Both the position numbers and the translations under genes were made by a program. A stretch of 64,000 nucleotides of DNA. Source: a virus. A model generated the notes under the pieces. That model was not told where the DNA came from. It searched no databases and saw nothing but the letters and a program-made list of their open reading frames with translations. Numbering within the stretch: the first letter of the stretch is position 1; the number at the start of each line of letters is the position of its first letter. Positions 1 to 64,000 of this stretch are shown piece after piece. Location: IMG/VR virus record IMGVR_UViG_3300027985_001729, positions 1-64,000 of that record. The stretch is one strand, 5' to 3'.

Positions 1-94
1 GGTTCCCCTGCTCGCAAGAGCATAGACGCCGCCCGGTGTGGATACCGCCACGCCCGGGCGACTGCTCCGAAACCCTCACGAGGAGGCTTCCGGC

Positions 95-460
95 ATGGGA
101 ACCGTTGTATCTCTGCATCGCAGGGGCGGCCAAGAACCGCCCCGTCAACGCCCGCCCAAGGGCCGCACGTCGCGCGCGCTTCTGCTGACACCCGAGGAGA
201 AGCGCAACCTCTACACCTCACTCCAGAACCTTCGCCGCACCTTCGGGTCATGGCGACGACTTTCCGAGGCCATGGGCGGGGTGTCGCTCTTCGCTCTCCA
301 GAAGGCAGCGGTCCACGGCTCACCCGCGCTGGCGCTCGCCGCTGCTCGCGCAGGACGAACGACCGTGGAGGCGATCCTCTCCGGCGCCATCACCGACGCG
401 GGACGCTGCCCGTCATGCGGCTCGACCCTCACCCAACGCGCAGCAGGGGGTGGGCGATGA
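95..460 (+). CDS. Small HTH-like protein with C-terminal CxxC
   Basis: A 121-aa protein. I chose the ATG at 95 over an upstream in-frame ATG at 38 because a full AGGAGG ribosome site (81-86) lies 8 nt before it. Residues about 30-100 are helical and resemble a one-domain helix-turn-helix fold (a GSWRRLSEAMG stretch followed by an alanine-rich helix), and the end carries CPSCG, half of a zinc ribbon. The style recalls small HTH proteins I associate with myxobacteria (inference). It is the first gene of a three-gene unit; its stop overlaps the next start as ATGA. A regulatory DNA-binding role is plausible but unproven. Confidence 0.65.
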   Translation: MGTVVSLHRRGGQEPPRQRPPKGRTSRALLLTPEEKRNLYTSLQNLRRTFGSWRRLSEAMGGVSLFALQKAAVHGSPALALAAARAGRTTVEAILSGAITDAGRCPSCGSTLTQRAAGGGR

Positions 461-702
461 GCGGCAACGGCAAGGACAGGGCGAACCGCCCGGTGCTCAA
501 CTGGTCGGACAAGGTAGCGGTCCACAAGTGGATCGTGGACCTGCGCGAAGACGTGCAAGACGCGCTCGCCGTCGCCGATGACCAGACCCGAGCGCCGGGA
601 GATCGAGGGCTCGGACGTCGGGCAGCTCGCGAGATGTACCGCGAAGCCGAGCACTCGATCGAGCAGCTCTTTGACGCTGCCTTGCGAGGGCTCCTCTCGT
701 GA
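457..702 (+). CDS. Small hypothetical protein
   Basis: An 81-aa charged, helical protein with no motif I recognise. The ATG at 457 overlaps the preceding TGA as ATGA, and its own TGA overlaps the next GTG start as GTGA, so it is translationally coupled on both sides. The same frame stays open upstream, but that part is read within the previous gene and looks like non-coding shadow. Position in the operon is the main evidence that it is real. Function unknown. Confidence 0.55.
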   Translation: MSGNGKDRANRPVLNWSDKVAVHKWIVDLREDVQDALAVADDQTRAPGDRGLGRRAAREMYREAEHSIEQLFDAALRGLLS

Positions 703-1157
703 GGCCCACCGTTCACGAAAAGCGCCTGCGCGAGCTGGGCATCATGCACCCAGGTTCGACAGGATCGCGCCTGTCCCACATCGACACCCCCATCGCGGAT
801 GTCCTCGCCTACGGCTGGGCGGACGACGACGATCCCGCATGGGGAGCCGTCGAAGAGGTGCGCGTGGTGCTGCTCGGCCTTTCCGAAGCCAGCGGGAACG
901 AGAGCAGCATGCTTGACCGTACCCTTCGCACCTGCGCACGCCGCCTCAAGGCTGCTCACGCCCTTGCCCTCCGCATCTCGGACCCCTACCGCGAGGAGGG
1001 CATCAAGCTGGCGGCCGAGATGCGCGCCACGGCTCCCAGCCGCTACGAAGGGCCCGAGAGCGCTCCTGAGCCTGACGACGTGGCGCAGGAGACACAGCCG
1101 ACGCCGCGCTCCACGCCCAAGGAAGCCACGCCACCCCAGCGCGGCAAGAAGAAGTAG
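699..1157 (+). CDS. Hypothetical protein with Pro/Glu-rich lysine tail
   Basis: A 152-aa protein starting at GTG 699, which overlaps the previous stop as GTGA. Residues 1-110 look globular and helical; residues about 115-152 are low-complexity (Pro, Thr, Glu) and end in three lysines, so the tail is probably disordered and could bind nucleic acid. No family recognised. It is the last gene of the left-end operon and is followed within 30 nt by a strong rho-independent terminator. Confidence 0.6.
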   Translation: MRPTVHEKRLRELGIMHPGSTGSRLSHIDTPIADVLAYGWADDDDPAWGAVEEVRVVLLGLSEASGNESSMLDRTLRTCARRLKAAHALALRISDPYREEGIKLAAEMRATAPSRYEGPESAPEPDDVAQETQPTPRSTPKEATPPQRGKKK

Positions 1158-1182
1158 CTCCCGCCTTCCTGCCCGCATCTCT

Positions 1183-1226
1183 GCCCGTCGCTCGCCGTCC
1201 AGGTGGGTGGCGGGCTTCTTTCTTTC
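1183..1226 (+). terminator. Rho-independent terminator of the left-end operon
   Basis: Arms 1183-1196 and 1202-1215 pair over 14 positions with only G-U wobbles and no mismatch, closing a 5-nt loop, followed by a T-rich tract (1216-1226). It lies 26 nt after the stop at 1157 and just before the convergent gene ending at 1254, so it separates the two transcription units. Confidence 0.8.
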
Positions 1227-1253
1227 ATCCTGCGACATCGCTTCACTGGACTA

Positions 1254-2075
1254 CTACGTGTCTATCAAGTCTTTCATGCCGCTTCGCCCGGTATTGCGCA
1301 CTCGATCCACAAATGCTGCGCGTCTTTGCGGGTTGGCTATATCCACAACATCATCCACGAATTGGTACAAGTCGCGTTCGATCTGCTCTCTGGATGATGT
1401 TGTGCCGCCGACAAGCATGTAGGCAAGCAGTTTCACCTTTTCTGTTAGGCGCTGCTCCCTGATCACCATCTTGTATGCGCCAAGAGTCTTGGCAACCTCC
1501 TGAGTATCCGCTTGCCAACTATGTCTTGACGGAACGATTGGCTCCATCAGGAGCAACTTGCTCTCGCCTAAAACATAGTGAGATATTGGGCCGATCGTCC
1601 TTGCCGCAGAAAGAACGCCACCACCTTGCTGTTCAGGGTAGAACGTCTTTCTTACGTATTTGGCGATTCTGAAATTTTCAAAGAACCTATAGCCGTATGT
1701 GGCACGGTTCGGCCCGCGGTAATGTTTGGCCTCATCCTCTTCTGTTACTGTGTCTACGCGCAAACTTGACAGCAAAGAATTTATCCAGGCTGTTTCATTT
1801 GTTACCGCAACGGGCACCTGTTGAGGGTTTCCCAAAATTGCTTGTGGGCCCATACTTTTAGGCAGACTGTCGAAGTCATGCACTTGGGCAAGATCATCCA
1901 GAACCATCTGGACTGTCGCCGCCGCTGCCCGACCACCAAGACAGTGTGGGCCTGGAATATGCTGCATCCTCAAAACAGAAATACCTTCATCCGCCTGTAC
2001 GATGGCAGCGATCGGGATGCGCCCACCAAGGAACGGATCCGGCACAAAATGCACAAGCCTGAATCTTGCGCTCAT
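1254..2075 (-). CDS. DUF3037-family protein, partner of the HipA-like kinase
   Basis: A 273-aa protein whose N-terminus (FRLVHFVPDP, then a hydrophobic strand) matches the opening of DUF3037 proteins as I know them. In many bacteria a DUF3037 gene directly follows a small HipA-like kinase gene, and that is the arrangement here: the ATG at 2075 overlaps the kinase stop by 4 nt. Residues about 110-273 are helical and less conserved. The reading frame is intact. Base composition is visibly richer in A and T than the replication genes, suggesting separate acquisition. The biochemical role of DUF3037 is not known to me; a toxin-antitoxin or defence role is only inferred from the kinase partner. 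Confidence 0.65.
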   Translation of the reverse strand: MSARFRLVHFVPDPFLGGRIPIAAIVQADEGISVLRMQHIPGPHCLGGRAAAATVQMVLDDLAQVHDFDSLPKSMGPQAILGNPQQVPVAVTNETAWINSLLSSLRVDTVTEEDEAKHYRGPNRATYGYRFFENFRIAKYVRKTFYPEQQGGGVLSAARTIGPISHYVLGESKLLLMEPIVPSRHSWQADTQEVAKTLGAYKMVIREQRLTEKVKLLAYMLVGGTTSSREQIERDLYQFVDDVVDIANPQRRAAFVDRVRNTGRSGMKDLIDT

Positions 2076-2941
2076 GGCCGCCTCTCAATCAAATTGATGT
2101 AGTCCTTTACGATGCTAGGCGCGTTCATGCATCGAAACATGAGACCATTGGTGATAGATTGGACGTCAGGCTGATTCGCAATTCTGCACGCCTCTTGCGC
2201 GTATTCCGCAAGCGCACGCTTGTTAACGCGCAGCGCTTCGCTTGAACACGCCATTGCGGCATCACGAATCATGTCAACTGGAATGCCTTCGACCAAAGAG
2301 CGAATCGGCGGCGGCTCGATCCCGCGTTTTAATATCGCAGGCTCACCAATCCAGGACCATGAGAGATCGATAGAGAATATGCTCAGCCTGTCAGGCCCAT
2401 CCTCTGGCTTGAGTAGCAAGTTTGCGTCGTGTCGATCGAAATTCCCTATGATCGCGTCTATAGCAACGATTTTTCCTAGATCGTCAGGATTCACGAGGTA
2501 CTGTGCACGCGCTGGCGTCCAATGAACAACCGGCTCGATCACTTCACTCAGCCAAGACGTCGTACCATCCTTTACGTAAATAGCGCTATTCGGAGTGGGG
2601 ACTTCAAGAGCACCAGAAAGCAGCCACCCAAGCGCTTCCGCCAGTAATTCACGACGTTCGTGTGGAACCTTGCTGACCCATCGGCGCCCTTGCTCATCGA
2701 CGGTGTACTCGGCTCCCGTTGCGTTCTCGACGGGCACTGGACCGCTTACTGTAAGCGAATGGACGCTCTCGATCCTATTGGGGAGGAGTTGGGGGGCGAA
2801 CGGCGGCATGGCAGCCCAAGCGGGGACATCAGCAGACCGTCCCCAAGCAGGGCCATCGTATAGGACTATCCCTGGACTTGAACCAAATAAGTAGGCCCAA
2901 GACGTACCACCGCGACTTCTCGCCCTAAACCCGACCTCCAT
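2072..2941 (-). CDS. HipA-like (HipA_2-type) Ser/Thr kinase
   Basis: A 289-aa protein. The catalytic core is visible as NFDRHDANLLL (the N-x-D-R-H-x-x-N loop of HipA kinases) followed by FSIDLSWSW, the metal-binding aspartate region. Upstream, EALGWLLSGALEVPTP matches the helix-strand that precedes the nucleotide site in the short HipA_2 group. It lacks the N-terminal HipA domain, as is normal for this group. The ATG at 2941 has AAGGT a few nt before it. The frame stays open far upstream into the IS, but that is not coding. It overlaps the DUF3037 gene by 4 nt. HipA homologues phosphorylate translation factors; the substrate here is unknown. Confidence 0.72.
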   Translation of the reverse strand: MEVGFRARSRGGTSWAYLFGSSPGIVLYDGPAWGRSADVPAWAAMPPFAPQLLPNRIESVHSLTVSGPVPVENATGAEYTVDEQGRRWVSKVPHERRELLAEALGWLLSGALEVPTPNSAIYVKDGTTSWLSEVIEPVVHWTPARAQYLVNPDDLGKIVAIDAIIGNFDRHDANLLLKPEDGPDRLSIFSIDLSWSWIGEPAILKRGIEPPPIRSLVEGIPVDMIRDAAMACSSEALRVNKRALAEYAQEACRIANQPDVQSITNGLMFRCMNAPSIVKDYINLIERRP

Positions 2942-2957
2942 GTCTGACCTTGCGTTC

Positions 2958-2984
2958 AGTATACTTAGATACTGGCGCCGACAA
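2958..2984 (-). promoter_or_regulatory. Candidate promoter for the kinase-DUF3037 pair
   Basis: On the minus strand a TTGTCG (2979-2984) and TATACT (2958-2963) pair lies just before the kinase start. The spacer is only 15 nt, shorter than the sigma70 optimum, so this is a weak call. It would let the pair be transcribed independently of the upstream operon interrupted by the IS. Confidence 0.3.
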
Positions 2985-3445
2985 ATGCCTAGAATTGTCA
3001 CAGGTGGCCGCGAAAGTCGAGCAAAAGTTCTTGACTTTGTGATGTGTCCGTGCCCGAGACCCATCGACAGAGAGATCCTCAGTGGAGCGATCAATCCGTC
3101 GATGGATCGCTCGGTATCGCACCTTGACCAGCGCGTGCGCCGTGCCCTCTGCCAGCCCCCATACACCGCTCTCGATGCATTGACGGAGCGAGCATCCACG
3201 CATCGATCGACGCCTTTACGCACCCCTTCTGCGCGACGTAGCCCTATGACATCTGCTGTCCCACCTACCACGTTTGCCTTGTAAACAAGGCTTTTCTCGC
3301 ACTTCTGGTGTGGTAGTCTCAGGACATCAAACGAAAGCGCCCCGAAGAGACGGCAATCTCCCGGGGCGCGAGAACCGAGCGGCGGACCGCCCGACCCTGC
3401 AACCCGGAGCATGGTCCTGCCGCGCGAGAAAGGCAAGGGGCGACC
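2985..3445. other. Gene-poor stretch between the kinase and the IS1-like transposase
   Basis: No convincing gene in either direction. It contains an 8-bp inverted repeat (3085-3092 with 3105-3112), a short palindrome (GCCTTG...CAAGGC near 3270-3286) and a GC-rich hairpin (GCGCCCCG...CGGGGCGC, about 3338-3371). The left end of the IS1-like element should lie within this stretch, but I could not fix it. Confidence 0.45.
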
Positions 3446-4507
3446 ATGGCCAACGTGCTCCCGATGGGCACGCGCGTCCGCATCGTCGGCGCGCTGACGG
3501 AGGGCAACAGCATCCGGGCGACGGCGCGTCTGGAGAGCGTCGACAAGAACGCCGTGCTTCGGCTCGCCATCAAGGTAGGCGACGGATGCGAACGGCTCCA
3601 CAACCGCCTTGTGCGTGGCGTCGCGGCCTACGTCGTCCAGTGCGACGAGACGTGGAGTTTCATCTCCAAGAAAGCGGCGCGCTGCGAGCCCGGGAAAGAT
3701 CCCGAAGAGTGGGGAGACGCCTACACGTTCATCGGGCTGTGTTCGCGCTCCAAGCTCGTGATCTCCTACGTGGTCGGGAAGCGTGACGACGCGAGCACGA
3801 CTGCCTTCATCGATGACCTTCGCGCTCGGCTGTGCGTGGTGCCGCACCTCTCGACGGACGGCTTCGGCTGCTACGTGCCCGCCGTTGGCGCTTCCTTCGC
3901 GGGCAGCGGCGTCGATTACGGCCAGGTGGTCAAGCAGTACCGCACTGGCTCGCGCCGCGGTCCTGACCACCGTTACGAGCCTCCGCGTGATCCCTTCATC
4001 ACGAAGACGCCGGTGTTCGGTGTGCCCGACGAGAAGCTCATGAGCACGAGCCACGTGGAGCGCTTCAACCTCACCATGCGGCAGACGGTCGGCCGCACAC
4101 GTAGACTCTGCCTCGCCTTCTCCAAGACGCTGCGCGGGCACCGTGCGGGCGTGGCGCTGGGCATCGCGGCGTACAACTTCTGCCGCATCCACAGCACGAT
4201 CGGCATGACCCCAGCGATGGCCGCGGGGATCACCGACCACCCTTGGACCATCGGCGAGCTGGTCGAGGCTGCGTTGGCAGAGCTGGAAAGCGAGCCCGTG
4301 CCCGCTCCCGAGCCGCAACCGCTCCGCATGCCCGAAGAGCGAGCAACGCGCACCACCCGGGAGCTCCCCAACGGGCGCGGCTTCCTGCGCGTTGTCGAGG
4401 GTGGCCAGTCCTCCCCAAAGCCCTCCGCGCCTACTCATGCGCCCACCCCCTTGCGAGCTGCGCCTCGCCAGCTCTCCCTCTTCGATGGCCTCGACGATGA
4501 CTCTTGA
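3446..4507 (+). CDS. IS1-family DDE transposase with C-terminal clamp-binding-like motif
   Basis: A 353-aa protein starting at ATG 3446, with AAGGGG before it. An N-terminal HTH region (GNSIRATARL) is followed by an IS1-type catalytic domain. The DDE residues appear to be D67 (CDETW), D138 (STDGF) and E205 (SHVERFN); conserved IS1-like stretches YNFCRIHSTIGMTPAMAAG and TDHPWTIGELV are present. Most IS1-like proteins of this group stop soon after this point, near residue 280. Here about 75 extra residues follow, Pro-rich and ending with QLSLF (342-346), the consensus of the beta sliding-clamp binding motif. The frame is intact, so the element may be active. Its 3' end overlaps the convergent dndC frame. 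Confidence 0.85.
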   Translation: MANVLPMGTRVRIVGALTEGNSIRATARLESVDKNAVLRLAIKVGDGCERLHNRLVRGVAAYVVQCDETWSFISKKAARCEPGKDPEEWGDAYTFIGLCSRSKLVISYVVGKRDDASTTAFIDDLRARLCVVPHLSTDGFGCYVPAVGASFAGSGVDYGQVVKQYRTGSRRGPDHRYEPPRDPFITKTPVFGVPDEKLMSTSHVERFNLTMRQTVGRTRRLCLAFSKTLRGHRAGVALGIAAYNFCRIHSTIGMTPAMAAGITDHPWTIGELVEAALAELESEPVPAPEPQPLRMPEERATRTTRELPNGRGFLRVVEGGQSSPKPSAPTHAPTPLRAAPRQLSLFDGLDDDS

Positions 4508-5990
4508 CAGCAATCTCCACCCCTGCGCGCTGGTACGTAAACGCACGTCCGCGCCCGGGGTGTATGTTTTTGAAAATGAGGGTGTATGCTTTTCGCGAAA
4601 GGCATACACCACCCAGTCCCCTCGCTAGTTGGTATCGATGGTCGTCTCCTTCGCAGGCATTCTTGAGCTCGTCGAGATCGTTCCAAAGCTGAAGACGATA
4701 GTATGCGTCCTCCGTAGGATCGACGAACTTTTGGCCGGTTTCTTCTTCGTAGATCTTGGGTAGCAGGTCCTCGACCTCGCGCTTGTCGACCATCCAGATG
4801 CGTCGGATGGTCTCGAGCTCCTGTTGTGTGATGAGCTCGATGTCGCGCACATGGTCTGGACCATCTTTCCGAATCTCAGTCTGAGCTCGAAGAAGGAGGC
4901 GAAGCCACTCCGCTCGGGCGTGTTGCAGGTATGGTCCGGGGACGACCTTTGTGCCGTTTGCCATCAGGGTGACGTGGCCCTGCATCCGCCTGAAGTCACG
5001 AAGGTGACGGTCTCCGTTCTCGTTCTTGCGGAAGTCGAGGCGATTGCGCAGATCGAGCAGAGGCGCCATCCATTCGTGCTCGTCTTCGTTCTGGATCATG
5101 GCGGTCATCGACTTGTCCTCCTCGACGAGAGTGCAGACCCAGCACCCGAACCGGCTGTTGCCGCAGCTCGGGGTCGAGGTGTCGACGACGAGAGGGCACT
5201 CGTTGTCATCGCTTGCAGCGCGATACATCGCCCGGAGCATGTGGTTGTCCCAACCCCACGGGTTCTTGACCTGGCTCAAGAAGAGCCACACGTCGTCGCT
5301 CGTCCAGTCTTCGATGGGGCTGTAGACGAGCGCGTTGCCACCTAGCGCTGCGTTCGGCGACAGGCGCTCGCGGACGCGCTCCGCCTCGAGCTTCTCCATT
5401 CGCTTGCGCCTCACGACGCTCTCGGCCTTCCTTGTCCCGAGCACGAGGATCGACCCCCCAGACGTGTCGGTGGTCTCTGTGATGAACTTGTTCGACGGAT
5501 CGATCTTGAGGCGCTCCGTGCACCACCTGAACTTCTGACGTGGCGCCGCATACCCGCGCCCGATGAGGTTCACCCAGAAGGTGTTCGTTGGGTCAGGTGT
5601 GAGGCGATGTGGCTGGATCGGGAGGCCCTGTGCATCGGCCTGCTCGCGCATCCTCTCGAGGCTCTTCTCCGCCCATCTGGCGACGACAGGGTTCTCGACG
5701 AGCGTGTCCGTGCTGATGACGTGGATAGGCTTCGTTCGGCGATCGTGTGGCATCGATTGGATGGCCATCCAGACGAGCTGCAACGTCGCGCTCGAGTCCT
5801 TCCCGCCCGAGTACCCAACGATCCACGGCATGTCGTCGCTCGCGTAGAGAACCTGGATCTCCTCAAGAATCTCCTTGATGATCCATGGGTTGTCGGCGAT
5901 CGACAGACGCTTCGGTGCCTCCGGCTTCTTCGACACATGGTCCACGAACAACGGGAGCGACACGGGCTCTCGGCGACTCTTGGCGCTCAT
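4431..5990 (-). CDS. dndC: DndC-like DNA phosphorothioation sulfurtransferase, C-terminus replaced
   Basis: A 519-aa PAPS-reductase-superfamily protein. The ATP-binding PP-loop is SGGKDS (61-66). DndC-type stretches are clear: HVISTDTLVENP (90-101), NLIGRGYAAPRQKFRWCTERLK (split here as residues 141-162), SPIEDWTSDDVW and STPSCGNSRFGCWVC. Cys157, Cys276, Cys283 and Cys286 fit the four iron-sulfur ligands described for DndC, which activates sulfur with ATP for DNA backbone thiolation. The ATG at 5990 overlaps the upstream stop as TGATG. DndC homology ends near residue 460; the remainder (from GVCLSRKAYT) is IS-derived. No dndB, dndD or dndE is present in the window, so it is an orphan or acts with host proteins. 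Confidence 0.85.
   Translation of the reverse strand: MSAKSRREPVSLPLFVDHVSKKPEAPKRLSIADNPWIIKEILEEIQVLYASDDMPWIVGYSGGKDSSATLQLVWMAIQSMPHDRRTKPIHVISTDTLVENPVVARWAEKSLERMREQADAQGLPIQPHRLTPDPTNTFWVNLIGRGYAAPRQKFRWCTERLKIDPSNKFITETTDTSGGSILVLGTRKAESVVRRKRMEKLEAERVRERLSPNAALGGNALVYSPIEDWTSDDVWLFLSQVKNPWGWDNHMLRAMYRAASDDNECPLVVDTSTPSCGNSRFGCWVCTLVEEDKSMTAMIQNEDEHEWMAPLLDLRNRLDFRKNENGDRHLRDFRRMQGHVTLMANGTKVVPGPYLQHARAEWLRLLLRAQTEIRKDGPDHVRDIELITQQELETIRRIWMVDKREVEDLLPKIYEEETGQKFVDPTEDAYYRLQLWNDLDELKNACEGDDHRYQLARGLGGVCLSRKAYTLIFKNIHPGRGRAFTYQRAGVEIAVKSHRRGHRRGRAGEAQLARGWAHE
4581..4610. repeat. 30-bp near-perfect palindrome at the IS right end
   Basis: GGTGTATGC (4581-4589) faces GCATACACC (4602-4610) around a centre TTTTCGCGAAAG; the whole 30 bp is self-complementary except for one G-T pair. 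A third copy of GGTGTATG in direct orientation begins at about 4559. It may be a terminal or subterminal transposase-binding structure, or a separate recombination target. It falls exactly where DndC homology ends. Confidence 0.7.
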
Positions 5991-6199
5991 CACAACACCC
6001 CGTCGATGACCATCTGCCGGTCCTGGAAGTTTTTAGCGCGGCAAGTAATCTTGTTGAGCTTGTGGATCATGTGCCCACGCTCCTCCATCGCATACTCGAC
6101 ACAGTTCGCGCAGTTTTTGTGGCCCCGCGGGCGCCCTGGACCTGGCCGGTTATGGCCTGGCAAAGGAGGTCTCCTGCGAGCTCCGTCGCGGAGCTTCAT
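5990..6199 (-). CDS. Small Cys-containing protein upstream of dndC
   Basis: A 69-aa basic protein. The C-terminal half (NCANCVEYAMEERGHMIH, later a third Cys) looks conserved-protein-like and has a CxxC that could bind metal; the N-terminal 25 residues are Pro/Arg/Gly-rich and overlap the decayed DUF3037-like gene, so the true start may be further in. Its TGA overlaps the dndC ATG as TGATG, which argues for co-translation with dndC. No family recognised. Confidence 0.45.
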   Translation of the reverse strand: MKLRDGARRRPPLPGHNRPGPGRPRGHKNCANCVEYAMEERGHMIHKLNKITCRAKNFQDRQMVIDGVL

Positions 6200-6563
6200 G
6201 TCTTCGACGAATCTGAGACTTCAGATGCTCAAAATGAGCCTCCGGATCATGTGTGCGCGATGACTGAATCGGAGACCAATACAACGATGCGCCAAGTCCC
6301 TCACGCACAGGCACAAGTTGCTTGAGGCCGAACATATAGCCTCTTTTTTCCGCCTCTCGCCCGCATTTGGCGGCTGCACGAATCTTCGCGCTCACTGTTC
6401 GCTTGATGATGTCGCGCATCGAAGCATCACAGAAGGACAAATGAGAGAACGATGTGGCATGACGAAGATTTTGCCCGTCCCAATGCAAAAGTCCAAGTGT
6501 CACACGATCTCCAGAAATGTGTGACACGATTTTTTGCAGGAATCTAAACTCAACCTGCTTCAT
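6150..6563 (-). pseudogene. Decayed DUF3037-like gene (second module)
   Basis: A 137-aa frame starting at ATG 6563. The N-terminus (EFRFLQKIVSHISGDRVTLGLLHWDG) resembles the opening strands of DUF3037-like proteins, and residues near LYWSPI...DPEAHFEHL look like the family end before the sequence turns into low-complexity Arg/Ser. It follows a HipA-like C-terminal remnant with an overlap of 14 nt, the same gene order as the intact pair at 2941-1254. The C-terminal part appears to be lost at a junction near 6200. Family assignment is tentative. Confidence 0.45.
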
Positions 6564-7038
6564 GGGACTTCCTCGCCTTTTTGTGTGGCCCAATCAAATC
6601 TGCGGCGTTACGAACAATCTGTTGCGCGCACTCTCTGCGACATTTTAGAAAATCTACGAATTTATGCTTATGCGGGTTCAGTTCATCTGGCCACCCGGAT
6701 GCAGCCGTATCAATTTCGCCATCCGAGACTTTCTCAAGGCGGGCAGCGATCTCTTCCCAGTTCGAGATTTCTGCATTGCGTGACAACGCATTATACATGA
6801 TATGGTGGCGAAAGCTCGCGGCCGCATTGATTACAGTCTGTTGCGCTAGATCAGAACCGCTAACTCCACGTCGATCAATCCCAACGAAGGCCGATCCATG
6901 GTCAAGCGCAACAAGGTGATCGTGAAACCAAACCGCATTGGGATTTTCGGTTCGACGGTCGTCGTGCCTAATGTATGCATCCAGCGCAAACAGTGCGACT
7001 CCCCACTTTTGTGTGGCCGCCTTGCCTTGAACCCCTTT
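6550..7038 (-). pseudogene. HipA-like kinase remnant, C-terminal part only
   Basis: A 162-codon open stretch directly after an in-frame stop (7039-7041). It reads WGVALFALDAYIRHDDRR, then ENPN and LVALDHGSAF: this is the HipA catalytic loop (x-D-R-x-x-x-N) and the second metal-binding Asp. The C-terminal helices (WEEIAARLEKVSD and LKCRRECAQQIV) also fit the short HipA group. The N-terminal nucleotide-binding part is missing or frameshifted. The frame of the truncated DpdA-like gene runs over the same bases (6846-7038). With the DUF3037-like remnant it forms a second, broken copy of the kinase-DUF3037 module. Confidence 0.55.
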
Positions 7039-7955
7039 TCAAGTGTAGATGCCAGCGATGCAACAGGACGGTAAGCCATCGAAGTATGGGTAACCCAGTT
7101 GGTCACAAGTGCAAGCATGGAGAAAAATGCCGCAAAGGCATCCCGCCAATGAAGGCAGGTTGTTTCTTGTGTAGTAGCATGCGCTGGGTGGTCTTCATAG
7201 GCGACGCCGGGGACCATTGAGCAAGCGGTCAAACCACAATCAATGACTGCGGTCATTTGGAGTCGACTGCGGTAATTACCGCACCACCCAACTCTGGCCC
7301 ATCCTTGAAGGACGGGGATCCAGTTGATGTCTGGGGCGAGCCGACGCAACGCGACGAAATTCTCGATGGTGCGCCGCTGGTGCTCGGCGACCGACATGCC
7401 TGTCCCATGGAATATGACCTCTGCGCCGTCGCCGAACCGCTCCGCCTCGCGCACGCTCGCGGCGAGAACTGGACCCGCCTCACGAGCCCACGCGAGCCAT
7501 CTTTGCAGGTCGATACGAGGCGGGCGTTTGCGGGGGCTTCGGCATATCCGGCATAGCCCTGCTCGGTCCAGCTTGCCCTTGCACGCTGCATGCGGGCACG
7601 ACGCCTGCTTGACGAGTCCGTGGATGACCTGCGGCTCGCACATCCAATCCTGTGGCGCGGCCCAGAGCATGCGCCCGATGGCGTGCTTGTATCGGCGGAC
7701 CTCCTCGATGTAATCGGCGACATCGACGGTCCACCGACCGTAGAGTTGAAGCTCTGTGAACCCGCCCGAGTCGAGCGCCCATGGCACTACCGCCACGGGC
7801 AGGCTCTTCATTGTGTGCAGCGTGCGCCTCGAGATGAACAGAGGAACGGTCGCATCGCGTAGCCACCCTGGCTTGTGTGTTCCAAGGAAGAAGCGATCAC
7901 CCCAGCATGATGTCGGGTTGACCTGTGCTCCGGCAATGTCGACCGTTTCTCTCAT
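6846..7955 (-). pseudogene. dpdA-like: DpdA/TGT-like DNA deazaguanine transglycosylase, truncated
   Basis: Residues 1 to about 229 look like the DpdA-related TGT-like family of phages and bacteria: FFLGTHKPGWL, ALDSGGFTELQLYGRW with the catalytic-type Asp, WAAPQDWMCEP and GMSVAEHQRRTIENF, then WIPVLQGW. Homology stops after QGW at about 7290; the rest of the 369-aa frame looks unrelated and overlaps a HipA-like remnant, so the C-terminal third of the enzyme is gone. Between MCEP and the next conserved block there is an extra segment of roughly 60 residues with four cysteines (CPHAAC...CRIC), a possible zinc knuckle. DpdA-type enzymes insert 7-deazaguanine precursors into DNA. As it stands the gene is probably inactive. 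ATG 7955 overlaps the upstream remnant stop as TGATG. Confidence 0.6.
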
Positions 7956-8071
7956 CAGCTTCGTTTCTTTTTGGCCAGCTTGAACGCGCGACGCGACGAT
8001 CCATCGGCAACGACAACCTGGGCGACGCGATAGTCCTTCTTGTCGGAGCCTATTTTAGGATTTTCCTGCGC
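7955..8071 (-). pseudogene. Short coding remnant before the DpdA-like gene
   Basis: Thirty-eight codons after an in-frame TAA, with no usable start codon, reading about KIGSDKKDYRVAQVVVADG and ending AFKLAKKKRS. Its TGA overlaps the ATG of the DpdA-like gene (TGATG), the junction style of the intact genes here. It looks like the 3' end of a lost gene. Nearby (about 8087-8102) two TGCGCA palindromes are 4 nt apart. Nothing else is visible up to the methyltransferase stop at 8106. Confidence 0.4.
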
Positions 8072-8105
8072 TTAACATTGAGGATGCGCACCTTTGCGCA
8101 TAAAG

Positions 8106-9074
8106 TCAACCCATGTCATGGGGCGATGCGTAACTCGTCACGACAAGTTCTCGGCGTGTGCCACGTGACTCAGCTTTGCGCGAGATGGTCGTTGGGGCAT
8201 CGATTTCGTGGATGGTCCACCGCCCGAAGAGGGCTCGGACGCGGTCTGTGTCGCCGTTGCTCATGACCCATGGGACGCCTCTACGGTCGAGCTCGAGGCA
8301 CACATCCTTGAGCCGTTCGATGTCTGGTCGTTGCACCTCGCGATCGAATAGTCCGACCTGCTCACTACCACCACGGAACCCACCCGCTTGATAGCCGGAC
8401 CATGTGCCGTCGTATGGAGGGTCGAGGTACACGAAGTCGCCTTTTTTGGCTAGCATGGCAGCCTGCTCGAAGTCGAGATGTCGGACCTCGGCAAGCTCCA
8501 GTGCCTTCGAGCAGGACCTGAGAAGGGCTGCGTCGCAGATGTTCGGGGCCTTGGTCCACTTCCCCCAGCTCGCATTGAACCGTCCTCGCGAGTCGACGCG
8601 ATGCAACCCGTTGAAGCAGAGCTTGTGCAGGAAGATGAACGATGCCCCCACCTTGACGATTGGCGCGTCCTTTCGATCGTTGTACGAAGCCCGCACCTCG
8701 TAGTACATATCCTCGGCCGCACGAGGATCTCCGGCGATGAGCATGACCATCTTCGAGCTCATCTCACCGAGTGTGCCAATGAGATCGTCGACATGATCTC
8801 GGACCGATAGGTAGGAGGCGATGAGGCCATGGTCGGTGTCGGAGAGAGCGACACGCAGCCCGCGCGGTAGCGCCCATCTATAGGTGATCGCTCCTGCGCC
8901 AGCGAATGGCTCCATGTAGGTGCCAGCGATGGCATCCGATGGGAAGTGCTTGATGAGCTCTTCGCCGAGCTTCCACTTCCCACCCGGCCATTTGATGAAC
9001 GGCCGGGCGACGGAGACGAACCCGACTTCGCCATCCGCGTCCTCGATAGTCGCTTCCGTCGCCTCGGTCGTCAT
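8106..9074 (-). CDS. Dam-family (D12 class) N6-adenine DNA methyltransferase
   Basis: A 322-aa protein with the ordered motifs of the D12 class: KWPGGK (28-33, near the SAM site), EPFAGAGA (55-62, motif I-like) and DPPYDGT (218-224, catalytic motif IV). NGLHR and FNASWGKW between them also fit Dam homologues. It transfers a methyl group from SAM to adenine N6, most often in GATC, though specificity cannot be read off. The ATG at 9074 has AAGG before it and lies two bases after the stop of the 682-aa gene, so it is the second gene of the leftward operon. No partner endonuclease is present, pointing to self-protection or regulation. Confidence 0.92.
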   Translation of the reverse strand: MTTEATEATIEDADGEVGFVSVARPFIKWPGGKWKLGEELIKHFPSDAIAGTYMEPFAGAGAITYRWALPRGLRVALSDTDHGLIASYLSVRDHVDDLIGTLGEMSSKMVMLIAGDPRAAEDMYYEVRASYNDRKDAPIVKVGASFIFLHKLCFNGLHRVDSRGRFNASWGKWTKAPNICDAALLRSCSKALELAEVRHLDFEQAAMLAKKGDFVYLDPPYDGTWSGYQAGGFRGGSEQVGLFDREVQRPDIERLKDVCLELDRRGVPWVMSNGDTDRVRALFGRWTIHEIDAPTTISRKAESRGTRRELVVTSYASPHDMG

Positions 9075-9076
9075 GA

Positions 9077-11125
9077 TCAGCCCTTGGCCTTTGTTGATCG
9101 CTTCCGCCCGCGGCCCTTGGCAGGTTCTGCCTTCTCCTCCGATTCGGAAGACTTGCCCTGATGGACGTCGAGTTGTCGAGGATCCGTCTCCCCGAACCTC
9201 CAGAGCAGATCGCCAGTGTTGTCGGGGAGTCGCCCTCGGCTCACGATTTCCTCATCCACGAGCCATCCGATGGCCGACTCGAGGAAGCTCGCGCACGGGC
9301 CCACGGAGAAGTCCTCGCCTGTCTCGTTCTTCAGATCGGAAGCGAGGTCCGAGACCCGAAGACCAACCTCTCCCGCCTTCGACACGCGGTCGAGCACCTG
9401 CGCTCGGATCCCGTAGCTGTAGATGCCAGACTTCATGTCGATGAGCCCGGTGTTCACAGCGGAAGCCACCGCTGCGGAGACCATGGTCTTGACGGAAGGG
9501 GTCGGGTTGGTGATCGACGCGACGTCGCACGTCGCCTGCACGATCGCTTCGCGCGACAGTCCTTCCCCACCGCTCAAAATCGCCGCCCGGACGACGAACG
9601 GACGGAGCCCCTTCGCGGAGAGCTCCACGCTCACCTTGGGCTCCGGCGATGGCTTTCCCTGCTCCGCTTCCTGTTCGGCGACTGGTTCGGCGACTGGTTG
9701 ACCCTCTTCATCGTCGGGCGTGGTCGTTTCGGATTCCGTTTTCGGCGTTGGCGTGGCCGAGGCAGCATCGGCGAATGCCTGGGCTGGCGTCATGGACTCA
9801 CGGAGGAGCTCGCGATCGTCCGCGACCGCTCGTACCACGCGCACGGGTCCATAGGTGGTTGTGACGATCACGGCATAGGCGTCGACCTCGTAGGTCCTCT
9901 CGTCGCCGTGACGCAGGCTCTGGAGCGCACGCTTGCGCTCTTCGAGCTCGGAGATGCGGGACTTCGCGTCCTTTTCGGTGGCACCCGCCGAGAGCTTGGC
10001 CCCGTCGATGCGCGCCCTGTGCTCCTTGATTTCGTCCTCGATCTTCGCGACCTCGACGAACATTCTCGCGAGCGCATGGTCGTCGATCTTCTCGGTCACG
10101 ATGTGTTGGATCACCTGACGTTGAGGCTTCGGCGCTGGCACCAGAGGGGCCACAGCGTCGTGAAAGAGATGACCGATGCCCTTGTTGTCGAGCAGGCGCC
10201 GAAGCGCGTTGAGGTGTGCGTCCGCCTGAAGCCTCGCCTTGCGCTCGTCCTCGTAGCGTTCCGTCGCCTTCCGTTCGAACTCCGTACGGTCCGCCGCTGC
10301 CTTGGTCTCAGCCTCGAGCCGGTTCACGTCGTAGAGCGTTGTTGCCCCGGGAACGGTTGGCGTCACGAGCGCCTTCGCACCCGTGGTGAGTATTTCGAAG
10401 CGGTTCGAAGCCACGGAGAAGGCGCTGGACTTCTCCTCGAGCCACGTCCCCTCTCGTTCGTCTTCATCATCGCCATCGTCTGTCCTTCGATGGATTTCCA
10501 GCGCCGCTGTTCTCTCGAAAAGGATCCCAGCTTCGGCGAGCGCCTTGAGGTCCATGGCCACCACATCCACGGGAAGCTCCACGCTGAACCCGGCAGGCAC
10601 CATCGGCTTTTTCCCTGAAAGGATGTCGACCACCTCCTCCGCGAAGACGGCAGCGTTCGGTGCGTCGGCTGTTGCACAGATAACTGCCGCGAGGATCGAT
10701 GTCCTGCGCGCGACGATCTTCGACGGGGTGTCGAGCTCGGCACGAAGTTCGGCCGTCGCCTCCCAACGAGGAGGCGCGTCCTTCCCGTCGCCCGGGAGCT
10801 TGCGCGCGCGCGGCGGATCCATCGCCGCGTACTTGTCGAGCTCTGCCTCGATGGGCCCTCCAGCTACGTAGGGCCCTGGCCTCGCGTTCACGCCCTCCTG
10901 GATCTCCTCCAAGGTCACTGGCCCCGTGGCCCCGACGAGCTCGAGCGCGACATCTTCCGGCAGCATGGACCTCTTCTCATCGCTGACGGTCGTTTCATGT
11001 CCCGCATCGGCAACCGGCTCCGTCGCTGTTGCGGCCGCGCGCGCCCACTCGTCGCGGACGTTGGACGCCTTTTCGCCGCCCATCTTGCTCAAGTCCATGG
11101 CGTTATTCCGCCCACCTGTGTCCAT
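9077..11125 (-). CDS. Large coiled-coil protein with C-terminal winged-helix-like repeats
   Basis: A 682-aa protein, first gene of the leftward operon. ATG 11125 was chosen because GGGAG lies just before it. Residues about 160-240 are helical, about 280-400 contain two charged coiled-coil stretches, and a Pro/Glu/Thr-rich linker follows near 470-510. The C-terminal 160 residues hold what look like two winged-helix units (LSREAIVQATCDVA and GLRVSDLASDLKNET). The extreme end is Lys/Arg-rich. No family recognised. Its position opposite the repressor, separated by a symmetric operator-like site, suggests an early gene. A role in regulation, replication or organising the modification enzymes is conjecture. 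Confidence 0.8.
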   Translation of the reverse strand: MDTGGRNNAMDLSKMGGEKASNVRDEWARAAATATEPVADAGHETTVSDEKRSMLPEDVALELVGATGPVTLEEIQEGVNARPGPYVAGGPIEAELDKYAAMDPPRARKLPGDGKDAPPRWEATAELRAELDTPSKIVARRTSILAAVICATADAPNAAVFAEEVVDILSGKKPMVPAGFSVELPVDVVAMDLKALAEAGILFERTAALEIHRRTDDGDDEDEREGTWLEEKSSAFSVASNRFEILTTGAKALVTPTVPGATTLYDVNRLEAETKAAADRTEFERKATERYEDERKARLQADAHLNALRRLLDNKGIGHLFHDAVAPLVPAPKPQRQVIQHIVTEKIDDHALARMFVEVAKIEDEIKEHRARIDGAKLSAGATEKDAKSRISELEERKRALQSLRHGDERTYEVDAYAVIVTTTYGPVRVVRAVADDRELLRESMTPAQAFADAASATPTPKTESETTTPDDEEGQPVAEPVAEQEAEQGKPSPEPKVSVELSAKGLRPFVVRAAILSGGEGLSREAIVQATCDVASITNPTPSVKTMVSAAVASAVNTGLIDMKSGIYSYGIRAQVLDRVSKAGEVGLRVSDLASDLKNETGEDFSVGPCASFLESAIGWLVDEEIVSRGRLPDNTGDLLWRFGETDPRQLDVHQGKSSESEEKAEPAKGRGRKRSTKAKG

Positions 11126-11208
11126 AAGTCTCCCTCGCCCGCCCACGCGGATGCCACCAAGGCGCCGACCAAGACGGGAAATCGTCGTGAGCCTATGCAC
11201 GGCGCATG

Positions 11209-11258
11209 GCAGGTGTCAAGTGACTCGAGATATTAGACTCGGGACAGTTGACACCTGC
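11209..11258. promoter_or_regulatory. Symmetric operator-like site in the divergent promoter region
   Basis: Arms GCAGGTGTCAA (11209-11219) and TTGACACCTGC (11248-11258) are a perfect 11-bp inverted repeat 28 bp apart. Each arm contains TTGACA pointing outwards, i.e. a consensus -35 towards 11125 (minus) and towards 11284 (plus). Between the arms, GACTCGAGA (11222) and GACTCGGGA (11236) form a 14-bp-spaced direct repeat. No good -10 is seen at 17 bp on either side, so the TTGACA may be only part of a binding site. It is the obvious target for the XRE-type protein encoded 25 bp downstream. Confidence 0.65.
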
Positions 11259-11283
11259 GTGGAAGACGTCGCAAGCTGGAGCT

Positions 11284-11595
11284 ATGGGTAAGACCAGAAC
11301 AATTGCCGCTCCGAATGCGTCCGCCATCGTCGCTCTCCGCAAGGCACTCGGACTGTCACAGCAACAGGTCGCAAACCGTGGAGGGATCACCCGGGACGTC
11401 GTGACGACGAACGAGCGCGGGGCACGCAAGCTGACGAGCTTCCCTGCTCGCGTCGGGCTGGCCAAGGGGCTCGGCATCACCCTCGACGAATTCAACGAGC
11501 TGGTCGACGGGCAGGTGGAGGTGGAGGTCCTCGCGGACCGTGTACGAACTCGCGAGCCAGCAAACCAGGAATCCGACGTCCAGTCCGTTCGCTGA
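11284..11595 (+). CDS. XRE-family HTH repressor
   Basis: A 103-aa protein. ATG 11284 follows GGAG (11277-11280); an in-frame TTG at 11248 was rejected because it lies inside the operator. Residues 12-70 form a Cro/CI-type HTH (IVALRKALGLSQQQVANRGGITRDVVTTNERG). The C-terminus is acidic and short, without a peptidase or dimerisation domain, so any repressor cleavage mechanism is absent. It sits between the divergent operator and the replication genes and probably controls both early operons (inference). Confidence 0.82.
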   Translation: MGKTRTIAAPNASAIVALRKALGLSQQQVANRGGITRDVVTTNERGARKLTSFPARVGLAKGLGITLDEFNELVDGQVEVEVLADRVRTREPANQESDVQSVR

Positions 11596-11644
11596 TCAAC
11601 AACGCCTGAGGCGGTCTGCGGCGACGCCGCGACGAGGAGGAGCC

Positions 11645-12517
11645 TTGCCCAAAGCGTTCGACAAGCTGGTCGCATTTGTCGCCCTGTTCGAGGGACGGAT
11701 ACGGATAGAAGCGGCACGAGGGGCCAAGGTGGGCACGCAGCGCGCTGTGCTGGGAGCGTTGATCGCTCGGGCCAACGAAACAGGAGAGGTGCCGCCTGGG
11801 CTCGCACCGCGAACACAGGACATGGTTGCCATGCTCGGGGTGAGCGACAGGAGCGCAAGGGCTGCCATCGCCGCGCTCAGGTCGCAGGGGCTAATCGCCA
11901 CCGTAGACCGACCTGGCAAGCCGCGAGGGTTCAACCTCTTGCTCACGTTCGACCGTGAGACCCCCTGCAAAAATGATAGCCCTGGCGAATTTGCAGGGGG
12001 TCTCACGGATGGATTGGACGAGACACCCCCTGCAAAAATGATAGCCCTTGCAAAAACGCCAGTGGTCAACGGAGTAACCACCTGCAAAAGCGCAACCCCT
12101 GGCGAATTTGCAGGGGGTGCAAAAGCGCAACCCCTGGCGAATTTGCAGGGGGTATCCGAAGACGGTGCTTCGGAAGCAAAGAGGAGGTCGGTCGCGAGGA
12201 CAGTGCTCAGCCCATCGAACGCCGTCGGGTGGGAGATCTGGGAGATCCTCGTTGGGTCCTCGACGATCCGAGCTGCCGAGGACGCAGACCAGAAGCCGAA
12301 GCCTGGGTCATTGGCGCGGATGGCGAAGGGGATCGCGGACAGGATCGCGCGCGGCGACACGAGCCTTGAGACAGCCAAACGGGCGATCGACGCGATCTCC
12401 TCGGAGGTCGGCGCTGAATCTCCGAAACTTCCGACGATGGAAGAGCTTTCCCAGCTTTTTTCACGACATTTGAGAACGATCCGGCGCGGAAACGGGATCG
12501 GTCAGGAGCAGCCATGA
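11645..12517 (+). CDS. Winged-helix replication initiator (lambda O-like layout)
   Basis: A 290-aa protein. I place the start at TTG 11645 because a GAGGAGGAG ribosome site ends 3 nt before it and the upstream frame is read within the repressor gene. Residues about 45-105 form a winged HTH (TQDMVAMLGVSDRSARAAIAALRSQGLI). Residues about 105-170 are repetitive because the DNA beneath them is a cluster of iteron-like repeats. The C-terminal 100 residues are helical and charged and may contact the helicase. The next genes include a second initiator-like protein and DnaB. As in lambdoid O genes, the origin seems to lie within the initiator gene, and this protein would bind it. Confidence 0.7.
   Translation: MPKAFDKLVAFVALFEGRIRIEAARGAKVGTQRAVLGALIARANETGEVPPGLAPRTQDMVAMLGVSDRSARAAIAALRSQGLIATVDRPGKPRGFNLLLTFDRETPCKNDSPGEFAGGLTDGLDETPPAKMIALAKTPVVNGVTTCKSATPGEFAGGAKAQPLANLQGVSEDGASEAKRRSVARTVLSPSNAVGWEIWEILVGSSTIRAAEDADQKPKPGSLARMAKGIADRIARGDTSLETAKRAIDAISSEVGAESPKLPTMEELSQLFSRHLRTIRRGNGIGQEQP
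11953..12152. other. Putative phage replication origin: iterons inside the initiator gene
   Basis: The 11-mer CCCCCTGCAAA occurs five times without mismatch in 200 bp: forward at 11961 and 12026, reversed at 11990, 12107 and 12142, with a degenerate copy at about 12079. The first pair forms a perfect 19-bp inverted repeat (11953-11971 with 11990-12008) around an 18-nt centre. The last two belong to a perfect 35-bp tandem duplication (12083-12117 and 12118-12152). Short A/T runs lie between the sites. The density of repeats in coding DNA of an initiator gene is the hallmark of iteron origins. Confidence 0.72.
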
Positions 12518-12681
12518 TGGACACGATCGTCAGCGGGTGGACGTGGCGAGCGGACACGCTCGCCGCGGATGGTGAGGTAGGCTTGTTGCAGATCGCCATC
12601 TTGATCCACGAGAACAGGGGCGAGCTCAACGCTGCCGCCGGTCTCGTATCTGCGCTCATCGCGGCAAGGAGGGGGTCGTGA
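12514..12681 (+). CDS. Short protein between the two initiator-like genes
   Basis: A 55-aa protein starting with ATGATG at 12514, overlapping the previous stop (12515-12517), and ending with a TGA that overlaps the next GTG start. Sequence begins MMDTIVSGWTWRADTLAA and continues as an amphipathic helix. The tight coupling at both ends is the main evidence. Function unknown; a small helicase-loading or regulatory factor would fit the position but nothing in the sequence shows it. Confidence 0.5.
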   Translation: MMDTIVSGWTWRADTLAADGEVGLLQIAILIHENRGELNAAAGLVSALIAARRGS

Positions 12682-14171
12682 AGGGGGGCGAGGTGTACAG
12701 CAGAGTGAGCAGGCGCATGTGGTGCGACGAGCGCTTCTGCGGCCTCTCGAGGCCAGAGCCGAGCGCGCGAGAGCTATGGCTCTACCTGCTCACAGGGCCT
12801 CGGTGCAGCCAGATCCCAGGTCTTGTGCATGTGGGGGTCCTTGGCCTCGCCGACGACCTCGACTGGCCCGTCGACGAGACGCGCAGATGCCTCGATGAAA
12901 TCGTGGGCGCTGGCATGGCCCACGTCGACCATAAGGCGCGCCTGATCTGGCTCCCCAAGGCCGTGCGCCACAACTGGCCAGCCAACAGTTCGATCGTGCT
13001 CGGATGGGCTAAATCGTGGCGCATGTTACCAGAGTGCGCCCTTCGCGAAGATGCGGCAGCAGGGATCGAAAGCCTTTTCGCCGAGGTGAACCAGACCATG
13101 GCCGAGGCCTTCCGCGTGGCTCTAGGGCGGGCTCCGTTCGACCGATCCAAGGTCCCCGTGGGGCGAAGGAAGGGGAAGGGCGAGCAAGAACACCATGGAG
13201 AACACCGTGTTCAAGACGGTGTTCAACACCGTGTCGAACACCGTGTCGAACACCGTGGGGGGGGTGGTGTGCCACATCAAGAACAAGAACAAGAACAAGA
13301 ACAGGAACAAGACCAAGAACAAACAGCGCGCGCGGGCGCGTGTGTTGGGCTTGGTGCGGGAGAGCACCAACGAGAACCAGAAGACATCGTGGCTCTCGTT
13401 CGCGAGTTGTCCGCGAAAGAAGCTGGTTCACCTGACAGCTTCGCGAAGCGCTGCGAAGACCGCCTGGCCAGCGGCAGGAAGCTATCCCCAGCGCAGCGAG
13501 AGCGCCTCCTGAAGATCCTCGACGATCGTCGCAGGCAAGACGTTCCAAAGGCCGAAGCAGACCCCATCGTAGCCAGGGCCTTGGAGCTCTACGGAAAGCT
13601 CAGGGACAGGCGCGTGAAGGGGGAGAAATACGTCTGGACGAGCTCGGATGCTGCGCACGTCGCGAAGCTTGTTACCGAGGCGAAAGGGATCGCCTCTCGC
13701 GAAGAAAGCTCGCCAGCCCCCGAGGACATCGTGGAGCGAGCGATCAGGTCCTACCTCGAAGACCAGGATCAGAAGCTCCGAGATGAACGGTGGCCGCTTG
13801 CCTGGTTGCCATCCAGGATGACCAGATACCCACTGCTAAAAGCCAGAAGAGCTCCAAAGGCGGCAGCAGAGCCACTTCCTACACCTCCCCCGTCGGCTCC
13901 ACGACGCATGCCACCGCGCAACGTGATCGGAATGTTTGGCTCCATCGGGAGGGGTGGCAGCCAAGGACCAAGGCAAGATGGCCCATCGGGGCCATACCGA
14001 TCCGCCGAAGAAGAGACAAGAGCGAGGTGGTCCGCCAGCGCCGAACAGGCGAGGGCGCTCGGGATTGACGCTGGACCAGAACCTGATGACCTCGAGGAAA
14101 TGCAGGCGAGGCTACCTGGCCTCCAAAAATCATGCTTGCTCGCCATGGAGAGCAGGAGCGCGACAGCGTGA
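12678..14171 (+). CDS. Phage replication protein with winged-helix N-terminus and repeat linker
   Basis: A 497-aa protein with a GTG start overlapping the previous stop as GTGA. The first 125 residues resemble the N-terminal domain of phage replication-initiator-like proteins (RMWCDERFCGLSRP, LWLYLLTGP, GLVHVGVLGLADDLDW, HVDHKARLIWLPKAVRHN). A low-complexity linker follows, rich in His/Arg/Val/Glu and then alternating Gln-Glu (about residues 174-215), encoded by tandem 12-bp and 6-bp repeats. The C-terminal half is helical, charged and Pro-rich. It immediately precedes dnaB and may load the helicase (inference from position). Confidence 0.7.
   Translation: MKGGEVYSRVSRRMWCDERFCGLSRPEPSARELWLYLLTGPRCSQIPGLVHVGVLGLADDLDWPVDETRRCLDEIVGAGMAHVDHKARLIWLPKAVRHNWPANSSIVLGWAKSWRMLPECALREDAAAGIESLFAEVNQTMAEAFRVALGRAPFDRSKVPVGRRKGKGEQEHHGEHRVQDGVQHRVEHRVEHRGGGGVPHQEQEQEQEQEQDQEQTARAGACVGLGAGEHQREPEDIVALVRELSAKEAGSPDSFAKRCEDRLASGRKLSPAQRERLLKILDDRRRQDVPKAEADPIVARALELYGKLRDRRVKGEKYVWTSSDAAHVAKLVTEAKGIASREESSPAPEDIVERAIRSYLEDQDQKLRDERWPLAWLPSRMTRYPLLKARRAPKAAAEPLPTPPPSAPRRMPPRNVIGMFGSIGRGGSQGPRQDGPSGPYRSAEEETRARWSASAEQARALGIDAGPEPDDLEEMQARLPGLQKSCLLAMESRSATA
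13201..13323. repeat. Tandem 12-bp and 6-bp repeats inside the replication gene
   Basis: Five imperfect copies of a 12-bp unit (AACACCGTGTTC-like) run from 13201 to 13260, followed after a short G-rich stretch by about seven AACAAG-like hexamers ending near 13323. All units are multiples of 3 so the frame is kept. Palindromic halves such as GGTGTTCAACACC are present. It may be simple slippage DNA in a linker, or an auxiliary binding cluster. Confidence 0.65.
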
Positions 14172-16900
14172 GCCGCAACAGCCACCAAACAAGAGCGCCG
14201 AGGAAGCAAGATCCGCCTCCTGTCGCGGGCCGGGTGCCGCCGCATGACCTGGACGCCGAGGCCGCGGTCCTCTCCGCGATCCTCCTGAGCCGCGACGCGT
14301 TGGATCGCGTGCTCGAGATCCTCAAGCCCGAGCATTTCTACAGCGACGCGAACGGTCGCATCTACGAGGCGGCCGTGCAGCTATCGAGCACCAGTACGCC
14401 GATCGATATCGTCTCGGTGGCGTCGTGGCTGCGCGATCGGGAGAAGCTCCAGCAGATCGGCGGCTCGAGCTATCTCGCGCAGCTCGCCGACGCGACACCG
14501 GCAGTGGCGCACGTTGGCGCGCATGCGCAGGTGGTCTTCGAGAAGTGGCGCTTGCGTCAGCTCATCGCGACCTGCCAGCGGATCGCGGCCGAGGGCTACG
14601 GCGACGTGGGCACGGTGCAGGAGTTCGTCGATCGCGCAGAGCAGGACGTTTACCAACTTGCCCACCGTGACAACAAGAGCAACGTCGTCCATGTGAAGGC
14701 AGCCATCCAGGGAGCGTTCGCGAAGATCAGCGCCGCTGCCGAACGCGGGGATCGGATCACTGGGATCTCTACGGGCTACGATCGATTCGACGCAAAGACC
14801 GCTGGCTTGCACCCGGGCGACCTCACTGTTGTCGCCGCTCGCCCTGGTATGGGAAAGACCTCGTTCGTGCTCAACATGGCGGTGAACGTGGCCACCCCAC
14901 CGCTCATGGACAATGGGCACGGTGAGACGGTCTTCGACTTGTCGAAGACCTATCACGGCGTCGTGGTCTTCTCTCTCGAGATGCCGCGCGAGCAGCTTGG
15001 TATGCGGATGTCGTGCGCGGAAGGCCGCGTCGACGTAGGCAAGGTGCGGCAGGGACAACTCCAGCCAGACGAATGGGACCGCATCACCGAGGCAGCTTCG
15101 TACCTCTCGAACTTGCCGATCTGGGTCGATGACACGCCGGCGATCACCTTGCTCGAGGTGAGAGCGAAGGTTCGGCGCATCCAAGCAGAATTCGATCGTC
15201 CAGCGACGGAAACGACCCCAGAGCAGAAGATCGGGCTGGTTGTCATCGACTACATCCAGCTCATGAAGGGGCCGGATGGGATCTCGAACAGGGAGCAGGA
15301 GATCAGCGCGATATCTCGAGGCCTGAAGCAGCTATCGAAAGAACTAGGCGTTCACGTCATTGGTCTGAGCCAGCTCAACCGGGCCGTTGAAACTCGGAGC
15401 ACAAAGGACAAGAGGCCTCAGCTATCGGACCTGCGGGAGTGCGTCGCGAGCTCGGAGTGGACCGCCGACCCACGCACAGGGGCGATACTATCGATGGCGG
15501 AGCTCGCGCATACGCGTTCCCCACGAGTTTATGGTCTCAACGGACAGATGCGATCCGTCGGCGCGACGGTGGCCGATGTTTGGTCGACCGGGAGCAAGGA
15601 CGTGCTCCGCGTTCGGACACGAACGGGCAGATCCCTGCGCTGCACGCACAACCACCCGCTGCTCACGGTGCAAGGGTGGCGCGCGGCTGGTGAGCTCAAG
15701 CTGGGCGATCACGTGGCGCTTGTGCGCTCGGTTCCCGAGCCAACCAGCCCTCGCAACCAGTACACGGACGACGAACTGAGACTTCTCGGATATCTCGTTT
15801 GCGACGGCTCGTACTCGAAGTGGCGGTCGGTGTCCTACGTGAAGGGCGACCCCGAGCTCGTGAGCGATATTTCCACGATCGTTGACCAGCGGTTTGAAAT
15901 CCCCGTGAAGCCGAAGCCGTGCAAGGGGAAAGCGAAGCAGGTCGAGTTTAGGATGGATCGATCTGGCCCCAACGCGAACGCGCTCATCGAATGGCTGAAA
16001 GAGATCGGCATCCATGGGCAAAAGACCGAGACGAAGGCTCTGCCGTGGAATGTCTTCGAGAGCGACAACAGAACGCTCGGGGTTCTGCTCGGGGCCACGT
16101 GGGCAGGCGATGGGACCGTGGTCGCGAGAAAGAGCGGGCGAGGTGGTCGGTTGAAGTTCACCAGCGTAAGCACGTCCCTGATCGACCAGGTATCCTGGAT
16201 GTTGTCGAGGCTCGGGATCGTGTGGTCGAAGAAGGGACCCTTTCGGAACACAAGGTCGAAGAAGGACCTGTACGAGCTCATTGTCGATGGGCGCGCCGAC
16301 GTGGCCAGATTCGCCAAGTTCGTACCTGTGCCAGGATCGAAAGGCAGAAAGCTCAAAAAGATCGTTGAGAGCAGGGGCAGGAAGGACAACACACAGCTCG
16401 GCAGGTTGCCGGTCGAAGTGACGAACGAGCTCGGAAGACGCGCGAAGGAATGTGGCGTTTCGTGGTCACAACTTGGCTACAGGTGCCAGGGCAAAGCGAT
16501 CGCTCCTGCTGACCTGCGGAGGTGCGCCGTGGCTCTCGACGCTGAAGAGCTTGCCAAGCTCGCGAGCGATAGCATCCTCTGGGATCCGGTCGTGAGCATC
16601 CAGCCCGACGGCGCGGAGGAGTGCTTCGACGCGCGTGTCCCCGCGACAGGATCGTTCATGGCGAGCGGCTTCTTCGTCCACAACAGCGGGGCGATCGAGC
16701 AGGATGCTGACATGATCGTCTTCATCTATCGCGACGAGTACTACAACCCCGAGACGACGAACGCGAAGGGGATCGCGGAGCTCATCATCGCCAAGCAGCG
16801 TAACGGTCCGACGGGCAAGGTCCTGACGCGCTTCACCTCGTCATGTACGCGTTTCGACAACCTGGCGCATGGCGATTATCCAGAGGAAGAAAGCGAATGA
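14168..16900 (+). CDS. dnaB: Replicative DNA helicase DnaB interrupted by an intein
   Basis: A 910-aa precursor. The GTG at 14168 overlaps the previous TGA (GTGA, as in neighbours) with AGGAG upstream; an ATG at 14132 is also possible. Residues 15-130 are the DnaB N-terminal domain (PHDLDAEAAVLSAILL). The RecA-like motor has Walker A ARPGMGKTS near residue 230 and Walker B LVVIDYIQLM. At residue 425 the helicase sequence SDLRE is cut by an intein (425-839) and resumes with SGAIEQDAD. Without the intein the protein is 495 aa, normal for DnaB. It unwinds DNA at the phage fork and is presumably loaded by the preceding initiator-like proteins. Confidence 0.95.
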   Translation: MSRNSHQTRAPRKQDPPPVAGRVPPHDLDAEAAVLSAILLSRDALDRVLEILKPEHFYSDANGRIYEAAVQLSSTSTPIDIVSVASWLRDREKLQQIGGSSYLAQLADATPAVAHVGAHAQVVFEKWRLRQLIATCQRIAAEGYGDVGTVQEFVDRAEQDVYQLAHRDNKSNVVHVKAAIQGAFAKISAAAERGDRITGISTGYDRFDAKTAGLHPGDLTVVAARPGMGKTSFVLNMAVNVATPPLMDNGHGETVFDLSKTYHGVVVFSLEMPREQLGMRMSCAEGRVDVGKVRQGQLQPDEWDRITEAASYLSNLPIWVDDTPAITLLEVRAKVRRIQAEFDRPATETTPEQKIGLVVIDYIQLMKGPDGISNREQEISAISRGLKQLSKELGVHVIGLSQLNRAVETRSTKDKRPQLSDLRECVASSEWTADPRTGAILSMAELAHTRSPRVYGLNGQMRSVGATVADVWSTGSKDVLRVRTRTGRSLRCTHNHPLLTVQGWRAAGELKLGDHVALVRSVPEPTSPRNQYTDDELRLLGYLVCDGSYSKWRSVSYVKGDPELVSDISTIVDQRFEIPVKPKPCKGKAKQVEFRMDRSGPNANALIEWLKEIGIHGQKTETKALPWNVFESDNRTLGVLLGATWAGDGTVVARKSGRGGRLKFTSVSTSLIDQVSWMLSRLGIVWSKKGPFRNTRSKKDLYELIVDGRADVARFAKFVPVPGSKGRKLKKIVESRGRKDNTQLGRLPVEVTNELGRRAKECGVSWSQLGYRCQGKAIAPADLRRCAVALDAEELAKLASDSILWDPVVSIQPDGAEECFDARVPATGSFMASGFFVHNSGAIEQDADMIVFIYRDEYYNPETTNAKGIAELIIAKQRNGPTGKVLTRFTSSCTRFDNLAHGDYPEEESE
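15440..16684 (+). other. DnaB intein, 415 aa, with LAGLIDADG-type endonuclease region
   Basis: Begins with Cys (CVASSEW) and ends with FFVHN before a Ser, so splice-site residues are Cys1, His-Asn and Ser+1. The block B motif is CTHNHPLLT. The two endonuclease motifs are LLGYLVCDGSY and LLGATWAGDGTV, which resemble the paired LAGLIDADG helices; acidic residues are present in both. The insertion point, inside SDLRE/SG of the helicase, is a known DnaB intein site. All splicing residues are intact, so splicing is expected. Confidence 0.93.
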
Positions 16901-17754
16901 CACACGTTGGAGTACCATCGAACTTCACCCGCGTGATGCGCGCCATGTTCATCGATGCTGGCCCGACGCGATCCGGGTGGGTCGTGCTCGAGACATGGAC
17001 CGATTACCAGAGCACGATCATCTTGCCAACGAGCGGCGGATGGTCTCCTCTTGACCAAGAGGACAGGTGGCTCGGGCCGACCATGGCGAGCGTGTGGAAC
17101 GATGGCGGAGTGGTGGGGATCGAGTACATCGACGGCGGTCTCTACGACCGCAAGCGCTGGCAACAACTGCTCGAGACGGGGAGGGTCGAAGGGGAGATCC
17201 GACGGATCGCCAAGTCGCGCGGGGGACGCGCGCCAGACCCGATGCCGTTCCGAGAGATGCCAGGGGCGCGACGAGCTTCTCCTCGAATCCTCTTCGCCGT
17301 TCCCGCGTCGAGTTGGCGCCTCCACCTGATGGGACGCAAGGACGCCAAGGACCAGGAGATTGAGGTGGTCGTGCGGCACCTCATCGGGAGGAAGGTCAAC
17401 CTCGGCCCGAGACTTGGCGAACAGCACGTCGTTGACGTGCCAGGGCTCGATAGCACCTCAAAGCCACACATATACGACGCAGCAGGTGGTGCGCTCGTGC
17501 TCACGAGCGTCATGCTCGGCGTCCAACTCATCGTCCCGGATGACGTTCGAGCGGCTCAGGAGCGAGCTCGAGCAGACGCGAGGCAGCGAAAAGCCATCGC
17601 GAAGACGTGCGCCGCGCTTGGGGTGGATCCAAGGCGCGCCAAGCTAGCAAACGGGGAGAGCGCCGTCCCAGAGCGGAGGAAGATGGCCAGAGGGCAGCGG
17701 GCAGGAAAGAGAGCCGTCTCTCAGAACACGAGGGACTTCAGGCGGAAGAAATGA
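16897..17754 (+). CDS. RuvC-like Holliday-junction resolvase / RNase H-fold nuclease
   Basis: A 285-aa protein; ATG 16897 overlaps the dnaB stop as ATGA. The fold is suggested by the ordered acidic residues of RuvC: D20 in FIDAGPTRSGWVVLE, E76 in VGIEYIDG and D194 in HIYDAAGGAL, plus a central KDAKDQEIEVVV segment like the RuvC helix before the last acid. The C-terminal 70 residues are Arg/Lys-rich and may bind DNA. It is longer than bacterial RuvC (about 170 aa) because of the basic tail and central insertion. Likely role: resolving branched replication or packaging intermediates. It is the last gene of the replication operon. Confidence 0.7.
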   Translation: MTHVGVPSNFTRVMRAMFIDAGPTRSGWVVLETWTDYQSTIILPTSGGWSPLDQEDRWLGPTMASVWNDGGVVGIEYIDGGLYDRKRWQQLLETGRVEGEIRRIAKSRGGRAPDPMPFREMPGARRASPRILFAVPASSWRLHLMGRKDAKDQEIEVVVRHLIGRKVNLGPRLGEQHVVDVPGLDSTSKPHIYDAAGGALVLTSVMLGVQLIVPDDVRAAQERARADARQRKAIAKTCAALGVDPRRAKLANGESAVPERRKMARGQRAGKRAVSQNTRDFRRKK

Positions 17755-17766
17755 ATCCAAAGAAAA

Positions 17767-17792
17767 CGGCGGGCTATTGGAGTAGCCCGCCG
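17767..17792. terminator. Hairpin terminator between converging operons
   Basis: CGGCGGGCTA (17767-17776) pairs perfectly with TAGCCCGCCG (17783-17792) around a 6-nt loop. Read on the minus strand it is followed by TTTTCTTT, so it ends leftward transcripts from 18929-17918; it lies 12 nt after the RuvC-like stop and may also stop the rightward replication operon. The 125 bp from here to 17918 show no gene; a TAATAC near 17842 is a possible -10. Confidence 0.75.
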
Positions 17793-17917
17793 CATTCAGT
17801 GAGACTGATTGCCGATCAGTTTGATTGAACCCGAACGTTTGTAATACTGTCCGAGGGGGACTTTTTTGTCAACCGGATTCTGCATGCGACTCTACACGCT
17901 GAAACAACGAACACCTT

Positions 17918-18244
17918 TCAGCGAAATCTCACGATTGCTGACCCAACGCGGACAAATCGCCCAGCCCGAAGAAGGTCGTCCACGTGCTCGAGCACAACTT
18001 CGTGTGACCACACCGTGTCCACGCCCGGGGTGAGGTCGCCGTTCTTGTCGGCGACAATCGCTGCCAACTCTTCGGGCTCTAGAGGCCCGTCGTCGCGAAG
18101 GATGTCCGCGATGAAGTCATCGATGGTCGCGTCGTCGCCAGGAGCGCGAGACACGGGTGCAGGAGGGTCAGGGATGGTTCCACTCCAAGAGAACCGTTCT
18201 CTCCTGTGAAGCCGTACCACATCGACGCGCCGATCTTTCAGCAT
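17918..18244 (-). CDS. Hypothetical protein
   Basis: A 108-aa acidic protein, second gene of a two-gene leftward unit. The middle (IDDFIADILRDDGPLEPEELAAIV) and the end (VLEHVDDLLRAGRFVRVGSAIVRFR) have the pattern of a small winged helix: helices followed by a hydrophobic hairpin. The first 35 residues are Arg/Pro-rich. No family recognised. It is 13 nt downstream of the 223-aa gene and precedes the hairpin terminator. Confidence 0.55.
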   Translation of the reverse strand: MLKDRRVDVVRLHRRERFSWSGTIPDPPAPVSRAPGDDATIDDFIADILRDDGPLEPEELAAIVADKNGDLTPGVDTVWSHEVVLEHVDDLLRAGRFVRVGSAIVRFR

Positions 18245-18257
18245 GATCAGGACTCCA

Positions 18258-18929
18258 TCAAATCATCGTGTAAGCTGCCGCATAGCCGGCCCCCTCGGCG
18301 ACGAGGAGCACCCGCATGCGCTCTCGAGCCACCGCGGACGAAGCCCTCTTTCCAGCGAAACGGAGCTCCCCCTTGCGTACGTCCATCACCGCCCGCTTCA
18401 TGGGCTTGTTGCTCGGCGTCTTGAGGTGTTCCATGAGGGCCACGGTGACGTCGACACGGGCTTGAGAAAGAGGCTCTCCGCGCATGTACAGCTTCACGAT
18501 GTGAGGCTCACCCTTGATGACGAGACCAACTTCGGGGTTGATGTGGATCGCCACGCGCTGCTCACGCCCAGATCCGAGGTCGATCGTACCACCAACGGGC
18601 CAGTCCTGCTGAGGTGGGATGAACGTTGTCGGCTCGACCTTTTTCACGAACCTCTTCCACCCCCTGACGATCTCCGGGAAGATGACGATGGCCCTCTTGT
18701 CGGTGATGCTTCCCACGAACTTGTCGAATTCATCGACCCCTTTCTTCCATTGGGACACGTCCACGATGAGCTCACGCACAGGCCTGTAGAAGTCGCTGAT
18801 GTTGGTGTCGAGGTGCTCCTTGTGATCCTGCACCTTCGCTACCTTCGTGGCCCCTGAGGCCAGCATCCAATCTACGAAATTCGTCATCGATGCCTGGATC
18901 AGCTCGACGCGGTTTCTGTGGTCGACCAT
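18258..18929 (-). CDS. Hypothetical protein with basic C-terminus
   Basis: A 223-aa protein. ATG 18929 is fixed by a GGAGG ribosome site 6 nt upstream. The sequence is a mixed helix/strand protein with a hydrophobic C-terminal segment (VLLVAEGAGYAAAYTMI) and no recognised motif. It is the first gene of a two-gene unit transcribed away from the small genes at 19.1-19.9 kb. Function unknown. Confidence 0.65.
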   Translation of the reverse strand: MVDHRNRVELIQASMTNFVDWMLASGATKVAKVQDHKEHLDTNISDFYRPVRELIVDVSQWKKGVDEFDKFVGSITDKRAIVIFPEIVRGWKRFVKKVEPTTFIPPQQDWPVGGTIDLGSGREQRVAIHINPEVGLVIKGEPHIVKLYMRGEPLSQARVDVTVALMEHLKTPSNKPMKRAVMDVRKGELRFAGKRASSAVARERMRVLLVAEGAGYAAAYTMI

Positions 18930-19099
18930 CGTTTCCTCCAAGTCTATGGAGCCAGTATGGATCCGCATACGCTGATGTCAATACACGGAGGTCATGAGGT
19001 GCATGGCGACCGATGAGGTTGACGTTTGCTCAGCGATGACCATCATGGGCATGTGGAATGTGACACCGAGCTGGAATATCAAGAACAAGTAGTGATGAC

Positions 19100-19474
19100 A
19101 TGGGGCAAGTGACGATGGCTGTGATGGTTGCTGTTGATGCTGGTGTGGCTCCCGATCATCTTGGCGACGAAGGGTGGAGCGCTTTGTTGTCGGAGTACAA
19201 GTATGATACTGGGCAGATCCCAGATCGACCTTGCAAAGACATGGACAAGTGGAACCTGATTGGCTTCTTGGTAGCAGTTGGTGGAAGCAAAAAAAATGGC
19301 TACCCTGGCCTGGACAAGCTATTCCCTCTCGATAACTTCTTGAGCGTCCATGAGTATAATATGTCATGCGTTCGTGCGAAGAATGAATGGGGAAAGTTTT
19401 CTGCGTGGGCTGCGATGAAGGGGTACACGTTCAACAAGCCCGGTCTATGGCTCGTCCAGATAGAAGTTGGGTGA
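19100..19474 (+). CDS. Hypothetical protein
   Basis: A 124-aa protein. Sequence is mixed alpha/beta with Trp-rich patches (DKWNLIGFLVAVGG, EWGKFSAWAAMKGY, GLWLVQIEVG) and composition less GC-rich than its neighbours. No convincing ribosome site is seen, so the start is uncertain. It heads a + strand group of three small genes ending at the 20.1 kb hairpin. The 170 bp before it hold no gene. Confidence 0.5.
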   Translation: MGQVTMAVMVAVDAGVAPDHLGDEGWSALLSEYKYDTGQIPDRPCKDMDKWNLIGFLVAVGGSKKNGYPGLDKLFPLDNFLSVHEYNMSCVRAKNEWGKFSAWAAMKGYTFNKPGLWLVQIEVG

Positions 19475-19477
19475 TCA

Positions 19478-19723
19478 ATGCGAATGGAAGGCGAATGCAA
19501 AATCACGCTGAACGGCGTGGACCGGAAGGTGTCCGAGCTCGACGACGGTGAAGTGTCCGCCGTCCTCGATTCGATCTTCGAGGACGAAGACTTCGTGGTC
19601 CTGTTCTTCGGCGTCGAGCAGGAGCCGACCGAAAACAACAAGGACTTTCTTGGGCGTCTGACGGCGGCATGCGTCAATTTCGTCGGGGTCCCCATGGTCG
19701 TCACCACCAACGAGGCCGCATGA
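19478..19723 (+). CDS. Small acidic hypothetical protein
   Basis: An 81-aa acidic protein, 3 nt after the previous stop, with its TGA overlapping the next ATG as ATGA. It contains an Asp/Glu-rich helix (VSELDDGEVSAVLDSIFEDEDF) and a hydrophobic C-terminus. No family recognised. Its coupling with the next gene supports expression. Confidence 0.5.
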   Translation: MRMEGECKITLNGVDRKVSELDDGEVSAVLDSIFEDEDFVVLFFGVEQEPTENNKDFLGRLTAACVNFVGVPMVVTTNEAA

Positions 19724-19929
19724 AGCTGCTCGCCTCCGTGATCGCTGAGTTGCAATCCGTCACAGGTCCACGCGCAGGGGTGGCGCAGCAAGTGGCCGAC
19801 TTTCTCCTCGACGCTGGTTCGGTGTGGCGCTGCGACGAGCACCCGCTGGAGCCACCGCATATTCGGCCGAGCGCGTCGGGGGACGGTGGCTACGATCTTC
19901 TGTGCCTTCGATGTGTCCAGAAAAATTGA
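19720..19929 (+). CDS. Small protein with Cys pairs
   Basis: A 69-aa protein starting at ATG 19720 (ATGA overlap). An N-terminal helix (LLASVIAELQSVTGPRAGVA) is followed by WRCDEHP and LLCLRCVQKN, so three cysteines and two or three histidines could hold one zinc. Resembles many small phage zinc-ribbon proteins, with no specific assignment. Confidence 0.5.
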   Translation: MKLLASVIAELQSVTGPRAGVAQQVADFLLDAGSVWRCDEHPLEPPHIRPSASGDGGYDLLCLRCVQKN

Positions 19930-20062
19930 GGCTCCGACACCTTGAGGCAGATGCCGGAGCCAAGGCAGCCAGGGAGGGTAGCTGCGTGGCGGACACCTAC
20001 ACCGTTCTGCCGAGGAAGGCAAAATGTTCTGCGCGTGGCGCTTCGCCCACGGCGTACAAAAG

Positions 20063-20116
20063 AAAAGAAGAGCGGGCGCCGCTGGCTTACGTTCCAGCGG
20101 CGCCCGCTCTTCTTTT
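20063..20116. terminator. Bidirectional terminator with 23-bp perfect stem
   Basis: Arms 20063-20085 and 20094-20116 are perfectly complementary over 23 bp with an 8-nt loop; the stem is flanked by AAAAGAAG and CTTCTTTT, so it has a T-tract on both strands. It lies between the rightward small genes (ending 19929) and the leftward membrane protein (ending 20136). No gene is seen between 19930 and 20062. Confidence 0.92.
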
Positions 20117-20135
20117 CAGTTGCGAGCGATGGTCG

Positions 20136-20474
20136 TCACGTTTTTCTTGGTGGGTCAAACGGCGGGGAGACCTTCGTGGACGTTTTGCCGCTCGACGGGT
20201 CACCTCCCCCAGACGCTTCTGGCTGGAGCATCTTCACCCGGTCGGCTGTGAACACGGTCCCGATCGCAGACAATGACAGCACGAGCACCCTCCTACAGAA
20301 GAGCAGGATGGTGGGTCCTGGGGAGAATGCGAGCAGCACTACGACCGAGCAAGCAACCACGATGCCGATGGCCTTCCAGCCGTCGATGGCAGGGTAGAGC
20401 TTTCGGATTCTGGCAGCGAGCCCAATCACGGCTGGAACGAGCACGAGCAATTTTGGATCGATCTGTAGCTCCAA
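20136..20474 (-). CDS. Small membrane protein, holin candidate
   Basis: A 112-aa protein if started at TTG 20474, which has GAGGTG 4 nt upstream; a longer frame begins at 20522 but runs past the ribosome site. Two or three hydrophobic segments are visible (LLVLVPAVIGLAARI, AIGIVVACSVVVLLAF, TILLFCRRVLVLSLSAIG) with a polar, Ser/Gly/Pro-rich cytoplasmic-type tail of 35 residues. Size, topology and phage context fit a holin, but no lysin lies next to it, so the call is tentative. Confidence 0.5.
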   Translation of the reverse strand: MELQIDPKLLVLVPAVIGLAARIRKLYPAIDGWKAIGIVVACSVVVLLAFSPGPTILLFCRRVLVLSLSAIGTVFTADRVKMLQPEASGGGDPSSGKTSTKVSPPFDPPRKT

Positions 20475-20542
20475 TGGACACCTCAACGCGTGGCGGTTAT
20501 GTTGACTCCGCTTCGGAACCAAAAACCAAAAAGGAGAAATTC

Positions 20543-20887
20543 ATGCCGTTTACACCTCCCGACCCGGGGATCCCCCAGCCGATGGTCGAAAAGATCCGCA
20601 ACGCCACGTACGACTACGACGTGGGCGGCGTCCGCATCTCGGATGGGACCATCCTGTCCCCAATGTTAGCGGCGTCGGGTGTGCCGCAGGTGGTCACGTG
20701 GGAGCTCGCAAGCCAAGAGGAGCGCGGCTCCTGCCCTGTGTTCAGACTCGACCACGAGGCCTTCGAGGTTCTGTCGAAGGGGGCGTGGAAGGACGGGTTC
20801 GTCGACCTGAACGGGCGCCTCTACAAGCTCGTCGCCACCGAAACGGAGATCGGTCTCTTCATCGCGAAGATCGAGGCCGTGCAGTGA
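20543..20887 (+). CDS. Hypothetical soluble protein heading the membrane-protein cassette
   Basis: A 114-aa protein; ATG 20543 is preceded by AAGGAGAAATTC, a strong ribosome site shared letter for letter with the lipoprotein gene at 26643. It is a beta-rich, acidic protein (DYDVGGVRISDGT, GFVDLNGRLYKLVATETEIG) with no signal peptide. Its stop overlaps the start of the first membrane protein (TGATG). No family recognised. Confidence 0.6.
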   Translation: MPFTPPDPGIPQPMVEKIRNATYDYDVGGVRISDGTILSPMLAASGVPQVVTWELASQEERGSCPVFRLDHEAFEVLSKGAWKDGFVDLNGRLYKLVATETEIGLFIAKIEAVQ

Positions 20888-21564
20888 TGCCGCGAGACGC
20901 GCCGGTCATCGTTGCGGGGTGGGTCGCCCAGTGCCTCGTCGCAGCGTTGGCCTGGCGCGTCTCGCGGCACAGCGTTCGCCATATACCGTTTGCTGCGTTC
21001 GCGACATTTGCGGCGGTGTCTGACCTTGTGCGGGCGGCCACGTCCTTCGCCATCCTCCATCCGTACCGCGCAGCGCATGGGGATGAGCCATACGTCGAGG
21101 TGGCGCGGGCGGCCTTCCACCTCGACCAGTCCCTGTTCATCTCCTACCCGATCGCCCTATTGGCCCTATGCGCCACGCTGCATTGGATGCGCGACTCCTG
21201 GGCGCACGCTGTCGGGCTCGTGGGGATGCTCGAGGCCGTCCTTGTGCTCGGGTACCCAGAGCTGCGCGGTCACGCCTTGGCCAGGGTCTACCTCGGGATA
21301 GACATTCTGTCCGTCGTGGGGATGGTTGGATTCGTGACGATGTGGTTGGTGCGGGGGACGTCAAGAGATCGATGTGTCATGTCCAACTTCATGATGGTCG
21401 GATATGCCACAGCGGAAACGGCAGCATGCGGTAGCGTCTTCGTCCACGGCGTCTTTGACAGGTGGTCAGACATTGCCCCCGTGTACCTCGGTCTTCAGTT
21501 CCTCGCCGTCGCCGCGCAAGGTATGTTGCTATGGCAGAGGAGGATGGCGGCACAAAAGAAATAG
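20887..21564 (+). CDS. Multi-pass membrane protein, paralogue A
   Basis: A 225-aa protein with about six or seven hydrophobic segments (e.g. VIVAGWVAQCLVAALAW, SLFISYPIALLALCATL, ILSVVGMVGFVTMWLV, LGLQFLAVAAQGMLLW). ATG 20887 overlaps the previous stop as TGATG. The segment order and several positions (HS/HR near the second helix; ETAACG versus ETCQVVG; AAQGMLLWQRR versus GAQGEWIWTHR) match the following protein, so the two look like a tandem duplication. No known transporter or sensor motif seen. Confidence 0.65.
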   Translation: MPRDAPVIVAGWVAQCLVAALAWRVSRHSVRHIPFAAFATFAAVSDLVRAATSFAILHPYRAAHGDEPYVEVARAAFHLDQSLFISYPIALLALCATLHWMRDSWAHAVGLVGMLEAVLVLGYPELRGHALARVYLGIDILSVVGMVGFVTMWLVRGTSRDRCVMSNFMMVGYATAETAACGSVFVHGVFDRWSDIAPVYLGLQFLAVAAQGMLLWQRRMAAQKK

Positions 21565-21581
21565 GGGACCATGGTTGGTGC

Positions 21582-22241
21582 ATGCGTGGTAATACAGCGC
21601 GCATGCTTCATTTGACGCTCTACACGCTTTCCTGCGTGACCATTGGTCTAGGCTTCTGGGTCGTAAAGCACCGGCGCGCGCACACCATCTGCGCATCTTT
21701 GTGGACCTGGGCGCTCGCCGTAGATGTTGCGATGCTCGCCCTGAGGCCATTGGCGATTCAGTTTTTCTGGGGGTGGTTGGCCTATACGGCGCTCACCGTT
21801 TCGTGGCCTGCCGCCGTCGCGGTCGCTGCGTGCTCGGTCCTCTGGAGGTCGAGGCGAGGTGCTGCCGCTGTGGCGCTGTCCTACATCACCGGGACGCTGG
21901 CCATCGCCGTGATCGCATGCCGCGGATGTGGCCTTGCTCGAATGGAGCTCGTCGAGGACGGATTCCTCGTGCTCCAAATAGTTTTCGTGGCGTTCGGTAT
22001 CGCTTCGGTCTATGCCCATCTTGCTGCGCGCAGGGGGTACTCACTCAGCGCTGGAGCTGTTACGTGGGCGGTCATTGTTGAGACGTGCCAGGTCGTCGGG
22101 CCGTACTGGTGGGGATGCTTTGCGCACTGGGATATGGCACGATGGTTGTATCTGGCCTTCTACGCCGTGCTCATTGGAGCACAAGGGGAATGGATATGGA
22201 CGCATCGTCCTGGCAGCAAATTCTCGAGGTCCTTCGGCTGA
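21582..22241 (+). CDS. Multi-pass membrane protein, paralogue B
   Basis: A 219-aa protein with about six or seven hydrophobic segments, similar in layout to the previous gene. ATG 21582 was taken; ATG 21603 (MLHLTLYTL) is an alternative that begins directly in the first membrane helix. Charged loops are short. The C-terminus ends in a basic tail (HRPGSKFSRSFG). It overlaps the next gene by 46 nt. Function unknown; possible superinfection-exclusion or lysis role by analogy with other phage membrane cassettes. Confidence 0.62.
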   Translation: MRGNTARMLHLTLYTLSCVTIGLGFWVVKHRRAHTICASLWTWALAVDVAMLALRPLAIQFFWGWLAYTALTVSWPAAVAVAACSVLWRSRRGAAAVALSYITGTLAIAVIACRGCGLARMELVEDGFLVLQIVFVAFGIASVYAHLAARRGYSLSAGAVTWAVIVETCQVVGPYWWGCFAHWDMARWLYLAFYAVLIGAQGEWIWTHRPGSKFSRSFG

Positions 22242-22432
22242 TGACAGGCGTCATCTTTTTGTGCGGCATGTCTATCGCCGGGGCGATCGTGATGCGGTCT
22301 GCGCGATCAAAGGCGTCAGATGATGCGGAGAGAAGTCTTCGTAGAAGGATGTCGAAGATCGAGCGCGACATGGAGGACCACATGCAGACCTCCGACCGCG
22401 CTTCTCATCCGCCACGGTCGAGGCGTGGCTAA
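22196..22432 (+). CDS. Small single-pass membrane protein with charged helix
   Basis: A 78-aa protein. ATG 22196 was preferred over ATG 22190 because AAGGGGA lies 7 nt before it. One membrane segment (TGVIFLCGMSIAGAIVM) is followed by a highly charged helix (SLRRRMSKIERDMEDHM) and a basic end. It closes the + strand cassette and converges with a leftward gene (4-nt overlap at 22429-22432). Could be a regulator or spanin-like partner of the membrane paralogues; unproven. Confidence 0.5.
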   Translation: MDASSWQQILEVLRLMTGVIFLCGMSIAGAIVMRSARSKASDDAERSLRRRMSKIERDMEDHMQTSDRASHPPRSRRG

Positions 22433-22614
22433 CCACCACGACGATCTGGATCGTGGTGGCTGTCTTCGTCGTCCGGGTGGAGGTCTTCTGCGTCTGCGTT
22501 TCGATCTTCTTCGAGCCGGTCGAGGAGACGCGAGAGGTTTTCTACCATCGAAATCGATCTACCGAACATTGTGGCGTGGATGTATTCGTGGTCCGATGAT
22601 CGGGCGTCAGACAT
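22429..22614 (-). CDS. Small His/Asp-rich protein
   Basis: A 61-aa protein; ATG 22614 overlaps the previous gene's stop region (22607) and has AGGA upstream. The first 40 residues form a helix; the end is rich in Asp, Glu and His (EDLHPDDEDSHHDPDRRGG), suggesting metal binding or disorder. Co-transcribed with the coiled-coil protein. Function unknown. Confidence 0.45.
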   Translation of the reverse strand: MSDARSSDHEYIHATMFGRSISMVENLSRLLDRLEEDRNADAEDLHPDDEDSHHDPDRRGG

Positions 22615-23065
22615 GGCTGGTCCTGTTTCTGCGGGATAGTATGCTCTCGATCCTGGCTCCGATGCCACCAAGTTCACGCTCGAGGCGGGGGATGTACTCG
22701 CGGAGCTCCTTCGACACGGCCGTGACCACAGCCTGAAGCTGCTCATTGGCTGCCCTCGCGAGCGCAACCTGTGACCGAAGCTCGGCGATGTCCGCCTGCA
22801 TCATGTTGACGGTCTCTCTGATGTCGATGACGTCATCGGCTCCTGAGCATGAGCTTTGGCGCGAACGGTAGTTTTGGTCCTGCCCTTCGTCGCGGATACG
22901 CTTCGTTCTCGTCTCGATCCTCTCGAGCCTCGACTCGATGTCCTCAAGGTCTTCGCGCAGGTCTTTGACCTTCTGCTGCCATCCCCCGTGCTTGACCGCT
23001 GTCACAACCTGGGACAGCGCGGTACCTCCCGCGGTGAGTAGCGCGGCGAAAGCGGTCGCGTCCAT
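22607..23065 (-). CDS. Coiled-coil protein with weakly hydrophobic N-terminus
   Basis: A 152-aa protein. A mildly hydrophobic N-terminal helix (FAALLTAGGTALSQVVTAV) is followed by two heptad-rich stretches (about 35-65 and 85-145) with a Cys/Ser-rich break between. Such a layout is seen in phage membrane-anchored lysis or tail accessory proteins, but no family is recognised. It lies at the distal end of the late operon. Confidence 0.5.
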   Translation of the reverse strand: MDATAFAALLTAGGTALSQVVTAVKHGGWQQKVKDLREDLEDIESRLERIETRTKRIRDEGQDQNYRSRQSSCSGADDVIDIRETVNMMQADIAELRSQVALARAANEQLQAVVTAVSKELREYIPRLERELGGIGARIESILSRRNRTSHV

Positions 23066-23110
23066 TTGCCTCTGAGCTCGACGGTCACCCGCCTCTCGAT
23101 GTTGGTAAAA

Positions 23111-23146
23111 GAAAGCCCACCGAGCTCGACGGCTCTGTGGGCTTTC
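23111..23146 (-). terminator. Terminator of leftward late genes
   Basis: GAAAGCCCAC (23111-23120) and GTGGGCTTTC (23137-23146) are perfectly complementary, with an inner GAGC/GCTC extension; on the minus strand the stem runs into TTTCTTTT. It lies 25 nt beyond the stop of the 171-aa gene (23171), so it ends the fibre-region transcript. Confidence 0.75.
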
Positions 23147-23170
23147 CGGTGTGATCTGAGCAGTTGTTGA

Positions 23171-23686
23171 CTACTTGCCGCCGAGCGCCTCGTATAGGTA
23201 CCGAACTCGGCCTTTCTGCATATTCGCGTGATTGACAACTGCGGTCACCGCCAGAAGCTCATCGCCTCTGGCGATGAGCTTCGCCCAGATGAAAGCGGTC
23301 ATCTTCGCTTCATCCGGTGGCGGAGGAGGGATCGGCGGTTCGATTGGGGTGACGGTCTGCTTTTTCGATGATGCGGCTTGGTCTGGAGGGGGAGGAGGCG
23401 GGGGGAGCGGACCCTCGATCGGGGTGAGATTGTGCTGCTGTTGTTGTAACTCGCTCAGTTCTTGGTTGTAGATCGAGAAATCTCCCATCCTCGGAGACGA
23501 GCTCTCAGTGCATTTGCCAGTCTTTGTGTCGAAGACGTGGTACGTGCCCTTCCAATCAACGATGATCTCGCTCCCGTTGTTCATCGAGGCGTGGACCGTA
23601 CCATATAGGTAACAGTCCGGGCCGGTCTTGATGCCTGGCTTGTGCGCGTAAAGAACTACTTTCTTACCGTTCAATCCGTTGCTCAT
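23171..23686 (-). CDS. Protein with poly-Gln and poly-Pro linkers
   Basis: A 171-aa protein. Residues 1-65 look like a small beta barrel (VVLYAHKPG, YLYGTVHAS, IIVDWKGTYHVFD). A poly-Gln run is followed by two similar Pro-rich segments (LTPIEGPLPPPPP and VTPIEPPIPPPPP), then a helical C-terminal domain of 45 residues. The repeated Pro segments look like an internal duplication. It is the last gene of the fibre cluster; virion or chaperone role unknown. Confidence 0.55.
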   Translation of the reverse strand: MSNGLNGKKVVLYAHKPGIKTGPDCYLYGTVHASMNNGSEIIVDWKGTYHVFDTKTGKCTESSSPRMGDFSIYNQELSELQQQQHNLTPIEGPLPPPPPPPDQAASSKKQTVTPIEPPIPPPPPDEAKMTAFIWAKLIARGDELLAVTAVVNHANMQKGRVRYLYEALGGK

Positions 23687-23756
23687 GCTTGTAGTTTTCT
23701 CCAGTTGGTGAGAACTGGACCACCATAGCCGTGTCGTGGAACGACCGCAACTTCAC

Positions 23757-24146
23757 CTACACCCAGTCGTCGTAGGTCCCATCTCCACCCTCTCCAACCC
23801 AAAAGCAGTCGTTGGTCGGGTCGGTCTGGTCGAGCGGGTTCCACACCTTCATGGTTCCAGGTGGGGGCGCGATCAACTCCCAGAGCTTTGCGTCTGGAGC
23901 GACCCCGTGTGCTTGAATGTGAGCGATGATTCCTGGGTCGTGTGCGTTGAGAACGACCGGGCGGAAACGGTAGAGATCGGTCCACCCGACCTCACCATTT
24001 CGCGGGTGCGCCTCCACCGTGCCGTACGACGTTCCGTACGGTGACGGGAAGCCGAGTAGGACGTCCACCTGAGCGGAGTATGTATCGAGCTCGGCTTTGT
24101 TGGTCGAGATGATCGAAGGGGCAACCCAAGGGGGATACAAGGTCAT
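23757..24146 (-). CDS. Hypothetical protein of the fibre cluster
   Basis: A 129-aa Trp/Tyr-rich protein with no signal peptide or membrane segment (e.g. GWTDLYRFRPVVLNAHDPG, KVWNPLDQTDPTNDCFWVGEGG). It lies 10 nt after the lectin-like gene in the same operon. The composition fits a small structural or carbohydrate-contacting protein, but no family is recognised. The 70 bp after it contain nothing notable. Confidence 0.5.
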   Translation of the reverse strand: MTLYPPWVAPSIISTNKAELDTYSAQVDVLLGFPSPYGTSYGTVEAHPRNGEVGWTDLYRFRPVVLNAHDPGIIAHIQAHGVAPDAKLWELIAPPPGTMKVWNPLDQTDPTNDCFWVGEGGDGTYDDWV

Positions 24147-24155
24147 CGTCTTCTC

Positions 24156-24935
24156 CTACAGCCCGTAGTATTCGCCTGCCCACCCGAGCAGGTCGTCCAC
24201 GAGCGTCGTCGAGGCAGCGTACTCGGTCGCAAGGACGGCGTATACCCGCCCGAGCCATCTTCCGGTGCTGTTCCCTCGAGCCCCGACCACAAGGCCGCCG
24301 GTTGGCGTTTTGAGAAGCAGGACGCTGCTCGGGGTGAGCGTCTGCTCCACGCTCACCCCTCCGCTCCGCACCCACAGACGAGACTGCGCCGCAGGAGCGT
24401 TGCTCGCGCGCGTGATGACCACAGCTTCTTGGAGCAACGTCGCGCCCCCAGCGGTCACCGTACCGACGCCCTCGTACACCAGTGCGCGTGATGGCGCCGT
24501 GGTTCGGCAGTAGGCGAGACCGTCGGCGATCCCGGTAGAGCCAACAGCGCCAACGAACCTCTGAGCGGTCGTAGAGTAGCTCTGCGAGACGATCATCCAC
24601 GTCAGCGGCCCGTCGAGATACGGCTTGTATGCGGTCCTTATCTCCTCAACGCCGAGGAACTCGAGGTACCCACGACCATTCGAGTCGACGTTGTACGTTG
24701 GCTGCTGAGCGACGACGGTCTGAAACAGGTCGCTGCCACTGCCTGATGCGTCCGGCCACAGGGACACCTTCGCACCAGGTGTTGGCGCTGAGCCTCGCCA
24801 GTAGTCACCCAAAAGCATGGCCGATCGCTGAGGCACCGACCATGGGATGTCGCGCCGCGATGGGACGCGGACGGCTGACGCACGGGAGACGACGGGGGTA
24901 CGGTCGCCTGGGCCAATCGGCGCTCGCGTCGTCAT
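24156..24935 (-). CDS. Tail protein with concanavalin/LamG-like domain
   Basis: A 259-aa protein. After a basic N-terminus of 40 residues, it shows the pattern of LamG/concanavalin-like lectin domains found in phage fibres: LWPDASGSGSDLFQTVVAQQPTY (residues about 58-80), YLEFLGVEEI, LTWMIVSQSY, and a C-terminal GRVYAVLATEYAAS strand. Such domains bind sugars or other surface ligands. It is coupled to the previous gene by an ATGA overlap (24932-24935) and probably contributes to host recognition. Confidence 0.55.
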   Translation of the reverse strand: MTTRAPIGPGDRTPVVSRASAVRVPSRRDIPWSVPQRSAMLLGDYWRGSAPTPGAKVSLWPDASGSGSDLFQTVVAQQPTYNVDSNGRGYLEFLGVEEIRTAYKPYLDGPLTWMIVSQSYSTTAQRFVGAVGSTGIADGLAYCRTTAPSRALVYEGVGTVTAGGATLLQEAVVITRASNAPAAQSRLWVRSGGVSVEQTLTPSSVLLLKTPTGGLVVGARGNSTGRWLGRVYAVLATEYAASTTLVDDLLGWAGEYYGL

Positions 24936-25417
24936 TGGTGCGGTGTGCCCTGGATTCGCATGAACGTGTTCCCGTCACCGACAATCAACGATGCCCCACC
25001 GAGCCCGAACGACGCCACGTACAGCGTGAGCGTATCGTTTGGCTCCAGGTCGATCGGCGTGGTCCCGTGCAGGATGATGTCATTCCCCGTGACGTGAGAC
25101 TGCTTATCGCCGCTGATCGTTGTCTGCACAGCATTGCGCGTTAGGATGAGCTCAGCACTTGCCCCTGTGAGCAGCAAATCGTCACCTACACCAGTGGCCC
25201 ATGAGATGGTGTAATCGCCGCTCTTCGTGATCGTCATTATCTCAGGGCTCGTGCTCGTCGAGTGGGTAATTTCACCGCTGTCCGTCACGAGCGTGCTCGA
25301 CTGGTCGAATGGGATTGCGGTCATCACCCCGGCCCCCCCGGTGACCATCACTCCTCCACGGTACAGGCCGATGCCTATGACAGTCCTGCGCCTAGGTCCG
25401 TACGAGATGCCGCTCAT
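24932..25417 (-). CDS. Beta-rich tail accessory protein
   Basis: A 161-aa protein. ATG 25417 overlaps the preceding stop as ATGA. The sequence is almost all Ser/Thr/Gly-rich beta strands (SGDYTISWATGVGDDLLLTG, IELEPND-type turns), reminiscent of TNF/C1q-like head domains of phage fibres. Acidic, no Cys. Probably a virion decoration or receptor-contacting domain; family uncertain. Confidence 0.5.
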   Translation of the reverse strand: MSGISYGPRRRTVIGIGLYRGGVMVTGGAGVMTAIPFDQSSTLVTDSGEITHSTSTSPEIMTITKSGDYTISWATGVGDDLLLTGASAELILTRNAVQTTISGDKQSHVTGNDIILHGTTPIDLEPNDTLTLYVASFGLGGASLIVGDGNTFMRIQGTPHQ

Positions 25418-25803
25418 GATGCAGGAGTCTCCCATATGGCAAACGCGCATAGCTCGTGCGTTGCATTTGGCACATACGAGATGATTGAGTCCGAGATGAT
25501 CACAGCCAGCCCGTTCACGAACTTCAGAGGAAGTTTCTCAGGGAACGATCGCACGAAGAACTCATTGGAGTTGTTGAGCTCGTACCCAACACCGATCAAC
25601 GTTGAATCTGAAATGGTGAGTCCACCTCCAACGTCATGAAACTGTAGGTACGAAGTGCCAGCACCAGTAGTTCGCACGATTACGATTTCGTACAACCATC
25701 CTGGACCAGTCTCAATCTGCTGGTTCTTCGACGGTGCAATGTTTCCAGTAGGTGTTTGGTGAGGTATTCGAGGGTCGGACGCCGTGGCGATTAGCGTTGC
25801 CAT
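25414..25803 (-). CDS. Small beta-rich tail accessory protein
   Basis: A 129-aa protein; ATG 25803 overlaps the preceding stop as TAATG. It has alternating hydrophobic strands (WLYEIVIVRTTGAGTSYLQF, VGYELNNSNEFFVR) typical of small structural phage proteins, and is followed by an ATGA overlap with the next gene. The size and strand pattern resemble the next and previous products, so these three may be related fibre subunits. Confidence 0.5.
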   Translation of the reverse strand: MATLIATASDPRIPHQTPTGNIAPSKNQQIETGPGWLYEIVIVRTTGAGTSYLQFHDVGGGLTISDSTLIGVGYELNNSNEFFVRSFPEKLPLKFVNGLAVIISDSIISYVPNATHELCAFAIWETPAS

Positions 25804-26453
25804 TACACCCCCCATGCCGTCATGTCGTGCTCGGCTGGCGTACCGAGCACGAGCGTTGCGAAGCTCGTGGAGACGGCGAGGTAGACCCCGTTCGAGTAGT
25901 ACCTCCCAACCTTGGCCATCGGATCCCCAACAAGCAGCGACGATCCTGGTGAAATCGGGATCGTCACGTCTGGAACAGCTCCGGGCGCTGGAGCCGTCGC
26001 AGAGTTGAAGATGTGCGCATACCGCGCTGTAACAGCCCTGTTTTCGATTACGAATCCGGTGAGCAGGCAGGCGCTCCCCTTGACCACCTCGCCGGCCGTG
26101 TTGGCCGTTGGAATGAGCAGCGTGGACGTAGAATACGATGGGTCTACGACTGGCTTCTCGCCGGTGGACGCGACGCTGTTCGCGGCATCCTCGTAGAGGG
26201 GGGCGAACTGTTCCGCAACGAATAGAGCTCCGCCGATCGACTTGAGGCGCTCCCAAACGGATCCCGTCCATCCGGTGAGCCTCGACGCAATTGAGCTTGT
26301 CGTTGGGTTCGGGTCGGTGTCCGTGATAGGAGCAGCGGCCGGCGTGGCGCCGAGCCCAGTGACGTCGATCGATGCAGTGCCATCACCTTGGTCTGTCCCC
26401 TTGAGACGGAGCTGTTTCCCTGTACCGTCGTCGACGAATGCTTGCCCAGGCAT
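25803..26453 (-). CDS. Phage structural protein of the fibre cluster
   Basis: A 216-aa protein; the ATG at 26453 has GAGGTGG upstream (a GTG at 26459 is possible). The N-terminus (AFVDDGTGKQLRLKG) resembles small capsid/tail accessory proteins of Mu-like phages; the remainder is beta-rich with turns (ARYAHIFNSATAPAPG, VGRYYSNGVYLAVST). It is the first gene after the opposite-strand lipoprotein. Function inferred from position only. Confidence 0.5.
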   Translation of the reverse strand: MPGQAFVDDGTGKQLRLKGTDQGDGTASIDVTGLGATPAAAPITDTDPNPTTSSIASRLTGWTGSVWERLKSIGGALFVAEQFAPLYEDAANSVASTGEKPVVDPSYSTSTLLIPTANTAGEVVKGSACLLTGFVIENRAVTARYAHIFNSATAPAPGAVPDVTIPISPGSSLLVGDPMAKVGRYYSNGVYLAVSTSFATLVLGTPAEHDMTAWGV

Positions 26454-26575
26454 AACCACCTCTATTTACAGAAGCGAAGATTTCACCTACGAACTATCGT
26501 TCACTCTTGATGATTTCTACATTGAAACGATCGAGGTTCCCAACCGTAACCGTCGATCTTTTTGCTCTACCGGCG

Positions 26576-26604
26576 TTGACTTGTCGCCATCCGTCATTTA
26601 ATTG
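26576..26604 (+). promoter_or_regulatory. Candidate sigma70 promoter of the lipoprotein gene
   Basis: TTGACT (26576-26581), a 17-nt spacer and TAATTG (26599-26604) lie 38 nt before the start codon at 26643, facing the lipoprotein gene and opposite to the surrounding late genes. This is what an independently expressed moron gene would need. The -10 matches the consensus at four of six positions. Confidence 0.5.
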
Positions 26605-26642
26605 GGCGTGGACCAACCAGGAACCGTCCAAGGAGAAATTCA

Positions 26643-27350
26643 ATGACCAGGTATGTCGGTGCTTCCCTCTTTTTTTTGGCTGTAACCGCGTTGTTTGGGT
26701 GTGAGGTAGCAACGGGGGAGATCACCGAGACCGATGCCAACCCCCACGGGTGCGGGAACGTGTACTGCTCGTCCGACAAGGAGTGCGAGCTCTCTTTGGG
26801 CAATACGTCGGACTGTAGGACCGTGGTGTGCGGAGACGCCGGTGTGTGCGAGGTACTGTTCCCAAGTGGTACGTATTGCCAAGCACAGGCGGAGACGTGT
26901 GGGTCCTCGTCGAGCTTGTACGGCGAGTGCAACGGACATGGGGCTTGCGTTGGTGATTGGCAGGCCGACGCATGTGGATGCTCTGCCGATTGCCACGTGG
27001 TGTGCGACCAGCGCGAGTGCGGAGCGATGCACGAGTGCGTCGTCCCGCGGTGCACCTCATCGAACTCGTGCACCTACGAGAACGCCGTGGCAGGAACGCC
27101 TTGCACGGTCGTCGACCCTGTGACTGGCGGTCAGTCGGCTGTGCCAGCGTCGTGCGATGGAGAAGGATCCTGCATGATTTCTGATGGGTTCTGCATCGTC
27201 GCCGAGGACTGCGGGATGTACGACTGCAAGGAGTGGTCGTGCGTGGACAGCGTGTGCGCGGGTAGTGTTGCGCCTCCGGGTACGATCTGCCTGCTCGCTG
27301 GAGGAACGACGGCAGGGCAGTGCGACGCGAATGGTACGTGCCTGCCCTAA
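26643..27350 (+). CDS. Cysteine-rich secreted lipoprotein (moron candidate)
   Basis: A 235-aa protein with a typical lipoprotein signal: Lys/Arg-poor start, hydrophobic core (LFFLAVTALF) and lipobox ending at Cys20. Thirty cysteines are spread through the mature part in EGF/TIL-like spacing (e.g. CSSDKEC, CGCSADCHVVC), implying many disulfides outside the cytoplasm. AAGGAGAAATTCA supplies a strong ribosome site and a promoter is visible upstream. It is the only rightward gene among late tail genes, and its stop overlaps the convergent fibre stop by 4 nt. Expected role: lysogenic conversion or surface/exclusion factor (inference). Confidence 0.8.
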   Translation: MTRYVGASLFFLAVTALFGCEVATGEITETDANPHGCGNVYCSSDKECELSLGNTSDCRTVVCGDAGVCEVLFPSGTYCQAQAETCGSSSSLYGECNGHGACVGDWQADACGCSADCHVVCDQRECGAMHECVVPRCTSSNSCTYENAVAGTPCTVVDPVTGGQSAVPASCDGEGSCMISDGFCIVAEDCGMYDCKEWSCVDSVCAGSVAPPGTICLLAGGTTAGQCDANGTCLP

Positions 27351-30300
27351 CCGAATGACGAGATGGTAGCCACACCGAACCAATCGAGGTTCTTGGCTAC
27401 TGTTCCAGTGACCTGAAATCGTACCTCGTTGCCAACGATCGTGACGGTTGGCGCCGGTGTAGTAGAAAAATCGTCGTCCTGCATCGGCGTGGCTATGCCT
27501 CCGCCGCTCACCCGGCTGAACAGCCAAGGGGCCCCGCTATCCGTCGAGAGGGTTGACGGAGCCCCAGCCCCTCTCTTTACACCTACCTGACGCATCGTGA
27601 CGTACACGTTTCCTGTGGCTGCCTCGCGCATGAGGACCTCGAGGACCACGTTCGTCACGGTGTTTGCGTCTGGAGTGAATGCGACCAGCGTCACCGTGGA
27701 CCCATCCGTGGTAGACACGTTGCCTGTGATCTTGTCGAGCGTCTTCGTGGTACCGCCAGACGCCCCAACGGGTGCTAGGGTCGTGACGACGCCGTTCGAG
27801 CTCCTGATCTTCGTGGTCCCTGAGTCCACGTAGAGGTCCGCTGTGGATGCCGCTGTCGAGGAAGGGACCGTTGTGGCGTTCGTGATGGTCACCACGCCGT
27901 CGCTCGTGATTTTGAGCTGCACTGTGGCAGCGGCGCCGTTGACGCTCGAGGCGAAGACAAGGTTCCCGCTTGGGGAGGCGCCCTGCACCGGCTGCGTTTG
28001 GAGAGCCCACAGGACTGTCTGCGATGCGGCGACACCAGTCGCCCATCCGCGCCCCTCGATCATCAGAGGCGGGCTGTATTGCTGAGCCCCATCCGCGGCT
28101 GGCGTTGAGTTGACAACACTCACGCCGTTGGTGAGCGTGAGCGTTGTTCCCTGCCCGCCGTACTTGAACGACGTCAGCACCTCGGCGACGCGCAGCACCT
28201 CGGCGGAGTTGACGTTGACAGCGAACCAACCACCCGACTTCGCAGCAACCTGCGTGAGGGCTGTGTAGGTTGTCTCGCCAAGGTAGAGGCCGTCGTCGGC
28301 GCCGACGGCAATGACCACATCGCCGGTATCCGCAAAGTTTCTCGCCCCAGCGAGTACGCTCAGGTTCGGCGCGCGGAGAAGCCCGGATGACGATATCGTG
28401 CCGGTCGGTGCGCCGAAGTAGCTCGCCAGCAGAGGAAGCGCGGGCCCGAGGGACGTCCCGAGGCCAGCGGTGTCGTACGCAAGTCGCCATACTGAATTCC
28501 CCTCGTCCCACACGATGGCGGCCTGGTCGGTGTAATTTGCCCCATCCGCTCCACGCCCGGCCGCAAAGCCGATGTATGTCCCCGGCGACGGAGGTGCAGC
28601 TCCAGCAACGGTTGACGTGTTCGATCGGACGAACCCCGGGGTGAAGCGCGCGTGTGCCTCGTTGACGTCCAGTGCCTGTGTCGCGTTGATGCGAAACACC
28701 AGGTTTCCACCACCGTTAGCGGTCAGCAAAAAGCTCGTAGCGTCAGCCGTGCCGATCTCGATCACGTCAGCGGACGTGAGCTTGATCAGGTCGATGTCAG
28801 TCCCGCTCGTGGGGCCGTACACGGTGACCGCGGACACGTCAGCTACCCCGCGCAGTGTTCCAGAGGCAGCCGCGGTAGCAGTCGCCGCAAAGTAACCAGC
28901 CTGCACAGCGCCTGATACGGAAAGGAACCCGCTATCGCTGAGGCTCATTCGATCGATGTACGATGCCGCAGGCTCAGCCTTGCTCGCCCAGACGAACTGG
29001 ATGGTGACGGGATCGCCATCTGTCGCCCGAGCCTGGGTAGCCCAAGAGGCATCACGTGAAACCAGGCTCGTCGTGTCCCACGCTTTCGCGGTCTGGATGA
29101 GCGGTGGGCTGTGCTGCGGGACGCCTGCCGCTGCCGCCGTCGTAGAGCTCGCCTCGAATGTCGCCACAGCGTCCGATGTCAATGCCCCAACGGCGGCCCG
29201 GTCGGCTCGGATAAGGCCATTCGCGTCGCGCTGTGGGATCGAGTAGGTCGTGGCCGCATCGAGGACCACGTGGGCGCCGACCTGCACGAAGGTGAGCGGG
29301 GTGGTTCCGAGCGTGATCGGTCCGATCGTCGTCAGGGCCCAAACCGAGCTCGCGTAACGCGTCCCTTCTGCAACAGCCACGAGCAGCCCGGGGGAGACCT
29401 CGGACGAGGCGTCTGCGTCCGTCGCTCGAGCCCACCCGCCGCCCGTGTTGACTACCCAGATCCCGTTGTTCTCTCCAGCGGCCTGAGCCGTCTCGAGAAT
29501 CCTGTCCCCGTCAGCGTAAACGATACCATCAGCGGCGTAGGCTCCAACAAGCGCGTGGTTCTCCGTTGCGACCCCGCGCGCGAGCACCTTGGCCACCCCG
29601 GCGCCGAGCACGGCCCCATCAACGTAGTCCTTATTGGTCGCATCTGTGCCCGCGACAGGAGGGGCGACGTTGGTGATTTTCTGGTTGTTGACCGAGACGT
29701 CCCCAGCGCTCAGGGCGAGAGCGGCGCGGACGGTACCTTCGTCAACCGTCACGGCGCTAAGCCCGTCGAGCTTGGTCTTGTCGGCGGAGCTCATGAAGCC
29801 GGCGTCCGTCGTTGTGGCGACGGCGTGTTGGGTTGGATCGGTCTGCGCGCCGTGGTCGTGGACGTGATCGCGCCGTGCGAGCTCGAGAGCGACACCTTCC
29901 GCGTTCGCTGCGCCCACGCTGACCGGAACGCCCACGTTGATGGCGTGCTTGTGGTCGAGCGGGCTTGCAGTGGCCGCAGCTCCTACCGCGGCCGCGCCAG
30001 CGTCGAGCGTCGTAGGAAGCCCAGCCCCAAGGGACACGCCACCGCCGACGCCGCCAGCGATGGCGGCGTCGAGGCCGCGCAAGTCCTGCCGGAGCGCCTG
30101 CGTGTATTTGCGCACGTCGAACTGGACGTCCTCGAGATAGGCGACGTCGATGGTCCCCCCAGCCCCTACGATCGACAAGGCCGATGTGTTGTCGTAGAGC
30201 TGATCGCTCACCTCCCCGTCGAGCAACCTCTGGTTGACCTCGAGGTCGAGCAGCCACTTGCCGAACGATGGAGCAGCAGGGAGCGTGAACGACGGCGGTG

Positions 30301-30532
30301 AAGCGCTCGCTGAGTAGCTGTAGATCGAGTTGCCTTCGTCGGTCCATCCAACAGGGCATGGAAACTCGACGGACGAGTAGAACCCGTAGATGCGCCACGT
30401 CTGCGATCGCCACCCGCTCGAGTTCTCGGCGGCGAGCGTGATGGTGTCACCATTCGCCACCGTGAGGCCGCCGCTCGTGAGCGGCCCGGCGTTCACGGAC
30501 ACCAAGATCTTCGCGTAGGGGGTTGTGGGCAT
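27347..30532 (-). CDS. Long tail fibre
   Basis: A 1061-aa protein. The N-terminal 150 residues look like a baseplate-attachment domain; afterwards come repeated Gly/Ala/Thr-rich segments of trimeric-fibre type. Two His clusters, PLDHKHAINVG and RRDHVHDHG, are the HxH-type metal-binding motifs of fibre shafts; FMSSADKTKLDGL and DATNKDYVDGA are classic tail-fibre repeat signatures. The middle contains two related blocks, each with a GVPQHSPPLIQTAKAW-like or GAQQYSPPLMIEGRGW-like sentence, pointing to internal duplication. The C-terminal 150 residues probably form the receptor-binding tip. No chaperone gene is recognised directly downstream. Confidence 0.85.
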   Translation of the reverse strand: MPTTPYAKILVSVNAGPLTSGGLTVANGDTITLAAENSSGWRSQTWRIYGFYSSVEFPCPVGWTDEGNSIYSYSASASPPSFTLPAAPSFGKWLLDLEVNQRLLDGEVSDQLYDNTSALSIVGAGGTIDVAYLEDVQFDVRKYTQALRQDLRGLDAAIAGGVGGGVSLGAGLPTTLDAGAAAVGAAATASPLDHKHAINVGVPVSVGAANAEGVALELARRDHVHDHGAQTDPTQHAVATTTDAGFMSSADKTKLDGLSAVTVDEGTVRAALALSAGDVSVNNQKITNVAPPVAGTDATNKDYVDGAVLGAGVAKVLARGVATENHALVGAYAADGIVYADGDRILETAQAAGENNGIWVVNTGGGWARATDADASSEVSPGLLVAVAEGTRYASSVWALTTIGPITLGTTPLTFVQVGAHVVLDAATTYSIPQRDANGLIRADRAAVGALTSDAVATFEASSTTAAAAGVPQHSPPLIQTAKAWDTTSLVSRDASWATQARATDGDPVTIQFVWASKAEPAASYIDRMSLSDSGFLSVSGAVQAGYFAATATAAASGTLRGVADVSAVTVYGPTSGTDIDLIKLTSADVIEIGTADATSFLLTANGGGNLVFRINATQALDVNEAHARFTPGFVRSNTSTVAGAAPPSPGTYIGFAAGRGADGANYTDQAAIVWDEGNSVWRLAYDTAGLGTSLGPALPLLASYFGAPTGTISSSGLLRAPNLSVLAGARNFADTGDVVIAVGADDGLYLGETTYTALTQVAAKSGGWFAVNVNSAEVLRVAEVLTSFKYGGQGTTLTLTNGVSVVNSTPAADGAQQYSPPLMIEGRGWATGVAASQTVLWALQTQPVQGASPSGNLVFASSVNGAAATVQLKITSDGVVTITNATTVPSSTAASTADLYVDSGTTKIRSSNGVVTTLAPVGASGGTTKTLDKITGNVSTTDGSTVTLVAFTPDANTVTNVVLEVLMREAATGNVYVTMRQVGVKRGAGAPSTLSTDSGAPWLFSRVSGGGIATPMQDDDFSTTPAPTVTIVGNEVRFQVTGTVAKNLDWFGVATISSFG

Positions 30533-30598
30533 CGTGATGGTTCCGACTGTCTATCTGAGGAGATATGAGCGACTGGAAGAAGAAAAGGTATGTAGCGG

Positions 30599-31714
30599 CT
30601 ACGGGTAGGTATTCCCAACGGTCTTGATTTCGTACCTACCGTTCGTCGTGCTCCAGTATATCGTTACGCTCATTCTGAGCCTGAACGAACTGACGACGGC
30701 AAAGATGAAGATCTGCGTTCCGTTGGCCCTCTTCAACTCGGTACTGAATCCGCTCGGGTAGCTGTGGGATTCCACAGCAAACTCGAAGGTTCCAGCGCCG
30801 GAATAGTTAGCCAGAGTGATCGACCTGTTCGCTGTTGGAGACCCAGCAAGCCAGATGTCTGCCTCCCACGGGTTGATCGTCGTGTTGGAGTCAGGAAGTA
30901 CCTGCTCGCGGATGTGCGTGATCGATGTCGATCCGCTCTTCACCACGAGTCCTTGGTGGGAGAGTTGGGCGCCTGACTTAATGCGGGCGACGCCTCCGCT
31001 CTCAATATTGAGCGACCCGAGAACCGCAACGACGGAACCGGCATTCGTGGTGATCGACGCGGCGCTTTCGACGGTCCCAGCCGATCCACCCTTCATCGCC
31101 CACGTCGCACCGCTCTGCCACTCCACCGACCCGAGGACGTTTATCTTCCCGCCGGCGCTCACCACGAAGGTGGCGCCGGCGTCGAGGTTCGGAACTCCCT
31201 TGATCTTGTTACCGGCGAGATAGTTGAAGATCCCGCTCATGGTGTTTGTGCCGTTGAGCTCGGCGGTACCGTAAAGACCTACGAAGCCCGTAGCGTTCAC
31301 GGACACGGACCCAAGCACAGTGAGACCAGCACCGTCCTGGATGGTCGCCGTCGCCCCGTTCAGCATCACGATGGATGACGTACTCGTGAACGTGAAGCTC
31401 GAGGTGATCGTGGTCGTCCCGCTGAACGTCGCCGTGGCGCCATTCTGCAAGGTCATTGTGCCGCCAGAAGCGATCGTCAGGAACTTGCCGCTGGTGATGG
31501 TGATCTGCGCGTCAGCACCAATGAGCGGACCTGTGACGGTGAGCCCGAGTCCTCCGATGGTGATGACGGCAGCCGGCGCCCACGTCCCACCATCGTCGCC
31601 GTTGATTGCCTTGAACAGCGTCTGGTCGAGATAGGTGAACTCTGCGGCCGTCGGGACGTCGAGCGGGCTCCAAACGCCTGATGTGGCTGTGCGGACGTAG
31701 TCGTTGTGCGGCAT
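30599..31714 (-). CDS. Beta-helix tail/baseplate fibre protein
   Basis: A 371-aa protein. The start (MPHNDYVRTATSGVWSPLDVPTAAEF) is followed by more than ten short Thr/Gly/Ser-rich rungs (for example FLTIASGGTMTLQNGATATFSG), as in a right-handed beta helix or triple-stranded fibre. The C-terminal 80 residues break the pattern and may form a knob. It lies between the gp48-like protein and the long fibre, a usual place for short fibres. Confidence 0.7.
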   Translation of the reverse strand: MPHNDYVRTATSGVWSPLDVPTAAEFTYLDQTLFKAINGDDGGTWAPAAVITIGGLGLTVTGPLIGADAQITITSGKFLTIASGGTMTLQNGATATFSGTTTITSSFTFTSTSSIVMLNGATATIQDGAGLTVLGSVSVNATGFVGLYGTAELNGTNTMSGIFNYLAGNKIKGVPNLDAGATFVVSAGGKINVLGSVEWQSGATWAMKGGSAGTVESAASITTNAGSVVAVLGSLNIESGGVARIKSGAQLSHQGLVVKSGSTSITHIREQVLPDSNTTINPWEADIWLAGSPTANRSITLANYSGAGTFEFAVESHSYPSGFSTELKRANGTQIFIFAVVSSFRLRMSVTIYWSTTNGRYEIKTVGNTYP

Positions 31715-31723
31715 TATTTTGGC

Positions 31724-32695
31724 TCAGGGGTATGTGACGCTGCCGAGCGTTGTTGCGCTTAGGTGGCTGAGCTCTACCTGGAATGGGCCGCTCATTTTGG
31801 CTGATGTCTCCTCGACAACGGCCCACGTGGTAACTCCGCGCATCGCGCGCTGCATCAGTTCGTTAACCTTTCGCCTCGTCTCTGGGTCGATGGCCGCGTC
31901 GCTCTTGACGAGTACGATCACGGATCGTTGGGTGCTCGACCAGATCGGCATGGGCGCAGTGGTCGCCCAAGAGTTCGGCTCATGCGCATTGGCGAAGTCA
32001 GCAACGAACGCGAGCTCGCCCTCGCCGAACCCAAAGTCCAGACTGATCACCGTAATGGTCTCGGTTCTCCCAGATATCTCTGGCTCGACGCACAGCTTGT
32101 CACCAGGAGAGAGCGTGTGGACACCTACGTTCGCTGTTGGGGAGATCGGCGTGTATGTGACGAGCTGCTGACCGATGATCGAGATCGTGCTCGTGATCCT
32201 GATGAGCTTTCTTGTCACGGCTGGCGTTTGCAGGTTCATCGGCTGGTCACCGATGTTCGCCGGGGTGACCAGGATCTCGGACGGCTGCGTGGTCCTGTAG
32301 GAGACGAAGTTGTCACCAAGAAGAGTGCGCAGGGTGTCTTCAACAGCCTCACGCGACGCCCCGCGCGGTAGCAGGCGACGGGCGGCCACGGTGCGTCGAC
32401 GCTCGATGTCGGTGTCGTTCGGACCTGGGACGATTTCGTACTCGGCCTCGCGGATAGGGAGGCACTCCTCGAGCCTGAGCGGATCGAGTTGGTGGGCTGC
32501 ATGCCTCAGCGCGTTTCGCACGTAGGCAAGGCGCATGGCCTTGGCGTAGATGCTCGCCTCGACGTGGGTCCCCTCCTCGACGTTGAAGTTGTTGCCGAGG
32601 GACGCGATCATCGCGTCATAGATTCGCCGCGCGACGCTTTCATCCCCGCTGAGCTCGAGGATGCCGAGTGGAGTGAAAGCGCTCAGGATGGGCAT
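31724..32695 (-). CDS. Mu gp48-like (DUF2313-type) baseplate protein
   Basis: A 323-aa protein; ATG 32695 overlaps the previous stop as TGATG. The first 150 residues are helical with an Arg/Glu-rich stretch (ASIYAKAMRLAYVRNALRHAA, ERRRTVAARRLLPRG) like the gpI/gp48 tail proteins that follow baseplate J; the second half is beta-rich. Its place after the J protein and before fibres fits a wedge-to-fibre adaptor. Length is greater than the usual about 190 aa, so it may carry an extra domain. Confidence 0.5.
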   Translation of the reverse strand: MPILSAFTPLGILELSGDESVARRIYDAMIASLGNNFNVEEGTHVEASIYAKAMRLAYVRNALRHAAHQLDPLRLEECLPIREAEYEIVPGPNDTDIERRRTVAARRLLPRGASREAVEDTLRTLLGDNFVSYRTTQPSEILVTPANIGDQPMNLQTPAVTRKLIRITSTISIIGQQLVTYTPISPTANVGVHTLSPGDKLCVEPEISGRTETITVISLDFGFGEGELAFVADFANAHEPNSWATTAPMPIWSSTQRSVIVLVKSDAAIDPETRRKVNELMQRAMRGVTTWAVVEETSAKMSGPFQVELSHLSATTLGSVTYP

Positions 32696-33204
32696 CAGAA
32701 GACCTCGACGATGAACCCGATGTCTGCGAGCGCCCCGGTCTGGTCCCTCATCTTTACGCTCACGCCACCGGTGATATTCGCGGCGAACGGAGCGCATGCA
32801 GCAACGTCCTCTGCGAGGTGCGCCTGCGGAGATCGTCTTGGAGCTGGGAAGACCTGGATCGGATTACCGAGTCCATCCGTCTTCGCCCATGTGATTTCGA
32901 CGATGCCAGTGCCCACGTGGGTGATGGTCAGGTCGGCGAGAACGAGGTTCGTGCGGTTGGCTCGAAAGCTCGAGAGAACAGGAACACCTCCGCTAAACTG
33001 AACCTCGAAATCGGCCACTGGCGCGAGCAGGGCGAGACGCTCGAGTTGCTTCGCCCACTGGTTGAGTTGCTCCGCGTAGGGCATCCTGCGCTTGTCTGGA
33101 GGGAACCGCGTGTCGTTTTCGAGCGTGGCGCCGCCAAGATCCTCGAGGGATGGTCGCCGGGGGACGTCCATGTCCCAGGTGAGTTGGTCGGGTGCGCTGG
33201 TCAT
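32695..33204 (-). CDS. Baseplate-region hypothetical protein
   Basis: A 169-aa protein. ATG 33204 taken; a TTG at 33210 overlaps the J-protein stop as TTGA and is an alternative. Residues 40-65 are a charged helix (PYAEQLNQWAKQLERLALL), then beta strands with a TITHVGTGIVEITW core. No family recognised, but an inserted gene between J and the gp48-like protein suggests a baseplate-associated structural role. Confidence 0.5.
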   Translation of the reverse strand: MTSAPDQLTWDMDVPRRPSLEDLGGATLENDTRFPPDKRRMPYAEQLNQWAKQLERLALLAPVADFEVQFSGGVPVLSSFRANRTNLVLADLTITHVGTGIVEITWAKTDGLGNPIQVFPAPRRSPQAHLAEDVAACAPFAANITGGVSVKMRDQTGALADIGFIVEVF

Positions 33205-33206
33205 GT

Positions 33207-34712
33207 TCAACTCGCGTAGAGGGCAAGATCGCCCAATGTGAGGATGTAGGAGAGCACGGCTGGGACACCAACTGGCGTTTCGTAGGGGACCGACGGGGCG
33301 AGGAGCACGGCGTCTGCTACGCCGCTTGTGCCAGTAAGCGTGCAGATGACCACGTTTCGGATGACGTTGGCATCGCTCTGCGGGCTCTCTGGCTGACGTC
33401 TCTGCCGCCGCCCTGGGTCGGGGAAGGATGCCACCTGCTCCCCTGGCCCGAGGCCAGCAAGGTAGGTCAGGACGGGGGACACGATCGAGTCCATGGATGG
33501 GCTATACGGGCTCGCGGCCTGGCCTACGATGGGCGAGTAAATCGTGTCCGAGGCATCGAAAAGCGTATCGAACAAGAGGTCCCATTCCTTGCCCGAGACG
33601 ATCGTCGACACGCTTCCGATTCTCTTCCTCGAGAACTTCGCCGTGTCGGCGTTGAAAAAAGCGATCGTTTGCCCAGCAACAGGATCTGCAATAACTGTCC
33701 CAGTCTTCAATCGAGCGGAGGAAACGGTGGGTGTCGCGCCACCGTCTACGACTACCTGATCGCCAGACACGAATGGGGGCCACGGAGAGGTGTCTGCCCA
33801 GTTGGACGCGCCAGCCCCCCACGTCACCTTTATAGCCAAGGAGATGGGTGACTCGATGAGCTCACACGCGAAGATTCCGTCATCCGCAGGGAACTGGCCG
33901 ATGAGCCAGTCGTGCACCGCAGCGATCTCGATTGGATTCGGGACACGCGAAGACGTGGGCGATGGGGCGCGGATCGTGAACACGAAAGAGGTTGTCCCAG
34001 GGCCCTTGATCGCTGGGTATGTGAACGCCTTGTCGACAGCCACACCGGGCGTTTTACGGATCGCCTCCTGGTATGCAGCGTCGTTGCCGCTTGCGGGTGG
34101 GTTCGCCCGCTTGGCTGAGATGAGAGCGCGGTAGCTCACGTCGTCGTCGGCGTTGCGCCCACCGCTGAGCCCGCTCCCGTCGTTCTGCTCGAGCACGACC
34201 GCGTTGACGGAAACGCCGGCAGGTTGCGGCACGAATTGAAGCACCGAGTTCGGCGGTAGGTTTGTCTCTGGTCCCGTGTCGATCCCAGACACGGGCACCG
34301 GAGATCCCCCGGTGACGTACGTGTCCGTTCTTGTCACGCGGAATCGGAGCTGAGTCTTTCGATCGCGAAGCACCTGACCAGCGAGGATCGTTGCTCCGCC
34401 TGTGGCCGTCGTGACGCTCGCAAAGCCGCTGGCTCCTACCGCTGGACGCTTGAGAACTCCATCGGGGATGCCATGGACATCCTCGAGCCACGTGCCGCTG
34501 CTCGTGTTGAGGTTGGTACCCCTCGAGATGACGAGCGCGTCATCCACGACGAAGATGAGCTGGTCTGATAGGACGGACCCATCGACATATGGGAGCGACT
34601 TCGGACCAACGTCGGCACCTGGCACGCGGAACTGGTAGTCGCGCGTGTAGTCGTCACGGAGCTCGTCGCGCGTCTTGACGACGACCTCGCCGGGGCTGTT
34701 CTCACGAGGCAT
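33207..34712 (-). CDS. Baseplate J-like protein (Mu gp47-type)
   Basis: A 501-aa protein. The N-terminal domain (LRDDYTRDYQFRVPGADVGPKSLPYVDGSVLSD) and the central GGRNADDDVSYRALISAKRANPPASGNDAAYQEAIRKTPGVAVDKAF region (given here as a description spanning roughly residues 185-230) are characteristic of Baseplate_J proteins, which form the wedge ring of contractile tails. It overlaps the gp46-like gene by 11 nt upstream. Length is larger than Mu gp47 (about 360 aa) because of a long beta-rich insertion in the second half. Confidence 0.82.
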   Translation of the reverse strand: MPRENSPGEVVVKTRDELRDDYTRDYQFRVPGADVGPKSLPYVDGSVLSDQLIFVVDDALVISRGTNLNTSSGTWLEDVHGIPDGVLKRPAVGASGFASVTTATGGATILAGQVLRDRKTQLRFRVTRTDTYVTGGSPVPVSGIDTGPETNLPPNSVLQFVPQPAGVSVNAVVLEQNDGSGLSGGRNADDDVSYRALISAKRANPPASGNDAAYQEAIRKTPGVAVDKAFTYPAIKGPGTTSFVFTIRAPSPTSSRVPNPIEIAAVHDWLIGQFPADDGIFACELIESPISLAIKVTWGAGASNWADTSPWPPFVSGDQVVVDGGATPTVSSARLKTGTVIADPVAGQTIAFFNADTAKFSRKRIGSVSTIVSGKEWDLLFDTLFDASDTIYSPIVGQAASPYSPSMDSIVSPVLTYLAGLGPGEQVASFPDPGRRQRRQPESPQSDANVIRNVVICTLTGTSGVADAVLLAPSVPYETPVGVPAVLSYILTLGDLALYAS

Positions 34713-35181
34713 AGGTGCGTACCTGAATCCGCCTTGCCGATGTCACGTTGTTGGTCGTCGCCAAGAAGAGGTTGCGGTAGTTCACGTAGACGAGCAGTCG
34801 CCCAGACGGACGCGGCTCGATTTGCGTCTCGACGGATAGCACCTCGATTTTTTCATCTTGTACCAACGTCTCGAGAGATCTGTTCACCGCATCCCTGACC
34901 TTGCTCTCCGTTCGCTGGTCAAGATAGACGATGCTCCGAATTGCAGCGCCAAGCTCTGGGACAGAAGAAAGCGTTCCGAGCGTGACGAGTAGCGACAGCG
35001 CAACCTGCTGGTCCACTGGGTGGATCTCCTTGTAGAGCCCGTCGTCGAGGAGAATGTTTTTTGCCCCGACGCCATCGAACAGGATGGCCGCAGGTGGCTC
35101 GACGGCACGCGGTGGTGGAGGAGATCCAAGGGGGTCCTCCCCATAGAATCCTTGTCCGAATGCATAATCGCCGAAGGCCAT
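34702..35181 (-). CDS. Mu gp46 / GpW-gp25-like baseplate wedge protein
   Basis: A 159-aa protein starting at ATG 35181. After a Gly/Phe/Tyr-rich N-terminus, residues 50-155 follow the gp25-like pattern: QQVALSLLVTLGTLSSVPELGA, then RDAVNRSLETLVQ and a final pair of strands (RLLVYVNYRNLF). gp25-like proteins start sheath assembly at the baseplate. Gene order (spike, gp46, gp47) is that of Mu. Confidence 0.75.
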   Translation of the reverse strand: MAFGDYAFGQGFYGEDPLGSPPPPRAVEPPAAILFDGVGAKNILLDDGLYKEIHPVDQQVALSLLVTLGTLSSVPELGAAIRSIVYLDQRTESKVRDAVNRSLETLVQDEKIEVLSVETQIEPRPSGRLLVYVNYRNLFLATTNNVTSARRIQVRTYAS

Positions 35182-35188
35182 GTGAAGC

Positions 35189-35509
35189 TCAGTTGAACGG
35201 GCAGGGTGGGTCGGGTACCGCTGGGATCGTTGGAAGGTCAGGAACGGGAGGGAACGGGAGGGCGTAGCCGAGGGCGATCGAAGGGACGCCTGGGAGCCCT
35301 GGCGGTGTTGGGACACCCGGCAGTGATGGCAGGTCTGGAGCGCCAGGGATGGGTGGCGATGGGATCGCGTAGCCAAGAGCCACAGACGGTGGGCCCGGGA
35401 GCCCTGGAGGCGTTGGCACCCCAGGCACTGGAGGGAGGCCTGGAAGCCCAGGAATGGGCGGTCCAGGCAGCGCGTAGCCAAGCGGGACAGAGGGATACGC
35501 GCACGGCAT
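35189..35509 (-). CDS. Pro/Gly-rich triple-repeat protein in the baseplate operon
   Basis: A 106-aa protein made of three tandem units of about 34 residues, each containing GYALP or GYAIP, a Pro-rich stretch and PGVPTPPGLPG or a variant. Pro makes up roughly 40% of residues; there are two Cys, one near each end. ATG 35509 overlaps the spike stop (ATG/TGA), so it is co-translated. It occupies the slot between the spike and gp46 genes where a spike-tip protein would be expected. No known family. Confidence 0.65.
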   Translation of the reverse strand: MPCAYPSVPLGYALPGPPIPGLPGLPPVPGVPTPPGLPGPPSVALGYAIPSPPIPGAPDLPSLPGVPTPPGLPGVPSIALGYALPFPPVPDLPTIPAVPDPPCPFN

Positions 35510-36321
35510 CAGCTCGAGCTCAACTTGGTTGCTGCGACGGTGGGCGCGAGATTTGGCGGAGTGCCGGTAACCGACCCGGGGGCGAGGCCATTCAAGGCGC
35601 TGATGATCTGCGCGAGCAGCGGCGTGAGCTGTGCGACGTATGCCTGGATCTCATCGGACAGCGCGACCGATCGAGGGGCAGGGCCAGGGGCGGAAGGGGT
35701 TGGGATTCCGACCGCGAGGCCTCCGACGAGTTGTCCGTTGCCGTTGAGAGCGATGCCATCGTCGTTGATCTCGATGTATGCGTCGCCCGCCTTGTTCGAC
35801 AGGATGATGCTGTTTTTGCCGCCAGCGACCAGGCGGATCGCCATTCCAGCGCCGTGGATGAGTTGGATCGCCTCGGAGCCGTCAGTGGCGACGTCGATGC
35901 TCAGCGCGCTTGCTGTTGGCGTCTCGCTCGCGTGGGGCACGTATACAAGGAATGACCCCGTGTCCCCGTCAAAGCTGGCGAATGGGAGGATGTCGCGTCC
36001 TGTGTCCCCGTAAAACATCGTCCCGCCCTTTGCGAGCGGGGGGAGCTTCGAGGCGGTGCGCGGGTCGTTGAAGACCAGCGCGTGGTCGGCGTTACCCTCA
36101 GCAAGGCGAAGAACCGTGCATCCAATGAGCACGTCGCCGTTGGCATCAAGCGCTGGATCGCGCGGCCGTGCAGAGAACCCCATCGGGTGGTATGCCTCGA
36201 AGGCTGGCAGCCCGACGTCCTGCGAAGCGTTCTCCTGGCGCCCGAACCCGTCCACCTGTACGGTGATGAAGCCTTCGTCGATTTCTGAGAAGCGCGCCTG
36301 CATGAGGTCGAAATATCTCAT
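35509..36321 (-). CDS. Baseplate spike protein (Mu gp45 / gpV-like)
   Basis: A 270-aa protein. The N-terminal region contains an OB-fold-like section (FITVQVDGFGRQENASQDVGLPAF) and DFFYGDTG-type strands, continuing into beta-helix-like repeats (SIILSNKAGDAYIEINDDGIAL), the pattern of Mu gp45/P2 gpV central spikes. The last 50 residues are Pro/Ala-rich. It would form the trimeric membrane-piercing needle beneath the hub. Confidence 0.72.
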   Translation of the reverse strand: MRYFDLMQARFSEIDEGFITVQVDGFGRQENASQDVGLPAFEAYHPMGFSARPRDPALDANGDVLIGCTVLRLAEGNADHALVFNDPRTASKLPPLAKGGTMFYGDTGRDILPFASFDGDTGSFLVYVPHASETPTASALSIDVATDGSEAIQLIHGAGMAIRLVAGGKNSIILSNKAGDAYIEINDDGIALNGNGQLVGGLAVGIPTPSAPGPAPRSVALSDEIQAYVAQLTPLLAQIISALNGLAPGSVTGTPPNLAPTVAATKLSSS

Positions 36322-37490
36322 GCGTCCGTCCCGAAGATCATGTCGTTTGGCCGTACGAGCACGAGGTCCGTCTCTGTCTGTGGGTTTCGACGGTAGGTGA
36401 CCGACTCAAGGTAGTATTTACCCTTGATCCCATATTCGTCGTCGTCAACCTCGACAATTGTATCTGGCGTCCAAACTGCTCGAGCGCCACCTGCGAGCGA
36501 AGGGATCGTGTGTCCGGCGACCGTGTAGTTCAGGTTCCAACCTACGCGCCTCGCCTCAGCGAGCTTGCGACGCGCGTAGAACTCCGCCTGCTCCTTGTTC
36601 GTGATGTTCGAGTCGCGCTTCACAAGCGGGCGACGCATGCCTATGTCGAACATCTCCTCATCGACGAAAGCTCCCTGCACCTGCGCGCGACCGCTCTTTT
36701 TCCCTGGCCCTCTGCCGCAGATGATCGCTTCTGAGAAACGCTGCGATGTAGCGTTCCTGAAGCGAGCTCGCTTCACGTTGACCTCCGACCTCGTTTGACC
36801 GCGCCTGCGCAGGATCCTGTAGCTCGGATCCTGGGTAATATTCGGCTCACTGAGCACGTAGGAGCCATCGCCAGAGGCCCACAGGAAGAGGCCAGCACGG
36901 TCCAGTTGCCGCTTTACGAAGTCGTACCAGCGTTCGCCAAGGTTCGCCTTCAAGATCTTGTCAGTTGGGCCGGTCGTGTTCTCCGCTGGATCGGCGCCTG
37001 GTGCCGTCTGCCTCACCCCAATGCCAGAGCTCAGCTTGCGTCCAGCCTCATTCGAGGTGGTGAGGGTGTACGACCCCTCTCCGAGTACGGCGTTCAAGGC
37101 TTTCTCGACGAGGCTCTGGTAGGACTCGTCCTTGAGCGCGATCTCGCTCTCGATGCAGGCGTCGTGCAGGAAGGAGAGGACGTCCCTCCCGCTGATGTTG
37201 ATCTCTGTCGCGCCAACGCTATCTTCTGCCTCGATGTCATCGATGACAGCCGTCTGCTGCAAGCAACCATTGATGCGTAGCCGAACCTGCAAAAGAGGTG
37301 GTAGCACCGCGAGCAGTTCCTTCGTCACGCCGCCCCATCCGAGCCGAATGCTGAACGTCGAAGGCTGCGTGAAGATGGACCTGCGAACCTCGTAGCTCTC
37401 GAGCGCTACAGCTTCATACTCATTGAACTCGATGACAACCGCGTCGTCATCGATATTTCCGGTCACATCTCCGAACGTGTCGTCGGCCAT
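36318..37490 (-). CDS. Baseplate hub protein (Mu gp44 / gpD-like)
   Basis: A 390-aa protein. Features shared with Mu gpP/gp44 and P2 gpD: an N-terminal strand set (YEAVALESYEVRRSIFTQPSTF), EINISGRDVLSFLHDAC, RWYDFVKRQLDRAGLFLWASGDGSYVLSEP and a C-terminal RRPLVKRDSNITNKEQAEFYARRKLAEARR. It forms the tail hub beneath the tube. The start overlaps the circularisation-type gene by 0-2 nt and the stop overlaps the spike start (ATGA). Confidence 0.82.
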   Translation of the reverse strand: MADDTFGDVTGNIDDDAVVIEFNEYEAVALESYEVRRSIFTQPSTFSIRLGWGGVTKELLAVLPPLLQVRLRINGCLQQTAVIDDIEAEDSVGATEINISGRDVLSFLHDACIESEIALKDESYQSLVEKALNAVLGEGSYTLTTSNEAGRKLSSGIGVRQTAPGADPAENTTGPTDKILKANLGERWYDFVKRQLDRAGLFLWASGDGSYVLSEPNITQDPSYRILRRRGQTRSEVNVKRARFRNATSQRFSEAIICGRGPGKKSGRAQVQGAFVDEEMFDIGMRRPLVKRDSNITNKEQAEFYARRKLAEARRVGWNLNYTVAGHTIPSLAGGARAVWTPDTIVEVDDDEYGIKGKYYLESVTYRRNPQTETDLVLVRPNDMIFGTDA

Positions 37491-37491
37491 G

Positions 37492-38439
37492 CTACGCCGC
37501 CTTGCGCTCTGGTTTTCTCGCGCTGGCGATGGTGCCGCGCGGAATCGCGAAAGGGTTCTCGAAGGCGTTGAGCTTCATCAGTTCGACGGCCCTGCTGTTG
37601 TCGCCGTAGAGGAGCCTCGAAAGATCCGACACCGACATGGTCGCCGGCACCTCAACCTGCACAATCGAAGATGTTAGCTGCTCTACGTCCTTGACCAGGC
37701 TCGTTGCGCTCGACCATATCCGCTGCATCGACTGCACGAGCCTCCACCGAGCCGGGTCGTTGAGCAGCGCGATGGTGTCATCGGCCTGCCTGCAAAGGCT
37801 CGAAAGACCATCCGCTTTCGAGAGCAGAAGGTCTTGCCCGATGTCAGCCTGCGTGATCAGCGACTCGACATCGGATGCAGCGCTTGAAATGCTCTGGAGT
37901 AGGCCGGCACCCTCAGGGGTGATCCCGCTCGGGAGACCTGCGGCGGCGATCGCCGCTGGGGTGAGCCCCTCCTCCTCGAGCTCGCTGTCGAAAGCGTCGA
38001 CGTTGGTCTGGATCGCCACCGGGGTGATCTTGATCAAGTCCTTCACGAGAAAGAGGTCGCTCTGGTCTTCCCGAAAGAGGAGCTCAGCGCTCTCCCCGTT
38101 TCTTGTCTTCGAGTCGGCGGTCCACGTGTGGCTCACGCAGTAGGCGGTGACCGTGCCGAGCGTGGGGACAACGAGGTCAAAGCTCTTTCCCCCATCGAAG
38201 ATGATCCGAAGCGAAGCCGGGGTCTCTGGCCACAGCTTCGGGTACGCGGCGAACCGCGTGTAGAACAGCCCCTTCATGCGAAACTCGTATAGCTTGCGCC
38301 CGAGCTTCTCCGGAGCTCCGCCTGGGCTGTGCGGGTACTCGTGAACATGCTCGCGAAGGCCACCCGTGATCGTGCACTCGGAGACTGGGAACTCGAAACC
38401 GGCGAAGCTCGCACGCTGAAGGCTGTCGAAGGTGGCCAT
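37492..38439 (-). CDS. Mu gp43-like tail/DNA circularisation protein
   Basis: A 315-aa protein. The first 60 residues (MATFDSLQRASFAGFEFPVSECTITGG, HVHEYPHSPGGAPEKLGRKLYEF) match the N-terminal domain of Mu gpN/gp43 and its relatives, with the typical ASFKG-V-like strand and PYRD-like motif replaced here by HEYPHSPG. The remainder is helical. The family sits at the distal tail between tape measure and hub; it is named for DNA circularisation but is a structural baseplate protein. Confidence 0.75.
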   Translation of the reverse strand: MATFDSLQRASFAGFEFPVSECTITGGLREHVHEYPHSPGGAPEKLGRKLYEFRMKGLFYTRFAAYPKLWPETPASLRIIFDGGKSFDLVVPTLGTVTAYCVSHTWTADSKTRNGESAELLFREDQSDLFLVKDLIKITPVAIQTNVDAFDSELEEEGLTPAAIAAAGLPSGITPEGAGLLQSISSAASDVESLITQADIGQDLLLSKADGLSSLCRQADDTIALLNDPARWRLVQSMQRIWSSATSLVKDVEQLTSSIVQVEVPATMSVSDLSRLLYGDNSRAVELMKLNAFENPFAIPRGTIASARKPERKAA

Positions 38440-38442
38440 TGG

Positions 38443-40656
38443 TCATGTACCGAGCGGTGATGGAATCCCGGTCGTCGTTCCAGGCGGAGGCTGACCGAGC
38501 GGGGTGGCTGGGAGGTTCGTGACTCGCACCTCCTGCGGACCGCCAGGCTTTTGCTTCAGCCCCTGGGCTACACCCTCGGCGACGGACTTCGACAATACGC
38601 CGAGGAGCGCGTCGATACCCTTCTGCTCATTGTACAGCGTGCCAGCCTGTTGTCGGTATAGCATCTGCTCTCCACGCTCCTCGGCCGTCTTCTTCGAGAA
38701 TGGATTCAGAACATCGAAGCGTGTGATCTCAGGCTCCTGTGATATGGCGATTCGCGAGGCTATCTTTTCTCGCTCGGCCTTGAGCGCCGTCAGCGTTTCC
38801 GCATCGACGCTACCCTTCTCCTTGAACTGCTTTTCGGCTCGAGAGAGAACCGACTCGGAAGTGGTCAGGTTCTCGCTGGCCTGCTCTCGGCCTGCCGCGG
38901 TCCTCTCATTTAGATGCGCGGCGATGATAGTCCCCGCGGTGATCCCGATGGTAGCTGCTCCGATGGCGAGCCCCATCTTCCCACCACCACCCGAGACTCC
39001 GCTGAGCGCCTTCTCAAAGATCGACTTGAGCCCAATAGCTGCTACCTCCTTCGCGATGGAGGCCCCAAACACGATGATCGCGCTCTTGATCGGGTTTTGT
39101 GCCACGAAGTTCGCCAGGTCGCCGAGACCTTGGGCCACCTTGACAAGGTGTGGTGCGAGCTGAATGAGGGCAGGAACTAGCTTCGACGCTGCTTCAGCGG
39201 CGACTCGCTCGAGTTGGTTGTTGAGCTGCTGGACCTTGGCGTCCGACGTCTCCATCGTTCGACGGAACGATTCCTGGATCTCTGCCTGCTGAACGGTCGA
39301 ATCTCGGAGCCTACTAAACTCAGCCTTGATAGCTGCTACCCCAGCAACGTCTCCGGCTTTACCACCGCCAGCCTTTGAGAAGGCTGCGTTGTATATCTGG
39401 ACGAACCCTCCGATTCCCTGTTGGCTCTTTACGTCTCTGAAGATCTTCCCAAGAGCACGCGGGTCACCTTGCGTCTTCGATACGATCTGAGTGATCAGTT
39501 CTTCTGGCGATCGAAGGTTCTTCCCTGTCGCATCGTACGGGTTGATCTTCGTTCCAGCTTGAAGGTTCTTCAGGAACGACTCTTTCGCGAACGACTGAAT
39601 CAGCGCCTGTGCGGCTCGAGTAGCCTCAGCAGGCTTCCCTGCTCCGCCCTTCGCTCTGGCTACCTGTGTGACGATGCCGAGCTCGACCATTGCCTGCTCA
39701 GAGGTCATCCCGAACTTCCCCGACACAGCGCCGATTTTCGCGATTTGCGTGGCCATGTGCCTGATTTCGACAGCGCCCATCTTGCCCTGTCCGGCCATGG
39801 CCTGAAGCACCTTCATTGTCGCCGTGGCTTTGTCTGTCCCCTCGGGGAACTTTGAAGCGATTTCGCCAGCCGCGCTCACCATGTCGTCGAGGTTGGTGCC
39901 AGTCGCTTGGGACAGGACCGCGAGGTCCTTCATCATCCTGCGTCCGGTCTCCAACTCACCTGTCTTGGACACGAACTCGGCGAGGCCTTCCATGGCCGCC
40001 TTCGTATCGACACCAGCTAGGTCTGCAACACTTCTGATCTCTGAGATCAGCGCCTTCGGGTCTTGACGTACGCCGGCCGGGCCCGCTTCACCAGGGTGAT
40101 ACGATGCCGCGGATAGGTTGACGGCCATCTTCTCGAGCTCGACCGACCTCCTGATGTACGCGGCCGGGTCGAGCTCGACGCCAGCACCGCGGGCGATCTG
40201 CCCAGCCATGCCGATGGCTCCACGAGCAGCCCCCAGCGTCGTCGAAGCGGCACCAGAGACCACGCGGCGAGAGGCCGAGATGCGTACGTTGCGGGCGCGC
40301 TCCTCGTCCCTCGTTTGCTGCTCGAGTGCCCGTTTGCGGTCCCGCACCTCTTCGTCGAGTTGTTTCTTTTTTTCCAGCGCCATGTCGGCGACGGTCTTCT
40401 TGATGTCGCGTGCTGCGCTCTTCTCGGACGAGGCGAACTTCTTCGCGAGCGAGTCGTACGCAGACCCAATCTCTACGAAGGACTTCTTGGCCTGCGCTGG
40501 CGCATCTCTATACCCGCCAGTGAACTCCCGAGCGGACTGCTTCCCCTCCTGGGAGATCTTCGCGCGCGCACGCTCAGCCGCCTGGACGATCGGCACGAAC
40601 ACGTTCCGCGCCTCAGGGTCGAGGGCGGCTCCGACGCGAACACGGATCTGCGCCAT
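38443..40656 (-). CDS. Tail tape measure protein
   Basis: A 737-aa protein. The N-terminal 150 residues are Lys/Glu/Arg-rich coiled coil (EKKKQLDEEVRDRKRALEQQ); the middle has tape-measure-like helices (SVADLAGVDTKAAMEGLAEF, GAVEIRHMATQIAKIGAVSG); two hydrophobic segments follow near residues 530-600 (SAIIVFGASIAKEVAAIGL and LAIGAATIGITAGTIIAAHL). Gene size sets tail length: at about 1.5 Angstrom per residue the tail would be roughly 110 nm. It lies after the chaperone-type genes and before the gp43-like gene as in Mu. Confidence 0.9.
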   Translation of the reverse strand: MAQIRVRVGAALDPEARNVFVPIVQAAERARAKISQEGKQSAREFTGGYRDAPAQAKKSFVEIGSAYDSLAKKFASSEKSAARDIKKTVADMALEKKKQLDEEVRDRKRALEQQTRDEERARNVRISASRRVVSGAASTTLGAARGAIGMAGQIARGAGVELDPAAYIRRSVELEKMAVNLSAASYHPGEAGPAGVRQDPKALISEIRSVADLAGVDTKAAMEGLAEFVSKTGELETGRRMMKDLAVLSQATGTNLDDMVSAAGEIASKFPEGTDKATATMKVLQAMAGQGKMGAVEIRHMATQIAKIGAVSGKFGMTSEQAMVELGIVTQVARAKGGAGKPAEATRAAQALIQSFAKESFLKNLQAGTKINPYDATGKNLRSPEELITQIVSKTQGDPRALGKIFRDVKSQQGIGGFVQIYNAAFSKAGGGKAGDVAGVAAIKAEFSRLRDSTVQQAEIQESFRRTMETSDAKVQQLNNQLERVAAEAASKLVPALIQLAPHLVKVAQGLGDLANFVAQNPIKSAIIVFGASIAKEVAAIGLKSIFEKALSGVSGGGGKMGLAIGAATIGITAGTIIAAHLNERTAAGREQASENLTTSESVLSRAEKQFKEKGSVDAETLTALKAEREKIASRIAISQEPEITRFDVLNPFSKKTAEERGEQMLYRQQAGTLYNEQKGIDALLGVLSKSVAEGVAQGLKQKPGGPQEVRVTNLPATPLGQPPPGTTTGIPSPLGT

Positions 40657-40662
40657 GGCCGA

Positions 40663-41394
40663 TCAGCTATCGCCCTCGATCTCCACATGGTCGGACGCCA
40701 GCTCATCGATCACAGCCCGGAGCAACCTGCGGACCCTGTGACCAGCGCGGCCACTAATCCCTCGCCATGCATCTCCAGAGAGAAGCCCCTCGGCGAGTTC
40801 GTGAACCTCCTCGTCGGTTGCCTCTGGGGCGGTCGGGCTGTTCGCGCCCATGAAGATGTCGAGCTCGGTGAACAGCCATTCGATGCTCTCGCTCTTGAGC
40901 CCTTCTGCGATCACGGCCTCAGCGCCTGTCCAGCGATGCTTCTTCGCGTCATCCGGATCGCACAGACCTGCCGCGAGCACGTTGACCATCAGGACGCCGT
41001 TGTAGCACTCGATACGCGCGTCCTCGTCTGACGGGTTGTCGTGCAGCGCCCAAGCCTTGCGCGCAGCCTCGGCGCGAGCAAGAGAAAGGTCCTCCTCGCT
41101 GGGCGACCGAAAGCCAACGACGATCGGCTCCGTTGGGGCGTTGGCCCAACCTTCAGCCCACGCCGACACAGGGATCGAGATCCTCTTGGACGGTGCGCTC
41201 GATATCTCTTCAGACCTTGCGGCGAACGGGCTTCCATTCGCCACTGGCTGGGTGCTAGCTGGCGCAGCAACGGGCGCAGAAGGTGACCCAACAACGCTGC
41301 CACGAAGCGTACCGAAGCTCTCCTGGAACTCGGATACCGACATCACGCGGCGACCTGGCGTGACCCCGGGGGGCAGGTTGGCGGCTTGGCTCAT
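40663..41394 (-). CDS. Second protein of the tail assembly chaperone position
   Basis: A 243-aa protein with a Ser/Pro/Ala-rich N-terminal 60 residues and a helical C-terminal half (DEDARIECYNGVLMVNVLAAGLCDP). It starts at ATG 41394, overlapping the stop of the preceding gene by 4 nt, so it is made by re-initiation; no slippery heptamer is seen at the junction, although a programmed frameshift is usual at this place in long-tailed phages. Sits just before the tape measure. The function is inferred from position. Confidence 0.55.
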   Translation of the reverse strand: MSQAANLPPGVTPGRRVMSVSEFQESFGTLRGSVVGSPSAPVAAPASTQPVANGSPFAARSEEISSAPSKRISIPVSAWAEGWANAPTEPIVVGFRSPSEEDLSLARAEAARKAWALHDNPSDEDARIECYNGVLMVNVLAAGLCDPDDAKKHRWTGAEAVIAEGLKSESIEWLFTELDIFMGANSPTAPEATDEEVHELAEGLLSGDAWRGISGRAGHRVRRLLRAVIDELASDHVEIEGDS

Positions 41395-41993
41395 GTCTTG
41401 GTGTCGCCTTTATTGTTCGCGAGCAGCTCGTTCATCAAAGCCTCTCCGATTGGCGCAGTACCATCGTATTTGGCCACCAGTGAGCTCAACAACAGGGAGA
41501 CCAAAGTACGCATAAAGGTCCACCGCAAAACGGGCTGCATATTCGCGAAAGGGTCAGCGCCCACCCCAGGCGTCGACTCAGCGATTTCGAGGATTTTCGC
41601 CAACTGCTCGCCAACGTCGAGCGACAGCTTACGCGGGGAGCATTCGTCCTGGAAGAGCTGTTGTTGCTCGTGCAGGAGGGCGATGCGGTCGGTGTCGAGG
41701 TTGACGAGCACCTCGTGCGCGCTCGCAAAGAACGGGCGCTTGTGGTCTGGGTCGTCGGGGTCGAGGCACGAGATGGCGAGCACATGGGCCATGACGCCGA
41801 TCTCGAAAAGGCGGTCGGTAGGCTTGGGGTCGGTCACCCCCTTCTCCACGGCGTAGGCTCTACCACCAGCGATGGCCTCGGCCTCCTCGAACCCATTCAT
41901 GGGTCGAACGAGGACGGGTATCTCCTCGTCTCCGTACGGGAGGACCACGCGCTTCGTGGCCCTCTTGCCCTTGATCAGAGAGGCGAACTGCAT
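41391..41993 (-). CDS. Tail assembly chaperone-like protein
   Basis: A 200-aa protein following the tube gene, in the place of Mu gp41. Residues 10-80 have the strand-helix pattern of small tail chaperones (VVLPYGDEEIPVLVRPMNGFEEAEA), followed by an acidic helical domain (ALLHEQQQLFQDECSPRKLSLDVGEQL). It ends with NNKGDTKT before TGA. Likely wraps the tape measure during tail assembly. Confidence 0.6.
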   Translation of the reverse strand: MQFASLIKGKRATKRVVLPYGDEEIPVLVRPMNGFEEAEAIAGGRAYAVEKGVTDPKPTDRLFEIGVMAHVLAISCLDPDDPDHKRPFFASAHEVLVNLDTDRIALLHEQQQLFQDECSPRKLSLDVGEQLAKILEIAESTPGVGADPFANMQPVLRWTFMRTLVSLLLSSLVAKYDGTAPIGEALMNELLANNKGDTKT

Positions 41994-41999
41994 ACCTGG

Positions 42000-42380
42000 T
42001 CAGCTCACGTCGGCCAGGCGTGGTGCCCCGCCAACGAACTTGAACTTGCCCTTGCACTCGCCCGTCTTGGAGTCGGACGTGTACCCGCGCTCGATGATCC
42101 GACCGTCGATTGTCTCGAGCCCCCCATCGACAGCGATCTGGATTTGAACATCGAGCTTGTCAACGAGCATGCGTTTGACATTGTCCGCATGTCCCTTGAC
42201 GGGGGTCACGGTGTCGATATCGAGCTCCGTTTCGTCGATGCCTTCGCTCTGGCCGAGAACACCCTCGAGCCCGAACTGGTTCGCGTCGTTGCCCCTATGG
42301 GTGTAGGTGCTGTTGCTTACTTCAGCGATTTTCTTGCCATTGAGCAAGATCCTCGCCGCGCGGAAGCGTGACTGTGCCAT
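42000..42380 (-). CDS. Tail tube protein
   Basis: A 126-aa protein with the beta-rich pattern of Mu/P2-type tube proteins: a strand set (RILLNGKKIAEVSNSTYTHRGNDANQFGLEG) continuing to LDIDTVTPVKGHADNVKRMLV and an FKFVGG end. Gene order sheath, tube, chaperone, tape measure matches contractile-tail phages. It forms the inner channel inside the sheath. Confidence 0.78.
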   Translation of the reverse strand: MAQSRFRAARILLNGKKIAEVSNSTYTHRGNDANQFGLEGVLGQSEGIDETELDIDTVTPVKGHADNVKRMLVDKLDVQIQIAVDGGLETIDGRIIERGYTSDSKTGECKGKFKFVGGAPRLADVS

Positions 42381-42398
42381 GGGATCCTCCGTCGGCGA

Positions 42399-43913
42399 TC
42401 AGCCGACCTGCCGGACGCTCACGCCGGTCTGGTGATTGAGTGGGGTTGCGATGGCGGGGACCAAAGACATGATCCGCTTTGCGACGGGGTCGTACTCGGA
42501 CACGGGCGGGTTCAGTTCGACGTCGCTGAGGATGTTCTGCGACTCGAGGTCCTTGAGGATGGACGTGACCGTCTGGTTCCACCGAGTTGGCGTTGCAACC
42601 CCGGGCGGACGTTCGCGCTGCTCCGGCGCAGGGTCATCGGCCACGTAGGGGTTGGCCACCTTGTACACGGTGACCCAGTAGAGCTCGAGCACATCGCGCA
42701 CATAGTCAGGGACGACAGCCTGTGCCGTGTCGAGCGTGCGGTAGTCTGGGAGCGCACCGTTCAGGCAGTGCGTGACGATCGACCGGACGATGTATGCTTC
42801 CCCCGACGGTGAAGTGGCGATGGGGGTAACGCCGTTGTCGAGCGCGCTGATGAGGGTCGCGGTTGTCGGCCAGTCCCCCGATTGACTCTGCGCCACAATG
42901 CCTGGCAGCACGTACCCGTCATACCCTTGGTTCGGGTTGGACTGCTCAGCAGCGGTCCTTGCGGCGGCAAAAACTGCCGCGATCTCTGAAGGGTGGTTCT
43001 CGGAATTGAGATACCAGAGGAGTTGAACGCGCTCAGCGTTGAGCGTCACCGTCGACAGGGTAATCGAAGCAGACAGCGAGTCGCTGACGGCACAGATGGC
43101 GTGCTCCGTCTTGCCCTCGAGCACTCCGGCCTTGGTGTTGAGCTGAGCCTCCCACAGCGCCGCGTTGGCGGCATCGTTCTGGGCGAAGGCGATGCGGTTG
43201 TACCGCTGAGCGGATAGCACAGCGAGCAGCGCCGAGACGTCCTCCGTGCCGGTGCCGCCGGTGAAGTGGACTCCGCCTCCCGTGATGGCCGTGCCACCAG
43301 CGATCGCGCTCGTGACGCCGCCGGCTGGGGTGTCGCTCTCCTGGAAGAGCACGCCTTGGTTGCCGCGAGCTCCAGCGCTCTTGCGCGTCGCAGTAACGAT
43401 ATAGGTGGGCCCAGCGCCGACGGCGGCCGTGACCGGGGAGTGTGGGTCGGCGTTGATGGATGCAGCGATCGCCGTGGCGATGCTCGAGAGCGTATCCGTC
43501 GTGCGGATGACGCCTGTGTAGCGCCTACCATCGATGCGATAGGCGAACTCGCCGGAGCTCGTCGGGTTGGACCCAAACAGCGTGATCGTGATGGTGACGG
43601 TGGCTGCTACCGCGCCTACGGCCTCCGCGCTCGGAGCGGCAAGGAGCTTGACCCCGGGGATCCTCAGCGCTGCCTGGCACATGAGGTTGATCTCGGACCC
43701 GGCCCCGTGCAGCGTGTCGCTGTCGTCGAGGCTCAGGATCTGGTCGATGCTCGCGTTTGGCGTGGCGGTCCCTGTGCTCTCGAGCATTGTGCCGCTCACG
43801 AGACACACGAGGGGGATGGACCCGATCGTGATGGGGCCAGCACCGTATACTGTTTCCCCGAAGAACGCGGGGAGCTTGTTGGTGGACGTGAAGCCGACGA
43901 TGTTGATGCTCAT
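42399..43913 (-). CDS. Tail sheath protein
   Basis: A 504-aa protein; ATG 43913 overlaps the preceding stop (43910-43912). The N-terminus (MSINIVGFTSTNKLPAFFGE) and Gly/Thr/Ala-rich body match Mu gpL-like sheath subunits; the C-terminal third (EAYIVRSIVTHCLNGALPDYRTLDTAQAVVPDYVRDVL, residues about 400-440) is the conserved sheath domain that inter-weaves with neighbours. Confirms a contractile (myovirus) tail. Confidence 0.88.
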   Translation of the reverse strand: MSINIVGFTSTNKLPAFFGETVYGAGPITIGSIPLVCLVSGTMLESTGTATPNASIDQILSLDDSDTLHGAGSEINLMCQAALRIPGVKLLAAPSAEAVGAVAATVTITITLFGSNPTSSGEFAYRIDGRRYTGVIRTTDTLSSIATAIAASINADPHSPVTAAVGAGPTYIVTATRKSAGARGNQGVLFQESDTPAGGVTSAIAGGTAITGGGVHFTGGTGTEDVSALLAVLSAQRYNRIAFAQNDAANAALWEAQLNTKAGVLEGKTEHAICAVSDSLSASITLSTVTLNAERVQLLWYLNSENHPSEIAAVFAAARTAAEQSNPNQGYDGYVLPGIVAQSQSGDWPTTATLISALDNGVTPIATSPSGEAYIVRSIVTHCLNGALPDYRTLDTAQAVVPDYVRDVLELYWVTVYKVANPYVADDPAPEQRERPPGVATPTRWNQTVTSILKDLESQNILSDVELNPPVSEYDPVAKRIMSLVPAIATPLNHQTGVSVRQVG

Positions 43914-44374
43914 GCCTGCTCCGAGGACGAGAGGGGTGGATTGGTCGTGGCGGGCTGGCGAAGATCCGCCTGCCACAGAGAGAAGTCTGGGTCTCGACCA
44001 TGCTGGTCTTTGAAAGCCTTCATGGCTCGACTGCGATAGTCGTTGATCGCCTCGGGCCATGGCCGGAACGGGACGCCAACCGCTTGAGCGGTGGTCCTAT
44101 CTGCCGGGATGATGTCTCCGTGCAGAATCCCATGCCTGTAGTGGTTGGTGTCCTCCACGGCGCGCGGGGAGAGGTCGAACTTGAAGAACGTGCGTTGCCG
44201 AGGGGCATGCATGGCCTTGCTCGCTCTCGTGATCCTGGTCCTCGATGGGTCGATGATTGCGCCGACCCAAAGCCGATATCCGCGGCTCAGGTTGGGGTCA
44301 TCGGGGAATGCACTCGCGGGAACTCCCTCGTGGTCGAGAGTCTTGAAGGGGTTGCAGACTACGTTGAGCAGCAC
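43910..44374 (-). CDS. Hypothetical protein next to the sheath gene
   Basis: A 154-aa protein, charged, with HYRHGILHGDIIPADRT and FPDDPNLSRGYRLWVG segments. Sits directly upstream of the sheath, where Mu has small unknown genes (gp38 position). Its stop overlaps the sheath start. No family recognised; possibly a tail completion protein. Confidence 0.55.
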   Translation of the reverse strand: MLLNVVCNPFKTLDHEGVPASAFPDDPNLSRGYRLWVGAIIDPSRTRITRASKAMHAPRQRTFFKFDLSPRAVEDTNHYRHGILHGDIIPADRTTAQAVGVPFRPWPEAINDYRSRAMKAFKDQHGRDPDFSLWQADLRQPATTNPPLSSSEQA

Positions 44375-44425
44375 AGAGCTCTCCTCGGTGTCGAATCTGT
44401 TGTTGGAACGTGGAGTGGTCGATGT

Positions 44426-45526
44426 TCAGGCGATGAACGCGCCGAACACGCTACCGTCCTCGCGGGCGATCTCTTGGTAGATCGCGCTGGGCGAGAAGTT
44501 GTCGGCGGCATCTGGGTCGAAGGGCTTTTCGATGTCTGTGGTGAAGCGCTCGATCACCTCGAAGCTCATCTCGATGGCGTCGTACGTGCGAACGATCTTC
44601 CCCGCGCCGCTGAGCTCGATGCCGACCATCCTGTCGCGCCACGAAGTGAGCCGCATCTCCTGGATCCCTGCCACTCGTAGCGACACGGAACCCTTCCCGT
44701 TGACGGCGTAAAGACCGAAGCTCAAGGTCGCATCGATTCCGGCTTGCGCGTCGACGTCGATCTGCGTGACCTGCGTCAAGTGCCAGGTCCCGACGTAGGT
44801 CCCAGCTACGGCATCGAGCGTCACCACGGACGACCTCACGCCTCCGTCCTTCCCGAGCCCTGTGAAGACAACCTGGGTCCCTGGAATGATGCTCGACGGA
44901 TCGCCCCCAATGGTCACGGTCGGCTGCTGCCCTGGGGAAAAGGAGGTGCTCCCGATCGCACCGTCGAGCGCTGCTCCCGCGTACGTTTCGATCGACGTCG
45001 AAGAGGCGATGCTCGTTTTGATGGCGGTCGGATCCGCCGCGACGTCCGCTGCCTCAGAGTCCGTGTCCCCCGGGGCCACGTAGACAGGATCTCGGACCTG
45101 CTCGATGGCCCGGTCGACGACCTTGGCGATGGCGTTGGTGAAGTTGTCTCGAGCGCGCTGGGTCTGCTGGACGGCAGGGAGGAAGATCCAGAGCGCCGTC
45201 CACACGTCATGGAAGACCCTGTACTCCTCGGCCATGTAGGTCGTCACGTTCCCCTTCTGGCGCCAGATGTACAGTGCGGGGAGGTTCTTCTCGTTGAAGA
45301 CGTACTCCTCGGGGTTGTGGACGAAGACCGTTTTTACGACGGGGATCGGCGACTCTCCCTCGGAGACAAGGCGAGGGCAGATCGATTGCCACGCGGTCGA
45401 AGCGTACTTGTTGAGGAACGCGGCGATGTAGTTGGACATCACCTCGAGCGCTGGGTCCCCCGTCGCCTCTGGTGACGTCGCCGAAATGGCGACAGGGATC
45501 TCGAGACCACCGTATTCGTCGGCCAT
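44426..45526 (-). CDS. Neck/tail-terminator region protein
   Basis: A 366-aa protein; ATG 45526 was chosen because the upstream 23-residue extension of the frame is read within the next gene. The N-terminal half is helical (VMSNYIAAFLNKYASTAWQSICPRL), and TYMAEEYRVFHDVWTALWIFLPA resembles the conserved centre of tail-terminator-like proteins (gp37 position in Mu). A beta-rich insertion with SFSPGQQPTVTIGGDPS occupies residues 190-300 and is not typical of the family. Role inferred from gene order. Confidence 0.5.
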   Translation of the reverse strand: MADEYGGLEIPVAISATSPEATGDPALEVMSNYIAAFLNKYASTAWQSICPRLVSEGESPIPVVKTVFVHNPEEYVFNEKNLPALYIWRQKGNVTTYMAEEYRVFHDVWTALWIFLPAVQQTQRARDNFTNAIAKVVDRAIEQVRDPVYVAPGDTDSEAADVAADPTAIKTSIASSTSIETYAGAALDGAIGSTSFSPGQQPTVTIGGDPSSIIPGTQVVFTGLGKDGGVRSSVVTLDAVAGTYVGTWHLTQVTQIDVDAQAGIDATLSFGLYAVNGKGSVSLRVAGIQEMRLTSWRDRMVGIELSGAGKIVRTYDAIEMSFEVIERFTTDIEKPFDPDAADNFSPSAIYQEIAREDGSVFGAFIA

Positions 45527-45527
45527 G

Positions 45528-45722
45528 TCAGAGCTTGAGGCTGTTGCCTCGGTCGATGTTCGTGATGGTTCTATCGGGGCGCTGCGTTCCGACAACCCCA
45601 GCGTTCATCCTGACCCACGACACCACCTGTTGGTCGGTGAGCTCTACGTACGGCTTTCCGTAGTGGGCAGCGATGGTGCTCGAGTGGGGGGCGGCAATTC
45701 TTCTGGCTTCTTCGGGGCTCAT
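45528..45722 (-). CDS. Small hypothetical protein of the head-tail joining region
   Basis: A 64-aa protein between the gp10-like gene and the neck protein; the start overlaps the upstream stop by 4 nt (45719-45722). Sequence MSPEEARRIAAPHSSTIAAH with a C-terminal DRTITNIDRGNSLKL. Position resembles that of DUF2635-type small proteins of Mu-like phages, but no match is claimed. Confidence 0.5.
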   Translation of the reverse strand: MSPEEARRIAAPHSSTIAAHYGKPYVELTDQQVVSWVRMNAGVVGTQRPDRTITNIDRGNSLKL

Positions 45723-46258
45723 CGGCTCATGATCTCCGCTACACGCTCCTGCGACACCTCGACCTCTCGCAGGATTACGCGCTCTGCCTTCTGGGCCGCT
45801 GGACCAATGAAAGGGTGCGGGGCAGTCCCAGGATGGTGAACGACACGAGCGAACACCTGCTCCCCACCCATGTCGAAGCGAAGCGCCGTTCTCGTCGTGC
45901 CGATGTCGTCGGACGCACGTCGGCTTTGGCCACGTCGCACCGGACCTACGAATCCAGAGCTTGCCTTCGGACGAATCTCGTGTGGGGCCGTTCCCTTTTC
46001 GACCTCGCTCGCGTACGGCGCTGTAGCCTCGATGACACCCACGGCGCCGCCGCGCGTTGAGGTCTCGAGGCGACCCGAGATGCTCCGTGTAAGAGCCCCC
46101 GTTTTGTCTTTGTAGGCGTGGTTCGACCGAGCGTAGTCCGCGCCCTCCTTCACGCCGAGATCGACACCGCGTCTGATGCCATCGCTCAGCACGCCGAGCG
46201 ATTCGTCCCAGTCGCGTCTGAGGTCCTCGAGACCTTCGATCGTCACATCGAACGACAT
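45719..46258 (-). CDS. HK97 gp10 / Mu gpG-like head-tail joining protein
   Basis: A 179-aa protein from ATG 46258 (the longer frame upstream overlaps the DUF1320 gene). The segment GADYARSNHAYKDKTGALTRSISGRLE followed by EATAPYASEVEKGTAPHEIRPK (here described across residues about 55-125) is the hallmark of gp10-like/virion morphogenesis proteins: an N-terminal helix, a KTG-LR-SI strand and YA-Y-E-GT-PH. These act at the connector between head and tail. Confidence 0.8.
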   Translation of the reverse strand: MSFDVTIEGLEDLRRDWDESLGVLSDGIRRGVDLGVKEGADYARSNHAYKDKTGALTRSISGRLETSTRGGAVGVIEATAPYASEVEKGTAPHEIRPKASSGFVGPVRRGQSRRASDDIGTTRTALRFDMGGEQVFARVVHHPGTAPHPFIGPAAQKAERVILREVEVSQERVAEIMSR

Positions 46259-46259
46259 T

Positions 46260-46721
46260 TCAGAACCCGCTCCCGTTTTGGTTGCCGTTGGGGTCATCGA
46301 TCGTTGTGTATGGTCCGTTGTTGAAGATGAGCCCACCGGAGTTCTTCGGGGCCACGGCAGGGGATGGTTGATCGGGGAGGTTCCTGAGGCCAGCCCTGAT
46401 CATCATCATCCTGTCCTTCCCGCGCTTCCACCTTTCGGCACGCGTCTCCTCCCCGAAAGTCCTGACGTACTCCGGGTGTCTCTCGAAGCAGAAGGATATG
46501 GCGAAGTCTTTCGCCGCTCGTTTCAGGAGCCGGTCCGTGTCTTCCTTCGGCTCGACGTAGATCCCGACGAGGAACGAATCTACCTCTGCCTCTGCATCGT
46601 CGATGACGTCGGAGATCGCGAGCTCGTTGAGCACGCCCGAGTTGTCGTCGTCGAAGATCTCCTTGATGGTTTGGAGCGACAGGGCGCGGATGAGGATGTC
46701 CCTGTCGATGTACTTGCCCAT
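46260..46721 (-). CDS. DUF1320 (Mu gp36-like) head completion protein
   Basis: A 153-aa protein. The opening YIDRDILIRAL, then SDVIDDAEAEVDSFLVGIYVEP and KRAAKDFAISFCFER, match DUF1320 proteins, which are the connector/adaptor (gp6-like) of Mu-type phages. The C-terminal 40 residues are Pro/Gly/Asn-rich. It lies between the capsid and gp10-like genes as expected. Confidence 0.8.
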   Translation of the reverse strand: MGKYIDRDILIRALSLQTIKEIFDDDNSGVLNELAISDVIDDAEAEVDSFLVGIYVEPKEDTDRLLKRAAKDFAISFCFERHPEYVRTFGEETRAERWKRGKDRMMMIRAGLRNLPDQPSPAVAPKNSGGLIFNNGPYTTIDDPNGNQNGSGF

Positions 46722-46759
46722 GGTGATCTTCGACCTTCGTCAGGATGATGGTCCGTGAG

Positions 46760-46785
46760 GGTGGAGCCCCGTGAGGGGCTCCACC
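46760..46785 (-). terminator. Stable hairpin directly after the capsid gene
   Basis: GGTGGAGCCCC (46760-46770) and GGGGCTCCACC (46775-46785) pair perfectly over 11 bp around a GTGA loop, starting 4 nt past the capsid stop. There is no T-tract, so it is more likely an attenuator or mRNA-stabilising 3' hairpin that raises capsid output over the downstream head-tail genes than a full terminator. Confidence 0.7.
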
Positions 46786-46788
46786 TGC

Positions 46789-47952
46789 TCACTGGAAGGC
46801 GCCCTTGATTCGCCCAGTCACGAACGGCGACACGAACTGCTCCGCATCGTTGTGCGCGACGACGACCTGCATCGATCCGCGCGGGCCCTCGTAAGGGTTG
46901 TAGAACTGGCGGACAAGGAAGCCTCCCTGGACCGTCGGCTGCTGCGTCTGCCCCCACGAACTGGGCAGTGCCTGGTCATTGCCAGCGTTCCACCGGAAGG
47001 TCTTTGCCGACGTAACGGTCATGCGCCCGACCTGGTTGCCGTTCGGCGGTCGGTGGGTCAGCACCACGTCACCGGCCCAGATGTATGGGTACGTGTCGGT
47101 CGCCATGTCCCAGATCTTGGCTTCGCACACATGGATGGTGGGCAGATTGAGAAAGGCGGCGAACGCGGCCCTGAGGTCTGGCGTGGGAAGGCCAGGGACG
47201 GCCTGCTTGAAGCCGGTAAAGCGCTGGACGGCAGGGTTCTCCACCATGGCATTCCAGGTATCGAGGGACATGAACATGTCCGTCGCTGGAGCGAGCATCT
47301 TTTCGCGGACTCGGTTGATGTTCGCGACGGGGTCGCTGTTGGACCCACCATTCCACCTGAGCAGTGGATCCACGGTGAGATCGAGCAGCGTAGGCGTGTA
47401 TGTGTAATTCGCGTCCGTGTACAGCATCGTCTTGACGCGCTGCTCTCGATTCAGCAAGAGCTTGTTCAACACGAGCTCCATGTGGTCGAACATCAGATTG
47501 AGCGGAGAATCCTGGTTCGCGAGCACTTCGATGGGGATGTTCGCGCCGAGGGCGTACGGATACGTCTGATACCGAGAGTTCGTCAGGGTGACGCCGATCT
47601 TGTTGTACGAGGCTCCGGGCGCGACGATTGTCGCGTCGATGGGCGCGAATGCGTCCTTGGGCGAGAACTCGAAGTATCGATCGGACTCCTTGTCCACCGG
47701 AACAGGTGGCGCCGCGAGGTCCGCCTTGTACTCTGCGTTCGAGTATTTGACGGCGAAGTTCGCGAGGATCCGCTCGACATGAACGTCGGCAACACCAACG
47801 TCCATGCGCACGAGTTGCTCCTGCGCAGCGTGTCCACCCATCAAGGTGACGAGTTGCCCGTGGCCGTTGTCGGCGAGCATCACGTTCCTGGCGGGGTCGA
47901 AATAGCCGATCTTCTGTCCCGTTTCCGGGTTGGTGATGGGGATCATGTTCAT
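46789..47952 (-). CDS. Major capsid protein
   Basis: A 387-aa protein with AAGGACC upstream of ATG 47952. The body reads like an HK97-fold coat protein: EYKADLAAPPVPVDKESDRYFEF, GVTLTNSRYQTYPYALGANIPIEVLANQ, then DMFMSLDTWNAMVENPAVQRF and a long C-terminal beta-rich region. Residues 1-50 are separate from the body and may be a delta-like scaffolding part; an eight-residue peptide GVADVHVE (53-60) is shared with the protease fusion. It follows the DUF2190-type gene and is followed by a hairpin. It would form the capsid shell. Confidence 0.82.
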   Translation of the reverse strand: MNMIPITNPETGQKIGYFDPARNVMLADNGHGQLVTLMGGHAAQEQLVRMDVGVADVHVERILANFAVKYSNAEYKADLAAPPVPVDKESDRYFEFSPKDAFAPIDATIVAPGASYNKIGVTLTNSRYQTYPYALGANIPIEVLANQDSPLNLMFDHMELVLNKLLLNREQRVKTMLYTDANYTYTPTLLDLTVDPLLRWNGGSNSDPVANINRVREKMLAPATDMFMSLDTWNAMVENPAVQRFTGFKQAVPGLPTPDLRAAFAAFLNLPTIHVCEAKIWDMATDTYPYIWAGDVVLTHRPPNGNQVGRMTVTSAKTFRWNAGNDQALPSSWGQTQQPTVQGGFLVRQFYNPYEGPRGSMQVVVAHNDAEQFVSPFVTGRIKGAFQ

Positions 47953-48039
47953 GTTGTGGTCCTTGAGAGTGGATGTGGTTCGCTGAGCGATTACAGGGTT
48001 GGGCGTGGGTTGCGATGGTGCGTGTGAGGATCGAGGTGA

Positions 48040-48453
48040 TCAGGTGGGGGTCGACACAACGATGTCGACCTGGAGCAGTTCCCCGTCGGCGGCCGTGTGG
48101 ATGGCCTGCCCGAGCTGCTCCACGCCGACGCCTTTGGCCTTGACGCGGCCGAGCTTGCCGATGGTGTCCGAGACCTGCACGTACCCACCCGCGGTGATCG
48201 CGCCGTCGGCGGTAACCTCTGCCCTACCACGCCGCATGATGCTGCCGACCTTGCCAACGTAAATGGTCGTGCGCGTCACCCCTGCCGTCCCGGTGATGCC
48301 GCCACCAGCGGTGGGAAGCGTGATCCCGGGAGGCGTGTCGCCAGAGGCGGGGTTCGCAGGGTCGAAGATCACCGCGGTTCCGGCGGTGATGTCGGTCAAC
48401 CCTGTGTTTTTGACGGTCATGAGGTCCGTCAGCGTGTTCCCAGTCGTGTTCAT
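48040..48453 (-). CDS. DUF2190-like capsid decoration protein
   Basis: A 137-aa beta-rich, Gly/Thr/Ala-rich protein (AGTAVIFDPANPASGDTPPG, AEVTADGAITAGGYVQVSD, AIHTAADGELLQVDIVV). The pattern of Ala/Gly turns with LGRV and AI..A..GE strongly recalls DUF2190 head decoration proteins located between protease and capsid genes in Mu-like phages. Likely trimeric cement protein on the capsid surface. Confidence 0.72.
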   Translation of the reverse strand: MNTTGNTLTDLMTVKNTGLTDITAGTAVIFDPANPASGDTPPGITLPTAGGGITGTAGVTRTTIYVGKVGSIMRRGRAEVTADGAITAGGYVQVSDTIGKLGRVKAKGVGVEQLGQAIHTAADGELLQVDIVVSTPT

Positions 48454-48560
48454 GGAATGCTCCCGTCGCCGAGCAGGTCATGCCCACGCGGCTGAAAGAC
48501 TCTTGTTTTTGTTTGGAAAGGAGACAGGTGGGCGTGGAGAGATGAGCGGAGACCCCTGGA

Positions 48561-51500
48561 TCAGTTCAGGCCGTAGTCGGCCATCGTGGCGGTACCGCGC
48601 GCGATCTTGTACGCCGCGTTGGACGCATCACGCAGCGACAGCCCCTTTTCCTTCTCGAGTCGGTTGCTGAGCGCGACGACATCCACGTTATGCGTGGCCC
48701 CGAACCCGTTCGGCGCGTCCACGGGCTGGCGCATCGGCACGGTCCCATTTGCACCGTTGGCGCCGCCTTGGACACCCGACCGAGACTCGGTGTACCGCCG
48801 GAGCAGGTCGGCCTGATTCGCGGGGACGAGCGGGTACATCTTATCGAACTGCTCGGGATCGTTCTTCGCGATGACCAACATGCCGCGCTTGTCCTCGTCG
48901 GTCAGGCGCTTCACGTCCTTGTAGGTGAGGAAGGCGGTGTCGACCTTCCTCGCGAGATCCGACTCGTCGCGGAGCCGAATCTGCTCGGCGAGCTTCGCGT
49001 TCTCTGCCTTGGCATTGTCCGCAGCAACGCGCGCGTCCTTGAGCTGAAGCTCGAGCATGGCGTTGCGGTCCTCGGCGTCCTTGAGGCGCACCCCCATGGC
49101 GGCCTTGTCGTCGCCGAGACGCTTCACCTCGGCGTTGAGCTTGTCGTTGAGCGCCACGAGCGCGGCGGGGTCGGTGTCGGTCATGTTCACGTTGTTCGTC
49201 ATGGTCGTCGTGGCTCCGTTGTTGTCGCTGGAGTTGGCGTGGTATTCGTCTTCGTGATCGATGATCGCTTCGTCGATCATCTCCTCGATCGCGTCGAGCA
49301 GGTCGCCGAAGGTCATGTGCGCCGGGACATTCATCAGGGCGCGGAGGTCGGTCATGTACGGCTTGAGGTCGAAGCCGAGCGCCACCATATTTGGGTCGGC
49401 GTTTTCGGCGTGTTCACGCAGTCTTCCAACCTCAGCTTTGCACTCGGCGGCCGTGGCGGATTCGCCAAGCCTGAGAGCGCTTCGCAGGGCGGGAAAGAAG
49501 GTGTTCATGTTCGCGAGACGTTGATTGAGCATGCTGCCTCCAGGACGGTCCTTCGCCGCGACGGGCAGCATGCCGTCCAAAAACGGATTGTTGGTCAGGG
49601 CGCCGCTCGTCATGCGCGCCCCAATCGGCTGACCCGTCACGCGGTCCTTCGACCCGAACCTGATCGCCGGAGAGAAGAATCGATACTTGCCTTCTCGGAT
49701 GTAGGTGCGCGCGGGCTCCATCCACCGGACGAGCCCCCAGAGCCCATCTGCACCCCTGTTGTCGAGCTCGAGAATCCAGCCCTGCGCCGGAGCCCCCAGC
49801 ACCGGGATGGAGCCGTTCGCGCATGGCTCCTCGGTGGCGTGTTCAAAGTCGATCGGGATCCGCTGGTTGACTGTCTTGCGGAAGTTGTCGACGATCTGCT
49901 CGAAGATCCCAGGGTTGAGGTCGAATGGGCCAGCGGGATGACCCCGGAAAGTCCCCACCTTGGCGACCTGAATCCAGCGGGGCCCATCGTCCGTCTCGCC
50001 ATCGCTCGCCGCCATACCCTTCGCGCTGGCGAGAAGGCGCTCTGCTTCTTCGACGAGACCCTTGTCGCGGAGGGCTTTGACCTGCTCGTTCAGCTTGGTC
50101 TGGTCACATGCCGGAGCCTTCGCGGTTCCGAGGGTGAGCTCGACGCATTCGCCCATGAGGATGGGGTCCTCGCCATCCGCCATGGCGTGACGGATCTCGA
50201 AGCTTGGACCCCCAGGGAGACCAATGCGCATGTGCAGACCTCGAGGCCGAGGCCCCATAGGGCGCCCTTCGAACGGTGCACCCATGGCTCCTTCCTTCGC
50301 CTCGACCGGCTTCCCCTCGTGCTTGATGCCGAACTTCTTGTACGCCTTGAGGATGTTGCCCTTGACCCGGTCGTAGGTGGCCTTCGACATCGAGCTCTTG
50401 TTCTGCTCCAGGCGTGCCATCGCGTTGCGAGCGTGAGCTGCGTCGTGGATCGGGTAAGCCCTCTGCTCTGGCCACGCGAATGCGTTCTTGGGCAGCGCTT
50501 TGCGCTGCTTGGTCTTGAGCGGCGCCATGGTGCGCTTGCCCTGCCCCTGGTTATTTTGCTTGTCGGTCGGGAGAGCATTCAACCCAAGGGTGGCGAGCGA
50601 TCGCTGAACGGCGTTGTTGAGATCTGCTTCTGTGTTGCTCATGGTGACCCTGGTTGTTGCGAGGTCTGGACGGTCAAAGGAGGTCGGTGAGCGGGATAGG
50701 GTGGCGATGTCACGAGCGGGCCAGAACAACGACCGCCCGTCCTTCGCGACGAAGGCGATCCAATCCTTTTGAGGTGCCTCGATCCACCCGAGCCAACCAC
50801 CAACGTCATCGGGGTTCGCGTAGGTCCCGGAGAGCTCCGCGGAGAGGGCAGGGTGGTTCTCTGGCATCCCACCTGCGCGGCAGAGCACAGCCCAGCCGTG
50901 TACCGCGACAAAGCTCGACGAGGACTCTCGAGCGTGCATGACGTGGGCGGGCTCTCCACGGTCAGAGGCCTTCTTCTCGTCGGCGGCGTCCATCTGGCGC
51001 ACGAGCTTCTCCGACCACGCGCGTCCAGGATCACCGCCCCATAGCGCCCATGCGATGCGCCCGTTCGAGGGAAAGCCATCCTCAGCCGGAGACCACCCCT
51101 TGCCCTTCTTGTCCACCTCGTGGCGTGGGAAGTAGCGCGAGATGTGCCGTGCCTTGTCGGGGGAAACTCGAGGCGACCCGACCAGGGCACGAGCGGTGGC
51201 AACACCAACCTCGGTTCCTCCGCGCCCGTGCTCCTTCCGCCAGTCGAGGCCGCGCTTGGCTTCCTCAGCGACGCCCTTGGGAACGCTGAAGTCGATGTGG
51301 TCGTATCGACCATCGGCCAAGCGCCTGGCCTGCGAGGCGGCAAGGTAGTGGTCGTAGGCATCCAAGACCGCCTGCATGACGGAGGACCCAGATAGCCCGA
51401 CGGTGGTGACGCCTTCGGCGACTGATTTGATCGAGCACCGCCACGACATCGAAGAGCTAGGTCCCTGGCCGATGAGACGCCCATTCGCAGCGTGAGCCAT

Positions 51501-52349
51501 GGCCTGCTGGTCGAGGTCGAGGATGGCTCTCTCTGGCGCCCGCTCTGCACACGTCCGGTGCATGCGATAGAAAAGGCTGTACCCGCAGGCTGGACCTTCG
51601 ATCGCCATCAAGCTGACCGTGCGCACATCCGTCTCCGTCCACGGGACGCCACAGAGGGGGCACGTGTTGTTTGTCGGCTCGGTTGGATCCGAGTTGGGCC
51701 CCGTGAAGTAGCCGACGGACTCGGGTGGAAGTGTCGGACCACCAGACCATTCACCATGATCAGACATCGAGACGATCCCAGGATCGATGCCGAGCAGGGC
51801 CCGGATGAAGCCTACTGGGATGTCGATCATGTCCCCGAAGCGCTCCTGTGGGATGTGCGCGCAGTAGCAGGCCAGCGCGTCGACATCCGAGTCGAACCCG
51901 AGCATCACCTTGAGCTCGTCGAACGTCCCATCCTTCTTGAGCTGCTTGATGAGGTACGCCCGCTCGGCGCGCGGGTTCGGGCCCACGAATACGTCGAGCT
52001 CTTCACCGTCGCCGCCATCGGTCTTGCGGATGAACCCGTAGTCGACGAGGTAGGTGCGCGTGGCGACCACGTTGCCCGCGTCGTCGAGGAGCTCCTGCAC
52101 GAACCCTTTGGGGCGGTCGATGGCCACCTGAATCCCAGAGACTTCGACCACCTTGGCGATCTTCGCTGGCTTCTTCTTCGTCCGCGGGTCGGCGAGACAC
52201 ATCGGGATGTCGAGCATCGACATGGCAGCGCCTGCCGGGTAGACGGGCTTGACACGTTTTCCGCCTGGCTTCCGACGACCCCTCGAAACCTGGATAGGTC
52301 CTTCCACGTGGACGTCGGCGACGCCAAGGTCGAGAGATCGCGCTGTCAT
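48561..52349 (-). CDS. Fused pyrophosphatase-like / DUF6582 / Mu I-type protease-scaffold protein
   Basis: A 1262-aa protein. ATG 52349 is preceded by AGGA; the frame is unbroken. Domains as I read them: residues about 68-186, an inorganic-pyrophosphatase-like domain of the phage polyvalent-protein type (VDYGFIRKTDGGDGEELDVFVGP, KVMLGF); about 229-260, Cys motifs (CPLCGVPW); about 350-470, a domain with KGWSPAEDGFP...GRIAWALWGGDPG; about 618-672, DUF6582 (KNAFAWPEQRAYPIHDAAHARNAMAR); about 790-930, Mu I-protease-like (AKVGTFRGHPAGPFDLNPG, PIDFEHATEE, FFSPAIRFGSKDRVTG, NPFLDGMLPV); about 1066-1130, coiled-coil scaffold. The protease should mature the prohead. An internal ATG at residue 570 (50642) might give a shorter product. 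Confidence 0.82.
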   Translation of the reverse strand: MTARSLDLGVADVHVEGPIQVSRGRRKPGGKRVKPVYPAGAAMSMLDIPMCLADPRTKKKPAKIAKVVEVSGIQVAIDRPKGFVQELLDDAGNVVATRTYLVDYGFIRKTDGGDGEELDVFVGPNPRAERAYLIKQLKKDGTFDELKVMLGFDSDVDALACYCAHIPQERFGDMIDIPVGFIRALLGIDPGIVSMSDHGEWSGGPTLPPESVGYFTGPNSDPTEPTNNTCPLCGVPWTETDVRTVSLMAIEGPACGYSLFYRMHRTCAERAPERAILDLDQQAMAHAANGRLIGQGPSSSMSWRCSIKSVAEGVTTVGLSGSSVMQAVLDAYDHYLAASQARRLADGRYDHIDFSVPKGVAEEAKRGLDWRKEHGRGGTEVGVATARALVGSPRVSPDKARHISRYFPRHEVDKKGKGWSPAEDGFPSNGRIAWALWGGDPGRAWSEKLVRQMDAADEKKASDRGEPAHVMHARESSSSFVAVHGWAVLCRAGGMPENHPALSAELSGTYANPDDVGGWLGWIEAPQKDWIAFVAKDGRSLFWPARDIATLSRSPTSFDRPDLATTRVTMSNTEADLNNAVQRSLATLGLNALPTDKQNNQGQGKRTMAPLKTKQRKALPKNAFAWPEQRAYPIHDAAHARNAMARLEQNKSSMSKATYDRVKGNILKAYKKFGIKHEGKPVEAKEGAMGAPFEGRPMGPRPRGLHMRIGLPGGPSFEIRHAMADGEDPILMGECVELTLGTAKAPACDQTKLNEQVKALRDKGLVEEAERLLASAKGMAASDGETDDGPRWIQVAKVGTFRGHPAGPFDLNPGIFEQIVDNFRKTVNQRIPIDFEHATEEPCANGSIPVLGAPAQGWILELDNRGADGLWGLVRWMEPARTYIREGKYRFFSPAIRFGSKDRVTGQPIGARMTSGALTNNPFLDGMLPVAAKDRPGGSMLNQRLANMNTFFPALRSALRLGESATAAECKAEVGRLREHAENADPNMVALGFDLKPYMTDLRALMNVPAHMTFGDLLDAIEEMIDEAIIDHEDEYHANSSDNNGATTTMTNNVNMTDTDPAALVALNDKLNAEVKRLGDDKAAMGVRLKDAEDRNAMLELQLKDARVAADNAKAENAKLAEQIRLRDESDLARKVDTAFLTYKDVKRLTDEDKRGMLVIAKNDPEQFDKMYPLVPANQADLLRRYTESRSGVQGGANGANGTVPMRQPVDAPNGFGATHNVDVVALSNRLEKEKGLSLRDASNAAYKIARGTATMADYGLN

Positions 52350-52359
52350 GGTGTCCTGC

Positions 52360-52728
52360 TCAGGGGATGTTGTGGCCAATGGCGATCGCTACCGCCCGAA
52401 CGACGGAGAGGAAGAGCGCATCTTTTGCGCGCTGCTCAGGAGGCAGCGATCGGTACGGGACCATGCACGGGTGGGTCTTCGCGGCGATGTCCTTGACCGC
52501 CCCATATGCCCACCCAGTGCGTTCTTTTTCAGCCAGCCACTCGGCGTGGCTCTGCTCTGGCGTGTTCCCAGCCAGAGCACCAGCGACACCCTTCCGCGCG
52601 CTCTCCTTCTGCCAGTCGGGGGCGTCGTCCCATGCCGGCTGCGAAGTGTCCCCGATCGCCAAGCAGTAGGCGCGGTTCGCCTCGTGCGCCGCTCGAGCGC
52701 AGGTCTCAATGACGGCCTGCGGCGTCAT
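52360..52728 (-). CDS. RyR-domain protein
   Basis: A 122-aa protein; ATG 52728 overlaps the preceding stop as ATGA. Nearly the whole length matches the RyR repeat domain as found in phages: ARAAHEANRAYCLAIGDTSQPAWDDAPDWQKES, EWLAEKERTGWAYGAVKD, THPCMVPYRSLPPEQRAKDALF (given as separate blocks). The domain is common in phage genomes near structural genes, with unknown biochemical function. Placed between the decoration-like and protease genes. Confidence 0.82.
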   Translation of the reverse strand: MTPQAVIETCARAAHEANRAYCLAIGDTSQPAWDDAPDWQKESARKGVAGALAGNTPEQSHAEWLAEKERTGWAYGAVKDIAAKTHPCMVPYRSLPPEQRAKDALFLSVVRAVAIAIGHNIP

Positions 52729-53372
52729 GCTGCGGTGGCGACCTCGTAGGTGATCACGTAGTCGTTGGTGCCGTTCGGCGCGGTGTTCGGCGTGTAACCG
52801 CCGTTCGGCGCATTGACCGTGGGGAGAGAGAAAGTGCCATCGGTCGCCGGCATGACCCCATTTACCTTCTCCCCCAGGTAGTGCGCGTACCCGGCTCGAG
52901 AGGCGATCGGGGACCCGAGCCCGATCACGTCGCCTGTGCCAACCGACATCGTTGCCCCCGTCCCATCGCCGGCCGTGAACGCGATCGAGGTGATGCTCGC
53001 GAAGCACTTCACTCCAGCCGCCACGGTCGCCGTCTGGGCCACAGTGATGGTCTCTGTGATCACCGACCCGTTGACGTCGTACCCAGTGACGACAGCCTCC
53101 GCCGGGGCATCCGCAGGCGTCAGACCCGCCGTGGTGATCGTGATGTTGCGTGGCGGGCTGATGGCGCCGTCGCCGATCGTCCCGTCGAGATCGGCCACGC
53201 CGTAAGTCACCGCAGTCACCTGGCTGGCCTGGGCGGTCAGGATCGCCACCGCATCAGCCGCGGCTACGTTCGCCATCTCGTCCACAGTACCCACCAGCAG
53301 GTCGGCCTGAAGGAGGTGCTTGGCGATCGAGTAGGGGTAGTTCGAGACGTTGGGGGAAAAGCGGGTCGTCAT
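52725..53372 (-). CDS. Putative head decoration or fibre protein
   Basis: A 215-aa protein. Ala/Thr/Gly-rich beta strands dominate (AVTYGVADLDGTIGDGAISPP, VVTGYDVNGSVITETITVAQTATV) with a C-terminal TNDYVITYEVATAA strand. It lies between portal and RyR genes, where Mu-like phages often have accessory head proteins. The start overlaps the portal stop as ATGA. No specific family. Confidence 0.5.
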   Translation of the reverse strand: MTTRFSPNVSNYPYSIAKHLLQADLLVGTVDEMANVAAADAVAILTAQASQVTAVTYGVADLDGTIGDGAISPPRNITITTAGLTPADAPAEAVVTGYDVNGSVITETITVAQTATVAAGVKCFASITSIAFTAGDGTGATMSVGTGDVIGLGSPIASRAGYAHYLGEKVNGVMPATDGTFSLPTVNAPNGGYTPNTAPNGTNDYVITYEVATAA

Positions 53373-55108
53373 GGCAAGTCCTCATCCTTCGGCGGCTTCG
53401 CGCCTTTTCGTGTCTTCGCAGGCGGCGACGCGGGGACAGCCTTGCCGCCCTCCTCGCCCACATCCTCGTTTTGCTTCGATCTTTCTCCCTCACCAATGGG
53501 CGCCCCCGTCGCCGCAGGAGCAGGAGCCCCAACATCGACAGGCGTGGTTGGTGGCACAGGCTTGGCGAACTTTGCGATCAGCCCGGCCATGAACCCGGCG
53601 ACGTCGCTCTCCGTCATTCTGGCAAGAGCGCTCTTCATCGCGGGGGTAATGTTGAGCCCAACAGCCTCAGCCAGAGCGACGGCAAGGCTTTGGAAATCCG
53701 TCTCGCCGGATCGGCCATGCAGAGCCTCGAGCAGCATCAGCTCAGCAGGCTTGAGCGGGGCAACGCGGATGCTTTCTTCGTCCTTGGGGTTGACCAGCCG
53801 CAGGCCGAGCTCGCCAGCGAGCCATGCCCCATCTACCGGCAGGCCAATGCCCGCCGCATCGATCGCGCGCTTGAGGAGCGCTTCTGGGCTCACGTGCTCA
53901 ACGTGGACGATGATGTTGGGGCAGAGGTGCTCCTCGCCAGGAAAGTTCAGATGAGTGAGCCACCAGATGAGATCCGTCTTGATGGTGTCCGCGAAGTTGG
54001 CAGCGTCGTAGCGCGCATTGCGGATGCTCCCACGCTCGTGAACCTCACCAAGGCTTCGAGCCCCACGGTCGCCCGCATCGGTGGTGAGGGTGCCCCCGAG
54101 CACGGCCTTGCTCATCTCGTCGTTGCAAAGACGGATCAGCTCAGCGTGGTTCATCCCCCCGGACGAACCCTTCATCGCCGGGCCATCGAGCTCGACCTTT
54201 ATCGAGTCGGGCAGGGTGGCTCCGGCAAGAGCTCCCGACCCGAGCGCCTTCAGGGCAAGGTCGGCAGCGTCGATGTCCGGCTGCGTCGCGACGCGTGGGT
54301 TGGGGTTATTGGGGATCTTGGTGTTGTAGTAGGCGAGGGCCCAGGGCTTTGAAAACCGCTCGACGAACTGCGACGCCCCGCGCATGGCCATGTTTTTGAT
54401 GGCCATGTACCAGGCGATCTCTCTGCCAACGCCTTCGCGCGTCGTGTAGTTGCCTCGCACACCTGGCTCGAAGACGATGAACTTCCCTGGGTGATCGGCG
54501 ACGCTCAGCCCGAAGACGTTCATGGTCGGCTGCTCGGCCATCCCAAGCCCAGGCTGGACCATGCCCTGGTCCCAGATCCGCAAATCCCACCGCCCCTGGT
54601 CCGGGTAGGCAAGCCGTCGGCTGTGAATGAAACCGAACCCCGCCACGTGCCAGCCGTCGACATCGCGGGTCCAGTAGGTCTCTAGCGCGGTGATCCCGTA
54701 GAAGACGCCCCAGAGCAGACCGTAGAAGGCCTTCGTCTTCTTGGGGATCTCGTCCCACCTCTGCTGCACGACGTCGCGGATGTACGCCGCCCTTTGCGCC
54801 GCGTCTGCGTCTCCTTCGGGTGTCTTCGCTGCGACGATATCAACGCGCCCTCCAGCCACCGCCAGCACGCGCTGGGAGACGATGGCGAAGGCGTGCGGGT
54901 CCTTCTCGATGAGCTCGTCGAGAGCATCGACGTATTGCTGGCGGTACCCGCTCTGGCAGAGCCGGTAGACCGCCGACAGATATTGAAGGGTAAGGTTGGA
55001 CCCGAGGAGGGTCGGGTACCTATCGATGAGCGGGATCGGCGCCAGGACGCGCTCGCCAGCATTGTCGTTGCCGCTCTGCGCGACGAACGGGTTCTTTTTG
55101 CTGGCCAT
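53369..55108 (-). CDS. Portal protein, DUF935 (Mu gp29-like)
   Basis: A 579-aa protein. The family blocks are present in order: QQYVDALDELIEKDPHAFAIVSQRVLAVAG, FYGLLWGVFYGITALETYWTRDVDGW, FIHSRRLAYPDQGRWDLRIWD and GVGREIAWYMAIKNMAMRGASQFVERFSKPWALAYYNT (the last spanning about residues 230-265). DUF935 proteins form the dodecameric portal of Mu-like phages. The C-terminal 90 residues are Ala/Pro/Lys-rich. The Mu-type neighbour gpF is not recognised next to it. Confidence 0.92.
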   Translation of the reverse strand: MASKKNPFVAQSGNDNAGERVLAPIPLIDRYPTLLGSNLTLQYLSAVYRLCQSGYRQQYVDALDELIEKDPHAFAIVSQRVLAVAGGRVDIVAAKTPEGDADAAQRAAYIRDVVQQRWDEIPKKTKAFYGLLWGVFYGITALETYWTRDVDGWHVAGFGFIHSRRLAYPDQGRWDLRIWDQGMVQPGLGMAEQPTMNVFGLSVADHPGKFIVFEPGVRGNYTTREGVGREIAWYMAIKNMAMRGASQFVERFSKPWALAYYNTKIPNNPNPRVATQPDIDAADLALKALGSGALAGATLPDSIKVELDGPAMKGSSGGMNHAELIRLCNDEMSKAVLGGTLTTDAGDRGARSLGEVHERGSIRNARYDAANFADTIKTDLIWWLTHLNFPGEEHLCPNIIVHVEHVSPEALLKRAIDAAGIGLPVDGAWLAGELGLRLVNPKDEESIRVAPLKPAELMLLEALHGRSGETDFQSLAVALAEAVGLNITPAMKSALARMTESDVAGFMAGLIAKFAKPVPPTTPVDVGAPAPAATGAPIGEGERSKQNEDVGEEGGKAVPASPPAKTRKGAKPPKDEDLP

Positions 55109-55144
55109 GGAGGCAGGTTATCGACGGCCCGTTGGCCGCAGCCA

Positions 55145-55711
55145 TCAGCCCTGCGGCTGGGCCTGGCCCCGGTCGGACGCGAGGATGGGGGACACAGCGA
55201 ACTGATCGACGCAGCACGTGGACGCGATCAGCTTCCAGCCTTCCTTCTCCCCATCCACGAGGATGTTGTCGAGAATGACCGAGGTCTCCTTGTCCCCGAG
55301 CTCTTGGGCCATCGCACGTGTCGCGCGGAGGTGCGTCCTCCACTGCGCCATCCGGTCGATCAGGACCCTCGTGTGGTCGGCGGCAGAAACGAGCCCAGGC
55401 GGGTACGGGGCGAGCTTTGAATTGCAGAGGATGCCCTCGAGCGTGCTCTCCGAGAGCCACCCAAGCTGGGACACTCGCTCAGCCAGCGTGTCCGCAGCCC
55501 CGTCGAGAAATCCGTAGAGCTCACCGAACCGCTCGTGCATCTCCTCGAATGTAGGACCACGAACGTTGCGATGTGCGGTCTTCGCAGCGTGCGACAAAGC
55601 CTCCGTACAGGCGAGCGAGCCATTGAGCTCGGCGACGATGCGCATCTTCGTCTCGGCTGGCAGGGCGCAGAGAGACTTGAACAGCCTGGCAGGATCTTGT
55701 TCCAGAAGCAT
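55145..55711 (-). CDS. dps: Dps-family ferritin-like protein
   Basis: A 188-aa protein from ATG 55711 (TTG 55807 would add an unconserved, Pro-rich 32 residues). The Dps signature is intact: KTAHRNVRGPTFEEMHERFGELYGFLDGAADTLAER, in which H47, H59, D74 and E78 have the 12/15/4 spacing of the inter-subunit ferroxidase ligands. The C-terminal helix (ATRAMAQELGDKETSVILDNIL) and GWKLIAST also fit. Dps proteins form 12-mers that store iron and often coat DNA. Finding it between the portal and the upstream DNA-binding genes is unusual. The usual Lys-rich N-terminal DNA-binding tail is absent. Confidence 0.85.
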   Translation of the reverse strand: MLLEQDPARLFKSLCALPAETKMRIVAELNGSLACTEALSHAAKTAHRNVRGPTFEEMHERFGELYGFLDGAADTLAERVSQLGWLSESTLEGILCNSKLAPYPPGLVSAADHTRVLIDRMAQWRTHLRATRAMAQELGDKETSVILDNILVDGEKEGWKLIASTCCVDQFAVSPILASDRGQAQPQG

Positions 55712-55840
55712 GGTCCGTGGGGGAGTTGTAGGGATGTGGGCGTCGCTCGGAGGCACGAGCGGAGGATATGGGAAAGGTATGATATTAAACGTCACCGAAA
55801 AGAGCAAAGTTTGCCGAATCGATGACTTTTTCAGCCTCGT

Positions 55841-56296
55841 TTATGGCTTGATCGATAGGCGGGGTGCGTTTGGGCATGATGGCCTGCCGCACACCTGCCA
55901 CGGAATATCGTTTCGCTGAACCCAGTCTCGTAGCGCTGTCGCATAAATCCAAGGTCGATTCGCGCGCATCCCGTGGACGGGTAGGCGGTCTCTCTTGGCC
56001 GTGGCGAGGTACCTCGTCCGACGCCTGTCGGTGTGCCCCAGCATGGCCGTGATCGCGTCCCACCCTTCTACCCGCGGCAGGTCGCTCGTCCTTGGATCTG
56101 CCTTGCGTCGCTCTTTCCAGTCGGTTGCATAATCGCTTCGAATCCACAGCGTGCCCCTCCCTTTGCCCCTGCCCAAGCGGACGCGGACGGGGAGAGGATC
56201 CTCCCCGAGTCGCGCGTAGAAATCGATCATGCTTTCCGAGCATCCAAGAAAGTGAGCGATCGCCTTTTGCCCAATGAGCTTTTGAACCTCGTTCAA
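55841..56296 (-). CDS. DNA-binding protein with two MerR/Xis-like HTH units
   Basis: A 151-aa protein. TTG 56296 overlaps the preceding stop as TTGA with GAGGTG upstream. Two similar units are visible: LIGQKAIAHFLGCSESMIDFYARLGEDPLP and WDAITAMLGHTDRRRTRYLATAKRDRLP, each a helix-turn-helix followed by a wing with an aromatic residue, as in AlpA/MerR-type proteins. Tandem HTHs and position upstream of the portal would fit a small terminase subunit, but no large subunit is seen. Confidence 0.6.
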   Translation of the reverse strand: MNEVQKLIGQKAIAHFLGCSESMIDFYARLGEDPLPVRVRLGRGKGRGTLWIRSDYATDWKERRKADPRTSDLPRVEGWDAITAMLGHTDRRRTRYLATAKRDRLPVHGMRANRPWIYATALRDWVQRNDIPWQVCGRPSCPNAPRLSIKP

Positions 56297-57525
56297 GAGA
56301 ACACCTCGAGCGGGTCGATGATCTCCACGTGTTCTTGCGTTGGCCGCTGACGAGCGGCTCCTGGCTTTTGCTGGCGCGGCTCGATGAGTCCTCGCTCGAG
56401 GAGAGCGGAGGTGATGGCCGCTCGAGCGCGCTTGAGCATGATCTTGGCCTCGCGCTCGGTAGCTGGGACGCCTTGATGCCCCATGCTTCGGAGGCGCTCG
56501 AGCGCCTCGGGGATGGTCATGCGCTCGAAGAATGGCTCCATGGTGCCGTTCTTCGCCCGACGAGCTGCTTTCCGCTGTGGAGCTCCCACGTCGCACAACC
56601 TCACGAGGTCAAGCTCCACAGCGGAAAGCGGGCGCCCCAAGTCTGTGACCACACCTCGAGCACTGACCATCCGCCCGACGCGGGCAGCCTCGATCGCTGC
56701 TCGCGCATCGAGCGATCTGAGGAGAGCCTCCTCGCCGCGCGCGGAAGAGGACCCGGAGCGAGATGGGGAGACAGCCATGCGCCCATCAAGCCGGACACCG
56801 CTCGGAAGTGAGTTCGTTGCGCGGGCGCTCGTCCTGAAGGTAGGCGCAACCCCGAGGAGCGCCTGGTCCACGCTGAAGGCTTTGTCGATAGCGGCGCGGT
56901 GTCCGGCGAATGAGGCACGCCTCCGCTTGGCTCCGCCGCAGACCCGGCACGTGCGCTCCTCCCCGACGTCATCGGAAAGAACGCCCTCCCCAGAGCATGC
57001 GGCGCAGTCCTTGTCTTCGTCGCGCATCTCGAAGGTGACCACGAGCTCGTCGCGCCCCTCGAGACGAACCATCAGGTTCCAGAGCATGCCAAGGAGGGTT
57101 CCAAGCAGGAGCCGCTCCGCATCCCCCTGCGGAAGGCTCCTGCCTCCCCTCGGTTTCACGATGGAGATGTCGCCACCGTTGAGGAAGCGGTAGATGTCCT
57201 CGACACGAGCGACACCACGGCTCTCGATGGTATCTCGAAGCGATGCGATCCGCTCGGTTCGCGCACGGATGTCGAGCTCAAGCTCGGCGTCCTGGTTTCT
57301 GGACCACAGGGCGATGCCGCCGCCATCGGGGAACGAGTTTCCAGCGGATGGGTCTCGCTCCCACAACGGACGTGGTGTCACGGGCGGGATCGTCGCTTCG
57401 CAGGCTGGGCAGTAGAGAGCGCCGTCCCCATGCCACACAGCCTTGGAGGACAGGCAGAACGGGCAGCGAGGTGGAGGGGATGTTTTTGGTGTGGAGCGTC
57501 GAAAAGTAGGGGAGGAGTCCCGCAC
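56293..57525 (-). CDS. Zinc-ribbon protein with HTH-like C-terminus
   Basis: A 410-aa protein. The GTG at 57525 was chosen because GGAGG lies 5 nt before it; a longer frame exists upstream. Residues 22-45 are a zinc ribbon (CPFCLSSKAV...CPACEA) and residues about 178-200 a second Cys set (CAACSGEGVL...CRVCGGA), like DnaJ-type fingers. The C-terminal 120 residues are helical, with TIPEALERLRSMGHQGVPATEREAKIMLKR resembling an HTH. Role unknown; late-gene regulation or packaging are possible. Confidence 0.6.
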   Translation of the reverse strand: MRDSSPTFRRSTPKTSPPPRCPFCLSSKAVWHGDGALYCPACEATIPPVTPRPLWERDPSAGNSFPDGGGIALWSRNQDAELELDIRARTERIASLRDTIESRGVARVEDIYRFLNGGDISIVKPRGGRSLPQGDAERLLLGTLLGMLWNLMVRLEGRDELVVTFEMRDEDKDCAACSGEGVLSDDVGEERTCRVCGGAKRRRASFAGHRAAIDKAFSVDQALLGVAPTFRTSARATNSLPSGVRLDGRMAVSPSRSGSSSARGEEALLRSLDARAAIEAARVGRMVSARGVVTDLGRPLSAVELDLVRLCDVGAPQRKAARRAKNGTMEPFFERMTIPEALERLRSMGHQGVPATEREAKIMLKRARAAITSALLERGLIEPRQQKPGAARQRPTQEHVEIIDPLEVFS

Positions 57526-57640
57526 GAAGCCTCCGGCCTGGACGAGACCCGCTCGTCCGTGGTAGGTATGCCGCGTACTCCTCGTGGGCGTGGGGTGCCG
57601 AGGGCTGGCGCGGACAAGGCGACCAGCCCTTCTTTTTCGC

Positions 57641-59035
57641 TCAACCCGTGGTGGGTACGGTTTCATCCGGAGAAACGGATGACTGCCAACGAACGAGACG
57701 CGCCAGCGCTTCGATAACCGACTCCCCATCGGCGGGCTTCACCAGTGCCACCACCGCGGCGAGCTGGGCGCGGGCCATGGCCACCTCACGGCGTTGGGCG
57801 TCGGCCTCTTCCTGGTAGTGGGTCACCTGCTTGCGTAGGTCCTTGGCGATCACCTTGTGCGCGCTGGCCTGGGCCCTGAGCTTGGTAGCGATCTCGGCCG
57901 GGTTGTTCCCGCGTCTCCTCGATGCCAAGTCGTCGAGGAGGTACTCCACCGTGGTCACGATGTGAGCGTAGGTCGGCCTGTCCGACAGTTTCGGGAACCT
58001 ATCCAAGAGCTTCTTGTCGATGCGCTGAAGGAGAGGTGCAACGTTCGCGGCGGGATCGGTGCACGGGGAACCTGACCCGTGCAGGATCTCGAGCTCGACC
58101 ATGCGCGACACCACTTGCTCGATGCACGTCTCGATCGTTGCCGAAGTGATCTCCCTGAAGCCTGCCTTGCGCAGGGTGGCCGCAATGCGATCGCGGAACA
58201 AGCGCCACGTCGTGAGCTCCTCGAACAGCACTTCGGTACAAGCGGCGATTTCATCTGGCCTTGATCTTGATGATATCAGCGGGAATTGCTGAGCGATCTT
58301 CCAATCGATCCGAGCTAGCAGCGAGGATAGCTCTGCCGACTTGCCGATGAGGCATACTGCCGTATCGACCATGTTGTCGCCGGCGATAGTGGCATGGTGC
58401 TTGGCAACAGCCATCCCGACGCGGCCCACATCTTCTGCCAGCGACATTTTATGCTCACGTAGTTCTACGACCTCCTTGCGAAGAGAATCGATGAGCTTTG
58501 CGTCGTTGTCCCTCGCTTCCGCCATTGCATCGAATGACGCAACGTTCGACCTGTTCTTTTCCTCGAGTTCCTTCACTCGAGCCTCGGACAACGACAGCGC
58601 ATCATCGATCTTCTTGACCTTCTCCGTATCCGTGGCAATCCGCCCGTCGATTGAGTGAAGGCGCTCTAGTTCCGACTCGATGAAACGAAGCTCGACGTCT
58701 TTCGCACCTTCGGCCAAGAGAGAGTCGGCAAACATCTGCTTGATACGGTCCAGCAGGTTCCTGCTCCAGCCGCGGTCCACCGGCCACGCAGCCGAGGCGT
58801 TGACATCCTTCGCGTGAGCGACGAGCTTTCCGTAGTGGGCCCTTATCCGCTGCAATGAGGCCAGCCCGAGCGATTCACCGCTATCATTCGGTTCAGCCGA
58901 GAATCGGTAGAGTGAGGATCGAAGCTCGTCTAGAACGAGGTCCGTTTCACCATCGGCTGGCTTTTCATTGCCTGCCTTGTCCACGAGAGCCCTGACGACC
59001 CTCAGCCCTTCATTGCTCAGAAAAAGTACCTTCAT
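57641..59035 (-). CDS. Long coiled-coil protein of unknown function
   Basis: A 464-aa protein; ATG 59035 has GGGAGG upstream. Residues 130-210 and 390-430 form coiled coils (ARVKELEEKNRSNVASFDAMAEARDND; RKQVTHYQEEADAQRREVAMARAQLA). Two internal segments, LSSLLARIDWKIAQQFPLISSRSRPDEIAACTEVLFEEL and APLLQRIDKKLLDRFPKLSDRPTYAHIVTTVEYLLDDL (described by their first residues), look like an internal duplication of about 70 aa. No family recognised. Confidence 0.7.
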   Translation of the reverse strand: MKVLFLSNEGLRVVRALVDKAGNEKPADGETDLVLDELRSSLYRFSAEPNDSGESLGLASLQRIRAHYGKLVAHAKDVNASAAWPVDRGWSRNLLDRIKQMFADSLLAEGAKDVELRFIESELERLHSIDGRIATDTEKVKKIDDALSLSEARVKELEEKNRSNVASFDAMAEARDNDAKLIDSLRKEVVELREHKMSLAEDVGRVGMAVAKHHATIAGDNMVDTAVCLIGKSAELSSLLARIDWKIAQQFPLISSRSRPDEIAACTEVLFEELTTWRLFRDRIAATLRKAGFREITSATIETCIEQVVSRMVELEILHGSGSPCTDPAANVAPLLQRIDKKLLDRFPKLSDRPTYAHIVTTVEYLLDDLASRRRGNNPAEIATKLRAQASAHKVIAKDLRKQVTHYQEEADAQRREVAMARAQLAAVVALVKPADGESVIEALARLVRWQSSVSPDETVPTTG

Positions 59036-59093
59036 CGATTTCCTCCCAGAGAGGCATGGGGTGGCGAGTTGCACCCCATGCCTCTGACCTTCG

Positions 59094-59996
59094 TCACACC
59101 CGCGCGGAACTACCATGCTTGCCGCGCCCACGCCCTCCGCCGCCCGAGCTCCGCCCGGACAACTCCTTCGCCGCATCGAGCTCGGCAGTGAGCGAGGCGA
59201 CGACCTGCACCACCGACCCCTTCGGGAGGGAGGCGAACACGCGCTTGATTGGCTCTGTTGAGTTGGTCGGCTGAACGACGAGCTCCCCTCCGAACACAGA
59301 GACGCACGCATCGGGGTACCTCACCTTGAGCGCTGCCTCGATGGCATCGACCGTGTAAGGAAGGAGCACCCGCTCGGCGTCGGAGATGACAGCATCGATC
59401 GTCATCTCCTGCCAGTTCGAAGGAGCCACGTGCGTCTCGGTGCCCCACGAGAGATGCATGTACACGTTGTTCCCGACGATCGATGCGCTGGCGCTGGCAC
59501 CATGGCGCTCTGCCCAGGCATCCTTCACCTTCTCGAAGTTGCGGCCGCGCTCTGCCCGAGCGACGAACTCCTCGATGGCCTTGAACTCGATGAGGACGCA
59601 CGTGCGGTGCATGGGGGACTCATCGCTCATGAACGTGTCCCCCTGAGCCACCACAGGCTCAGGTTTCAGGATGAGCGGCCGGAGCAAGCCAACGATGGCG
59701 TTCGCGACCATCGGGCCGTAGAAGGGGCGCCTGACGTCGGCGCTGAGGTGCTCCCAGGTGACGGGCTCGTCGTGGGTGTACGCCGCGAAGGAGGTCGCGC
59801 TCGGGTCCTTCTTCTTTGCGGCCAAGGCGAGCTCCGGGATCGACATGATCGCCACGTCGACATCATCCGGGTTGATGGTGGGGAGAGGTCTTTTCGCAAA
59901 GTCGCGGGCTTCCGTCGCGGCCTTGGTAGCCGCGCGGTGCGTCTCGATGAAGATGTCGGTAAGCATGATCTTGTTCTCTTGGTGGTTGTTGGTCAT
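59094..59996 (-). CDS. Hypothetical protein with Gly/Arg-rich tail
   Basis: A 300-aa protein; ATG 59996 overlaps the upstream stop as ATGA. A helical N-terminus (TATEARDFAKRP-like), a central domain with CVLIEFKAIEEFVARAERG and IEAALKVRYPDACVSVFGGELVVQ strands, and a C-terminal GGGGRGRGKHGSS tail reminiscent of flexible tails that bind nucleic acid or partner proteins. Possibly a nucleic-acid-binding accessory protein. No family recognised. Confidence 0.6.
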   Translation of the reverse strand: MTNNHQENKIMLTDIFIETHRAATKAATEARDFAKRPLPTINPDDVDVAIMSIPELALAAKKKDPSATSFAAYTHDEPVTWEHLSADVRRPFYGPMVANAIVGLLRPLILKPEPVVAQGDTFMSDESPMHRTCVLIEFKAIEEFVARAERGRNFEKVKDAWAERHGASASASIVGNNVYMHLSWGTETHVAPSNWQEMTIDAVISDAERVLLPYTVDAIEAALKVRYPDACVSVFGGELVVQPTNSTEPIKRVFASLPKGSVVQVVASLTAELDAAKELSGRSSGGGGRGRGKHGSSARV

Positions 59997-62185
59997 GTTC
60001 TTTGGTTCCTGAGCTTGATGTATGTATCCACGGCCTCCATGGCCAGCGGACGTTCTTTGTTGATGTTGCAGGCGGCGATGGCGCGCTCCTTGGCGACGTC
60101 GCGGTCGGTCGCGCGGATTGTCTCATAAACGACGATGCCGAAGAAGCAGTAGAGCACGTCGTCATGGCTCGGCGCTCTCAGGAGCCTGCCAGGCTCACGA
60201 GGCTCGAACATCCCCGTGAGGGTCTTCGTGAGGGCGGCTCGGTCTACGTAGAAATCAGCGCGATGGAGGTGGCGACGCGCATCTTCCACCGTCTTCGCAG
60301 ATGGGACAGCGGCAAGAAGCTGTTTGTCTCCCAAAGAACGCAGCATGTTTGCCCAGGTGTTGGCCGGGTCCTTCAGGATCATATCGCACGTGGCGCGCGC
60401 CACCTCGAGCGATACGTCTTGAGCCGAAGGAATCTCGCCGCTTGGTGGGATGAAGCAGATCGTCGAATAGTTACCAACGATCGCCGACTTCGCGCTCTTC
60501 TCGATGAAGTCCTTGGTTGAGTTGACCATCTGAACTGACTTGGCTCGAGCCTCCAAATTGAACGAGAAAGGGTTTGCTGGAAGGTTGGTGTCGCTGAGCC
60601 TTGGAAGTTCAGAGGCCGCGTCGTCTCTGATAGACTCAGACGCTTTCAGCACGTCTGACATGCTCGTGCGATCGTGGCCACGGTTCGCAAAACGGCCACC
60701 ATAATTCGACCAATGCGCGTCGCTGTTCACAACAAGATCGCACTCGGGACCGCAGAAATTTCCACGCGGCACGATGTACTGGCGGCCGCAATGCGAACAA
60801 CCATCTGGCTTCACGCGGGCGATGCGCGTCCACTTCGACACTTCGGATGCCCTCATGGCGTTGCACGTCAACCCGCTCGAGTACGAGACCATCGCGCCAG
60901 GCAAAACCCCTGTGATGGTGACGCACGAATCGCGAGAGTTCGGCGGCTGTGAAGGGTCGGCGTACACCTCGCCGACTAGCACCGCGCGCGGAACGTCACC
61001 TGGGCCAACGTGGGCAATGATGCCAGCGCAAACGGCTTGTTCACGGAGAGTCGTTTCACTCCAGCGACTATCATGTGACGGCCAACGTCCAGAAAGCACA
61101 ACTACCTTTGGTGCTCCGTCGCTGGACTCATCGACAGCCACCACATGGCACGACCCATCCACGAAATCCCAGATCTGGAGCTCCTCAATAACGTCTGGAG
61201 TTCTGCTTCGACGAAGGTCATCGAGCTTCGCCATCTCGCGATGAGTGGCGGGGAGGCGCCGAATACGGATGCTTTGCCCACCGACACAAATATCGAATGG
61301 CCCTTCCGTGGTCACGCCATAGACAGTGATGCTCGACGCAACACCGAGAATCTTCCCGATATTGTGGATTGGATGAGGTTTCGCCCACGAGATCCTGCCG
61401 GAAGCATCTGCTACGGCAAACCCGCGTTCCACATCCCTCTCCCTTGGCTTCCTTGGCGCGTTGTCCGTATCGAAGTACTTGTAAGCCTTCTTGAAGATGC
61501 CGAGCGCGACGCGATGCGTCTGGTTCTCCGCATGGGTGTTCGACTTGACGTGATCACCAACCACGACATCATCACCGTCCACCTCGAGCACCTCGAACAC
61601 CTCGAACGGCATGCCTTTCGGTCCCATCATGTCGCAGAAAGCCCACGCCCCCGGTACGACCCACGACTCGGGGGGCGGCTCGCAGAACCCGAACGCCTCG
61701 GCGATCCTCCGCCGAAGGTCACGATCCATCATCGCGCCACCACACGCGCCGAAGGCCGTGGCCACGTCGTACTCATCGGTGACGTAATGAGCGGAGAGCT
61801 TCTTGGCCACGGCTGCGGCGTCACTCTCGCCGGTGATCATCCGAGCCACGTTGACGATGGTCTGGGCGTTGCCAGTGAGCGGAGCCATGTCTCGGTCGTC
61901 GTCGCCCACAACGACGCGGAGCACGGTGTACTCAAGGGGAACCGCCGCGGTGATGCGCACCATCCTCGTGCCATGTGGACCACGCATCTTGTCTTCCCAA
62001 ATGTCCACCTCGTCAACGCACGCGCTGGGATGCCCGACGAGCGCCCGAGCCATCGCGGATCTGTCGCTGTCCTTCGTCACAGCTACGTTCTCGCGACCGC
62101 GCCTGACGAGCATCGCCCCGTCGCTCACTTCGCTACCAAGGGGGCTCAAAGCGTTGCCAACCCCAAACATTTTATCGATTCCCAT
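59993..62185 (-). CDS. Large hypothetical protein with Cys4 motif
   Basis: A 730-aa protein; ATG 62185 follows AAGGAA. Mixed alpha/beta with many Val/Asp-rich strands (VLEVDGDDVVVGDHVKSNTH, CHVVAVDESSDGAPKVVVLSG) and a Cys4 segment near residue 475 (CSHCGRQYIVPRGNFCGPEC) that could hold zinc. The C-terminal 150 residues are helical. It is the second largest leftward gene upstream of the portal and heads this block after a 122-bp gap. No family recognised; could be a replication, packaging or host-takeover factor. Confidence 0.65.
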   Translation of the reverse strand: MGIDKMFGVGNALSPLGSEVSDGAMLVRRGRENVAVTKDSDRSAMARALVGHPSACVDEVDIWEDKMRGPHGTRMVRITAAVPLEYTVLRVVVGDDDRDMAPLTGNAQTIVNVARMITGESDAAAVAKKLSAHYVTDEYDVATAFGACGGAMMDRDLRRRIAEAFGFCEPPPESWVVPGAWAFCDMMGPKGMPFEVFEVLEVDGDDVVVGDHVKSNTHAENQTHRVALGIFKKAYKYFDTDNAPRKPRERDVERGFAVADASGRISWAKPHPIHNIGKILGVASSITVYGVTTEGPFDICVGGQSIRIRRLPATHREMAKLDDLRRSRTPDVIEELQIWDFVDGSCHVVAVDESSDGAPKVVVLSGRWPSHDSRWSETTLREQAVCAGIIAHVGPGDVPRAVLVGEVYADPSQPPNSRDSCVTITGVLPGAMVSYSSGLTCNAMRASEVSKWTRIARVKPDGCSHCGRQYIVPRGNFCGPECDLVVNSDAHWSNYGGRFANRGHDRTSMSDVLKASESIRDDAASELPRLSDTNLPANPFSFNLEARAKSVQMVNSTKDFIEKSAKSAIVGNYSTICFIPPSGEIPSAQDVSLEVARATCDMILKDPANTWANMLRSLGDKQLLAAVPSAKTVEDARRHLHRADFYVDRAALTKTLTGMFEPREPGRLLRAPSHDDVLYCFFGIVVYETIRATDRDVAKERAIAACNINKERPLAMEAVDTYIKLRNQRT

Positions 62186-62307
62186 GTCGTTCCTTTCCTG
62201 CGCGGCACACTCGCTCACGCCTTCCTCTTGAAGCTACCACACACAGAGCATGATCCACGTGTCGCAACCATGTAGCGTGAATTTCGTCGATGAATGCTAC
62301 TTCAGCA

Positions 62308-62697
62308 TCACCCAACGTCGATCGAGTAGTCGATGGTCCACGTGAAGGTCACGGCACCAATCGGACCGCTCATCGACTTCGACAAGACCCACGGCCCACC
62401 GATGCGTAGCCGGTCGTCAAAGCCAAGCTCTGCCGTCGCTCTGGCCACGTCGATCGCAGCAGCCATCACCAGCTTGTCCATCACCGCAACGTCGAACACC
62501 TCTCCTCGATCGAACATGCCCTGGGCGTCATCTGGGCTGACCGAGATAGAACTCCGCATGGGCTTCGCCATGATCGCAACGGATGTTGATGTCGACGGGA
62601 CAAGACCGCCACGCGCTCGAGCGATCACCCTGAGCACGCTGTTGGCGAACTTGCTGTAGTCGTCTCGAATGAGCCTTTCTTCGTTCATGCGTGCCAT
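62308..62697 (-). CDS. Hypothetical protein
   Basis: A 129-aa protein; ATG 62697 overlaps the previous stop as TGATG. Sequence has a helical N-terminus (RLIRDDYSKFANSVLRVIARARGG) and beta-rich end (GPWVLSKSMSGPIGAVTFTWTIDY). It is the last gene of a four-gene coupled group (63876-62308). The 120 bp after it show nothing notable. No family recognised. Confidence 0.5.
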   Translation of the reverse strand: MARMNEERLIRDDYSKFANSVLRVIARARGGLVPSTSTSVAIMAKPMRSSISVSPDDAQGMFDRGEVFDVAVMDKLVMAAAIDVARATAELGFDDRLRIGGPWVLSKSMSGPIGAVTFTWTIDYSIDVG

Positions 62698-63044
62698 CAC
62701 TTCAAACCCAGCGCTTCGCGCTCCTCGTCGGTCAGCTTGGCCAACGCCTTGGACCTGGCTCGCTCCTTGGCCTCCAGTTCCTTCCCATCGATGTCCACGC
62801 GGGCCATCCTGTCGAGAACGCGCACAGACCCGTCGCTGAGCCTGACCGCCTCCCGTTCCTCGACGACCATGAACGAGCACTCCGCCTTGGCCTTCGTCGA
62901 GAACACGCCGACGACATTCGGCCATCCGCCGCCATCCATCCCCCTGTCAATGCGCAGGTACACTGTGAATAGCTCGCCGACGCGCTCGATGTGATCGAGG
63001 TCCCCAGAAAAGAGATGAGCCTTCCCGTGTTGCGGGTGGTTCAA
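62697..63044 (-). CDS. Hypothetical protein
   Basis: A 115-aa protein in the four-gene coupled group; ATG 63044 overlaps the upstream stop by 4 nt. A beta-rich N-terminal half (GELFTVYLRIDRGMDGGGWP, VVGVFSTKAKAE) precedes a charged C-terminal helix (ERARSKALAKLTDEEREALGLK). No family recognised. Confidence 0.5.
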   Translation of the reverse strand: MNHPQHGKAHLFSGDLDHIERVGELFTVYLRIDRGMDGGGWPNVVGVFSTKAKAECSFMVVEEREAVRLSDGSVRVLDRMARVDIDGKELEAKERARSKALAKLTDEEREALGLK

Positions 63045-63355
63045 GGCGAGCCACCCGTCTGTTGGAGCTCAAAGTCACCGTACAGTTGCTTCGCCCTCCA
63101 CCTGTCGAAGATCACCTTTGCGATCGACCATACGGCCTTCTCCTTACCGAAGGCTTTGCGCCCGAAGTTTGAGCAGATGCTCTGCGCCTTGAGTCCTTCG
63201 AGCCCTGCCTCGGTCAGCTTCTCGTAGAGCCAACCTCCCGCAGCGCCAACCTCAACGACGCTCGTCGTGCATGGCATCCCAGCATCGACGGCAGCCTTGC
63301 GCCCATCGGACATGAACCTCTTGTACTCATCTTCGCTCAAAAACTCAGGTTTCAT
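63041..63355 (-). CDS. Hypothetical protein
   Basis: A 104-aa protein; start overlaps the upstream stop (63352-63355) and stop overlaps the next start. Helical with KFDRW-type basic/aromatic patches (FGRKAFGKEKAVWSIAKVIFDRWRAKQLYGDF), which could contact nucleic acid. No family recognised. Confidence 0.5.
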   Translation of the reverse strand: MKPEFLSEDEYKRFMSDGRKAAVDAGMPCTTSVVEVGAAGGWLYEKLTEAGLEGLKAQSICSNFGRKAFGKEKAVWSIAKVIFDRWRAKQLYGDFELQQTGGSP

Positions 63356-63876
63356 TGGATCACATCTTTCTCGAGTCGTGCCTTTTGCATTCGCCGCAGA
63401 CGATCAGCAGGGGTCTCTCGCCTCGGCGGACCTTCGTCCAGCGCCCGCGCTGGCGGCGGGTCTTCGCGCACCGCTGGTTCTTCAGGTTCTGCTGGCTCCT
63501 GCTCTTCGTGCGCTGGTAGCTGACGCGGACCGGCAACCTCGTAGAGACCACGAGCCGAACGCGCCACGAGCCGGTGCGCGACGAGGGCGAGCAGCGCTTG
63601 GTTAGCGCTTGCCCGACTCATCCCAGCACCAGCCGCGATCTCAGCAACCGTGCGCCGGCCTGGGTTCGCACGCAGCCACACCAGAATCCGATCGCCCTGC
63701 GTCCCCTTGCCCGGCTCTGTCGCGGAACCTCGGCGCCCGCGCCCGGACACGTCGCGCTTGGCCTCTCGCGTTCTGTCGAGTCGTTCGCGCAGGCTTGCCT
63801 CCTCGTCCTCGATTCGTCCCAGGAGCCGCTCACGAAGCTCTTTGAACAGCGCTACGTCGTCTTCCAGTCCCATCAC
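63352..63876 (-). CDS. Winged-helix DNA-binding protein
   Basis: A 174-aa protein. GTG 63876 has GGAGG 7 nt upstream (ATG 63873 is an alternative). A coiled-coil-like N-terminus (FKELRERLLGRIEDEEASLRERLDR) is followed by a winged helix (ILVWLRANPGRRTVAEIAAGAGMSRASANQALLALVAHRLVARSARGLYEV) and a Pro/Glu-rich tail ending in a charged helix. First gene of the four-gene coupled group; probably regulatory. The 124 bp to the window edge contain no gene with a usable start. Confidence 0.65.
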   Translation of the reverse strand: MMGLEDDVALFKELRERLLGRIEDEEASLRERLDRTREAKRDVSGRGRRGSATEPGKGTQGDRILVWLRANPGRRTVAEIAAGAGMSRASANQALLALVAHRLVARSARGLYEVAGPRQLPAHEEQEPAEPEEPAVREDPPPARALDEGPPRRETPADRLRRMQKARLEKDVIQ

Positions 63877-64000
63877 CCAAGTTCCTCCATCATGTCGATC
63901 ACGGCCCTTTCTCGGTTCGCGCCTTCAGGTAGTCATCCCCGCTGATGACCTGAAGATTCTCGAGCTGGTACCTTGACGCTACACGTCACATAGTGAACCG

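Follow-up and report, generated by a model that had tools for sequence, protein, structure and literature searches.

In phage lambda the origin lies in the middle of the O gene and consists of iterons, each an inverted repeat, with an adjacent AT-rich tract (PMC7466680), and for Salmonella phage L the part of the published description that concerns gene 18 gives six 11-bp repeats as the authors' likely origin (PMC8022706). Bacillus phage SPP1 has one origin, oriL, in gene 38 and a second, oriR, elsewhere, with gp39 as the loader and gp40 as a DnaB-type helicase (PMC6316719). At chromosomal origins, one strand bears the DnaA-trios, 'a.k.a. NAN' (PMC13220808), and the DnaD recognition element, TnnT, is found on the opposite strand (PMC10201434).

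The window analysed here, the first 64,000 nucleotides of IMG/VR virus record IMGVR_UViG_3300027985_001729, contains a rightward early operon headed by an HTH_3/HTH_31 phage regulator of the Cro/CI-like kind (11248-11595, +; Pfam HTH_31 9e-7, HTH_3 3e-6). Downstream of this lie gene A (11645-12517, +), gene B (12678-14171, +) and a dnaB replicative helicase gene interrupted by a LAGLIDADG intein (14132-16900, +; TIGR00665 1e-150, with intein splicing and LAGLIDADG_3 domains). A preliminary description of this DNA had placed the phage origin in a set of repeats within gene A (array A) and had noted that another initiator-like gene and then dnaB lie after it; this gene order was correct, but an array within the second gene had been overlooked. 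The best-supported origin most likely lies there, at 13188-13323 in gene B and about 1.1 kb downstream of array A.

Compared with lambda, the present phage is alike in having a mid-gene candidate origin at an early-operon position, but it encodes its own DnaB, its array A has no adjacent tract, its gene B iterons are 12 bp long and the lambda O Pfam models were matched by neither gene A nor gene B. Gene 18 of phage L and gene B appear to be of the same kind, with iterons inside the initiator gene and a DnaB-type helicase gene (gene 12 in phage L) in the same region, whereas the iteron sequence differs; the published passages on the phage L locus describe no NAN tract and, unlike the situation in the present phage, no extra upstream gene carrying a second array. 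The likeness to SPP1 is one of layout and not of shown sequence relation, and comprises an initiator gene in which direct repeats and an unwinding element are embedded, helicase genes after it, and a second origin; the second array is found in the adjacent gene here and the second origin approximately 13 kb away in SPP1. As at bacterial oriC with its DnaA-trio/DRE elements, a run of NAN triplets, read as TnnT on the opposite strand, stands beside initiator-type sites in gene B, whose product is itself DnaD-like, but the gene B tract differs in having no nearby DnaA boxes and in lying within phage coding sequence.

Repeats within gene A

Gene A is a 290-aa ORF with a TTG start after GAGGAGG. 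The repeats reported previously were all recovered exactly, namely five perfect copies of CCCCCTGCAAA (11961+, 11990-, 12026+, 12107- and 12142-), a perfect 19-bp inverted repeat with an 18-nt loop spanning 11953-12008 (arms 11953-11971 and 11990-12008) and, at 12083-12153 (+), a tandem duplication of a 35-bp unit without mismatch (100% match). The window would be expected to contain CCCCCTGCAAA 0.03 times and contained it five times, a count reached in 0 of 100 shuffles, and no further copies were found in the rest of the 75,303-base record. When the full record was scanned on either strand for 10-mers recurring at least four times within 300 bp, array A was the only place found. The 11-mer was found to be a portion of a larger site of approximately 22 bp, with consensus CCCTGGCGAATTTGCAGGGGGT, and seven such sites in mixed orientation make up array A (11953-12153, assigned to neither strand). 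Three of these are perfect (11980-12001, 12097-12118 and 12132-12153, all +) and four are degenerate inverted copies (11960-, 12025-, 12043- and 12077-); no close CCCTGGCGAATTTGCAGGGGGT-like sites were found beyond the cluster. Each site is roughly palindromic, as 12 of the inner 19 bases of the consensus agree with the reverse complement.

The five 11-mers occur on both strands and in three codon frames, where they encode the peptides TPCKN, FAGGL, PPAKM, FAGGA and NLQGV, and GC3 in the repeat part of gene A is 0.50, compared with 0.73 and 0.74 in its flanks and about 0.78-0.79 in control genes. The use of both strands and three frames, with the drop in GC3, indicates that the copies are DNA-level sites. 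Judged from its sequence, array A is a cis-acting DNA element housed in a protein linker, as had been supposed.

An AF2 model of the gene A protein, which is of low confidence (mean pLDDT 44), gave a winged-helix-like N-domain (residues ~29-98), a disordered linker encoded by the repeats (~100-192) and a helical C-domain (193-282), which bears out the earlier placing of the repeats in the linker of a DNA-binding protein. The claim that this protein is a winged-helix protein held in part, with weak sequence matches to HTH_36 (E=4e-4) and GntR (E=5e-4), both below the Pfam cut-offs, and with the low-confidence model in agreement; a fold search with the model, given its low pLDDT, was uninformative. 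Matches to PHROG families were weak (E=0.003-0.04) and several were to replication initiators (phrog_391, which is O-like, E=0.006; 270; 4617), and array A is within the coding region of a DNA-binding protein whose label as an initiator comes from these weak matches. The phrog_391 match was the sole sign of lambda O homology in gene A. No gene A homologues were found in viral contigs (queried with the whole protein, the N-domain and the C-domain), in bacterial genomes, phages and plasmids, in the whole records of ten relatives or in the ORFs of two fetched locus sets. Among the parts of this protein, the winged-helix domain is the one most likely to bind array A, and the array is best read as a binding array of gene A's own protein, serving as a control site or an auxiliary origin.

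The flanks of array A were of average stability, with no adjacent low-stability or NAN tract, and its middle was mildly unstable (12007-12056, z=1.9).

Iterons and an unwinding-type tract within gene B

Gene B encodes a 497-aa initiator or DnaD-like protein and is the probable site of an in-gene origin. Its match to phrog_1701 (5e-13) is to the PHROG 'DnaD-like helicase loader' family, and it is homologous to a protein of Citrobacter phage Chris1 annotated as 'DNA replication protein O'. The conserved N-domain of gene B was modelled confidently by AF2 (pLDDT 86.5); a fold search with it gave no match at E<=0.001, and several of the best-ranked entries were winged-helix regulators. Directly after this domain is array B (13188-13259, +), composed of six 12-bp iterons GAACACCGTGTY, which read in order GAACACCATGGA, GAACACCGTGTT, CAAGACGGTGTT, CAACACCGTGTC, GAACACCGTGTC and GAACACCGTGGG. 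The array is followed by ATCAAGAACAAGAACAAG... at 13276-13323 (+), an unwinding-type tract (ATCAAGAACAAGAAC...) of 16 consecutive NAN triplets that reads as TnnT on the opposite strand.

The 12-bp periodicity of array B was greater than that of all 300 synonymous-codon shuffles, and GC3 falls to 0.38. The tract is the longest run in the window with A at every third base (16 triplets, with a maximum of 7 elsewhere) and the least stable 50-mer of the region from 11.0 to 14.5 kb (z=3.3). Gene B was found to have both tandem iterons inside an initiator gene and an unwinding tract adjacent to them. Of the features of the chromosomal trio/DRE system, the NAN run was present and DnaA boxes beside the tract were not, with no TTWTNCACA found within one mismatch at 12466-16014. 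As such boxes do not flank the tract, a role for DnaA here would be unlikely or unproven. Use of the tract sequence as a literature query turned up nothing relevant.

GC skew was considered as an arbiter of origin position and rejected. The cumulative GC-skew minimum, at 11,170, falls at the intergenic point between the divergent operons and does not distinguish one array from the other; skew at fourfold sites was noisy and gave no clean switch.

Conservation of the gene B module among viral contigs

A DNA-only motif query with ATCARGAACARGAACARGAACARG against 2.9 million viral contigs returned 112 stretches, 80 of them listed; among those listed, 77 were in ORFs of the gene B family, 2 were cut at contig ends and 1 was a chance match. 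Among the matches listed there were 63 non-redundant loci, in which the motif was in the QEQE frame in 58, where Q/E-rich linkers give NAN codons automatically, and in the GTGT frame in 5. The iteron period at these 63 loci was 12 bp in 49, a periodicity which in many relatives exceeded the synonymous null just modestly, and 11 bp in the other 14. Because NAN codons are automatic in the QEQE frame, discrimination comes only from the members read in the GTGT frame, from the arrays of 11-bp period and from a second array copy found in one relative (locus L007, below). As a period of 11 bp is impossible for a peptide repeat, its occurrence together with the change of frame indicates that the DNA is kept and not the peptide.

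Relatives across the family (L006-L086) carry an array of 11- to 12-bp units at the same place, after the conserved N-domain, and many also carry the CARGAA tract. An alignment of the N-domain was made over 25 diverse members, all 25 of which matched phrog_1701. The iterons vary widely among phages (AATCATTCCCCC, GGAACGTTACGG, AAGCCTTCCG..., ACACCGTG) and the tract is constant, so that the layout is conserved while the iterons diverge at the 63 non-redundant listed loci, over two periods and two frames. Both the window and L006 have ACACCGTG as the iteron core, together with the CARGAA tract, but not in the same reading frame. In enterobacterial relatives (e.g. L009 and L010), which have a short, degenerate array, other sequence replaces the CARGAA tract. 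The preliminary description had expected repeats that shift among relatives while the flanking domains are conserved; this pattern was seen in the gene B family, while for gene A no relatives were found.

In L007 (571-930) a second copy of iterons and ATCAGGAACAG (GGGCATCAGGAACAG) was found at about 749-930, outside gene B and beside a (CTTTCT)n run, with the in-gene copy 5.6 kb farther downstream; this second copy is a likely second origin. In relatives such as L011, L014, L031, L047 and L048 a DnaB-like gene comes directly or almost directly after gene B and there is no gene A; the DnaB identity was confirmed by Pfam for L014. No array resembling array A was seen within 4 kb upstream at the 80 listed motif loci, and no relative of gene A was found among them.

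Discussion

We consider it rather probable that the main origin of this phage is in gene B and that array A is an array for gene A's own protein, and probably not the main origin. Gene B is favoured by its iterons with the conserved tract, by the relatives that have no gene A and by the absence of such a tract beside array A. The earlier proposal of an in-gene origin of the lambda O type, located in the replication module, with repeats in a linker and conservation at the level of the DNA, has in these respects stood; its identification of array A as that origin has not, as neither a low-stability nor a NAN tract adjoins array A and it is the iterons and tract of gene B that recur, at the 63 listed loci.

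In the mechanism we propose, the gene B protein would bind the 12-bp iterons at 13188-13259 and strain the DNA, the neighbouring NAN tract at 13276-13323 would melt, and DnaB from the phage's next gene would be loaded at the opened tract. The gene A protein would act at array A, inside the early transcript and a short way before gene B and dnaB, where it could form a self-limiting switch on early transcription and thus on replication, or could mark an auxiliary origin site.

Array A might instead be itself an origin bound by the gene A protein, either the main one, with gene B as just a helicase loader, or a second and separate one as in SPP1, a reading that we regard as possible but doubtful. 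The architecture of the array and its position in a linker are consistent with it, as are the O-like layout of gene A (a DNA-binding N-domain, a repeat-bearing linker and a helical C-domain), the weak O-like PHROG matches and the mildly unstable stretch at 12007-12056. SPP1 gives a precedent for two origins with oriL within gene 38 (PMC6316719), and L007 is one phage with two origin-like arrays. Against these stand the missing NAN or low-stability tract, a layout whose recurrence was found in no relatives, a gene B array that is intact and family-wide, and the relatives that manage with gene B and dnaB alone. A more elaborate arrangement, in which two in-gene origins lie side by side in the phage and each is recognised by the product of the gene that contains it (for example for quiet maintenance and for lytic growth), and in which the fixed ATCARGAACARGAAC tract of the gene B family is a phage counterpart of the NAN/TnnT code for unwinding at bacterial oriC, constant while the iterons diversify, seems to us clearly unlikely.

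It is also quite improbable that array A is a functionless inserted palindromic element, or a recent local duplication, tolerated in the disordered linker. A recent event is suggested by the exact tandem duplication of 35 bp and by 42-bp units that are nearly identical, and no relatives of gene A were found that could show conservation, but the mixed orientation, the three frames and the inclusion of degenerate sites suggest maintained sites over a single duplication. Nor does the hairpin CCCCCTGCAAA...TTTGCAGGGGG form a mobile palindrome or repeat family, as elsewhere it occurs as scattered single stretches (9 viral and 46 bacterial). That the repeats act as an RNA hairpin of the early transcript, in attenuation or translational control, is the reading to which we give hardly any credence: the predicted RNA fold over them is strong (-104.9 kcal/mol, z=-8 versus dinucleotide shuffles), but such a fold follows trivially from any inverted DNA repeats, the stem is within an apparently translated ORF and a T-run terminator was not evident in the sequence.

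The prediction thereby passes over the most conspicuous repeats and places the origin in the following gene, at an array which is less perfect but has evolutionary support. By the signature of 11-12-bp iterons with ATCARGAACARGAAC after them, the likely origin can be located in dozens of phages whose initiators belong to the DnaD-like family, and if the NAN tract works like the chromosomal trio/DRE code, a small phage system could be used to test a shared strand-opening rule. The extra array of gene A poses the question of whether it is a replication control site or a second origin.

Other features of the phage genome

The record begins and ends with the same 80 bases (1-80 and 75224-75303), which makes it probable that the phage genome is complete and has a circular map of approximately 75.2 kb. 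When the portal protein was used to look for close relatives of the phage as a whole, one distant fragment was obtained, and for most other phage proteins tested matches were absent or only distant. The Mu-like portal (42399-44060, -) and contractile tail sheath (53369-55108, -) occur together with a theta-type replication module.

On the reverse strand, a DpdA-like gene (6846-7955, -), of the kind linked to deazapurine in DNA, adjoins a gene for a Dam-type N6-adenine methyltransferase (8106-9074, -), and this pair suggests that the phage DNA may be modified. An 846-aa protein with a weak PI3/PI4-kinase-like match (2072-4612, -) is encoded near the DpdA-like gene and beside a PAPS-reductase-like protein (4431-5993, -). 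A single ORF of 1272 aa (48561-52379, -) combines inorganic-pyrophosphatase-like and Mu-like protease domains, and about two tandem copies of a 105-bp unit are found in the structural-gene region at 35288-35482.
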